Positions 1-64,000 of a stretch of DNA of 64,000 nucleotides are shown piece after piece. The position numbers were made by a program, and so were the translations under genes. Each line of letters opens with the position of its first letter. Within the stretch, counting starts at the first letter, position 1. The DNA lies in assembly GCF_027596085.1 (NCBI RefSeq), contig NC_072455.1:4903959-4967958 (forward strand), given 5' to 3'. The notes below the pieces were generated by a model. It saw nothing but the letters and a program-made list of their open reading frames with translations, was not told where the DNA came from and did no database searches. Origin of the DNA: Anoplopoma fimbria (lineage: Eukaryota; Chordata; Actinopteri; Perciformes; Anoplopomatidae).

Positions 1-377
1 ATCCAGTCTGTGTTGTGTAGAGTGTTAATTAATGTCTTTGTTTCTTTGTGTAACTGTGTCTACTTCTATATATCTTACTTGTTTGTGCTATGCTCCTACT
101 GAGGAATAGAACAAATAAACTACTAAATGTACCTATTTATATACAGTATGTGTGTTTATACTCCTCCCCAAGGGACAGTTGTTATAGTTTGAGGTCAAAT
201 TGAAATTCACTTTTTGTGTAAGGAAATACTATAATGATACTTGAGCTATTATGCATATATTATTTTAAAGGATAAAACAATTTTGTGATAAAGTCTTATG
301 TATTGTATAGCATTAACATCTAAAATTTAAAACTCTTCTTTTTGGCAAGTGCAGTTTAGAATGAAATATAAAAAAAA
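1..377. other. AT-rich intergenic DNA, nothing recognised
   Basis: No coding or RNA feature could be supported here. The stretch is AT-rich and unique-looking at the scale I can read. Confidence 0.5.
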
Positions 378-908
378 TGTTTCAACCCTCCTGTTATGTT
401 AATTTGTCAGGAACAGCAATAATGTTCCCGGGTCAATGTGACCCTTTGCATGTTTAATCATCCAAAAGTTGTCAGAAACCAAAAAATCCTAATAAACATA
501 GTTTGTACCTCATCACCAACACCATTACTAACAATTCAATCAGTATTTAGAGGAATGGTGTTATTCAGCCTTCACAGATCATAGTTCCATTAGGATAACT
601 CACTCGCTTTCATGAAAAATACATGTTCAAACCATTTTTTAGGTACATTGGATTACCTAGATATAAATTGCATTAGTCTTCCATAACATGTATTTTTTTT
701 GTTTTTTTTTGTACATTTCAAAACTTTATTTTTTTCATGGTGTGATGTAGATAAATAGAGATGAGGCACCTCTTCCGCTCACTTAAAATCAAGCCAAATC
801 AGTCATAAGGATTTGTATTGAAAGTAAACTCTATTTATGTCTATTTATAGTGTTAAGAAACAGAAATTTACAAAAATGAACAAGAGATGAGCACAATGAA
901 TGAGGTGT

Positions 909-991
<83 letters not shown>

Positions 992-1466
992 TGTGTGTCA
1001 GTGTCTACACAGCACATGAGTGACATGTCGTCACGGTGTGCTTTGTGCGAATACATTTTGCATATGTCGCACATGTTGTGCTCGTCTTTTTGCTCAGATC
1101 TGGTTTTTTTGAGTCACTGCCATCCTGGTGGGGTCTTGCACTGTCTTTATAATGTTTTCGGCAGACAGTCTTGACTGACGTATATTGGATGAGGATGACC
1201 ACTGTATTTCCAAATTTTTTGACATGAATGTCTTGCTTGGAGGAATAGGAATATCAATTTCCTGTAATCAGAATCATCATAATCTCAATTGACCTCAAAA
1301 TGGTCTTCATCTTCAGACACATCCTCTTCTATTTCACTGTCATGATCAAATACATGATATGAACCATTTTTATTTTTTATTTTAAGTTTCATACTGAAAA
1401 AGTACTTTAAAATATTCTTTCTAGATTTTCAAACTTTGAAACGGGTCAATTTATCAGGAGGGTTAA
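378..1466 (-). mobile_element. Decayed piggyBac-like element, internally deleted
   Basis: The left edge (accctcctgttatgtt, about 384) and the right edge (atcaggagggttaac, about 1454-1468) form short imperfect inverted ends. Both sit next to a TTAA-like sequence, the target of piggyBac elements. On the minus strand, about 1350-1290 encodes an acidic stretch (SEIEEDVSEDED) like the N-terminus of piggyBac transposases. About 1075-1008 encodes a Cys/His-rich end (CHSC pattern) like the C-terminal zinc finger. The catalytic middle is missing, and a (GT)n tract lies inside. The ends and acidic stretch are seen in the sequence; family assignment is inferred from memory of the family. The element cannot encode a working transposase. 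Confidence 0.45.
905..990. repeat. (GT)n microsatellite
   Basis: This is a nearly pure GT dinucleotide tract with one early interruption. Apparent cysteine/valine and threonine/histidine reading frames across it are repeat artefacts. Confidence 0.95.
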
Positions 1467-1468
1467 CA

Positions 1469-2410
1469 AACGTGAATTTCAATTTCAGTAAAATCTTAAA
1501 ATTTGCTTATTTTCTTTGTGTTTTCAAAATTTTAAAACTATATATTTTGTGTTTTGTCACTGCAAATGTATTATTTTTTATAAAATTTTTTTTTAATTTT
1601 CTTTTGAACTTTCGTTTTTCTGTGAACTGGCTTGTGAAAACTCCAGTGTAAAGCCTGCACACTAGCCTGTTTGTCGGATACAATTTGTACAAGTTTTGGC
1701 GTTGAAGTACAATATAAAAAAATGTCTATCATCAGGGCAGTGCAGAAGTACAAAACAAAAGCTCACTGTGTATTCCATTAAACTTCACCGTGTTGGCTCA
1801 TATCAGAGTTAGGCCTCGATCTCAAACCTTTCTATCAATAGATAAACATGAAACCATCTGTTAGTCTTTCATCCTCAATATCATATCACATGTAACACCA
1901 TGGGCAGACTAAGGCCCCAAATGTGCTCCTCTACATGTTTACCTGTAAAGTATGTCTGACTACAGAGTGTTTGTTCTATCTTTTCTCCAACAGGTTAATT
2001 CCACCTGTGGGTGAAACATGCCCCCCACTGACCTGATGTTGAACTGCATTGATTATAGTGTGTACTAGAGGAAACAAATAGGGAAAGTAGAGTAGGATGC
2101 AAAAGATTCTGAACAAACGCAGTATTCTAATCGTCTTCTTATTAATGTACGCAATGCAATTGGATGAAAAGTTTGAATTTTAGTCGGGTTGCACATCTGC
2201 CAATAACATTTTACTTTTTTAGCCAAGTCAAAAGAAATCTTATACAGTTAATTATATCAAAACCAAAGGGTGAAGCTTACATTTTGGCATTCAAATAAAT
2301 GATGTGAAACCATGAATGTTGCTTAAAAATAGTCCATGTTATGTATAAAAAAAGAGTTTAAATGTGTTTTGCACTCTCATGTTATTATAAAAATTGTATT
2401 ACAAGCAAAT
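1469..2410. other. AT-rich intergenic DNA, nothing recognised
   Basis: No gene, RNA or clear repeat could be supported. Short AT-rich open frames on both strands lack domain content. Confidence 0.5.
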
Positions 2411-2497
2411 AAAAGGAATACTTTGACATTTTGTGAAATAAGTGTATTACTTTCTTGCCGAGAGTTAGATCATAGGATCTCTTTCATTCTCATGTAT
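2411..2497 (+). mobile_element. Fragment of a palindromic MITE
   Basis: The text around tttgacattttgtgaaat and gccgagagttagatcatagg matches the left end of the better preserved MITE at 58949-59345. Only the end is present, and it abuts the (TA)n tract that hosts the Tc1 insertion. Confidence 0.45.
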
Positions 2498-2499
2498 AA

Positions 2500-2544
<45 letters not shown>

Positions 2545-2549
<5 letters not shown>

Positions 2550-4138
2550 GGGCAAAAAAGTATTTAGTCAGCCACCAATTGTGCAAGTTCCCCCACTTAA
2601 AAAGATGAGAGAGGCCTGTAATGTTCATCATAGGTATACCTAAACTATGAGAGACAAAATGAGAAAAAAAAAATTCCTGAAAATCACATTGTCTGATTTT
2701 TAAAGAATATATTTGCAAATTATGGTGGAAAATAAGTATTTGGTCAATAACAAAAGTTCATCTCAATACTTTGTTATATACCCTTTGTTGGCAATGACAG
2801 AGGTCAAACGTTTTCTGTAAGTCTTCACAAGCTTTTCACACACTGTTGCTGGTATTTTGGCCCATTCCTCCATGCAGATCTCCTCTAGAGCAGTGATGTT
2901 TTGGGGCTGTCGCTGGGCAACACGGACTTTCAACTCCCTCCACAGATTTTCTATGGGGTTGAGATCTGGAGACTGGCTAGGCCACTCCAGGACCTTGAAA
3001 TGCTTCTTACGAAGCCACTCCTTCGTTGCCCGGGCGGTGTGTTTGGGATCATTGTCATGCTGAAAGACCCAGCCACGTTTCATCTTCAATGCCCTTGCTG
3101 ATGGAAGGAGGTTTTCACTCAAAATCTCACGATACATGGCCCCATTCATTCTTTCCTTTACACGGATCAGTCGTCCTGGTCCCCTTGCAGAAAAACAGCC
3201 CCAAAGCATGATGTTTCCACCCCCATGCTTCACAGTAGGTATGGTGTTCTTTGGATGCAACTCGGCATTCTTTCTCCTCCAAACACGACGAGTTGAGTTT
3301 TTACCAAAAAGTTCTATTTTGGTTTCATCTGACCATATGACATTCTCCCAATCCTCTTCTGGATCATCCAAATGCTCTCTAGCAAACTTCAGACGGGCCT
3401 GGACATGTACTGGCTTAAGCAGGGGGACACGTCTGGCACTGCAGGATTTGAGTCCCTGGCGGCGTAGTGTGTTACTGATGGTAGCCTTTGTTACTTTGGT
3501 CCCAGCTCTCTGCAGGTCATTCACTAGGTCCCCCCGTGTGGTTCTGGGATTTTTGTTCACCGTTCTTGTGATCATTTTGGCCCCACGGGGTGAGATCTTG
3601 CGTGGAGCCCCAGATCGAGGGAGATTATCAGTGGTCTTGTATGTCTTCCATTTTCTAATAATTGCTCCCACAGTTGATTTCTTCACACCAAGCTGCTTAC
3701 CTATTGCAGTTTCAGTCTTCCCAGCCTGGTGCAGGTCTACAATTTTGTTTCTGGTGTCCTTTGACAGCTCTTTGGTCTTGGCCATAGTGGAGTTTGGAGT
3801 GTGACTGTTTGAGGTTGTGGACAGGTGTCTTTTATACTGATAACAAGTTCAAACAGGTGCCATTAATACAGGTAACGAGGAGCCTCTTAAAGAAGAAGTT
3901 ACAGGTCTGTGAGAGCCAGAAATCTTGCTTGTTTGTAGGTGACCAAATACTTATTTTACCGAGGAACTTACCAATTAATTCATTAAAAATCCTACAATGT
4001 GATTTCCTGGATTCTTTCCCCCCATTCTGTCTCTCATAGTTGAAGTGTACCTATGATGAAAATTACAGGCGTCTCTCATCTTTTTAAGTGGGAGAACTTG
4101 CACAATTGGTGGCTGACTAAATACTTTTTGCCCCACTG
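2545..4138 (-). mobile_element. Complete Tc1-like DNA transposon
   Basis: The element is about 1.59 kb. The left end (agtggggcaaaaaagtattt) and the reverse complement of the right end (cagtggggcaaaaagtattt) match over roughly 75 bases. Weaker similarity continues to about 200 bases, giving the long terminal inverted repeats usual for fish Tc1 elements. It is flanked by TA on both sides (2543-2544, 4139-4140), the Tc1 target duplication, and it split a (TA)n microsatellite: 2503-2544 on the left and 4139-4158 on the right. The first base of the left end appears mutated from C to T. An uninterrupted transposase gene fills the middle. Confidence 0.95.
2763..3785 (-). CDS. Tc1 transposase, full length (340 aa), DD34E
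   Basis: This DDE transposase would cut and paste the surrounding element by binding its terminal repeats and inserting at TA. An N-terminal paired-like helix-turn-helix region covers about residues 1-115 (for example [20 protein letters not shown], then [15 protein letters not shown] with a GRPR-like linker). The catalytic triad is D153 in [11 protein letters not shown]244 in QHDNDPKHT and E279 in [10 protein letters not shown]. There are 34 residues between the last two, as in Sleeping Beauty-type transposases. A glycine-rich box ([13 protein letters not shown]) sits between the first two aspartates. The length is normal for the family and no stop or frameshift is present, so it may be recently active. 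The protein resembles widespread fish Tc1 families, perhaps ZB-like; I cannot fix the family name. The long open frames on the opposite strand are shadows. Confidence 0.95.
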
Positions 4139-4377
4139 TATATATATATATATATATAGTTTTAGAATTTAGGAACAAGCTTGTTAAGACCTTCAAAGCA
4201 ACACTGCTGACAAACAGAACAAACACAAAGGGGTGAGCTTGTTTAACCACCTGATGTCAAAGGATCACTGGTAACCAAATCTGCTCATGTTACCATCCCT
4301 CTGCTGGTCTAGTTTTGCATAACATGGCATGAAAGAGTGACAAACATTTCCATGAAACCATCACGCAATCTGAGTTG

Positions 4378-4397
4378 GTTGTGGAAGGAAGAGAGAG
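4378..4397 (+). other. Putative 5' untranslated exon of the lectin gene
   Basis: A good donor (gagagag/gtaagt) at 4398 precedes the first coding exon. Its acceptor (ctgcctcag/attaaATG) is at 4649/4650. The 5' limit of this exon is unknown. This is inferred from splice-site quality only. Confidence 0.35.
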
Positions 4398-4494
4398 GTA
4401 AGTCTATGTTCGACATATATTCTATAGTAATTAGAAATTCTTCTATTAGATGTTTTTTTTGCTCCCTTTCTCACTGTTGTATACTTTCTGTGAT

Positions 4495-4496
<2 letters not shown>

Positions 4497-4535
<39 letters not shown>

Positions 4536-4612
4536 TAAGCCTTTATTAGTCCCACAATGGGGAAATTCGGTTCTCTGCATTTGACCCATCCCGGAGGAGC
4601 AGTGGGCTGCAA
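4497..4612 (+). repeat. (AAT)n plus short interspersed repeat fragment
   Basis: An AAT tract (about 4497-4535) is followed by agcctttattagtcccacaa and a GC-rich tail. Related text occurs at about 26045-26100 (cctttattagtcccgcagcg), so this is a dispersed repeat, probably the 3' part of a SINE or LINE. It lies in the lectin's first intron. Confidence 0.55.
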
Positions 4613-4654
4613 TGATACTCTTACTATCCCTTTTGTTCTTCTGCCTCAGATTAA

Positions 4655-7600
4655 ATGGTGTGGCTAAAAATCACTGTCCCTTTCATTGGTAAGAACAATT
4701 AATAATTAGAGACTACCAATGATTGCTATGGTTGTTAAGGGTTGAAAATAACACAAAATGCCTCTTTCACAGGGATTCTCCTTTTGTTCCAGAGGACTAT
4801 TCAGCTGAGTAAGTACCTGTTCAGGACTATTATACATGTTTTGCATCTTGGTCACGGTGTTCTGTTTGTTTTATTATTGATAATGTGTGGCGACTGGCAA
4901 AAGACCTTGTGTAATCCTTGATGCTATTGGACTGCTCAATTCTTCTTTAATGAGCTAACTAGAGCCTGCTGTAGGCTTACTCCCTACCAGATTACCGTCA
5001 AATAAAGCATTTACTATGGCTGAAAAAACAAAGAAAAGAGCTGCGACTATAAACGATTATTGCCTAACACTATAGGTGCCGCCAAAAAGGACAAAACGTG
5101 ATCTTCAAGATTGTACCTTTAAAAGTTAAAATCTAACAGTGTACATGTTTTGTTGAGACTGTCACATAGCTGTTGGTTATGCAGTATTTCAGGACACCCC
5201 TTTGCCACTTTTTTGACACAGTTTGTATGTTTGTGCATATTCATGTTTCTGCTCTGCTTACATTTTTTTAATTTATAAACCAAAGTACCTCAGCAGTACC
5301 ACCTCATCAATGGCTCCCTGACTTGGTCTGAGGCTCAGAGCTTCTGCAGAGTTAAGTACACCGACCTGGCCACCGTGGACAACATGGATGACCAGAACGA
5401 GCTGGTCAACACGCTGGCCAGTCATGTGACAAACAGCTGGATTGGGCTTCAGAGAGGAAAGACTGGCAGGTGGATCTGGTCCGATGGCAGGGGCACAGTG
5501 CAATACACCAAGTGGTATCCCGGTGAACCGAACAGCAGAGGCTCTGAAGGCTGTGTAGAGATGTTCAAGAATGGCCTTTGGAACGACGTTGTGTGTGGAG
5601 CTAAGCAAGGTGTTGCGTGTTATGAAGGTGAGTAAATGACACAAAAGTGATTTTTGAAGCAGATGGAACATAAAGATGTAATAAACTAAAAAGGTAGGCT
5701 CTAAACTCCAAGGCTGGGTCCATAAGAGAAAAAATGTATTTGTGTATCTACCCCGTGATTCAGACCAAAATCACCTCTTTGGCGGAGATGATGAAATCCA
5801 CATTTTGAACAACCTTCAAACCACAAGATTTGATGCCGATTTCAGTCCTTTGATTCACAGGTTTCTAGACACATGGACCAAACTAGTTAACAACTAAAAT
5901 GATAAATATTTTCTGATGTTGTTAAACGATAGCTTCCATCCACAATGTTGAATCTTCTTATCTCTTGCTTGACCACTGCTTGCTTTGAAGAGGAGAGTCC
6001 TGAATTTTTTTTTTTGTCTCCTTGTATGTCTCTTTAGTTGGGCAGGATGGCATACAGAAGTATACGTTTTACTCAAAGCTCAGAAGCTGGGTGAACAGCC
6101 AAGAGCTGTGCAGAACGAAGCACACTGACATGGCCTATATAGGAACCGACTTGGATAATTCAAAGATTGCCAATGTAGCCAAACAATGGGACAACAATTT
6201 GTGGATCGGTCTCTTCTATGACGTCTGGAAGTGGTCGGATGAGAGGGAAACCTCCTTCAGGTATTGGCTGAGCGGCTCGCCTTATCGGGGTGACTGCGCC
6301 TCTGTTGCAGTGTCACAGCAGGGACGCTGGGTTGAAAATCAATGCAACCAGAAGGCCACGTTCGTCTGTCAGGGCGGTGAGTTACTTAAAATGAATAAAT
6401 TAACTCTCAGACATGCTAACCAAAGTTATTTTGATTTTGGAGAAGTTTGCTAAGCACCCTTACATTTTGACTTTCATTCATATCTATGAAACAAGGGTGT
6501 CGCTGGTGAACATATTGGAGCATTTAGTAGCTAAAGAGCATGATATTTTTTTGGGAGGTTGGTGGGGACCAAAACAGAGCAAAAAGAAGAGGTAATACTG
6601 GTCTTACAATCATGTGGAGGCCAGAAACACAACTACAACTGAATGCTTATGTTGTTCCAAAAGCTTGATGTATAAATATGCAACTGTTTGTGAACATCTC
6701 CTTTAGAAGATAATGTATCTATGTTGTATTTAATATGTGTATTAAAACTCGTTTCTGCTGTCTAAGTGGCCCAAAAAAACCAGTTATTGCATGTTGAAAT
6801 AATTCAGTTTCTTTGACAAAAACCTGATAGTCTATGATTGATAATGTATCCTTTTTTCTCATAAAACATGCAGATGAGGTTAAAGTACTCTGTAGTGTCT
6901 GCAGATCAGGCAGCAAAAGGTTCCGATGACCTTCTAAGTGCCTGGATGTGGCCAATGATCACATAACAGTATGATTTTTTTGGGACACTTCAGGTCTCAA
7001 AGTAAAGAAGATGATAATAAGGATGACGGTGCGCTCTGATGTCAACCTCACTGACTCCACAGTCATTGATGCTATCCTGAAAAAGGTAAAAAAAAAAGTA
7101 TATCTGATAAAGTATTTTAATAGATTTACAGATACATTGTTGTAACACAGATGGACAGGAAAAGCTATTTCTGGGGATTTGTGGAGCGTAACAGCGAAAA
7201 AGGATTTAGATTTTTCTAACTCTGGTGTTTGCCCTTAGTTGGACACAGGCCTGAGACAACAGTCGGTGACTGATTTCAAGCTAAGCTGGCGAAGTGACAA
7301 CAGTGGGCTCATCTTCCAACGGCGTAAGCCGTTGGTGGTCGAGGAGAAGATCGGTGAGTACACAGTAGTTTCCTAATTTCCTAAAGACAGACTCAATCCC
7401 AGACTCCTTTCAGATATAGAATTTAACTTTCAGCAGTCATCAGCTGAGACCCACTGACCCAACAACCATACAGTTTGGGGTCCAGAACAAACAGTGAAAA
7501 TCCTCTTGAGACAGTTTAAATGTAAAGTGTTATAGCGTTATAGTTCATTACCTTGTTAACTTAACTTATTAAAAAATGTTGGTTAACAAATGGACAACAA

Positions 7601-8021
7601 ACAAGTCTGTGTGGTCCCTTGATGAGACGATGATTCTGGTGGCACTTCATTATTCAAAAGCCATATTTTGGATCGCTGACATATGAAAAAACTGAACCTC
7701 CAATCATTGATAACATATAGACTTATTTAATCTTGCTGTTAGTTAGACAAATATCCATTAGTTGTATTAAGTTCAAAAAGCAACAAGAAACACAGGCAAC
7801 TGGGGCAAATATTTAATAAATCCTAATTAAATTAATAATAATTTAATCATATTCATTTTCCTAAGCGTAATGTGTTTTTGAAAAGAAGTACATGTTTGGG
7901 CAAAGGAAATTTTCTCAAGGAACATTTCACTTTGAAATAAAAGTATTTTATTATAAGCATTTTTCAGTAATCATTATAATCATTTTCTAAAACCCTTTTT
8001 TCTCTCATTACAGGATGCTAA
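4655..8021 (+). CDS. Secreted C-type lectin with two CRDs, seven coding exons
   Basis: Predicted coding exons are 4655-4688, 4773-4808, 5286-5627, 6038-6376, 6994-7085, 7239-7353 and 8014-8021. They have GT-AG borders and consistent phases and total 966 nt (321 aa). Exons 1-2 encode a hydrophobic signal peptide starting MVWLKITVPF. Exon 3 is CRD1 with WIGL, an EPN calcium/sugar motif (PGEPNSRG) and WND, the pattern of mannose-type binding. Exon 4 is CRD2 with WIGL and the structural cysteines, but it has GSPYRGDC where EPN should be and WVEN in place of WND, so classical sugar binding is doubtful. Exons 5-7 encode a charged tail (about 70 aa) typical of this fish lectin group. There is no membrane segment. 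ATTAAA at 8186-8191 may be the poly(A) signal. Fish relatives are often annotated as CLEC20A-like or mannose-receptor-like; I cannot choose between them. Confidence 0.85.
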
Positions 8022-8809
8022 TTGTTAAGAACAGGCGTACCTACTAATTCAATACAACTGTTGGGGTTAAAGTGAGTTGATCATCATTATACTGTATCTA
8101 GCTTCTGTGTATTTTTGAACTGTGTAGGAAATGTTGAATGTATCCTCTTGAAACAAAAAATATTCTTACCTGCATTATTTAGTAAATTAAAGATTTAACT
8201 GATCTCTTTGCTCGTGTTGAAGTGTTACTTTAGAACAAGAGATTAAATCAGTGCTTTTATTTTGGTTGAATGATGTTTGACATATACATTTGTAGGATTT
8301 TATTGATGATAAGAATCTTTTAAACATTTGAGTTGATTTACATTTGTAGGATTTTATTGATGATAAGAATCTTTTAAATGTGGAGTTTTGTTATAATAGG
8401 GAAGACTCTGATGGCCTTAATGTTCAATATAAATTGTTACATAATTTGATTTCCCATCTTTTGATGCCATGTGTCAGTCTTAAACTATATGTTATTAAAG
8501 AAAAAGACAAAAACAATCTGAAATGTATGATTTTATGTTATATTAATAAATGGTTGCTTATGCTTTTTACCCTCAAACCCTAGAAATTGTGTTTTTATAG
8601 TAGAAAAAATATAAAACTTTAATCTTAAATCACTTTTTTGATCTCTGAAGTGATTTATTAGACTGCAGATGTGAGTCTTTAGCCTGACAAATATCTTATT
8701 ATATTATAAATTGTGTAAATACTTTTCGGTACACTTGAAGTCAAATACATGTTCAAATACATCACATGGCTTGGTGGGTTTGCATACAGTATGAATCATC
8801 AAACCTTCA
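8022..8809 (+). other. Lectin 3' UTR and flanking DNA
   Basis: This AT-rich stretch contains the likely poly(A) signal of the lectin and a direct repeat of about 55 bases (8287-8325 and 8340-8378). No further gene is seen. Confidence 0.5.
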
Positions 8810-11266
8810 CATTCAAATAAAGTGCAGGACAAGAGAGTTGAGACAGATGAGCTGATTTTTTTTTTTTTTTAATTTTATATATTAATAAATGTATACTTCA
8901 TTAATGAATATAAAAAATAAATACACTGTAATAGATATAATTGTTTAATATTATAAAGGCCTATTTTATGGGTTTACAACTGTATTAAATTGCCAATCAT
9001 TCAATAACAATTGTTATACTATTGTTCCGGGTGTTTAAAGGGGATATTCATTTTGTTTAAAAAGCTTTTATACTGCTTAGTAATGCTAAATATAGGGATT
9101 TAAAGTGGCAAATGGTTCTCATTCACATATCCAGTGGGGACGGACCAACATTAGCATTTATTTAAAGTCTGGTTTCCGGCCACCTGACAAAAGTCCAATA
9201 TTCCCTCTCTTTTAAAGGGCTCTCTGATCTTTGATTATGCATAAAACTGTAAGCCTAATATATTTTACAAAAGTGTGAGTTATATAAAAATTCAACCACG
9301 GTAGAGTTGTCATGAAAAAGGAAATTAGCCATAAAAAGTTAAAGGCTCCTTTGTCCACCAGCAAGTTGCTTACCTTGTCTGTCTGTTGTTTGGTACTGTG
9401 CAGGTAGCGTACAGTAGAGTTTTTCATTTAAAAAACGTTCGGCCTGCTGCATCTGGAAACAATAATGATGAGAAAAATGAGACAATTTGCTGGTAGCAAA
9501 ATTGCTCCGTAGAGCAGAGCTGAATGGCAGAACTTTTCATTATGAGTGAAACCTTTCACATTGGCTCCACAAAGTAATTTAATCTATAGTTAATATGGAA
9601 ATGTTGAGAGCAGCTTTAATGTTTAATTGTCTGATGATTGTAATATGTGGCAGCACAACCGCTCTGTCAGTCAATATGTGAATAAAAGAAAATGTATTTT
9701 TGCCTTTTTTACCCTTTTAAGATTTACGAGAAATAATCATTGTGTATTTCTGAAGGGCCTTATAGGCTGAGATCATAAGAGCAAGCCTTCATATATTGGT
9801 AATCTTCATTGTTTCCAAGATTATGTTATTATTTCGTTATGACAGCTGTTTGGTGGAGTTTCATTGTGATTGGAAGGCTAAACACACAAAGTAATGCAGG
9901 CTAATAAAGTAGAAAGACATTTACAGGAAAGCATAACATTTATTATAATCAATGCAATCACTGGGCTGAAGGGCTTCACTTTCATTTCTGTGTAAATGCA
10001 ACTCGAAAGTTGGCATTGTCTTTTAAGAATGTGTAGAATTTGTTACTTGATTTGTTGTCTTAATGACCAAGGAGGAGTGAAACTAAACACAATGAGACAC
10101 ACGTCAGATTCAAGGTTCAAGAATGTACAGTATGCAGAAGGCGTGCCTTAGAGCTGTTTATAAAATAAAATCATCAGGCTCTTCAGTCATCCTCACACCT
10201 GCTGGAACTCAAACAGGTAAGAAGATTTGCATAAAAATTTGTGTATTTTTCCATTGCTTTGTTTCTTTTATTATATTTTTAATACTATCAGTGCAAACAT
10301 TTCTTAGCAGTATTTGTGATGATTTGTGCTTTTTTTTCATTCCGATTGGGGATGAAATGTTATTTTTATTTTTTTTTTTTTTACCTCTTTCTGTAAGTAA
10401 CCTGTTTTTTGATACGTATTGTGTCATCAACATCATAAGTGCTGGTGCAGGTCAGTGAACTACAACATTAAATTGATGTAAAAATGAGCTAATTTGGACT
10501 TTACCACTCTTTAATGAGTCACCAATTATATAAGAGTTAAAAGTTGCTACTAACTTCATAATTGTTTAACTTTTTGGTCATGCTTTTTATATGAGCTATT
10601 AGCCATTTTAAGTCATTAAGAAAGGGACTTCTGCGGTGAATAATGTTAATACAAAATACTAACAGGGCATGGAAGTGGACAACAAATTGTAGTGAGTCAT
10701 CTGCCACTATTAGTCAATAAGTCATTAATAACTGGTTCTTCAAGCCCGAAGTAGTAATTCTGTATAAGCTGTAAACAAAGTAGTTTTTGTTTATTATTAG
10801 TAAACTGTAAGATCTATAAAGCATTGGTTAATCTTTTGTCAACAATTAAAAATGACAATAGTTACAATTAGAACAAGATAGAGAGTCTACAGTCATGCTA
10901 GTGGCTCTGTGAGGCTGTTCTTAAGACCAGTGGTCCTTTGAGCTGAATGCTCAAATGCTCTCAAAGCGAACATGCAAATGTTTAGGAGTGACAATGTTGT
11001 GAGTGTGTTAGCATGATAACATTTACCACAAAGCAACTTACACAAAGTACAGCTGAGGTTGATTGGAATGGCGATAGTTTTGCAGATTTCATAGTCATAA
11101 ATCAGATATTGGGCATATTAGCGTTTTCACCTTCGACCGTCAATGCAATTAATAGAGACACGTCACCAGGGAGGCTAGTAAACTCTTGAGAAAAGTGCCT
11201 TAGAAAGTATAAAAAAGTGGTAAAACTAAATGATTAACTTGGGCTCTGTTGTTATCACCTCTTCAG
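8810..11266 (+). other. Spacer upstream of SAMD9L-like copy A
   Basis: This non-coding AT-rich DNA is shared in part with 18736-19749 and 22099-22355. It starts at cattcaaataaagtgcagg, a sequence that also follows both LTR ends further right. A P-loop NTPase exon was looked for on both strands and not found, so the downstream gene is not simply split from its NTPase. Confidence 0.5.
10883..11100 (+). repeat. Dispersed fish repeat
   Basis: Text such as ctagtggctctgtgaggc followed by gagctgaatgctcaaatgct recurs at 56085-56430 (ctagtggctctgtgaggtgg). It is a non-coding dispersed element of unknown family. Confidence 0.5.
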
Positions 11267-11359
11267 GTTACTTGAACTCTGCTGGACTACCCTTTTGAAG
11301 CAGCACCAAAGAGAAAAAACAAAATTTTCATCTTCCAACTGAAATCTAAGCTAACCATC

Positions 11360-13429
11360 ATGGAGTCAGATGGGGACAATATTATGTTAATGCAGAATTT
11401 ACTTTCAGAGTATGTGCAACGAAATCCAACGTCCACCAACACGCAACTGTTCTCTTTTTTGGCGCTGCTGAACGCGTACGTTCCTGATTCCTACCTCCTG
11501 ATGTCTGAGTGTCAACAGATCCTTGGACCACCCGATCCCATCCACGGAGGCCCCCCCTTTGAAGAAAGAATGGAGCCTTTTCTCATCCTTATCAAGAAAT
11601 CCAGTACAAACCCTGAACACATTTGTATGGTTCAACCATCTTTTGCACAGTGTGCTGTGAAGCAACTAGCTGCCTTAAGGATTTCCAGGAGTGCCACAGT
11701 GATGAACTTCATGTTCTTACTTTGTGGAGATCAGCCCCAACCACATATACTCCAGTTCATCAAAGATTTGCTGACAAAGAGAAAATCTGGAAAAAGGGGT
11801 AAAGAGATGTTCTCAAGGTTGATTGAAGATATACGTGAGGAAGAGAATTTCTACAACGCTGTGTCCGTCTTGAAAACTGCATCAAATAAATTGACACAAT
11901 ACCCCATTTACCCCCAAACCCTTTCCCGTCTCTATTACATCAGAAGAGGCATCATTGACTATACAAAAGCCGAAGAATGGGCAAAGAAAGCAATTGCAAG
12001 AGCTCCAAACAACTCTTATGTGGCTGACACTCTCGGGCAGGTTTACAAGAATCGTTTGATGAGGGAAGCCTGGCAACTGGGGGATATCTTACACATGGCA
12101 GAAGAAGCTTTCAAAGCCTTCAAAGATGTGGAGAAGAACGCTGACGGAGAAGAGGGCCTGGAAATGAGGGACATGGCTGGTACTATAAGCATTTCAGATT
12201 CCTTTAACAACAGAGGCCTTTTTGGCTTCATTCAAGTGGCAAAGATAGCCTTTGATAAACTCAAAGCAGCAAGATCTAATCCTTCACAGGAACACAGGAG
12301 GTTCATCCAAAACTTAAAAACAGAAGTTAAAGCTAAGTTTGACTTTTTCGAACGGTACCTTACCTACTCCAAACAAAACATGACATCCACAGAGCCACGT
12401 TACTTCTGGAAGGACGTTGTACTTTGTTACGAAATGTACACAGCAAAAACAGCGGCTGAATCCATAAGCTTCCCAGGCCTTCTAGATCGTCTGAATCATG
12501 GCCTTTTCACGTCAAAGGGAAGATTTGCAGGTTTTGAGGAGGCAGAGCAAAGCGTGTCGGATTTAGAGGCCATCCAAGATGATTTGAAAACAAACTACGA
12601 GGCCAATCCTGACAATGTCCAGGCAGCTGAGAGCTACATCCTCTCCAACATCATCTTGAGCAACAAGATGCATAACTCTCCTGAGCTCACCTCAGAGAAT
12701 GAACTCAAAGCAATAATACACCGATTCTTGGACACAGATGTGGGGTGTAGAAGCCCAGAGTTTTACCTTGTGGCTCTGCTGTTGTTTTGGCCTCAAGTGG
12801 TGCAAGATGAGGTGCAAGATGAGGACGATGAAGAAGTGGAACAACAGGCCACAGAGGATGAGGGGTCAGAAGACGAAACCTTGGAGGTCGAGGACAGCGA
12901 TGAGGAACAAGAAACAAGCGGAGAGCCTGAACAACTATCCCTTGACCTCATGTTTGAGCCTGACCTGCAACAGTTTGTCACATTCATGGAGAAAGCGTTT
13001 GAGAGATCTGATGCCAAGTACCTTCGAGGCCGTTACCTTTTGCCTCTGTTTTTTCTGGGGAAGAGGTCTGGACTGAGCAGATGGATCCACAAATCAAGGC
13101 TGGATGCAATCGTGGAAAAAGAGGTGGATGCTGAGCTAGCTGGTGAACAGGATGAAAGAACTGGGGAGAAATTGAGGCGGATCAACAAAAAATGGATCAA
13201 TGGGGATGTGTGGCGAATCCCAGAAATTGAAGACCTGCTTCTACCAGTCCGTGTCGAGCTTGGCTATTCTCCCACGATGCCACGGGAACATGAAGAGGAG
13301 GAAGTGATTGTTTGTGCTGGAGGGAAGAAAATAAAGGTTACAAGAGAGGTTGAATCTGATTCAGTGCTGAGCCCGATGCGTTTCTATCTTGGCTTCACCA
13401 TTAAGGGTCCTTTCGTCTTCAACGTTTAA
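11360..13429 (+). CDS. samd9l-like: SAMD9L-like protein lacking the NTPase, copy A (689 aa)
   Basis: This open frame aligns to the part of SAMD9/SAMD9L after the P-loop domain. Shared motifs with the minus-strand SAMD9L-like gene include LLN-YVP-SYLL, RMEPF, SRLI-D, ADTLGQ-KN, RGQFG/RGLFGFIQV, FFERYLTYSK, RYL-PLFF and a C-terminal OB-fold-like end (VIVCAGGKKIKVT, RFYLGFTIKGP). It corresponds to about residue 280 onward of that protein, so SAM, AlbA, SIR2-like and P-loop regions are absent. An acidic run (about residues 480-525, many E/D) lies between the helical repeats and the last domain. The start ATG follows a likely 5' UTR exon border (cttcag/gttac at 11266/11267) and is shared with copy C. 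AATAAA is at 13861. Known family members are interferon-linked antiviral and growth-control proteins; a role here as a regulator or decoy is only inference. Confidence 0.85.
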   Translation: MESDGDNIMLMQNLLSEYVQRNPTSTNTQLFSFLALLNAYVPDSYLLMSECQQILGPPDPIHGGPPFEERMEPFLILIKKSSTNPEHICMVQPSFAQCAVKQLAALRISRSATVMNFMFLLCGDQPQPHILQFIKDLLTKRKSGKRGKEMFSRLIEDIREEENFYNAVSVLKTASNKLTQYPIYPQTLSRLYYIRRGIIDYTKAEEWAKKAIARAPNNSYVADTLGQVYKNRLMREAWQLGDILHMAEEAFKAFKDVEKNADGEEGLEMRDMAGTISISDSFNNRGLFGFIQVAKIAFDKLKAARSNPSQEHRRFIQNLKTEVKAKFDFFERYLTYSKQNMTSTEPRYFWKDVVLCYEMYTAKTAAESISFPGLLDRLNHGLFTSKGRFAGFEEAEQSVSDLEAIQDDLKTNYEANPDNVQAAESYILSNIILSNKMHNSPELTSENELKAIIHRFLDTDVGCRSPEFYLVALLLFWPQVVQDEVQDEDDEEVEQQATEDEGSEDETLEVEDSDEEQETSGEPEQLSLDLMFEPDLQQFVTFMEKAFERSDAKYLRGRYLLPLFFLGKRSGLSRWIHKSRLDAIVEKEVDAELAGEQDERTGEKLRRINKKWINGDVWRIPEIEDLLLPVRVELGYSPTMPREHEEEEVIVCAGGKKIKVTREVESDSVLSPMRFYLGFTIKGPFVFNV

Positions 13430-14870
13430 CGTCCTCACATGCCTGGACAGTGATTGACAAAGAACACTTTTGGACTGTACATAAATTCCCGGCATCCCAT
13501 TCATTTGTTGCTGAGATATTTCTGATTGGACAAAAGTGGTAAACTGACCGACAGAGCAACATTGTCACCACTAGTGCTTCCCTGCTAGTGTTGCTAAAGA
13601 ATAATGAAAAATAACTGAAAGATTTCCCCAAAACACCCACACTATGGAGTTATTTTTACACTATATAACTTTGATGCAGTATGCAAAGTAAAGAGCAAAT
13701 GCTCAAGGTTAACTGTGTTAGAAAAGTGTCAAATCAACTGCACAGACATTTTTGAGACTTTTGTAGATGGTATAGTGGTTGCATCATCAAGTTTATGTCC
13801 CACAAGTTAGGTTCATTTAACCATTTTGCATTATTTAATTATTTGGATGGTGGATTGGTGAATAAAACATTTTGATTTACATTTCTTTATCTATTTTAAT
13901 TAACTATAATTGACCATACTATAACAGTATCATAACCAGCTGGCTTCTATTTTAAAAATGCTTGTATTATCATTTGGTGTTAAAAGATATATATGATATG
14001 ATATATATATATATATATATTTTTTTTTTCTCTGTTTTCTCTTTTATTTTTAAATTAAATTTTCCAATACAGCATGCACTCATATAAATAGAAAGAGTAG
14101 ATCAAATGTATTGATTGGATTTCATTGGCCTTGTGCAGTGTTATGATATTTTATGAGTTGTTGGTTGTATTTCTGTTTTTTTTCAAATGTATTATGTATG
14201 CGTATTCTAACATAAATCATTTTTTTTAAATAAAATTGGTGTGAAAATGTCATTCGAAATTATGTGGGCAGTTGTTTTGGCAAAATAATAAAACTTGTGA
14301 TTAAAAATATGATTTTTTGCTTTGTGCGTTTTTATTAAGATGTCAACTACAGCCAAAGTCCAAAACCCATTAAATGATGCAAAGCCACTTTGAAGGTCCT
14401 TTACATAATGATAACATTAATTTGGATTGTGCACAACAATATTTTCTGAATGAAGGACTTCTTGAAACAGAACATTTTTACACAGTAGTATTGTTACTTT
14501 TGTATAAGTAAAATATCATTTTTTTCTTCGACCACTGCCCCTTAGACTTATCTTGTGAACCATGGAGTTGGCCAGCCCCTAGGATTTGGATGCACTAAAC
14601 TAAATAAGCCAACTGTATATAAAGTAGTTATAACTAACTATAACAATAACAATCTAATAATGTAATTTTAAATATGATATGTCTGTCACAGGGATGCAGT
14701 TCTCTTTCTGCAAATACGTCTGTACTTTTAATTTAGTCGGTTGCTTCCAGTAGATTTTTCATTCAGGGCATTTACTTGTCATGGATTATGTTTACATTGA
14801 TGTATGAGTGCTTTCTTTACGTACAGGGGCCGTGATTTTGTGGCTAGTGCAGAACACAACAATATTTCAC
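13430..14870 (+). other. 3' UTR and flank of copy A
   Basis: This AT-rich sequence is nearly identical to 24519-25980 downstream of copy C. It includes AATAAA at 13861 and a (TA)n tract near 13990-14020. No gene is seen. Confidence 0.6.
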
Positions 14871-14872
14871 AA

Positions 14873-16610
14873 AACCAGAAGGCCACGTTCGTCTGTCAGT
14901 TACTGTGAGTTACTTAAAATGAATAAATTAACTCTCAGACATGCTAACCAAAGTTATTTTGATTTTGGAGAAGTTTGCTAAGCACCCTTACATTTTGACT
15001 TTCATTCATATCTATGAAAGAAGGATGTCGCTGGTGAACATATTGAAGCATATTGGAGCAAATATCAGGCTCAAAATCCACTTGAGCCTGATATTTTTTG
15101 GGGAGGTTGGTGGGGACCAAAACAGAGCAAAAAGAAGAGGTAATACTGGTCTTACAATCATGTGGAGGCCGGAAACACAACTACAACTGAATGCTTATGT
15201 TGTTCCAAAAGCTTGATGTATAAATATGCAACTGTTTGTGAACATCTCCTTTAGAAGATAATGTGTCTATGTTGTATTTGATATGTGTATTAAAACTTGT
15301 TTCTGCTGTCTCCAAGTGGCCCAAAAAAACCAGTTATTGCATGTTGAAATAATTCAGTTTCTTTGACAAAAACCTGATAGTCTATGATTGATAATGTATC
15401 CTTTTTTCTCATAAAACATGCAGATGAAAAAGGTTCCGATGACCTTCATATATAAGTGCCTGGATGTGGCCAATGATCACATAACAGTATGATTTTTTTG
15501 GGACACTTCAGGTCTCAAAGTAAAGAAGATGATAATAAGGATGACGGTGCACTCTGATGTCAACCTCACTGACTCCACAGTCATTGATGCTATCCTGAAA
15601 AAGGTAAAAAAAAGTATATCTGATAAAGTAACATCAAGGTTTTATAGATTTATTCATATTTTAATAGATTTACAGATACATTGTTGTAACACAGATGGAC
15701 AGGAAAAGCTATTTCTGGGGATTTGTGGAGCGTAACAGCGAAAAAGGATTTAGATTTTTCTAACTCTGGTGTTTGCCCTTAGTTGGACACAGGCCTGAGA
15801 CAACAGTCGGTGACTGATTTCAAGCTAAGCTGGCGAAGTGACAACAGTGGGCTCATCTTCCAACGGCGTAAGCCGTTGGTGGTCGAGGAGAAGATCGGTG
15901 AGTACACAGTAGTTTCCTAATTTCCTAAAGACAGACTCAATCCCAGACTCCTTTCAGATATAGAATTTAACTTTCAGCAGTCATCAGCTGAGACCCACTG
16001 ACCCAACAACCATACAGTTTGGGGTCCAGAACAAACAGTGAAAATCCTCTTGAGACAGTTTAAATGTAAAGTGTTATAGCGTTATAGTTCATTACCTTGT
16101 TAACTTAACTTATTAAAAAATGTTGGTTAACAAATGGACAACAAACAAGCCCGTGTGGTCCCTTGATGAGACGATGATTCTGGTGGCACTTCATTATTCA
16201 AAAGCCACATTTTGGATCACAAAATATATTTAGCTATTCATGACTGAAGTCCAGACGCTAACATATGAAAAAACTGAACCTCCAATCATTGATAACATAT
16301 AGACTTATTTAATCTTGCTGTTAGTTAGACAAATATCCATTAGTTGTATTAAGTTCAAAAAGCAACAAGAAACACAGGCAACTGGGGCAAATATTTAATA
16401 AATCCTAATTAAATTAATAATAATTTAATCATATTCATTTTCCTAAGCGTAATGTGTTTTTGAAAAGAAGTACATGTTTGGGCAAAGGAAATTTTCTCAA
16501 GGAACATGTTAAAATTTAACCCTGCTTTCACTTTGAAATAAAAGTAACTTTTTCAGTAATCATTATAATCATTTTCTAAAACCCTTTTTTCTCTCATTAC
16601 AGGATGCTAA
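14873..16610 (+). pseudogene. Headless copy of the C-type lectin gene
   Basis: Only the last few codons of the CRD2 exon remain (14873-14904). They are followed by copies of exon 5 (15512-15603), exon 6 (15783-15897) and exon 7 (16603-16610) with intact splice sites. The donor end of the CRD2 remnant is changed (tcagttactgtgag instead of tcagggcggtgag). No promoter, signal peptide or complete CRD is present, so it is a by-product of the segmental duplication. Confidence 0.85.
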
Positions 16611-17343
16611 TTGTTAAGAACAGGCGTACCTACTAATTCAATACAACTGTTGGGGTTAAAGTGAGTTGATCATCATTATACTGTATCTAGCTTTTGTGTA
16701 TTTTTGAACTGTGTAGGAAATGTTGAATGTATCCTCTTGAAACAAAAAATATTCTTACCTGCATTATTTAGTAAATTAAATATTTAACTGACCTCTTTGC
16801 TCGTGTTGAAGTGTTACTTTAGAACAGATTAAATCAGTGCTTTTATTTTGGTTAAATGATGTTTGACATACACATGATTTACATTTGTGTTTTGTTGTCA
16901 ACATTTGCATTAGTGCTTGATACATGTGAGTGAACTTGTCATGGTGCACAACTTTAGACTTTCTAGGATTTTATTGATGATAAGAATCTTTTAAATGTGG
17001 AGTTTTGTTATAATAGGAAGACTCTGATGGCCTTAATGTTCAATATAAATTACATAATTTGACATAATTTGATTTCCCATCGGTGGAGGTGGTTTGATGC
17101 CATGTGATCAGTCTTAAACTATATGTTATTAAAGAAAAAGCTCCCACAAAAACAATCTGAAATGTTAATATTGTCTGTAAATATTATTTTCAGTTATGTT
17201 ATATTACTTGTTTTTTTATGGGTTTATTTTTATTTTTTATTTTCATTTTTATTTTTATCTTGTCTTTCTTTAATGTCTCTTTGTGCTCACTCTGTTCACC
17301 TGACTAATGATTATCTTACTTATCTTATCTTATCTGCCAGTTC

Positions 17344-18038
17344 TTAAACTCAATCTGAAATGTTTGGCTCACCTAATTGGCTCACTCTGTTTGCCTGTCA
17401 CTCTCTCTCAGTTCACTCCGGCCACTCCCAGTTCCACTTCCAGCTCACAGCCCAGCCCCCTCTCTCTCACCACACTCTCCCTCACTCATCTAATCAGCTT
17501 CATGCAGTGCACCTGTCTGCCACACCCACCTCATCAGCACAATCCCTCTCACCTGCTCACTCTGCTGCACCTACACCCTGCAGTATAAATGCCCCACTCA
17601 TTCACACACTCGCTGCCAGATCGTTCGTTGTTTTCATGCTACACTTTCCAGCAATTTCCCGTGGACTGATTTCCCGTTGCCGACCCTGCCTGTCTGGACT
17701 TCCCTGACTTGCCTGTGCCCCGGCCGCTTTCAGCCTTCTGTCCCAGACCACGGTATTCCTACCTTGCCTCTGCCCCGGTTAACCGTCTCGGCCTTCTGTC
17801 CCAGACCACGGTATTCCTACCTTGCCTCTGCCCCGGTTAACCGACTCAGCCTTCTGTCCCCGACCACGAGATTAGCCTCCGCTTCCTCTGGTTTCCGTCT
17901 GCCTGATCCCTTGCCTGTTTCCCACTGTGAGTCATATCCTGCCTGTCTGTCTGCTGTGTTCTCAGCTTCAAATAAAGCTCCAGAACTTTATCTGTCTCCT
18001 CGTCGTACTGCTCTTGGGTCCCCACACCAACCGTGACA
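17344..18038 (+). mobile_element. LTR of a Ty3/gypsy-like or non-autonomous retroelement
   Basis: The stretch interrupts the duplicated DNA. It has a TATA-like box (gtataaatgcccc, about 17582), AATAAA at 17971 and ends in ccaaccgtgaca. The same end recurs at 18735 and 22098. An internal direct repeat (ccttctgtcccagaccacgg) is present. Just after it comes an ATG (18058) in MDPAFDTLSQARFRFIEEAL, which resembles the start of fish gypsy gag proteins. The left border is uncertain, and I did not recognise a standard primer-binding site or target duplication. Confidence 0.6.
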
Positions 18039-18057
18039 GCACGATCTGGCCACGACA

Positions 18058-18735
18058 TGGACCCAGCGTTCGACACCTTGTCACAGGCCCGGTTCAGGTT
18101 CATTGAAGAGGCGCTCCAGAGACGCGAGACCAAGTTTGTCACCAACTGTCCCACCGGCTTTCCAGACTGCGCCTGTCTCGCCGGCTTTCTGGCCGCTGCC
18201 TGCACCTCCTGTCCTGCCGGCTTTCCAGCTGACACCTGTCCAGTCGGCGTTCAGGCCAACCTCTGACCCTTCGGCGTTCCGGCCGACTCCTGTTCCGTCG
18301 GCGTTCCGGCCGACTCCTGTCCGTCGGCGCCCCTGCCGACTCCTGTCCAGTCGGCGCCCCTGCCGACTCCTGTCCAGTCGGCGCCCAGGGCCGACTCCTG
18401 ACCCGGCATTTCCGGCGACCCTGTGCCGCTTTCCATCCTGTCCAGTCGGCGTCAGGCTGACCCTTCGGGCCCGGCCGATCCTGTCCAGTCGGCGACCGGC
18501 CGACTCCTGACCCGTCTGGCGCCCGGCCGACTCCTGTCCAGTCGGCGCCCGGCCGACTCCTAACCCGTCGACTCCTGGTCCGTCGGCGCCCCTGCCGACT
18601 CCTGTCCCGTCGGCGTTCCGGCCGACTTCTGTCCCGTCGGCGTTGCCGACTCCTGACCCGTCGGCGTTGACTCCTGACCCGTCGGCGTTCCGGCCGACTC
18701 CTGTCCAGTCGGCGCCCGGCACACCAACCGTGACA
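18058..18735 (+). repeat. GC-rich 27-bp minisatellite in a gag-like open frame
   Basis: After a short gag-like start the sequence becomes an imperfect tandem array. Its core is cctgtcccgtcggcgttccg plus ccgact, 27 bases, coding nine residues such as PVPSAFRPT. The 27-base phase makes many frames open, so long frames on the opposite strand are artefacts. The array runs straight into an LTR end (ccaaccgtgaca at 18735), so all pol sequence is missing. The element is non-autonomous and likely internally recombined. Confidence 0.7.
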
Positions 18736-19749
18736 CATTCAAATAAAGTGCAGGACTAGAGAGTTGAGACAGATGAGCTGATTTCTTTTTTTTTTATTTT
18801 TTTTTTTATTTTATTTGATAAATTAATAAATGTATACTTCATTAATGAATATAAAAAATAAATACACTGTAATAGATTTAATTGTTTAATATTATAAAGG
18901 CCTATTTCATGGGTTTACGACTGTATTAAATTGCCAATCATTCAATAACAATTGTTATACTATTGTTCCGGGTGTTTAAAGGGGATATTCATTTTGTTTA
19001 AAAAGCTTTTATACTGCTTAGTAATGCTAAATATAGGGATTTAAAGTGGCAAATGGTTCTCATTCACATATCCAGTGGGGACGGACTAACATTAGCATTT
19101 ATTTAAAGTCTGGTTTCCGGCCACCTGACAAATGTAAGTCCAATATTTCCTCTCTCTTTTAAAGGGCTCTTTGATTATGCATAACTGTAAGCCTAATATA
19201 TTTTACAAAAGTGTGAGTTATATTAAAAACTCAACCACGGTAGAGTTGTCATGAAAAAGGAAATTAGCCATAAAAAGTTAAAGGCTCCTTTGTCTACCAG
19301 CAAGTTGCATACCCTGTTTGTTGTTTGGTACTGTGCAGGTAGCGTACAGTAGAGTTTTTCATTTAAAAAAAGGCTGAGATCATAAGAGCAAGCCTTCATA
19401 TATTGGTTATCTTCATTGTTTGCAAGATTATGTTATTATTTCGTTATGACAGCTGTTTGGTGGAGTTTCATTTTGACTGGAAGGCTAAACACACAAAGTA
19501 ATGCAGGCTAATAAAGTAGAAAGACATTTACAGGAAAGCATAACATTTATTATAATCAATGCAATAACTGAGCTGAAGGGCTTCACTTTCATTTCTGTGT
19601 AAACGCAACTCGAAAGTTGGCATTGTCTTGAATGTGTAGGTATTGTCTTAATGACCAAGGAGGAGTGAAACTAAACACAATGAGACACACGTCAGATTCA
19701 AGGTTCAAGAATGTGCAGAATGCAGAAGGCGTGCCTTAGAGCTGTTTAT
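18736..19749 (+). other. Partial copy of the SAMD9L-like upstream spacer
   Basis: This is homologous to 8810-10160, with an internal deletion of the region equivalent to about 9433-9765. It is non-coding. Confidence 0.75.
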
Positions 19750-20377
19750 ATATTTTTGGCGCTGCTGAATGCGTACGTTCCTGATTCCTACCTCCTGATG
19801 TCTGAGTGTCAACAGATCCTTGGACCACCCGATCCCATCCACGAAGGCCCCCACTTTGAAGAAAGAATGGAGCCTTTTACCGTCCTTATCAAGAAATCCA
19901 GTACAAACCCTGAACACGTTTGTATGGTTCACCCAATTTTTGCACAGTGTGCTGTGAAGGTACTAGCTGCCTTAGGGATTTCCAGGAGTGCCACAGTGAA
20001 GAACTTCATGTTCTCACTTTGTGGAGATCAGCCCCAACCACATATACTCCAGTTCATCAAAGATTTGCTGACAAAGAGAGAATTGGGAGAAAAGGGTAAA
20101 GAGAAGTTCTCAAGGTTGATTGAAGATATAGGTGAGGAAGGGAATTTCTACAACGCTGTGTCCGTCTTGAAAACTGCATCAAATAAATTGACACAATACC
20201 CCATTTACCCCCAAACCCTTTCCCGTCTCTATTACATCAGAAGAGGCATCATTGACTATACAAAAGCCGAAGAATGGGCAAAGAAAGCAATTGCAAGAGC
20301 TCCAAACAACTCTTATGTGGCTGACACTCTCGGGCAGGTTTACAAGAATCGTTTGATGAGGGAAGTCTGGCAACTGG
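19750..20377 (+). pseudogene. samd9l-like: Truncated SAMD9L-like pseudogene, copy B
   Basis: The left junction fuses the spacer (gccttagagctgtttata) to the codons for FLALLNAYVPD, losing the start codon and first about 32 codons. The frame then runs through RMEPF, SRLIED and ADTLGQVYKN. It breaks at about 20377, where a short tandem of ggcacacaatt leads into the proline-rich minisatellite. The retained part covers roughly 210 residues. Coding similarity is closest to copy A; it cannot make a full protein. Confidence 0.85.
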
Positions 20378-20397
20378 CACATAATTGGCACACATAA

Positions 20398-21600
20398 TTG
20401 GCACACAATTGGCACACACCTCCTGTCCCGCCGGCTTTCCAGCTGACTCCTGTCCCGCCGGCTTTCCAGCTGACTCCTGTCCCACCGGCTTTCCAGACTG
20501 CGCCTGTCTCGCCGGCTTTCCAGACTGCGCCTGTCTCGCTGGCTTTCTGGCCGCTGCCTGCACCTCCTGTCCCGCCGGCTTTCCAGCTAACGCCTGTCCA
20601 GTCGGTGTTCAGGCCGACCTCTGACCCTTTGGCGTTCCGGCCGACTCCTGTCCCGTCGGCGTTCCGGCCGACCCTGTCCCGTCGGCGTTCCGGCCGACTC
20701 CTGTTCCGTCGGCGTTCCGGCCGACTCCTGGTCCGTCGGCGCCCCGGCCGACTCCTGTCCAGTCGGCGTTCCGGCCGACTCCTGACCCGTCGGCGCCCGG
20801 CCGACTCCTGACGCGTCGCGCCCCTGACGATTCCTGACCCGTCGGCGCCCCGGCCGACTCCTGATGCGTCTGTCGGCGACCCTGCCGACACCTGTTCCGT
20901 TGCCCGTTCCAGGACTCTTGACTCGTCGGCGCTCCGGCCGACTCCTGCACCTCCTGACCCGTCGGCTGTTCCGGCCGACTCCTGCACCTCCAACCCGTCG
21001 CCGCTCCGACCGACTCCTGCACCTCCTGACCTGTCGCCGCTCTGTCCGACTCCTGCACCACCCGTCCCGTCGGTGCTCCGGCCGACTCCAGTGGGCCGCA
21101 GCCTTCCCCGGGTCCCGTCCTGGCCGTCCAGCCTTCCCGGTTCCGTCCCATCTGGGCTGCAGCGTCCACTTGCTCCTTCCGCTGCCGTCAGAGCGCCCCT
21201 GCTCCTGTTCCCGCTGGGCGCAGCGTCCCCCGACTCCTGTTCCCGCCCCGGGTCCAGCGTCCCCGAGCTCCTGAGTCGGCGTCCTTGCCGCCAGAGCCCC
21301 AGGTCCAGAGCCCCAGTCTCCAGAGCCCCAGTCTCCAGAGCCCCAGTCTCAGACTCCCTCTCACCTCGACCTCGACAGACCCCGCCCGACCTCCAGAGGG
21401 GATCCGCCCCGACCGACTCCTGTTCCGTCCTCCGAAGACTCCTGTTCCGTCGCCGCCCCGGCCGACTCCTCGCCCGACCTCCAGAGAGGCATGGTCCGTC
21501 CCCATGGACTAGACCCCCAGGGAGGTCGGCCTGGTCGGTCTTCATGGACGACTCCCCCAGAGAGGCTCCGTCGGCCTGGTGGTAGTCTTATTTTATTTGA
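20398..21600 (+). repeat. GC-rich proline-coding minisatellite, second array
   Basis: The same 27-base family as at 18058-18735 (for example VPPAFQLTP and PSAFRPTP units), followed by more diverged proline/arginine-rich text. It is strongly GC-rich against AT-rich surroundings. Long frames on both strands are by-products of the repeat period. Confidence 0.75.
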
Positions 21601-22098
21601 TAAATTAATAAATGTCCATTAATGTTCGAGGCCTGAAGAGAGGCCCTGTCGGCCTGGCCGTCCTCCAGTTCCCCCCCCAGAGGGGTTCTGCCTCTCGTCC
21701 CGCCTTGGTTGTCCTCCTGTTCGCCCCCTCCAGAGGGGTTCTGCCTGTTTTGGTTGTCCTCCTGTTCGCCCCCTCCAGAGGGGTTCTGCAAATCTCCGCC
21801 TTTGCCTCAGCCTTCAAGGATTCTGACTCTGCGGCCTCGGAGGAGTTCTGGCCTTCTGTCCCAGACCACGGTATTCCTACCTTGCCTCTGCCCCGGTTAA
21901 CCGACTCAGCCTTCTGTCCCCGACCACGAGATTAGCCTCTGCTTCCTCTGGTTTCCTTCTGCCTGATCCCTTGCCTGTTTCCCACTGTGAGTCATATCCT
22001 GCCTGTCTGTCTGCTGTGTTCTCAGCTTCAAATAAAGCTCCAGAATGTTATCTGTCTCCTCGTCATACTGCTCTTGGGTCCACACACCAACCGTGACA
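21601..22098 (+). mobile_element. 3' end of the LTR retroelement
   Basis: A short array with ctcctgttcgccccctccag in two or three copies (about 21665-21790) precedes an LTR fragment. From about 21853 the sequence matches the right part of the LTR at 17344-18038, including AATAAA at 22031 and the terminal ccaaccgtgaca at 22098. About 250 bases of LTR remain, so this copy is 5'-truncated. Confidence 0.65.
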
Positions 22099-22355
22099 CA
22101 TTCAAATAAAGTGCAGGACTAGAGAGTTGAGACAGATGAGCTGATTTTTTTTCTTTTTTTTAATTTTTTTTATATATTAATAAATGTATACTTCATTAAT
22201 GAATATAAAAAATAAATACACTGTAATAGATATAATTGTTTAATATTATAAAGACCTATTTTATACGTTTACAACTGTATTAAATTGCCAATCATTCAAT
22301 AACAATTGTTATACTATTGTTCCGGGTGTTTAAAGGGGATATTCATTTTGTTCAG
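22099..22355 (+). other. Short spacer upstream of copy C
   Basis: This is homologous to 8810-9055, then joined by a deletion directly to the acceptor region equivalent to 11263. About 2.2 kb of upstream DNA present in copy A is lost, so copy C may have a different promoter. Confidence 0.75.
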
Positions 22356-22448
22356 GTTACTTGAACTCTGCTGGACTACCCTTTTGAAGCATCACCAAAG
22401 AGAAAAAACTAAATTTTCATCTTCCAACTGAATTCTAAGCTAACCATC

Positions 22449-24512
22449 ATGGAGTCAGATGGGGACAATATTATGTTAGTGCAGAATTTACTTTCAGAGT
22501 ATGTGAAACAAAATCCAACGTCCACCAACACGCAACTGTTCTCTTTTTTGGCGCTGCTGAACGCGTACGTTCCTGATTCCTACCTCCTGATGTCTGAGTG
22601 TCAACAGATCCTTGGACCACCCGATCCCATCCACGGAGGCCCCCCCTTTGAAGAAAGAATGGAGCCTTTTACATTGTTTGTGGGCATATCCAGTACAAAC
22701 CCTGAACACATTTGTATCATTGACCCAATTTCTGCACAGTGTGCTGTGAAGCGACTAGCTGCCTTAGGGATTTCCAGGAGTGCCACAGTGAAGAACTTCA
22801 TGTTCTCACTTTGTGGAGATCAGCCCCAACCACATATACTCCAGTTCATCAAAGATTTGCTGACAAAGAGAGAATTTGGAGAAAAGGGTAAAGAGAAGTT
22901 CTCAAGGTTGATTGAAGATATAGGTGAGGAAGAGAATTTCTACAACGCTGTGTCCATCTTGACAGCTGCATCAAATAAATTTAAACAAAACCACATATAC
23001 CCCCAAACCCTTTCCCGTCTCATTTACATCAGAAGAGGCATCATTGACTATACAAAAGCTGAAGAATGGGCAAAGAAAGCAATTGCAAGAGCTCCAAACA
23101 ACTCTTATGTGGCTGACACTCTCGGGCAGGTTTACAAGAATCGTTTGATAAGGGAAGCCAGACAACTGGAGGATATCTTACACATGGCAGAAGAAGCTTT
23201 CAAAGCCTTCAAAGATGTGGAGATGAAAGCTGACGGAGAAGAGGGCCTGGAAATGAGGGACATGGCTGGTACTATAAGCATTTCAGATTCCTTTAACAAC
23301 AGAGGCCTTTTTGGCTTCATTCAAGTGGCAAAGATATCCTTTGATAAACTCAAAGCAGTAAGATCTAATCCTTCACAGGAACACGGGAGGTTCATCCAAA
23401 ACTTAGTAATGGAAGTTGAAGCTAAGTTTGACTTTTTCGAACGGTACCTTACCTACTCCAAGCTTGACATGACATCCACAGAGCCACATTACTTCTGGAA
23501 GAACGTTGTACTTTGTTACGAAATGTACACAGCAAAAACAGCGGCTGAATCCATAAGCTTCCCAGGCCTTCTAGATCGTCTGAATCATGGCCTTTTCACA
23601 TCAAAGGGAAGATTTGCAGGTTTTGAGGAGGCAGAGCAAAGTGTGTCGGATTTAGAGGCCATCCAAGATGATTTGAAAACAAACTACGAGGCCAATCGTG
23701 ACAATGTCCAAGCAGCCGAGAGCTACATCCTCTCCAACATCATCTTGAGCAACAAGATGCATAACTCTCCTGAGCTCACCTCAGAGAATGAACTCAAAGC
23801 AATAATACACCGATTCTTGGACACAGATGTGGGGTGTAGAAGCCCAGAGTTTTACCTTGTGGCTCTGCTGTTGTTTTGGCCTCAAGTGGTGCAAGATGAG
23901 GTGCAAGATGAGGACGATGAAGAAGTGGAACAACAGGCCACAGAGGATGAGGGGTCAGAAGACGAAACCTTGGAGGTTGAGGACAGCGATGAGGAACAAG
24001 AAACAAGCGGAGAGCCTGAACAACTATCCCTTGACCTCATGTTTGAGCCTGACCTGCAACAGTTTGTCACATTCATGGAGAAAGCGTTTGAGAGATCTGA
24101 TGCCAAGTACCTTCGAGGCCGTTACCTTTTGCCTCTGTTTTTTCTGGGGAAGAGGTCTGTACTGAGCAGATGGATCCACAAATCAAGGCTGGATGCAATC
24201 GTGGAAAAAGAGGTGGATGCTGAGCTAGCTCGTGAACAGGATGAAAGAACTGGGGAGAAATTGAGCCGGATCAACGAAAAATGGATCAATGGGGATGTGT
24301 GGCGAATCCCAGAAATTGAAGACCTGCTTCTACCAGTCTGGGTTGAGCTAGACTGGGAACATGAAGAGGATGAAGTGATTGTTTGTGCTGGAGGGAAGAA
24401 AATAAAGGTTACAACAGAGGTTGTATCTTATTCAGCGCTGAGTCAAATGCGTTTCTATCTTGGCTTCACCATTAAGGGTCCTTTCGTCTCCACAGTGGAA
24501 CGTCCTCACTGA
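22449..24512 (+). CDS. samd9l-like: SAMD9L-like protein lacking the NTPase, copy C (687 aa)
   Basis: A near-identical paralogue of the 11360-13429 gene with the same start context and the same absence of SAM, AlbA, SIR2-like and P-loop regions. The acidic run (about residues 480-525) is conserved almost unchanged. Differences cluster: residues after RMEPF (TLFVGI versus LILIKK), the segment after SVSIL/SVSVL (TAASNKFKQNHIYP versus KTASNKLTQYPIYP), and the C-terminus, where a short segment is missing and the end reads FVSTVERPH. AATAAA is at 24969. Function unknown; intact frame and recent duplication suggest it may be expressed, which is inference. Confidence 0.85.
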   Translation: MESDGDNIMLVQNLLSEYVKQNPTSTNTQLFSFLALLNAYVPDSYLLMSECQQILGPPDPIHGGPPFEERMEPFTLFVGISSTNPEHICIIDPISAQCAVKRLAALGISRSATVKNFMFSLCGDQPQPHILQFIKDLLTKREFGEKGKEKFSRLIEDIGEEENFYNAVSILTAASNKFKQNHIYPQTLSRLIYIRRGIIDYTKAEEWAKKAIARAPNNSYVADTLGQVYKNRLIREARQLEDILHMAEEAFKAFKDVEMKADGEEGLEMRDMAGTISISDSFNNRGLFGFIQVAKISFDKLKAVRSNPSQEHGRFIQNLVMEVEAKFDFFERYLTYSKLDMTSTEPHYFWKNVVLCYEMYTAKTAAESISFPGLLDRLNHGLFTSKGRFAGFEEAEQSVSDLEAIQDDLKTNYEANRDNVQAAESYILSNIILSNKMHNSPELTSENELKAIIHRFLDTDVGCRSPEFYLVALLLFWPQVVQDEVQDEDDEEVEQQATEDEGSEDETLEVEDSDEEQETSGEPEQLSLDLMFEPDLQQFVTFMEKAFERSDAKYLRGRYLLPLFFLGKRSVLSRWIHKSRLDAIVEKEVDAELAREQDERTGEKLSRINEKWINGDVWRIPEIEDLLLPVWVELDWEHEEDEVIVCAGGKKIKVTTEVVSYSALSQMRFYLGFTIKGPFVSTVERPH

Positions 24513-25980
24513 GGACTCTCACATGCCTGGACAGTGATTGACAAAGAACACTTTTGGACTGTACATAAATTCCCGGCATCCCATTCATTTGTTGCTGAGA
24601 TATTTCTGATTGGACAAAAGTGGTAAACTGACCGACAGAGCAACATTGTCACCACTAGTGCTTCCCTGCTAGTGTTGCTAAAAGTAATAACCTTTTGAGA
24701 TATGTAGAATAATGAAAAATAACTGAAAGATTTCCCCAAAACACCCACACTATGTAATTATTTTTACACTATATAACTTTGATGCAGTATGCAAAGTAAA
24801 GAGCAAATGCTCAAGGTTAACTGTGTTAGAAAAGTGTCAAATCAACTGCACAGACATTTTTGAGACTTTTATAGATGGTATAGTGGTTGCATCATCAAGT
24901 TTATGTCCCACAAGTTAGGTTCATTTAACCATTTTGCATTATTTAATTATTTGGATGGTGGATTGGTGAATAAAACATTTTGATTTACATTTCTTTATCT
25001 ATTTTAATTAACTATAATTGACCATACTATAACAGTATCATAACCAGCTGGCTTCTATTTTAAAAATGCTTGTATTATCATTTGGTGTTAAAAGATATAT
25101 ATGATATGATATATAATATATTTTTTTTTTTCTCTGTTTTCTCTTTTATTTTTAAATTAAATTTTCCAATACAGCATGCACTCATATAAATACAAAGAGT
25201 AGATCAAATGTATTGATTGGATTTCATTGGCCTTGTGCAGTGTTATGATATTTTATGAGTTGTTGGTTGTATTTCTGTTTTTTTTCAAATGTATTATGTA
25301 TGCGTATTCTAACATCAATCATTTTTTTTTAAATAAAATTGGTGTGAAAATGTCATTTGAAATTATGTGGGCAGTTGTTTTGGCAAAATAATAAAACTTG
25401 TGATTAAAAATATGATATTTTGCTTTGTGCGTTTTTATTAAGATGTCAACTACAGCCAAAGTCCAAAACCCATTAAATGATGCAAAGCCACTTTGAAGGT
25501 CCTTTACATAATGATAACATTAATTTGGATTGTGCACAACAATATTTTCTGAATGAAGGACTTCTTCTTGAAACAGAACATTTTTACACAGTAGTATTGT
25601 TACTTTTGTATAAGTAAAATATCATTTTTTTCTTCGACCACTGCCCCTTAGACTTATCTTGTGAACCATGGAGTTGGCCAGCCCCTAGGATTTGGATGCA
25701 CTAAACTAAATAAGCCAACTGTATATAAAGTAGTTATAACTAACTATAACAATAACAATCTAATAATGTAATTTTAAATATGATATGTCTGTCACAGGGA
25801 TGCAGTTCTCTTTCTGCAAATACGTCTGTACTTTTAATTTAGTCGGTTGCTTCCAGTAGATTTTTCATTCAGGGCATTTACTTGTCATGGATTATGTTTA
25901 CATTGATGTATGAGTACTTTCTTTACGTACAGGGGCCGTGATTTTGTGGCTAGTGCAGAACACAACAACATTTTACAAAA
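24513..25980 (+). other. 3' UTR and flank of copy C
   Basis: Nearly identical to 13430-14870, with small indels (an extra segment near 24682-24705 and a shorter TA tract near 25110). No gene is seen. Confidence 0.6.
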
Positions 25981-26027
25981 CTAAATCAAAAATACAACAT
26001 TTTAGAAAAACACAGCAACAAAAGATA

Positions 26028-26110
26028 CGATAAGATAAGATAAAATAAGATAATCCTTTATTAGTCCCGCAGCGGGGAAATGTACAGGATTACAGCAGCA
26101 TAGGGTATAG
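26028..26110 (+). repeat. Short interspersed repeat fragment
   Basis: A (GATAA)n-like run leads into cctttattagtcccgcagcg and a tail. The same family occurs at 4536-4612. Confidence 0.55.
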
Positions 26111-26392
26111 TGCAAACAAGAGACATAAGAAAAAAATAAAATAGATAAAAAAACAAGTATTATAAATAAGCAATAAAAACAGTAAAGAATCCACAATAAC
26201 TAATATATTATATATACAAACCAGAATAACTATTATAACTATAATTGCACAGTGTATTTGTATTACACAGGTCAGAAAACATTTATAAAACTACATTAAA
26301 AAAATAGAAAAAGAAAATCCAATAATTTCTAAATGATCTAAATACTATTTCCAGCACTGTACATTTTTATTCCTGTTCTATCTTTATTTTGT

Positions 26393-26665
26393 TGTATAGT
26401 ATGTGTATTTATTGTCTGTGTAGTTGTATAGTATGTGTATTTATTGTCTGTGTAGTTGTATAGTATGTGTATTTATTGTCTGTGTAGTTGTATAGTATGT
26501 GTATTTATTGTCTGTGTCTGTGTAGTTGTATAGTATGTGTATTTATTGTCTGTGTAGTTGTATAGTATGTGTATTTATTGTCTGTGTAGTTGTATAGTAT
26601 GTGTATTTATTGTCTGTGTAGTTGTATAGTATGTGTATTTATTGTCTGTGTCTGTGTAGTTGAGC
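26393..26665. repeat. 32-bp minisatellite, eight copies
   Basis: The unit starts tgtatagtatgtgtatttat and ends tgtctgtgtagt. About eight copies are present; the fourth and eighth carry an extra six bases (tctgtg). It ends beside a LINE-like tail (gatcaataaaggaata). Confidence 0.9.
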
Positions 26666-26699
26666 TGCTGCAACACTTGAATTTCCCCCATGGGGATCA

Positions 26700-27570
26700 A
26701 TAAAGGAATATAATAAGTTAAAGACTGAATAAATAATAACACCAGTAAAGTACATGTGGTGTATCTTCGGAATTTCCGAGGGGCCCTGAATGCAGCATCC
26801 CCCGCATCACTCCAGTTAATTAGCCGTTAGTCCCTTATAAGGGACTAAATAAAAAACACAACATTTTATAAAAACACAGCAACAAAACAGAAAAAAATTA
26901 TAAAACTACATAAAAAAAAAAGAGTATTTTTTTTGTGTTTTTTTAAACTAAATGCTATTTCCAGCACTGTTAAAGACTGCATCATATTAATTAAAAAACA
27001 CTATTTATTTATTATTGAACAATGTCACATGTACACTTTTACTTTCATTTTAATCCTCTGTAAAAAAAATAAAGGAAGAAGGAAGTGGTTATTATTTTTT
27101 ATTATTTTTTTTATTATTTATCATTATTATTTATTATTATTATTTTTTATTATTATAAAAAAAATTTTTTTATTGAACAATGTCACATGTACACTTTTAC
27201 TTTCATTTCAATAAAGGAATATAATAAGTTAAAGACTGAATAAATAATAACACCAGTGATGTTCGGAATTTCCGAGGGGCCCTGAACGCACCATTCCCCC
27301 GCATCACTCCAGTTAATTAGCCGTTAGTCCCTTATAAGGGCCGTGATTTCGTACACAGCAACATTTCACAAAAACTAAATAAAAAACACAACATTTTATA
27401 AAAAAAAAACACAGCAACAAAACAGAAAAAAATTATAAAACTACATAAAAAAAAAAAGTAGTCTTTTTTTTTTTGTGTTTTTTTTAACTAAATACCATTT
27501 CCAGCACTGTTAAATTCTGCATCATATTAATTAAAAAACACTATTTATCAACAATAAATTTTATGTGGTG
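26700..27570 (+). repeat. Tandemly duplicated block upstream of the TRIM gene
   Basis: A unit of about 490 bases is present at 26720-27210 and again from about 27210. It includes gaataaataataacaccagt, ggaatttccgaggggccc and ccagttaattagccgttagt. A third partial copy of the ggaatttccgaggggccc part is at 27577. Short pieces (acaatgtcacatgtacactt) recur at 27020, 27178, 28078 and 28345. Confidence 0.75.
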
Positions 27571-27574
27571 TGTG

Positions 27575-27739
27575 TTTGGAATTTCCGAGGGGCCCTGAAC
27601 GCAGCATCCTGGACCCGGAACGACAGGTGCACCGCGGCGTCAACACCTGACACGTTAGCCTCGTTTCTTCTTCTGTGGTATAGACGCGTGTGTACGGGAT
27701 CGAGGGGGACCAGTGTTCCGGCTCTGTCGAGGTAGGACT

Positions 27740-27740
<1 letters not shown>
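27575..27740 (+). promoter_or_regulatory. GC-rich segment, possible TRIM promoter and first exon
   Basis: This short CpG-rich island sits in AT-rich DNA. It contains ggaatttcc (NF-kB-like, 27578-27586) and ends with a possible donor (gtcgag/gtaggac, about 27733). A matching acceptor before the TRIM start is ttcatctacag/aaggtgg at about 29292. This is inference from composition and splice-site quality. Confidence 0.35.

Positions 27741-27777
<37 letters not shown>
27741..27777. repeat. (GT)n microsatellite
   Basis: A pure GT tract of about 36 bases. Confidence 0.9.
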
Positions 27778-27778
<1 letters not shown>

Positions 27779-27981
27779 CATACTGCTCCATGCAACACAG
27801 TGTGTGACGTTAGCTTGCTACTAGGTAGCTAAGCTAGCTGGCCCTTATATGTGTGGTGTGACCCGATAACCTAGTTCGGTCACGGTGTGTGCGAGTGGCA
27901 ACGTTAAGAGCCGTTGTCAGGACAACTGACCTTGTTTACTTTCGTTTTAATCCTCTGTTGAAAAATAACATGCAGGAAGAA

Positions 27982-27984
<3 letters not shown>

Positions 27985-28040
<56 letters not shown>

Positions 28041-28445
28041 TTTATTTATTTATTATATATATTTATTTATTATTGAACAATGTCACATGTACACTTTTAC
28101 TTTCATTTTAATCCCCTGTAAAAAAAAAAAAAAAAAAGGAAGAAGGAAGTGGTTATTAGGAATTTTTGTATTATTATTTATTATTATTATTTTTTATTAT
28201 TATTTTTTTATTATTATTATAATATTTTTTTTATTGAACAATGTATGTACACTTTTACTTTATTTTAATCCTCTGTTATAACATTTTTATTATAATTATT
28301 TATTTATTTATTTATTTATTATATTATTTATTTTTTATTGAACAATGTCACATGTACACTTTTACTTTCATTTTAATCCTCTGTAAAAAAAATAACATGC
28401 AGGAAGAAGGAAGTGGTTATTATTATTATTATTTTTTTTTATTAT
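27985..28445. repeat. AT-rich repeats in the TRIM upstream region
   Basis: A (TA)n tract (27988-28036) is followed by several imperfect copies of a segment with acaatgtcacatgtacactt and ttttaatcctctgt, and by ATT-rich runs. The closest non-repeated relative is at 27935-27985, so these look like local duplications of intron-like DNA. Confidence 0.7.
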
Positions 28446-29290
28446 TATTTTTTTGTAATGAAGTTGCTTATTTTATCTAAGCATTAGTCCAAAATCTAAA
28501 GATTTATTATTCTTTTTTTATTTATGAGAAAAATGCCAAATATTCAGATTTCAGGGACCAGGACCACAGAATGATTTTTGCATTGTTGCCTGAAAAATAA
28601 ACCGATTAATTGAAAGCAGTTGCTGATGAATATTTAGTTCATCGTCCAATCAATGAATCATTAATGTTTCAGCTTTAATCGTATAAATAAAGAAGGATGC
28701 GACTAAAGAATATTTTCTTTTGAGGCTGATGCCATTAGTCAATTAATCCATTGTGAGAAAACGAATTGCCAGCTATTTGATAAATGATCAATCGTTCCAG
28801 TTATCTATTAAAGCATTAGTGCTAAACATTTGTTGTTACAACTTTTTGTGAGGATTTGCTATTTTTATTCTGTTTTATATAACGTTATAAGTTTTTTGTG
28901 TGTGTTTTGGACTGTTAGTCCGACAGAAAAATGCAATTAAAAGTCATCACCTTGGGTTCTGGAAATGTATGCATTTTGCCTCTGACACTTTATATTCTAA
29001 ATGATCTATCTTCTAATTTAAATGAACACATACATTCATAATCAATAATTTGTTTGATCCATATAATTTGAAATTTTCTTGATGTTTAAGTGTCATATTG
29101 GAATTTCTATTGGAACAGTCTAAAAGTCAAAAGTTTTAAATTTACAATGGTTTAAAACAAAGAAAGGTAGCAAATCCTCAAACCTGACAAGTTGAAAACA
29201 GTGCATATTTAGAGTTTTTGATTAATTAAGAACTTAAAGAATTATTAGCAACTTTTAAAAACAAGCATTTCTTTCAATTTCTTCATCTAC
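28446..29290. other. AT-rich non-coding DNA upstream of TRIM
   Basis: No gene or distinct element recognised. It may be the first intron if the exon near 27.7 kb is real. Confidence 0.4.
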
Positions 29291-29444
29291 AGAAGGTGGA
29301 AATTCTACATCAGGACGCTTGCAGCCACTTTTGCTTCTCCCCCCTCCACACTGTGCGTCCTCTCCATCTATCTCCAATTACCACTTCTTCAGCATCTTTT
29401 AAATCTACCACTCACCGTTCGGACCTCACAGTGTGAATACTGAC

Positions 29445-34360
<4,916 letters not shown>

Positions 34361-35145
34361 CTTGGGACTGGATTTGTATAAATATATTTTTACAGTTATT
34401 AAAGCACTTTGGACAGATGTTATGGTTGTAACATCTGTTTTGGGGTTGCACTCATCTTCTATTTGAATGTCCCATGTACATTTCAGGACTCGAGCAGCTA
34501 CCGCGTTTTGCCTCAAATCCCCCCTTCAATATTCTGAGATGACACACTGGATGATAACAGAGCTTCTATACAGCTGGATTTCAAAACTAACGTGTGCGCT
34601 GAGAATCTGCCAATGTGGATCTCGTGCTAAACCTGTGTCGCATACTGCTGAACTTAACTAAGGTGCTTTATTGTAGAAGACGTTTTGCTGTATTCGTAAA
34701 TACACGGATGTGAATGTATAATGGAAGAATGTGGCTGAAGGACTCCTCAAACTGAATTTGGCAAAAAAAACTTCTGCATGTCTTTGATGCCAGATTTTCT
34801 ACCACTTTGCTCCAAAAAAATGTATGAAATATGAGGAATTTGTCGATTTAATCTAATCCGTTTTGAGAACTTTCACCTGTTCACCTGCTTTTTGATATAA
34901 CGGGTGCTAGGCAGAGAAAGCTTCTAAAATGTTCCGAGCACAGGCAGGAAAATGTTTGAATTCATTGAGTTGCCCAGTTTTCCATCACCATAGAAAGCCT
35001 TTGGATCTGTATCCGTAAACAGGCCGACATATTTGACCTGAAGGAGAGCGAACACGCCCGCAAGTCCTGCGTGTACGGGCTGTTGTGATTGTTTCATTCA
35101 TGCTACAGTTAAACATTGCAAGCCAAAGAGTGAGGATGTGCGTGT

Positions 35146-35192
<47 letters not shown>

Positions 35193-35511
35193 CATGGATA
35201 CTTAAAAAGGTTTTGTTTGCTTAGCATGACATTTGAATAAGAAATGCAATGTTTTAACAACAGTCTACATAGTCTACATCTTCTTTTCATAGTTGTGCTT
35301 CAGAAGCAGTTAATGCATTGTTTAAAAAAAAAAGAATAATTTCTATGCACAGCTCATTCATTATTCTCAAAATATCAGTTTCTGGTGATGAGGAATTTTG
35401 CACTTTACTACACTACATGCTATGTAAGACCTGAGATATTTGAATGTTAAAAGTAAATATTTTTTTTGATACGAGTGATTTTGTGCGGGGCCAAACTGAA
35501 ATGATGAATTC

Positions 35512-35546
<35 letters not shown>

Positions 35547-35560
35547 GCCTGTTGAAATGT
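34361..35560 (+). other. TRIM 3' UTR region
   Basis: Downstream of the stop codon lie a possible early signal (ATTAAA near 34398) and AATAAA near 35542. A (GT)n tract is at 35150-35188 and an (AAT)n tract at 35513-35545. No additional gene is supported. Confidence 0.5.
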
Positions 35561-36090
35561 GCAAAGTTGACAAGCTGTCCTTGTGAAAATATGACAAATG
35601 TGTGCATTGGTCGAACGGGCAGATATATAATCTTTAAAAAAAACAACAGACTAAACTGTCATTTCATTTTACTTTTACTGAACTCGATGAAAAATTCAGA
35701 TGTGTGCAGTGATTCAGGAAGATGTCAGGAACAAGGTGAGTAAAAGTGACATAATTATAATTATATGATTTAAAACCCCGTTTAGGATTCTAAAAAAAAA
35801 TGTATCTGACAAAAGTCAAAACAATACAAACCCCTAAAAACTACTTACACCACAGTATGATAAGAGACAAATAATAATACGTTAAAAATAATAAAGATGG
35901 GAAAATAAGCATTTATATATAGGTTTTGATGTAAAAAAAAAAGAAGGGTTTCAAGATGGATATTGTCATTTCATTAAAAAAAAAATAAAGTTTAAAAAAA
36001 CAGTTTATTAAACATTTACATTTGAACTAGCAGAAATACGCAAAAATATATAATATACACCCAACGTGTAATAAACAAATATAAACACAG
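35561..36090. other. Intergenic DNA between TRIM and mrpl48
   Basis: AT-rich; nothing recognised. Confidence 0.5.
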
Positions 36091-36286
36091 CGCCGGTGTT
36101 ATTCACGTCCCGGAACCTTTGTTCTGCTGTTTTCACACCACGGACATCAAATGGGGACGGAGTAGCTTCCTGTGACGTACTTCCGGGTTCGGTAGAGTCG
36201 GCGTGTGTGTGTTTTGAATGTTTTCTTTCTTGTAAGAGAACCAGGTGTGTGTTTTCTGTGAAAGACCGACAGAGAGAGGCCGAGAT
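36091..36286 (+). promoter_or_regulatory. mrpl48: mrpl48 promoter and 5' UTR
   Basis: The stretch before the first ATG is GC-richer than its surroundings and lacks a TATA box. It contains a CRE-like tgacgtac (36173-36180) overlapping an ETS-type acttccgggt (36179-36188). ETS (GABP/NRF-2) sites are common in promoters of nuclear genes for mitochondrial proteins. The motifs are seen; their use is inferred. Confidence 0.55.
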
Positions 36287-40541
<4,255 letters not shown>

Positions 40542-41497
40542 GACCTGTGACATTCTCAAGTCTGATCTTTGCGACTTCCAAAACTGTATGTGACACGGAG
40601 GATGCTCCTTGTTTTCCTGTTTGATTTTCTTTATTTATTCCCTGGCATTTCTTAACTGAATGCCGTCAAAAGTGATCATTTGCATAAAAAAAAACTGTAC
40701 ACATTCATATTTGACATTCTTTTGTGACCTCTGGAAAATAAAACCCTGCCTATTTTCTTTCCAAATCAAGTCATTGTCATTTTTAATGCTTCAATTCTAT
40801 TACTTAAGAATAAATGTTGTGCTGTTCCACACAAATATGTTAGATTCATCTGGAGAAAAGGAAGTGAATCTAAATATTTGCGTATTCTCTAGAATTTTGA
40901 CACATCAGGACATACGTTTCACAAGAAAAAATATGTATGAAACAGATACAAAATAATCCACCTAATTATATTCAAATATAAACTTATTTTTTGATTTCAT
41001 TTTTTTTTATTGTGTAATTTTTATCAGAAAACTTGCCGGATCTTCCTTCCTTCAGATTTGCATTTATTGAGAATTTTTTTTGGCCACTTATAGCTTAAAT
41101 ATATAAAAAAGCTTAAATATGTATGTATATTTTTTTCTTTTTTACATAAATAAATCACTTTAAAGCATTTGGTCATTAAAGAACTGTGACTAAGTAATGT
41201 ACAAAGCAGGGCCTTTTACAAAAAAAAAAAAATGTCAGTGCCTTCTAGTGGACTGAAGGTGACTGCTTATATTTCAAAATGTCTTCAAACATATCTTTGC
41301 CATATCTTGACTGCAATTCTTTGTCATTTCTCGGCTTGCATATACACAGGTATTGATACATCTGCAATAAGCAACTATCAGCTGATTTACTGGTCCTGCT
41401 CTTTTAGTCAAATTTGCTCTACTTCCTTCCTATAAGCTCATAAAGAAAACATTAAAGCTCTTTGGCTCTATCAAAGTCCAAAGATAGTTTTGCTCCT
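40542..41497 (+). other. mrpl48 3' UTR and flanking DNA
   Basis: Contains the AATAAA at 40737. The remainder is AT-rich with no supported gene. Confidence 0.5.
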
Positions 41498-41618
41498 TCA
41501 GAGAGATCCCTTAAGCTCAGAAACAAGAGGCGCAAGATACTCCATCACTTGCAGGATTTCATTCTTTGCATCCTCTGCCAGTGACAAACCTGAGAATGTC
41601 CCTCATTTGGTCTTTTTC
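41498..41618 (-). pseudogene. Decayed CARD exon (C-terminal half)
   Basis: On the minus strand, about 41615-41580 encodes KDQMRDILRFVTG. After a frame change, 41578-41498 encodes AKNEILQVMEYLAPLVSEL followed by KGSL and a stop. Both pieces align in order with the end of the CARD exon at 44199-44467 (DQMSGIIQCLTS, then KDELYKIL, RPLIAELEGSE, stop). The layout, strand and stop position match, so this is a relic of a second copy of that exon. No other exons of such a gene were found nearby. Confidence 0.6.
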
Positions 41619-41629
41619 TACATTCTATA

Positions 41630-42780
41630 GCATAATACTATTTCTACTATGTTTTCTTCATGACTTTTTTCGACACACTATACTATGATTTTTGGGGACT
41701 TTTTCAACATATTTAACTCGGACTATTTCTGACTTTTTTCCGACATTCTATACTATGAGTTTTTTGGCATACTAAACTATGATTTATTTTGACATACTAA
41801 AGTATCAACTTTTATGACTTTTGACATACTATGCTGGAACTATTTCGAGACATTATTCAACATTAATTTACCAGGACCTTTTTTTGACTTTTATTGACAT
41901 AATTAACTAAGATTTTTTAATTATGTTTTTTTTGATATTCTTTTTTCAACATACTGTGAATTTTTTTGAAATACTATACTATGATTTTTTTATTTTTATT
42001 TCAACATACTTTTTTATGACTATTTCTACATACAATACTTTTACTTTTTTCAACATACTATGCTATGATTTTTTTGACTTTTTTCAACATAATATAGTAT
42101 TACTTTTTCATGACTTTTTTCAACATATTATGCTGTCACTTTTTTATTTTTAGATACCATATATGACATACTGAAATATAACCTTTTAATGATTTTTTAT
42201 GACTTTACTATTATACTTTTTATTTTTTCAACATTCTATATGTTTTATGACTTTTTTTGCTATACTATACTATGACTTTCTTTATAAATGCTTTACTCCG
42301 ACGTTTTTATGAAATAATTTTACTATGACTTTTCTTTAAACTATTATAGTATGTCTTTTTATTAAGTACATTTTTTCAACATGTTTTACTCTAACTTCAT
42401 GACTTTTTAAAATGTACTATACTATACCTTTTTAAGACTTTTTTCAACATGCTATATTATAACGTTTTCGCCATACTATAATAAGACTTTTTTTCACATA
42501 CAATACTGTGACTTTTTTATGACCTTTTTGACATGCTGTACTTTGACCTTTTTTAAGGACTTTTCGCACCATTCTATACTATAATTTCTTGGGACTTTTT
42601 TAATATACTATTCTCTGACTTTTTTTGACAAACCACACAATTACTTTTTTTTGACATACTATACTATAACTGTTTCTACATACTATACTTTGACTTATTT
42701 TGACATTTGAGACATTTTTGAATTAGTATTTCAACATACTACTCAGTTTTTTCTCAAAATGCTCTACTACTATGTTTATT
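41630..42780. repeat. Degenerate AT-rich tandem array
   Basis: About 1.1 kb made of imperfect repeats of catactatactatgac followed by a T-rich run and ttcaa, with a spacing of roughly 25-35 bases. Composition is strand-skewed (T-rich on +). No coding content. Confidence 0.8.
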
Positions 42781-44198
42781 TATATATTGCATAATTTTCA
42801 ACTGAATTATTTGGTATTTTAATTATATTTCAAGCTAAAGATATAAACAATCTCACTCGTATTTTCTTTCTTTTGTGTTGACAATGACACAGGATAAGAA
42901 GAATTCACCGGTTTTATATTCAAGCCTTTTTGTGTTTGCATCAATGTGCCTTGATAAATCTATGAAACATTATTCTGGTTTAAACATTTAGCTGAAGGGA
43001 CACTGATGTTTATTGAATAAACAAAAACAAACAAACCAGCCTTCAATCTTTTCATGAATAATACAAATATAACATTTTCAAAGTCTTTGGTCAAGCACTT
43101 AAGCAAAGCATCAAAAGTAATGGGTTATTGCCGGAGAAAAACTTCAAATCGGCCAGATGTCTTCAGGTTTCCTACTGAACTGCTTGATTACTCTCAAGTT
43201 AATAATTCAAACAAGTCAAGTGGAGTTCAATATGATATAGGTTTACTGCAAAATAAAACTGATTACATGTAAATCATGCTTGTCCATGGAGCAACTGGAT
43301 TCAGAGTGAAAAAATACACACATTCATAAAATTCAATACCTCCTTCTTTTGTGGAGCTTGCTGGGAAGAACATATCCCCGCAAGTGGGGGGAATGTATGC
43401 ATTATTGGATATGCATTATCACTGAATATTTATACACATTCTTCCTTACATCTTTACATCTTTGGACACCCTAGATGGAGCGCCGCACAGTTTCTGGCTA
43501 GATGAAGAAGACAAATCTACTCTCAAAAGTTTTGTAACAGTCACAGACAATTTAAACAACATTTAACAGAATATAAAAAGGCACCTATGTGTTTCCTTTA
43601 CAATTACATTTTGTTTGCTTGCACCCATATCGCTACTTTCCACTGAGAGTAAATCTTCTTTTGAGTGTTGCTTCATATTTTTTTATAAATTCATAAATGT
43701 TTAAATAGAAAATATGCAAATGATCAAGGTTTTAGGAGTTTAATTTAAGGTCTAAGGTTGCAGATCACAACCGAGTGAAGCTTCTCCAGTGTGCCAAGCG
43801 TGAAGGAGAACTAAAGTGTCTGACGCAAATGTCCCAATCTAGAGCCAGAGTTTAGTTTGTCCATTATGGGCTACTGTAGAAACATTGCAGCTAACCCACT
43901 CCCTTTCTAGATATAAATGTCCCATTCTAAGGTAACCAAAACACAACAATTCTCAATTTCAGTTGATTATACACTAAAGAAAACATACTTATTATTGTTA
44001 CATTCCATTGCTCCAATAGATCCCCCTAAAACCTACACAGTGTTCATTTAATTTAGTCACTCTTTTCATCCAAACTACAAGTGCTTTTCTGTTGGACAAG
44101 TAAATCAAGGATAACATTGTGTCGAGTGACCGTTGTCTGAAATGCCCACTTATTGTCCATACCTACAGCATTCTTATTTTACTTTTATGTGTCGTTCT
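42781..44198. other. Non-coding DNA 3' of the SAMD9L-CARD gene
   Basis: AT-rich; it includes the presumptive 3' UTR of the minus-strand gene. A 72-codon plus-strand frame at 43054 has no recognisable domain. Confidence 0.45.
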
Positions 44199-47100
44199 TT
44201 ACTCAGATCCCTCAAGCTCAGCTATGAGAGGCCTCATACTCTTCATCCTTTTAAGGATTTTATAGAGTTCATCTTTGCCTCTTGTGCCAACTGAAGTCAA
44301 ACATTGAATAATGCCACTCATCTGGTCTTGTGTGTTGTTTAAAGAGCTCAAAGTCTCATAGTTCTCTTGTGAGATCCATTTTCCATCCTTGAGCTTATCC
44401 AGGATGGTTCTTGTATCGCTCACTCTGTTTATCAGATCCGTCTGATGGCGATCCACAAAGTAGTGCCCTGAAGCAGGCAAATAAAACCAAAGTTAACAAA
44501 CAGTGAATACTATAAGTTGGACATTCATATGTTTAAATGAAAACCCCAGGAACAGAAAAATAAAAGCAGAATAAACATTTTCGAGACCTCTATGTGATGT
44601 CATTTTATGATTTCTCAATCCTGATTTGATTTTTGCATATTACTTACCTCCAGTGGTATCTTCTGGTTCTGAGCTATCCATCCCTGATATTTCTTCTGCT
44701 ACACAGTGCGATGGAATGGGATTTCATTAGTGGTGCATACAGAAATGAAAAATAACAATTAAACAGCAATGTTTCTCTCCAAAAACAATGTACAGCTATT
44801 CTGGATTATCTACAGACTTTTGGAACATTTTCTGACATTCTAATAAAAATATACACACAACTATTTATACATTTACAGATTCAACAGTACTGTAAAAAAA
44901 AATACACAATAGACTAAAGCCTGAAACTTATTTGGGAGATTCTTTTAGATGTTTAATTATAGCTTAAGTAATAGTTAGTTACCCTTCTTATCCTTGGCTG
45001 CAGGTTTTGTCTGGATGGCAAAGGCTACAGGACCTCTGATGTTAAATCCCAGGTAAAAGGAAACTTGTTCGAGGTCTCCAGAGGCTGTTTTGTTGGTTTG
45101 CCTCCACCTCGATCTTCATGTCACCAAGAGTTGCATAGACTTTGTAGTTTTGTACAACCCCTTCAACTTTGACAAGGCGTGCTTGGACCTTGGGATCTCG
45201 GAAAATCTTCTCTTTGTTCCAGTTGTTGCTCCAATCTTGTTTTGTTTCCTCTTTTCCCTCGGTAAACAAATTTTCGAGGACCTTTCTGTGAACAATTCTG
45301 TTCAGATCTTCACCATTTCCAATGAAAAACAGAGGGCGGAGGTACCTTGATCGAAAGTGTATCTCATATGCAACTTCATATGAGCGGTGCATCCGCCGAA
45401 TTAATTCATTGAGGTCAAGGACACATCTGGCTTCACTGTCTGTAGGCCAGCACAGAAGGAGGGCTAACATGTGGAGCTCAGGTGAATCAATGGGGATCAG
45501 AGGCATTTTCTGCTTGAAAGCAGCTAAATACTTGCAATCAGAAGGTAAAACTGCTCCCATATTTCTTAACATGATATGAGCGAGGATGTAGTTGACCAGA
45601 GCTGTGACGGTATCTTTCTGAAGAAAGATTTCTTCCCACCATGTGGTTATTTCTTTCAGGTCTGATTCAGTGCATTCTCTGTCAAGACATGAGAGCACTC
45701 CAGCGGAGGTGTCCGCTAGGTTTTGTTTGAGCTTCTGGATGAGATCAGCGCCTTTTTGTTTGAAATCTTTGGATGGGGAGTTTCCGACAAAATTCCTGTA
45801 GCACTCTGAGGTGTCTTTGGAAATGTATGCAGGATCATTTTCAAAGTCAGGCTTTGAATAAGTCAGGTATTTATCAAAGAATGCACATTTTCTCTCAATC
45901 TCATCTCTGAGGCTATTTATTAGATCGTTAAAGCTGAAGAGTTTGTTGTCTCCAAGTGATTCCAAGGACAACTTCTTTGTGAGAACTTCCCTCCAAGCAC
46001 TGTTCTGACTGACAAGTTGGTCATACACAAGGTTGCAAACTTGCACATAACCAAACTGCCCTCTGATGTTAAAAACATTCGAGACTTTGGTATTGCCATC
46101 TCCTCTCATCTCAGTCCCACATTCATTTTCAGCAAGTCTTTCTTCATCTTTGAAAGCTTCAATGGCCTTTGAGGCCAGTTGCAAAATTTCTCTTGGTTCG
46201 GCAGTATGCTTTTTGATCTTGAAAAGATTCTTCAAATGGTTCTTATGGATCTGGCCTAGTGTATCAGCAACAAATGAATTTTTGGGCTCTCTTAGCTTGG
46301 CTTCCTTTGCCCACCTTTCAGCCTGAAGGTAGTATTTTAGTTCTATGTAATAAAAACGAGCAAGTGCTTGTGGAAAAAATGGATCTTGATCAAACTTATT
46401 TGACGCCTCCTTTAGAACCGATGCACTCTTTTTTTTGCCCTCAAACTTTTGAAGATCTCGAATCAGCCTAGAATACCTTTCTTGGTCCTCTCTGGTCTCT
46501 GTGTCATTGACTGCGTCTAGATTTTCTTTTGGTTTTGTTCCTCTTTTGGTTAGCATGTCTTTGACGAAACCAACCAAAAACGGAGGAAACTCTTCTCTGC
46601 AAAAACAAGTCAACAAGTTTGTTGCTGTGTCACTTCTGGTCACACCATACTTAGCCATCAATTCAGTACAACACTGTGCTATCATAGGGTGAGCCATGCA
46701 GACTTTTTTTTCAGATCTTTCATCTTGTTGGAATGTGATGATGAGATGGCTAAAGGGCTCCATTCGGTCCTCCAGTGAAAAGTCTCCGTGGATGTAGTCG
46801 TCATGTTTGAAGAAGTCCAGGCACTGAGACTCCAGGAGATATGAGCCTGGTACATAGACATTCAGCAGGGATAAGAAGGCGGCAAGCTGGTTCTTCTGTA
46901 GTCTCTTGGCTGTTTTGGTGGTTTCAAATACAGAACATGCCTCTTGGATGTAAGCCTGAGAGAAATTAGTTTGTATTATGTTAAAGCCGTGGAATTGCTT
47001 GTATCTATCCCTGTACCTTGTGCTCAGTTCTTTCTTTTTCTCATCAAATCTTTGCTTCTCTTCTTCAGAAATTACTTTTTGTAGGACGACATGATCACTC

Positions 47101-47711
47101 GCTAGAGCTGCATCCTTTCTTACACACTTGAGTAAAATCGCCACAGGCATATAGGTGTGGACATGTATATTCTGCTCAGCAATCTTCATCTTAATTTTGT
47201 TTGGCAGACTTTCCAAATCCTTCTCATCATTCACCAACAGCAGCACAGTGTTGTGTCGACTGCCTGCTGTGAAAAGCTGGACCACCTCCTCTGCAACCTT
47301 TGTCATGTCTGAGGTTGGGCCTGTTAAAACGGCGGTCCTGAAGGTTTTCCTCAAGTCCCACAACACCTTCATGGCCAGAGTGGATCCCCCGCATCCCGGC
47401 TGGTGGAACAGTTTAACAGTTGATATTCCTGAGAGTTTTTTCTTTTGGTGAATTTTTTTCACAAGCATGTCGTATCCATCTCGTTTGATGAAGGGAGTTC
47501 CAGTGCCATTTGACTCTCTCTGTTCACTAATGTGAAAGTTTAACCATTTGGGTGGGGCCCCTCTGTAAAAGTCTTCCTCTGTCTGATCAAGGAGTTCTGG
47601 AGGGAAAGACTCTCCTTCGAACTGTTTTGCATCGAGAACATCTAACAGTGAGAGGGAATGATTGATTTCTAATCTTCCACTAGCAGTGGACAGAGCTGGT
47701 CCACTTGCCAT
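44199..47711 (-). CDS. samd9l-like: SAMD9L-like NTPase with predicted C-terminal CARD; one apparent frameshift
   Basis: The main exon (47711 down to 44983) opens 889 codons to a stop at 45042. A SAMD9-type linker (FYRGAPPKWLNFHISE, about residues 48-63) precedes a P-loop region: HQPGCGGSTLAMKVLWDLRK (103-122), with Gly in place of the usual Lys, and a Walker B-like VLLLVND (155-161). Helical repeats (about 280-760) and an OB-fold-like end follow. SAM, AlbA and SIR2-like regions are absent. Near 45085-45100 one extra base moves the frame. In the other frame, translation continues through the canonical end (SGDLEQVSFYLGF, NIRGPVAFAI) to a donor at 44983/44982. Exon 44698-44648 (51 nt) and exon 44467-44199 then follow in phase. 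The last encodes a CARD (GHYFVDRHQTDLINRV to ELEGSE, stop) close to the CARD of fish ASC and NLRP proteins. The frameshift may be an error or a real lesion. The fusion is inferred from phase and spacing. Confidence 0.75.
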
Positions 47712-47718
47712 CTCGGAC

Positions 47719-47728
47719 TTTCAGTTTC
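47719..47728 (-). promoter_or_regulatory. ISRE-like motif next to the SAMD9L-CARD start codon
   Basis: On the minus strand the sequence reads GAAACTGAAA, matching the interferon response core GAAANNGAAA. It lies 8-17 bases before the ATG, probably inside the 5' UTR after an acceptor (cccattaag/gaacagg), so it may be transcribed. Motif seen; function inferred. Confidence 0.35.
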
Positions 47729-47884
47729 CTGTTCCTTAATGGGAAATGAGAAATGAGAAAAAATAAAAAGAATAGAAAAGAAAAGTTTTTATTCGGAACC
47801 TCAGTTTATATCATTGACATAATGCAACCCTAATCCTCACAACACACACGTGTGTTGTATATATACTATCTTTCTATGTATATA

Positions 47885-47974
<90 letters not shown>
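47885..47974. repeat. (ATCT)n microsatellite
   Basis: A pure ATCT tract upstream of the SAMD9L-CARD coding exon, probably in its 5' intron. Confidence 0.95.
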
Positions 47975-47975
<1 letters not shown>

Positions 47976-48059
47976 AAAATAGTATAAAGTAGCCACAGTA
48001 AGTAAAACAATAGTAACCTCTCTGACTGTGCATGCTGTCTTAAGTTACATATCATGTGT

Positions 48060-48062
<3 letters not shown>

Positions 48063-48112
<50 letters not shown>
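48063..48112. repeat. (TA)n microsatellite
   Basis: A pure TA tract of about 25 units, followed by a palindromic AT stretch (tgacaatataatatga near 48118). Confidence 0.95.
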
Positions 48113-48115
<3 letters not shown>

Positions 48116-48460
48116 GTTGACAATATAATATGATATATTATATTGTCAACTAGAAAATTTTGCAAGAAATTTTGACTGTGTGGCTGCTACTGCCCGAAGA
48201 CGTTGCACATATTAACAGTTCTGAGACAGCTGTATCAATGGGGTTCATTTAAGGTTAGTTTGGGGTTAATTTGAGGTACATTTGAAAAAGAAACGTGAGT
48301 TCAATCGCAGAGATATTATTATCAACAGAGAGCCTTATTGCTACACAGCCACACAGAATTATTATTGTTAACATTACAATAGCACTCATGTCTAGTCTAA
48401 TTGAAACTTCAACATGTTTGCAGAATTTAAAATGTTCTTACCTTTTTACCTGATGATGCA

Positions 48461-48560
48461 GAAGTCTTGTGAACATGTAATGCAGTACACTGTGAGCAGT
48501 AACTATGTACTGAAACCTGAACGGTGTTGGAGGTACATATAGCCACATGCCACACCCAAA
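48461..48560 (-). other. Possible 5' untranslated exon of the SAMD9L-CARD gene
   Basis: On the minus strand a donor (catcatcag/gtaaaaagg) lies at about 48451. It could splice to the acceptor before the ATG at 47711. The 5' end is not defined. Weak, based on one splice motif. Confidence 0.25.
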
Positions 48561-48611
48561 ATGGGTGATTACAGGAAATGATGTGAGGCTGTGAATGCCA
48601 GATAAAGTAAT

Positions 48612-49145
48612 TCTTTGTAAGTTGTGATCAAACTGTTTGAAGGGCATTTAAGGTCACATTTGCTACCTTCTTGAACAGAAGCCAAATAAAAAAGTTGAAT
48701 GAGTGAAATATTGTAGATTTGGCATTGTGGATGGCAAATGGGGGTAATAAGATGTCTTTTGGTATTGCTGTTTTATTTTAGTTATTTGTTGTGAGTATCG
48801 TTTTATTGAAAATGCTTACAAGGATTTCCAGTAAAGGGTGGGGTGAGGTAATTTGATCTTTAAAATGCCATTGACAGAAGATCATGCTATCATTTATCTC
48901 TGTCTTAGTCATAGCAACTTAATCCTCACAGCTGAAAGAAAAGAAACAATTTATAATAAAATGAAACAATTTTTATAATGCACTTTCAGTTTCATTTGCT
49001 TTACTCTTCAAGAGGAAACATAACAATGCATTCCTTCATTATCAGTTCATTCCTATGGTTGTTTAAACCTCTTTGTTGGATTAAATCTCTGTGGTTGACT
49101 TGTTCAGATTGACGTATGAACATTGACAGTTGTACTGGATATATA
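48612..49145. repeat. Duplicated block, copy 1 (with ISRE segment)
   Basis: Starts attctttgtaagttgtgatc and ends near tactggatatataa. It matches 50956-51370 almost base for base, except that about 120 bases (about 48903-49009), including the second ISRE, are absent from the other copy. Confidence 0.85.
48984..48993 (-). promoter_or_regulatory. ISRE-like motif upstream of the SAMD9L-CARD gene
   Basis: On the minus strand the context is AAATGAAACTGAAAGTGC, an excellent match to the ISRE consensus bound by ISGF3/IRF factors. It is about 1.27 kb upstream of the start codon and about 0.4-0.5 kb upstream of the possible 5' exon. SAMD9L genes are known to be interferon-inducible, which fits. Confidence 0.5.
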
Positions 49146-49317
49146 AACCGTTGCTGTGCAGCTTTTAGTTACAATGTTTGAAGAATAAATCAGATCAGTT
49201 ACTTAAGTCTAAGTACTATGACCACACTGTAAAAATACTCCATTATAAAATAAAAGTATCTAATTATAATCAGGAAATTTGACTTAAGACGTGAAAAGTA
49301 GTAGTTTAAACCCAAAC

Positions 49318-50751
49318 GTGTAGTGAGGGTGAACTGGGAACGTCTGGCTGAGGATCCTGTCCGCAAGGTCTTCAACTCCCACCTCCGGAACAATTTCTCG
49401 TGCATCCCGGGGGAGGCTGGGGACATGGAATCCGAGTGGGCCATGTTCAAATCCTCCATTGTGGAAGCTGCTGCTAGGAGTTGTGGTCGGAAGGCGATCG
49501 GTGCCTGTCGTGGCGGCAATCCAAGAACCCGCTGGTGGACACCAGCGGTGAAGGAGGCCGTCAAGCTGAAGAAGGAGGCCTTTCGGGCTTGGTTGGCCGA
49601 GGGGTCTCCTGAATCAGCAGGCAGGTACTGGTTGGCCAGAAGGGCTGCAGCTGCGGCAGTTGCTGAGGCAAAAACCCGGGTGTGGGAGGAGTTCGGCGAG
49701 GCCATGGAGAAGGACTTTCGAATGGCCTCAAGGAAGTTCTGGCAAACCGTGAGACGACTCAGAAAGGGGAAACAGGGCTTTTCTCAGGCTGTTCTCAGCA
49801 GGGGGGGAGAACTGCAGACCCGGACTGGGGATATTGTCGAGCGGTGGAAAGAACACTTTGAGGAACTCCTGAACCCGACCAACACGTCCTCTGTGGAAGA
49901 GGCAGAGTCTGAAGACTCAGGGGAAGACTCGTCCATATGCCTGGCGGAGGTCGTTGAGGTAGTTAAAAAGCTCTTCAGCGGCAAAGCGCCAGGAGTGGAT
50001 GAGATTCGACCGGAGATGCTAAAGGCTCTGGACATTGTTGGGCTGTCTTGGTTGACACGTCTCTTCACTGTCGCGTGGAAGTCGGGTACAGTGCCTGTGG
50101 GATGGCAGACCGGGGTGGTGGTTCCCATTTTCAAAAGGGGGACCGGAGAGTGTGCTCCAATTATAGGGGTATCACACTGCTCAGCCTCCCCGGGAAAGTT
50201 TACTCCAGGGTGCTGGAAAGGAGGCTCCGTCCGATTGTCGAACCTCAGATTCAGGAGGAGCAATGCGGATTCCGTCCTGGACGTGGAACAGCGGACCAAC
50301 TCTTTACCCTTGCAGGTCTGTTGGAGGGTGCATGGGAGTTTGCTCATCCAGTCTACATGTGTTTTGTGGACTTGGAGAAGGCCTTCGACCGTGTCCCTCG
50401 GGGAGTCCTGTGGGGGGTACTGCGGGAATATGGGGTACCTGGTTCGTTACTACGAGCCATTCGGTCTTTGTATGACCAAAGTGAGAGCTGTGTCCGGATA
50501 CTCGGCACAAAGTCGAGCTTGTTCCCAGTGCGTGTTGGCCTCCGCCAGGGCTGCCCATTGTCACCAATCCTGTTTGTGATTTTCATGGACAGGATTTCAA
50601 GGCGCAGCCGGGGGAGGAGAGTTTCCGGTTTGGGGACCTCAGAATCGCATCCCTGCTTTTTGCAGATGATGTGGTTCTGTTGGCTTCTTCAGAACGTGAT
50701 CTTCAGCACGCACTGGGGCGGTTCACAGCTGAGTGTGAAGAGGTCGGGATG
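49318..50751 (+). mobile_element. 5'-truncated LINE (non-LTR retrotransposon), reverse transcriptase region
   Basis: One frame encodes a LINE linker and RT start (KAPGVDEIRPEMLKAL, WQTGVVVPIF). A one-base loss in an A-run near 50132 then shifts the frame. RT continues in the next frame (SNYRGITLLSLPGKVYSRVL, CGFRPGRGT, DLEKAFDRVPR, GLRQGCPLSPILF). A second shift near 50640 precedes LLFADDVVLLAS, the catalytic box. There is no endonuclease and the 3' end runs into the assembly gap. It is a dead copy of a common fish family of the L2/CR1/Rex type; the clade is not resolved. Confidence 0.85.
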
Positions 50752-50851
50752 NNNNNNNNNNNNNNNNNNNNNNNNNNNNNNNNNNNNNNNNNNNNNNNNN
50801 NNNNNNNNNNNNNNNNNNNNNNNNNNNNNNNNNNNNNNNNNNNNNNNNNNN
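50752..50851. other. Assembly gap (100 N)
   Basis: Exactly 100 unknown bases, a placeholder size. The gap sits at the 3' side of the LINE, and the right flank repeats sequence found elsewhere, so local order is uncertain. Confidence 0.98.
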
Positions 50852-50857
50852 ATCTGA

Positions 50858-50955
50858 TCAGGAAATTCAGTGCATGTACCATGATATATTTTAGGATGAC
50901 GTTGCATTTCTACAGTTTTTGGTATTACGTTTGGTAACACCTGCATACATTTTTT
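50858..50955. repeat. Copy of a segment also at 55872-55970
   Basis: The stretch with ttcagtgcatgtaccatgat and tttggtattacgtttggtaa is identical or nearly so to 55872-55970. Its position directly beside the gap suggests either a small duplication or a misjoined contig end. Confidence 0.8.
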
Positions 50956-51370
50956 AATTCTTTGTAAGTTGTGATCAAACTGTTTGAAGGGCATTTAAGG
51001 TCACATTTGCTACCTTCTTGAACAGAAGCCAAATAAAAAAGTTGAATGAGTGAAATATTGTAGATTTGGCATTGTGGATGGCAAATGGGGGTAATAAGAT
51101 GTCTTTTGGTATTGCTGTTTTATTTTAGTTATTTGTTGTGAGTATCGTTTTATTGAAAATGCTTACAAGGATTTCCAGTAAAGGGTGGGGTGAGGTAATT
51201 TGATCTTTAAAATGCCATTGACAGAAGATCATGCTATCATTTATCTCTAGAGGAAACATAACAATGCATTCCTTCATTATCAGTTCATTCCTATGGTTGT
51301 TTAAACCTCTTTGTTGGATTAAATCTCTGTGGTTGACTTGATGATTGACAGTTGTACTGGATATATAACA
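50956..51370. repeat. Duplicated block, copy 2 (without ISRE segment)
   Basis: Matches 48612-49145 but joins tatctct directly to agaggaaac, skipping the segment with the ISRE. It lies right of the LINE and gap. Confidence 0.85.
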
Positions 51371-54300
51371 TTTCTTTATATGTCATATTACATCATTAAA
51401 TTATCATAACCGTAATGTATGAATGTGTAAAAACATGCACCGTTGCAGCTGGTTGAGGTGAAGCTCATTTTTATGTGAAACTAATGATTACTTCAAAGAT
51501 TAATCTGCTGATTATTATGTTTGTTTTGTCTGTAAAGAAATTACAGAAATGCCCTTCACAATAATAAAAATATAGGAAAAAAACCAATGTCTCAAGATGA
51601 GTGGACACCTACCCCCTCTAACAGACAGATATTTATAAAACATATTGTGTGGTCGTAACATTGAACAGTCTGCAGCTGTGTCTTAAAGGGACAGTTGACC
51701 TCAAAATAAAGAAAGATTCTCTTATCTCTAGTGCTAGTTAGTAATCTAGATTGTTTTGTTGTGAGTTTTGTAGTTTTGGAGATATCTGTCACAGAGATTT
51801 GTCTGCCTTGTCTCCAGTAATGGTAATATGTGGCACTTGGATTGTGGTGTTTAAATTGCCAAACAAATTCTCTCTCTAGAAATCATGAACTGATTATTTG
51901 TTTTTTTGCCACTTTCCTCAATATCTTATCTTTGGATTTTTAACCTCTCAAACATCTTTGAAAGAAAGCAACTTCACACAGTATAGGTTAGCAAATATAT
52001 TTTAATATATAATATTTATATTCATTTTAGCACAATGACAATGGCATAATTTCAGTTCAGTCTCTTTTAAATCATGACAAAAAGCCACACCTTTATATTT
52101 GCTTGAATAATACCTCATATCATATTTTGTTGCAGTCATTTGCAAGATAAATCCTGAAGTAGGTCTTGCCCCGTGAGAGGAAAAACCTTAGCAGAATTTT
52201 CTAACAGCATTTAGCCCATGGCATCCAACGGGGTTATGTTATGAGCTGTATGCGAAAACACAAAAATGGATGTAATGACGCTCTTCAATGCATTGTTTAG
52301 CACAGCAGCACATCCTCCATAACCAGTTTCTTTGTCACTAGGACAGTTTCACTTTCCTTTAAACGAATTTAACTGCCACCTGTCAGGAGCGATAAGCCTT
52401 GACTAACATGAAAGACTGGATTGACAGTGAATAGAAAATCACATGTCACTTGCTACACCATTTGAGAACAAAGCACATTACAACATAACAAGCAAAGTAC
52501 GATAGTGAAACATCCCACTGACTGACTCTCGAGGCAGTGACACACAAGACAATTCAAGAATTTAACTCAGCAATGTTAGTTAAATCAAAATGATGTTCTT
52601 CAAGCTTGCTCTGAACACTGCCCACCTGAACTAATGGAACAAAAGTGAGTCAAAGTGAAGTAAGCAGCTAAAAAGGAGGAGTTTCAATTAAAAACCCTGC
52701 AGATGTATTTTGGGTAAAATCTCTGCTATACTTGGAGGTTAGTGTTTGAAATTCACAGAAGTGTCAACTCTTAAAATGTGTTGAGTTTTTTTTTGTATAA
52801 TACTAACACATTATTGGACTTTTCAAATCCAGCCAGACACCTCTGCAAAAAAAAAAACACCTCTACAACTGCTCTCATGCTGAGTAAAATTGTTAGATGC
52901 CTGTAAAACTTAAGCCACAGGAATATTTTTCAGCCTTTCATTAAACCTTCAGTAACATAGATCAGATTAGTGTTGAAAACAAAACACCTCAAAATAAGCC
53001 CAGATCAATCAGCATCCTCAAAATAGCCTCTATTGTCCTCTCACCACGCACACACTTCCAAATAAATCACTGATCAAGCCACAAACTTCAATGCGACCAA
53101 CTTAAATAGAGATTGTTCACTACAAACATCATGCGACGTTGCTAAAAGGTCAAGCATGACATCTTTTTAAGCTCCTTCACCACTGGAGTTTTCAAGTGAA
53201 TCAAGTTGGCACTTTTACCCACGATGTGAAAGTTTGCTTTTTTTTGTGCATGAAATGTAAACTTTACTCCTCAAAATGAAAAAGAAAACATTGCTTTGCA
53301 GCTCTGGAGAAATACAATTGGATGTGGTTAAAACAAGCTTGTGCCCAATATTCAGGATCGGCCAACTTAGTGTGACTCACAGTTTCACTGTGAGGGTTAA
53401 AAGGTGCAAAGGAAAACAAAGAAACAATGCTGCACAACTTCACATGAAGCTACTCTGACATTCAGAATTCCTAACATAACACAACTTATGATCATTAACT
53501 ACATCTCACCATTGTACAGCATTCTTGCGCAAGACCTGCCACATTCAAAATGATACTGACTTGAGGCAGAGGTGTGGCATCTTGTACACATACTAGAGAT
53601 GTCTTCCAAAGTATTAACCTACATATTTCTCTCTGCTCACACCTCAAACAGCTACAACCCAAATGATTCTTCACTATACTTACACTACTCTATCAGCACT
53701 GATACTCATAAAGTTACCTCTTCAATCCATCACTTCAACCCTGGGCCCTTTAACCATTCACTGACACCTTTCTTTAAAAAAATTAAGCAAATAGGGAGCC
53801 TCAAGTGTTCAATATTGAATAGATAAACCAAACGTAATTGAATAAAAAAAGAATATCAATACATTGGGTGAAATATATGAATGAACCAATAAATGGTTAA
53901 GTAATTCATGTATAACAGATTCACTTCATTATGATTAAATGTGATTTTATCATTTTTATTTTCATATTAACGTGTTATTTAATTTCATTATATAAATGGC
54001 TAAATTGCTCAATTGATTATTTTACACAATTTATTCTTGTGACTATGCATTTTTAAAAATAGTTTTGATTTATCAATTTAATATTGAACATGTTGTGGCT
54101 CCATACAGCACTAGAGTGATTTCTTATTGTTCAGATGAGGGTTGTCAATTGCCTGTTTATTTATTTTTTTGCTTGTCTTTTTTGGTCAACATTTCTTGAA
54201 CTTTCCACACACACCTGGCCCAACATTTTAACACTTTAGGTCACACTTCAAATTTCCTTCTCTCGGTGCAATGTGCAAGTGACAACATGTCTCGTACGAA

Positions 54301-56080
54301 CAAAATGGCAGATTATGACTTTGTGACTGTTTTTATCTTTTGTCATGATTTGGAAACTCTCTGAATAAAAATCATTTCACGAGCAGTGACCACGACACAT
54401 CTGATCAAATACGACACACTAGAACATAATATGTTACATATCAGTAAATACAATGAAATGAATATCACTTTTTTTTGTTTTTGCAAAATCATCACCCAAA
54501 GCCCAAACAGCAAAACATGAATGAAGAGAATAACATGAATTATAAAAATGTTGATGCATGGTCTGCTTAACATTAGATAAGCAACACGTTTTCCTCCCAT
54601 TGATTTGTTTCCAGTTAGTAAAACAAAACCAGGATACATAAAAACAACAATATATAGGCATTAAATAAATTAATCAAGTTCAAAACAAACACAGTGATAT
54701 ATATTCAAAATACATATTTACAACCTAATAAAATCGAAAAACAAACAAAGAAAGCACAGTCTTATCCTTAAGGGAAAACGATAATCTTGATTGAATTAGT
54801 TTTAATTTGCTGAACACCTCCACACAAAATCTGCCTCTTCATTTCTTCTTCATCTATACTCATGTATTGGTTATAAGAAGGTATAAATGCATATAGATAT
54901 TTTAGTAGGTTTATACGTTTGCAGCATTTACGAAGTTGATATGTACTTGGTACATTGAAATCCAAATTTGACATCATTTGTGACTGATATGTTTATATGT
55001 GCCAATTGGCTACCGAGAAAAAGCTAAGCAATGCTAAACATATAATCCACCTGGTGATGAAGTCAGAGGGGCTGTGCCATGGTTACTATGGTGACATTGA
55101 TGGGGGTTGACTTAAGAGGGGTAGGAAACATGGAGTGGATATGAAAAACAAAAAAAATAAGCTGCGGCACAGCCACATTTTGATGCTGGCAGAAATTGTA
55201 ACACCCCAGTGAATAAACTGCTAACCAGGAGCATCTAAAGCATCACACAGTTGGATTTTTTTTTCTTTTTTGATGTTTACAGATATTGCATGGACAAACT
55301 ACTGACAAACTACCACACAACTGTTAACTGTTGAGTCCATGGCCTACCCTACTGAAATTCAGAGAGAGATAAAAATGAAATAAAAGTCACTTGGTCACAC
55401 ACATCTAAATTCACAAGTTGCTATTCAAAGAGAACGTCAAATAAAAAAATAAAAATAAAAATACAATGGCCCAAATCCTCCCTTGCTGATATATTGTACA
55501 ATAATGGAAAGACATGCTAAAATCTGGAAAGAAAAACCTGTCTTTTGGTCCATAAGGTCACCAAAGCTCTTCATTTAAACTGGTGAGTGGCAAACATTTA
55601 TGGCCAATTAACCATATATTTATTTTAACGCCGAGAAAGACCATTACCCAGAGGTCATAGCAGTTAGTACTACTGCCTCCCTTTGCCTGACAATAAGCTC
55701 TCAGTTCAGCTCCGTGATAAATGCAGTGGTCCCACTTTCGTGTTCACTAGGTTCAAGCTACAGGATGGCAGCTACCGCTTCACTTGGGGTCAGGCCTAGC
55801 GAAGGCTAGTCTGGACGCTGAAGGGATTATCCACCCAGAAACACTTTCGACACTGTTGTACATTGTCAATCTGAAAATTCAGTGCATGTACCATGATATA
55901 TTTTAGGATGACGTTGCATTTCTACAGTTTTTGGTATTACGTTTGGTAACACCTGCATACATTTTTCCCAATTTTTTTAAATAAGCCCTTTCTTGTTGGT
56001 TCTAATGGCCAAAAAGTTAAAGGTTGAAAAATGTTACAAAATTTAGATGTGGCTTCACAGATAAACAGGATTATGATTTA
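51371..56080. other. Long non-coding stretch 3' of pea15
   Basis: About 4.7 kb of mostly AT-rich DNA with no supported exon on either strand. The right part could belong to a long 3' UTR of the minus-strand pea15 gene, but no definite poly(A) site could be assigned. 55872-55970 is the partner of the gap-side repeat. Confidence 0.45.
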
Positions 56081-56084
56081 GAGA

Positions 56085-56440
56085 ACTAGTGGCTCTGTGA
56101 GGTGGCAAAGTGGTGCTTTGAGCTTAATGCTAACATCAGCATGCTAACATGACAATTAAATAAATTTGACCATTGGATGGCACTAGACTAGACATGTCAG
56201 GGAAATCACTTAAATTATAATAATTCATCCACTGTGCACCATGAATCTGTAAACCCAATTTCATGGCAATCCATCCAAAATTTGTTGAGAAATTGAAACT
56301 AAACAACAAACATCAACCTGTTCGTAGCCAAGAGGTAAAGTCAGATGACCACCAAAGTCATGAGGAGTCAACCTCTGACAACCATGAATGTGTTTACCAA
56401 ACTCCATGGCAATCAATCCAATAGTTGTTTGGTGGTTTTA
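56085..56440 (+). repeat. Dispersed fish repeat
   Basis: Contains ctagtggctctgtgaggtgg, gctaacatcagcatgctaac and ccatggcaatcaatccaa. Related text is at 10883-11100. Non-coding, family not named. Confidence 0.55.
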
Positions 56441-58948
56441 GTTTTTAATTAGTCTTAGTTGGGCTTATACAATTCATGGGTAGCCTAAGATGATTGTTCA
56501 TTGTCTGTCTCTAGGATAGCTGGGGGAAGAAACCTGATAAGGTATGGTGGTTGCCATAGCAACACAGGTTATTCACAGGACCTATGCTCATGGAGACATA
56601 GCAGACTGTGTCTCTGTATGGGAAGAGGTAAACAGTCATAAAGCAGGTTCCCTTTCAGGGTCGCATTACAAGGTAACAAAGGTTCTTGTTTATGGTACCC
56701 AATAGAATCTTTACACGTGTTGCTCGATGGTTCCATGTAAAGTATCCTGAATGTCATTATTTAGGCAGGTAGTAGGTTCTGTTAGGGGTTATTCTCCTTG
56801 ACCAAGCTTCAATAAATATTTCCGAGTCTCCTGAACCTCGTGACCAGCTCACAAATTTTCATATCATCAGTCAGGACCAAAGTGGTGGACCAATTGACCG
56901 CCACTGCCAGACATCACGCTGTGGATGGATAAAAGCTGAACTGCAAAATGGGCCAAATTCAAAGTATAGCATATATAACAGTGTTAAAGTATTTAAGGGT
57001 GGAAAAATCCTTTAAAAGTACAAAGAAACATGACCACAATTGAACCAAAAGCATAAAACCTCCTGACTCAATTGCAGGCGTTAAAGGACTATTGAATGCT
57101 TGTTACCTTAACACTTTGCTTGCAAAACAGTAGAACACGAGTTCTACAGTATAGTTGGTATAACAATGTCCCCCTCACATGTTTAAACATGAACAATGGG
57201 TATTTTCTTTCCTGAAACTACACACTTTCCTCTCATCGCGTGCCAACCAGCACATCCGTCATGCAGATTCAAAACAAGAATATCAGGATCTTGTCAAACA
57301 CCTTGACGTGTCCCAATTGCAGAGTTTAGTTCTTTAGTTTAAGTGATTTGTTGGGAGGATATGTTACAGTGAAGAGTTTTCCTACAGAAGATTAAACACA
57401 GAGTAAATGCATAGGATACAAATCAGTCCAACACTACAACAAACGGTGAGCAATACAAAAAAGAAAAAAAAGACAGATCACTGAAACTGCCATCGAAATA
57501 AAAGTCTTAGTCGTTGGCACTGGGGTTGGAGTGGAGCGTTTTGGTGAGGGAGAGGAAACAGGGAAGTAAGATGACTAGTCATACACTGATAGATTTTTTT
57601 TTTTATGTTGGTTCATGTTGTTTTTTTTTATATCCTACAGCTTTGATAACAACAAAGATGTGAGCAGAAAAAAGACCCACCGACATTCTGTACACACCGA
57701 CACTGAAGTCCTTAGCAAATTTCAGAATAAAAGTACTCTCATTAAAAGTGAGAGCCGTTTAGATTAACTCGACGTGTGTGCCGGCGTCCGTCTCCGCTTC
57801 ACACGCACACAATCTCTCACAGTTGTGAAAAGCTTCGTGGGGGTAAACACAAAGTCTGCTAAGGCTTCAATGCGGGGGGGGGAAGAGACACAGTGTTCAA
57901 AAGAGCAGTTATTATAGTTACGTTTTCAACAGTCTTGCTAGTTATTATGTTGGTGCATGGAGGGAATGGCATAGTCAGCTGGTTATGAGCCGTTGTGTTT
58001 AGTAGAGATGCCTTGTGACAATCTATTTAATGTACAGTTTTTTTAAAGGTCATGTTTTATTATCACATGCTGTGTTTGCTTTCTGACATCTTCTCCTTTC
58101 TTACACTTTGATCTGCACTTATTCATTTTATTCAGAGGCCTTGCTTTGTCCTACAAGCCGGTCAGTTATTTTCTGTGCAACAAATAAAAATGGCGACAAA
58201 AAGGTGAAAGAAAGTTAAGTGTTTGTCTCTTTATGGGTCAGGCAATGCAACATTTTTCACACAGTAAATATGATATCCAATACGATCGCTCAAAATAAAC
58301 TTTTTTTTGATGTAGTCCAAAGTAGACTCTTGTAGTGTTTTTTTTTTTATGATCTCAATTTGTCACAAAGAGACCTTTTAATAGTTTCAGATTAGATAAC
58401 ATTAGGGCCTTTAGTTACAAAGGTGAAACTAACATACAGTGGGAATTTGAGTGTCCTCTATGGAATACACACACTGCAGGTCAATATATATTATTTCTGC
58501 TATATTTTCTTCTAATATATTATTTGTATATTTACATCTCTAGCCAGCTCATACAAGACTTTCATGCTAACTGGTCCTCTTGATGAAAAGAGACACTATG
58601 TATAGAAATAATTTCCCATGTAAATATTTCCTCTAAATAACTCTGCTATGATTATAAGCTAAAGGCAAATACCGGCTTTTCCTATGAAAATCAACTTTAA
58701 ATATCTTCTTCTAAAATATTAGACTTTTTTTTTTCTTTTTGCTCTTGAAACATGACATATTGTTATCTGTGTAAGAGTAAAGGGAATGCATACAGAACCT
58801 CTAGCTGAGGAACAGTGACCGTCCTGTCCTTTAAGTTTGACTTAAAGTTTAGTTTAAAATACAGCTGCATCATGGTAACATGGCCAAAAGAGGCAAAAAG
58901 ATGGCAACTTGGTAACTGTAATTATGTTTTAATGAACTCTACGGATTT
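56441..58948. other. Non-coding DNA, possible distal pea15 3' UTR
   Basis: No gene recognised. The stretch has moderate complexity without tandem repeats. Confidence 0.4.
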
Positions 58949-59345
58949 TAAAGGAAATAGTTTGACATTTTGGGGAATTCTTTTATTTGCATTTTTACCA
59001 AGAGTTAGATGAGAAGATGTTTGTATGGTAATTATGAAGCGGTTAGCAGAGCCGATTAGCTTAGCTTAGCACAAAGACAAGAAATTCTGTCTAAAACTAA
59101 CAAAATCATAACCTCTAAATCTCACTAATTAACACAATATATACTATATTTAATCCCTATAAGAACCAACATTTAAAATCAAGGGTAGCTGTTTCCAGTC
59201 TTTGTGCTAAGCTAATATAACCTTCTGATGGCTACGTAGCTTCATATTTAAAAAGACAGATATGAATGTGGCATCTTCTCATCCAAGTCACACCCAAGAT
59301 GTCAGTAAGCATTTTTTCCCAAAATGTTAAAGTACCCCTTTCAAT
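58949..59345. mobile_element. Palindromic MITE
   Basis: The left end (ggaaatagtttgacattttg) is mirrored by the right end (cccaaaatgttaaagtaccc). Inner segments also pair: gatgagaagatg with catcttctcatc, and ttagcttagcacaaagac with gtctttgtgctaagctaa. The whole stretch could fold into a long hairpin. No coding capacity. A fragment of the same family is at 2411-2497. Confidence 0.75.
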
Positions 59346-59916
59346 TTACAAACACACATGAACTATAAGAGCAGCTACACACAAAAACAGGAACCCTAAT
59401 AGAAATTAACCAAAGTCATATATGTGAGATTTAGATAACCTTTACATTTATTTTTACTTATGTAGTAGCTTAAGCTGCAGTTTTTTTTAAAATACATTTT
59501 TGATAATATAAACTATGTAATAACATAGATTAGTTTCATTTAATCTCCAGATAAAATATAAATGTATCAGTTTTGACATTTTAGCTATTTTGCATATTCA
59601 AATTGGATTGAAAAACACTGCTGAATTATTAGCCATTGTTACGTATCACTGCACAAACAATGCATCCAGCCTTTTTGTTTCTACGGTTACCTATCAGCTT
59701 TCTGGTTATTTTTAGAGTTTCTGATGAAAACAAAACTTTGCCATTTAGATTTGTTGTTAAGTTTTTTAAGGCGGGGCTTGTAATTTTCAAATCCTTGTGT
59801 ATGTAGTCATTGTCTTAACTATAATGAACTTCACTGACACACACGCACACAGACGGTTGCATAAGCACATCATCACAAATCGAACAGTGTTAACAGATTA
59901 CACTCATTCTGAACTG

Positions 59917-59958
<42 letters not shown>

Positions 59959-60143
59959 CACACACATACACTGTCGGCCCGTCTCCATATTTCTTCTTCT
60001 AATGTCTCTTTTCGGCAGCATCCCATCTCCCCTCAGCTTGGGAAGAGGCTGCATCGCTACAATCCGATTCGTTGCTTGGTTGGTGGCTTCCTGCGCGGTT
60101 ATGTGTCACGGCATATGTTAGTGCAAGGAGGGCGCGTGGCTGG

Positions 60144-60206
<63 letters not shown>

Positions 60207-60316
60207 GTGGGTGAGATGGGGGAGTGATGGGGTTGGTCATAAACGGTTGGTCGGTTGATTGGAGTGCCAGGAGTGAAGAAATCAAGGTGCAAAGATCAGG
60301 GTTGCGGGTCGCGACC
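59346..60316. other. Proximal pea15 3' UTR with (CT)n and (GT)n tracts
   Basis: Immediately 3' of the pea15 stop on the minus strand. A CT tract lies at 59921-59953 and a GT tract at 60145-60204. No other feature supported. Confidence 0.55.
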
Positions 60317-63300
60317 TCACACCTTTTTAGGGGGAGGGGCCAACTTGATGATCTCATCTTCAGAGGGCTGGCGGATGATATCTTTTAGGAGGGAGGGGTT
60401 GGAAAAAGAGGGTGGAGAGAGAGAGAATAAGAGAGAAATCTTAAGAAAATATGCTAAAAAGTCATTTTTTTTTTTACATGTGGACCAAAGCTGTAGAATA
60501 GTCTGCCCATAAATATCACACGTGCAATTTAAAGTTACAATCAATAAGAACTTCATCTTATCAACACCCATTTTCGATGCCATTTAAGGTTGGCATCGTT
60601 TTAGGAACAGCCATTCATTGCAATTACATTCTGTAAATACCTGTCTATATAGTTAATCTATTTGTTAAACCCCTACAAAAGCATGAGGGATTCACTGGAA
60701 ACAATGCATGCACGTAATCCATCTTAACTTTGTTTTGAATCTCATCCATATCAATCTCACTGTATACACTTTACTCTTCAAACACAGTTTCAGAGCTGTA
60801 TTAAGCAGGTTTCCTACAGCTGCTGCTTCACACTAACTGCTGAACTGCTGAAAAATGGTGGGGCTTTTATTGTGAAGCAGCAAGAGGAAACACATAATTG
60901 ATATTATACTGGCTGCTAATAATAAAACATCGGTCAATATTTCTAATCAGCGCATCAGTTTTAAATATTGCATCGACTTATGTAACACAAAGGAGCAACT
61001 TCAGTGAGCTGTTGCTCATTTTATAGAATAATACATAAATAATTGTTTTCCTATCCATATTACTCTAATTTGTTTACTTTGAATGTGTTTTATGCAGATT
61101 TATTTTAGTCACTTTGAGTCGCAATTCAACATGTTGCTGCATTTAAAAGTTATTTGACTATTTCTCTAATTCAAAGGAAATACCTTACCTTTAGACAAAA
61201 TATTGAAACATTGAAGCTCTGTGCTTATTATTTAAAGTACATTAAAAAACACTCACTTTGCAATTAAACATATCATGTTAAATATCACAAGCAGGGCTGG
61301 GTATTTAACCTCAGTGTTTTGTGTATTGAAAACTGAAAAGTACAGAAAGTCTGATGGGAAAATGCATTCAGTCTTTTTCTCTGTCTGGGCTAATCCTGTA
61401 TTTTCAATTTTTTTCAAGTTTTATTAATAGAGCATCTTTCATGCAAGATGCACAAAGTACTCTCCGGAGTGGGGATGATGAAACACAATGACAGAACGAA
61501 AGCATCAGAAGGGGATAAATAAAGCAGCAAATATTAATATGACTTAGTCAGTGTTAATAACAACATTTATATAAAACTAGTAAAAGCCAAAGAATGAAAT
61601 GGTTCTTTTCTTTTCATTTGATAGCAGAGGAAATTATGTTTTTTATTTGGCCAGTGCACCTGTGTTTTTATGTCGTCTTAACTCAATATGGATGGAAACT
61701 AAATTTCCCCTGTGAACTGAACGGCAATAAAAGTTGTAGGAAAGAAATACACTTAATAATGGCAGCAAAGAGCGGGTTGGGAGAGGAGGAGAAAGAACAT
61801 TTTATCCTCCCTTAAAGCAAGTCTTATTGGTTATCTCAATCTTTATTTACACCAGAAAGTAAAAAAGAAATACAAAATTAAACCAGAATACGTGTAAGAT
61901 AAAGTCAAGATTGATGATTTGAAATCACAATTCATCAAAAAAGAAAAAAGGTCAAAAAGAGGAAAATAAGAGAGACGATATATATCGTTAGTACATTCTT
62001 TATATCATTTTTTTAATAACTCTAATTTATCATTTAATAAAACTTTTTTTAGAATCTGAATGTGATGTTAAGGATATTTAAATTCTGGGCTGGTCGACTA
62101 TTCTTTACAGCATCAATCCAGACCATGTTTATGCATTTTTTTTTTATATTTACATATTTGATCTGATTATTATAAAAAAAATTATATAATTGAGATAGTT
62201 TGAACTTTTTCGTGAACATTAAAGACCCTCAAATAGAGTCCCCTTTTTAATTAATTATGATAATCTTAAATGCAGAACACTGCTATGAGAAATAGGAAAA
62301 TTACCTGCGAAATTGTATTTGTTTGTATGTTTTGTCTTTGTTTTTCAGTGTACTTAATTATTAGTTATTCTTTTTGAGTAGTATATTCATATCATATTAA
62401 TGTCATTTTATTAAGGAAAACTAAACTAAAATATTCTGTCCTAAATATTCTATATTTTCATTTGATCAAGGTTTAATAAGTATGATAGAAAATGTGTTTG
62501 TGCTTTTATTTTATCGTGCAACAGTAAAATTATCCAGTTAACTCACAAGAACAAAAGAGACCATAAACTCATGGTTACAATGTTTACTTAGGTAATAAAA
62601 TAAGTGAGAATAAGGGTCATTTCCCCATAGACTTCTATACCACCAGACTTTTGTTTGCAACCAGAGGAGTCGCCTCCTGCTGGCTAGTAGAGAGAATGCA
62701 TCGGCTTCACTTTTTATAACTGGAGGTTGCTGCCTTATTGGTTTCGGCAGACCAGGAAGCCAATCAGAGTAACTTCCTTCAAGTCAAAGATAAGAGAACT
62801 ATCCCCAAAGTGCTAATATTATTCTGCTATTGTAGACAATTGATACGTAAATATAACCCCACATCTACGTGTTCTGGAGATAAAGCTCATAGGGTGTGTC
62901 ACCTTTGTATTTCTTGGCTGAGGGGATGCGTGTGAGCTTGGTGTCGATCTCGTCATCCTCGGAGATCTTGAGCACAGTGGTGCGGTACTCGATCACCCTC
63001 GTCAGCAGGTCCGGTCGCCGCGAAATCTCGAAGATGTGCTCGATGTACGACAGATTATCTGCACGGGAAAAGGTTGTCATGAGTGTTTATTAGTTTATAT
63101 CAGAAACGCCAGACAAACTCCGATCTTTTTGGTAGATGAAATACAAGCCTGATTATCTTGATTGATGATATGAAATGCATGAAAATCTGGGAGCTCAACA
63201 CTCGTTTGTGTCTGCGTTTCTTACCTTGGGCCAGCTTGTCGTTCTTCTCCAGGTAGCTGAACCACTCCTTGGAGGAGGTGATGTTGTTGCTCTGGTCCTC

Positions 63301-63396
63301 GGGGATGTCCTCCTTGCAGGCCGACTTGAGCTGCTCCAAGTCTTCGTTGGTGATGTTTTCAGACAGGTCGCTGAGCAGAGAGCTGTACTCCGCCAT
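60317..63396 (-). CDS. pea15: PEA-15, death-effector-domain adaptor (130 aa)
   Basis: Predicted coding exons on the minus strand: 63396-63225, 63058-62903, 60381-60317 (172 + 156 + 65 = 393 nt), phase 1 at both introns; length equals the human protein. A death effector domain covers about residues 1-80 ([37 protein letters not shown]). The C-terminal tail keeps the two regulatory serines at the human positions: S104 in RIPSAKKYK (PKC site) and S116 in RQPSEDE (CaMKII/Akt site). PEA-15 binds ERK1/2 in the cytoplasm and FADD/caspase-8, so it links MAPK signalling to death receptor control. The start is set by an acceptor (ctctccag/accATGg). The second intron is about 2.5 kb. No lesion is seen. 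Confidence 0.97.
60382..62902 (-). other. Large pea15 intron
   Basis: AT-rich, with no supported exon or RNA. Flanked by good splice sites (tacaaag/gtgaca and cctaaaag/atatc on the minus strand). Confidence 0.6.
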
Positions 63397-64000
63397 GGTC
63401 TGGAGAGGAGACAGAGAGAGCGGGAAACAGTTAGGCACGCCGAATAAGACGATGAACAGGAAATAAACAGAGGTCCCAAAATATCTAAATGTTGTGTAAT
63501 GTGCAGACAGCCCACCTATTTCCCAGACGCCAGTGTGGAAAACAGTTAGGAAATCTTAGCTAATGACAAAAGCAGACTGTCAGAGTGGGATGGAAAAGCA
63601 GGAAAACACTGAGAACAGATCATATCCGACTGGTCAATCGTCTCTCTCTCTTTGTTTCTGAAAGGGGAAACTGACTGAAGAGACAGGAAGTGACAAAACG
63701 GGACGAGAAACACTGTCTTGCACCTTAATTAAGAACGTCCCAAAGGGGGGGGATCTATGCACTCAGTGAAGGACTTTAGTCAGCATTCGGCTCTTGCTTT
63801 CCATCACAAGGTTTATTACCCTTCAACTTATCTTTGAAATAAAAGAGGGTAATATTTTCCTTCTTGTCAACAAGTCTCACAAAAAGATGTATTGACTGTG
63901 TATCCAAAGCATGAAAGAGGTTATTCCTTTGTGCCATAGAGCTTCATCAGTTGCCCAAATAAATAAATAAATAAATAAATAAATTGAAAACACATCAATG
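63397..64000 (-). other. pea15 5' intron or upstream region
   Basis: The acceptor immediately before the ATG means at least one 5' untranslated exon lies further upstream, possibly outside the window. An (AAAT)n tract occupies 63957-63983. Confidence 0.5.

Follow-up and report, generated by a model that had tools for sequence, protein, structure and literature searches.

The window, a 64,000-nucleotide stretch of Anoplopoma fimbria contig NC_072455.1, carries on its reverse strand a SAMD9-type NTPase core followed, across two phase-1 introns, by a linker exon and by an exon encoding a CARD of the NLRP1/ASC kind, a domain order that recurs in other fishes with the CARD conserved nearly to the level of the core (Table 1). 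From these features we propose, with a probability of roughly 0.6, that the gene belongs to a branch of fish SAMD9 proteins that lacks the N-terminal SAM domain and the tRNase effector and is likely to use its C-terminal CARD as effector, with an action like that of zebrafish Gbp4. The initial annotation had described a C-terminal CARD attached to a SAMD9-type core, and this arrangement is supported at the levels of gene structure and of the family, whereas the copy in the window is frame-broken ahead of its CARD.

Table 1. Positions of gene parts, sequence motifs and relic or neighbouring exons in the window
Feature	Position	Strand	Basis or remark
Main exon from ATG 47711, SAMD9-type core (P-loop, middle helical part, OB end)	44983..47711	-	ORF, tblastn, SAMD9 alignment
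Variant Walker A, HQPGCGGS	47382..47405	-	read from frame; GG(T/S) is SAMD9-type, vs GK(T/S)
+1 frame break (one base) relative to relatives' proteins	45064..45071	-	frame reading, tblastn
Intron 1, GT...AG, phase 1 in last-strand frame	44699..44982	-	donor score 2.67
Linker exon, 51 nt, phase 1 at both ends	44648..44698	-	motifs common to relatives' linkers
Intron 2, GT...AG, phase 1	44468..44647	-	donor score 7.7
CARD exon, stop TAA 44201-44199	44199..44467	-	Pfam CARD
Decayed second CARD, two pieces in two frames	41501-41624	-	tail-HMM E 0.0024 and 0.0061
ISRE-like GAAACTGAAA, 7 bases between site and ATG	47719..47728	-	suggestive only
Second ISRE-like GAAACTGAAA, 1.3 kb upstream of ATG	48984..48993	-	suggestive only
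DED exon	63100-63555	-	Pfam DED

The main exon encodes a SAMD9-type core lacking the N-terminal effector

Residues 43-863 of the 889-residue open frame aligned to positions 523-1389 of the solved SAMD9 chain 37ht (1434 long, E 2.4e-70; the positions are chain numbers and the true residue numbers are likely higher), and the NTPase-TPR-OB core of the SAMD9 family is present over these residues. The Walker A motif carries GG(S/T), as GCGGST within the P-loop HQPGCGGST, which the text of Mekhedov 2017 gives as a SAMD9 signature (PMC5445408). Pfam assigned no family to the 889-residue frame, and the NACHT domain is likewise absent from it by Pfam. No SAM domain was matched by Pfam in the main exon, the SAMD9 alignment beginning past the SAM, and no AlbA_2 / tRNase-SA effector was found in that exon, the SAMD9 match starting only at chain position 523; either domain could lie in a remote upstream exon. 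The effector of mammalian SAMD9/9L is described as a tRNase, spanning residues 156-385 of human SAMD9 (PMC13245274, in part). Since the core aligns to SAMD9 only beyond the tRNase, the protein falls short of a complete SAMD9L with SAM and tRNase, and the "SAMD9L-type NTPase" of the initial annotation holds for the core only. The same start methionine is used in the gene models of two relatives, P0003 and P0004. The fold model of P0004 was poor (pLDDT 50.9) and usable at best for the OB part and the CARD, so the SAMD9 sequence alignment was relied upon. Elsewhere in the genome, a SAM-bearing SAMD9-type frame of 1577 aa was identified by Pfam SAM (C11), and a frame of 1491 aa (C16) begins with SAM-like letters by eye, yet has no Pfam match.

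A one-base frame break precedes the CARD

Frame 0 of the main exon is open from 47711 to 45045, giving 889 codons before a stop at 45044-45042 (ORF 47720-45042), and the canonical last strand, VSFYLGFNIRGPVAFAIQTKPAAKDKK, lies in the next frame at 45067-44984. By tblastn, residues 1-890 of P0003 fell on 47711-45054 and residues 885-909 on 45067-44993 in the other frame, and the window is best read as having one extra base near 45068, a position that the proteins of 8 relatives (gene models) read straight through. In those relatives the SAMD9-family C-terminal strand (VSFYLGF...GPVAF) is part of one protein, whereas the window has its letters but in the next frame. The main exon had been described as running in one frame through the last strand to a GT donor; strand and donor are both there, but the single frame is not, and because of the +1 break the sequence as written yields an 889-aa protein without a CARD. 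Two ways of rescuing the frame by splicing were considered and rejected, using scores from a donor matrix: a frame-0 donor of phase 1 at 45064 scored -6.5 bits, where the proposed donors reach 2.7 and 7.7, and use of a donor at 45313 (1.19 bits) would cost the open frame its final 90 or so residues. When the junction stretch was searched against the assembly, the single match was the stretch itself, with no second copy.

The break may be an assembly error, a broken allele or new decay, and we lean tentatively towards a sequencing error or a young allele. A youthful break or an error is indicated by the absence of stops from the 889 codons, the open CARD exon and the intact GT-AG borders. That the window copy is instead a pseudogene in the making, with a real and fixed break, a CARD that is no longer made and a locus losing its tail, is the strongest of the competing explanations and still an unlikely one. 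Beyond the break itself, it draws on the decayed second CARD downstream and on stickleback models of the same clade (P0032, P0034 and P0055), which end in short CARD stumps or earlier; it has to contend with 0 stops in the 889-aa frame against approximately 7.8 expected without constraint on its branch (P ~4e-4, both rough since the branch length comes from a FastTree tree), with intact splice borders and with an open CARD exon that is 78-80% identical to those of three zoarcoids.

Linker and CARD exons are joined by phase-1 introns

On the preferred reading, of a SAMD9-type core with an effector CARD, the parts are joined through the linker exon. The donor GT of intron 1 lies at 44982, that of intron 2 at 44647 with its acceptor AG at 44469-44468, and both introns are in phase 1 when read in the frame of the last strand. 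All of the elements initially described past the main exon (a 51-nt linker exon and a CARD exon with GT-AG borders, phase 1 and a terminal stop) were found in place. The Zoarces viviparus protein P0003 crosses the same joints as KTAEEISGMKRSEQITPKDTTGGQQFVD, the window linker reading AEEISGMDSSEPEDTTGG and the CARD exon continuing with HYFVD, and linker and junction motifs of the window agree with the proteins of its relatives, a comparison that concerns gene-model proteins and not sequenced transcripts. In the P0004 model the linker region is predicted with low confidence (pLDDT <50 at residues 902-929). No Rfam match was found in positions 40000-50000 of the window.

A stop right after the linker is possible, as the window reads TGGK-stop in the intron past the linker exon. 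The CARD exon might on these grounds be used in a minor isoform only, or transcripts might mostly end in the post-linker intron, leaving a main product without CARD: homologues P0014 and P0015 end in ...GGK just past the linker and P0017 in ...GGKKHAKIKLEK, all three being named isoform X2, and the first donor is modest at 2.67 bits. We consider this improbable, given that a core with CARD and without FIIND is found in 22 of the best 120 of 276 homologue models, three of them partial (P0058, P0066 and P0116).

The CARD exon resembles inflammasome CARDs

The CARD exon matched PF00619 with E=3.1e-8 and 34 bits, above the curated cutoff of 23.9, which confirms its identification as a CARD, and it scored 152.8 bits with a family HMM built without the window's own exon; together the two scores rule out a chance CARD. 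Fold prediction, as the initial annotation had proposed, gave a model of the window CARD with pLDDT 93.6 and the six-helix death fold. The nearest CARDs by sequence were those of NLRP1 (1.2e-7) and zebrafish ASC (9.9e-7), and by fold those of zebrafish GBP and ASC, the closest solved fold being the zebrafish GBP CARD; a role in inflammasome signalling would fit this placement. It is doubtful that the CARD has a decoy or inhibitory role, or that its partner is a different CARD protein (caspase-9, RIPK2 or MAVS) and not ASC, considering that the CARDs of NLRP1, zebrafish ASC and zebrafish GBP rank first or nearly so by sequence and fold.

The window and Zoarces CARDs are 80% identical and their cores 81%; against three zoarcoids the core is 81% identical and the CARD 78-80%; and across 8 relatives CARD identity lies 1-8 points below that of the core in 7 and 2 points above it in 1. 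By this measure the CARD appears to be kept nearly, but not quite, as well as the core. That it belongs to a separate, unrelated gene is unlikely at the level of gene models, core and CARD without FIIND standing together in the 22 of the best 120 of 276 models mentioned above. Elsewhere in the genome, the window gene apart, no best-candidate SAMD9-family place coincides with any of the 30 best-candidate CARD places, a search in which a sub-cutoff CARD could be missed.

The C-terminal CARD recurs among fish homologues

Fish SAMD9-type proteins with a C-terminal CARD, for which a search had been suggested, were found. Among the best 120 of 276 homologues (the window's own protein included), a tail HMM identifies a C-terminal CARD in 33, of which 11 also have a FIIND and 22 do not, counts that are partly circular as the HMM was built from 30 of the homologues' tails; precomputed PF00619 matches exist for 25 of the same 120. 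The same domain order is already present in automatic annotation and is common to many fishes, with carriers that include the ray-finned fishes Zoarces, Cebidichthys, Anarhichas, Sebastes, Perca, Sander, Epinephelus, Micropterus and Siniperca. The nearest CARD carriers (P0003, P0004, P0005, P0007 and P0013) lack a precomputed Pfam match to CARD, and the CARD of P0003 scores 20.9, below the cutoff of 23.9, which indicates CARD divergence in the lineage of the window gene, though the window exon passes.

Of the 110 cores placed in the tree below, 56, that of the window among them, have models without CARD or FIIND. Some of these are unspliced or truncated and some are perhaps truly tail-less; the remaining homologue models include intron run-ins, isoforms ending in ...GGK just after the linker, and the stickleback stumps. 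The architecture is not unique to the window, and CARD and FIIND in fish SAMD9 were already noted in 2017, when fish and invertebrate SAMD9 proteins were described in the text of Mekhedov 2017 as carrying CARD, Death, Pyrin and FIIND domains (PMC5445408).

A decayed second CARD and FIIND-bearing relatives suggest a possible longer ancestral tail

A decayed second CARD sits 2.6 kb past the intact CARD exon. Its best tblastn match was P0120 at 6.7e-5, in a search that also gave a chance match of 0.004 inside the core, and 0 of 60 simulated windows passed HMMER's filters, a weak control because these filters drop most chance matches. We lean towards placing the relic nearest to the CARDs that follow a FIIND in relatives, on a CARD tree with weak support (4 of 29 inner branches starred), a long relic branch and the partial P0058 and P0066 dropped. 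No FIIND (ZU5-UPA) was detected in the window by HMM at E up to 1, including the interval between CARD and relic, and tblastn gave no convincing match to one.

In a midpoint-rooted FastTree of the cores, comprising 110 of the 120 homologues after 10 short ones were dropped, a clade of 29 rows held 11 with FIIND only, 7 with FIIND and CARD, 11 with neither and 0 with CARD only; the other 81 rows held 45 with neither, 21 with CARD only, 11 with FIIND only and 4 with both. As FIIND rows occur on both sides of the midpoint root, the tree suggests an old FIIND-CARD tail, with the CARD-only tail as the derived state, and we lean towards an ancestral FIIND-CARD on this branching. The Scortum model P0122 runs OB end, CARD, FIIND, CARD, with intron-like stretches inside, and Plectropomus P0018, one of the 11 CARD and FIIND models, runs core, CARD, FIIND; neighbouring genes may be wrongly merged in gene models. 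The ancestral tail was probably CARD1-FIIND-CARD2, with only CARD1 surviving in the window copy.

In an alignment restricted to FIIND matches spanning >230 model positions, several of whose rows are near copies, 24 of 31 SAMD9L-type rows have Ser at the cleavage-site column (23 as F-S; 7 rows are without Ser) and 30 of 31 have His at the catalytic-His column. In P0042 a distance of 27 separates the two residues, S1074 and H1047, the same spacing as between S969 and H942 in rat NLRP1 (PMC8081665), and S1074 aligns to the first residue of NLRP1 chains 6x6a_G and 7crv_D, which are C-terminal fragments by their length. With Ser and His at the cleavage columns and the spacing of NLRP1, most FIIND-bearing relatives are predicted to be capable of self-cleavage.

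FIIND-UPA-CARD tails were also seen on proteins of other kinds: on a PKR-like protein with dsRNA-binding and kinase domains (P0127, Plectropomus) and on a PARP14-RRM protein (P0125, Epinephelus moara), each a single gene model in which a merging error is possible, and on the NLRs P0124 and P0129. The CARDs of these four are 69-75% identical to that of Siniperca SAMD9L.

A wider scheme, which we put forward tentatively and at somewhat less than even odds, is that the percomorph SAMD9 sensor was rewired, the tRNase being dropped and a CARD1-FIIND-CARD2 tail added, with output through CARD1 or through an NLRP1-like, self-cleaving FIIND-CARD2 by choice of terminal exon, and with some lineages, this one among them, keeping CARD1 only. 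If so, the FIIND-CARD cassette on SAMD9-type, NLR, PKR-like and PARP14-like proteins would be a shared plug-in output of interferon-linked sensors.

Proposed mode of action and comparison with known systems

Under the proposal that the CARD is the effector, the core would remain closed until a viral or stress cue is sensed, and would then undergo nucleotide-controlled opening and oligomerisation according to the STAND model, which has been applied to SAMD9/9L (PMC13245274, in part). Oligomerised cores would cluster the CARDs, and these might seed ASC and, through ASC, a caspase, by analogy with zebrafish Gbp4, an interferon-gamma-inducible NTP-binding GTPase with a C-terminal CARD that needs Asc, as described in the part of the report consulted (PMC4932187). 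The ancestral tail would probably have had a downstream FIIND-CARD as well, its second CARD now being decayed. What exactly triggers SAMD9/9L is, according to PMC13245274, not known.

Among known systems, the window gene shares with SAMD9/SAMD9L, the vertebrate antiviral STAND-like proteins, a P-loop with GG(S/T) and core alignment to 37ht, but differs from them in having no SAM or tRNase match and a CARD exon downstream. Like the fish proteins of Mekhedov 2017 it combines the SAMD9 family with DEATH-fold domains in fish, whereas the text of that paper locates the variation in the N-terminal regions and does not specify a C-terminal order, which its figure or supplement may show (PMC5445408). 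With NLRP1 and CARD8 it has a C-terminal CARD in common, that of NLRP1 being nearest to the window CARD by sequence, and its relatives share with NLRP1 the FIIND-UPA-CARD order and the spaced His and Ser; it differs in that no NACHT was detected in the 889-residue frame and no FIIND in the window. Zebrafish Gbp4 is similarly an NTP-binding protein with a C-terminal CARD, and the GBP CARD is the closest solved fold, but Gbp4 is a GTPase of another family, and the Asc dependence is one reported for Gbp4.

Within the open literature (subscription papers and preprints being outside the scope of the search), no paper on a C-terminal CARD form of SAMD9 was found, and PMC5445408 was the only paper found with both FIIND and SAMD9; a term search of the main text of a fish inflammasome review gave 0 mentions of SAMD9 (PMC9978379). 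With a natural fish SAMD9 that carries a CARD in place of the tRNase, the sensor part could be studied through speck formation, and the inflammasome sensors other than NLRs would gain an interferon-linked member.

Upstream elements and neighbouring frames

The two GAAACTGAAA sites, which we take to be ISRE-like, are the only ones in the window, and both lie upstream of the SAMD9-like ATG and on its strand; at least two such sites arose in 9 of 100 shuffles, hence this is weak evidence. The looser GAAANNGAAA occurs at 12 sites in the window against 6.7 expected. Interferon control of the window gene is only hinted at by these motifs.

Three further SAMD9-like frames were observed on the forward strand of the window (11276-13429, 19684-20397 and 22413-24512), with 31-41% identity to the window core by tblastn and only from about residue 270 on. 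No CARD was found near these frames at 11-25 kb, the CARD HMM matching the window only at 44.2 and 41.5 kb. The DED exon, which we take to be PEA15, shares 58 consecutive letters with the beginning of P0120, a Scortum SAMD9L model, and lies approximately 15 kb from the window gene, which suggests a conserved neighbourhood or a fused model. A reverse-transcriptase-like frame, recognised by eye (49305-50857, forward strand), lies 1.6 kb upstream of the SAMD9-like ATG and ends in unread bases, and a transposase-like frame, also by eye, occupies 2763-3848 on the reverse strand. On the forward strand are two C-type lectin domain frames (5279-5635 and 6004-6453) and a TRIM-like RING-finger frame with a weak B-box match (29403-30071).
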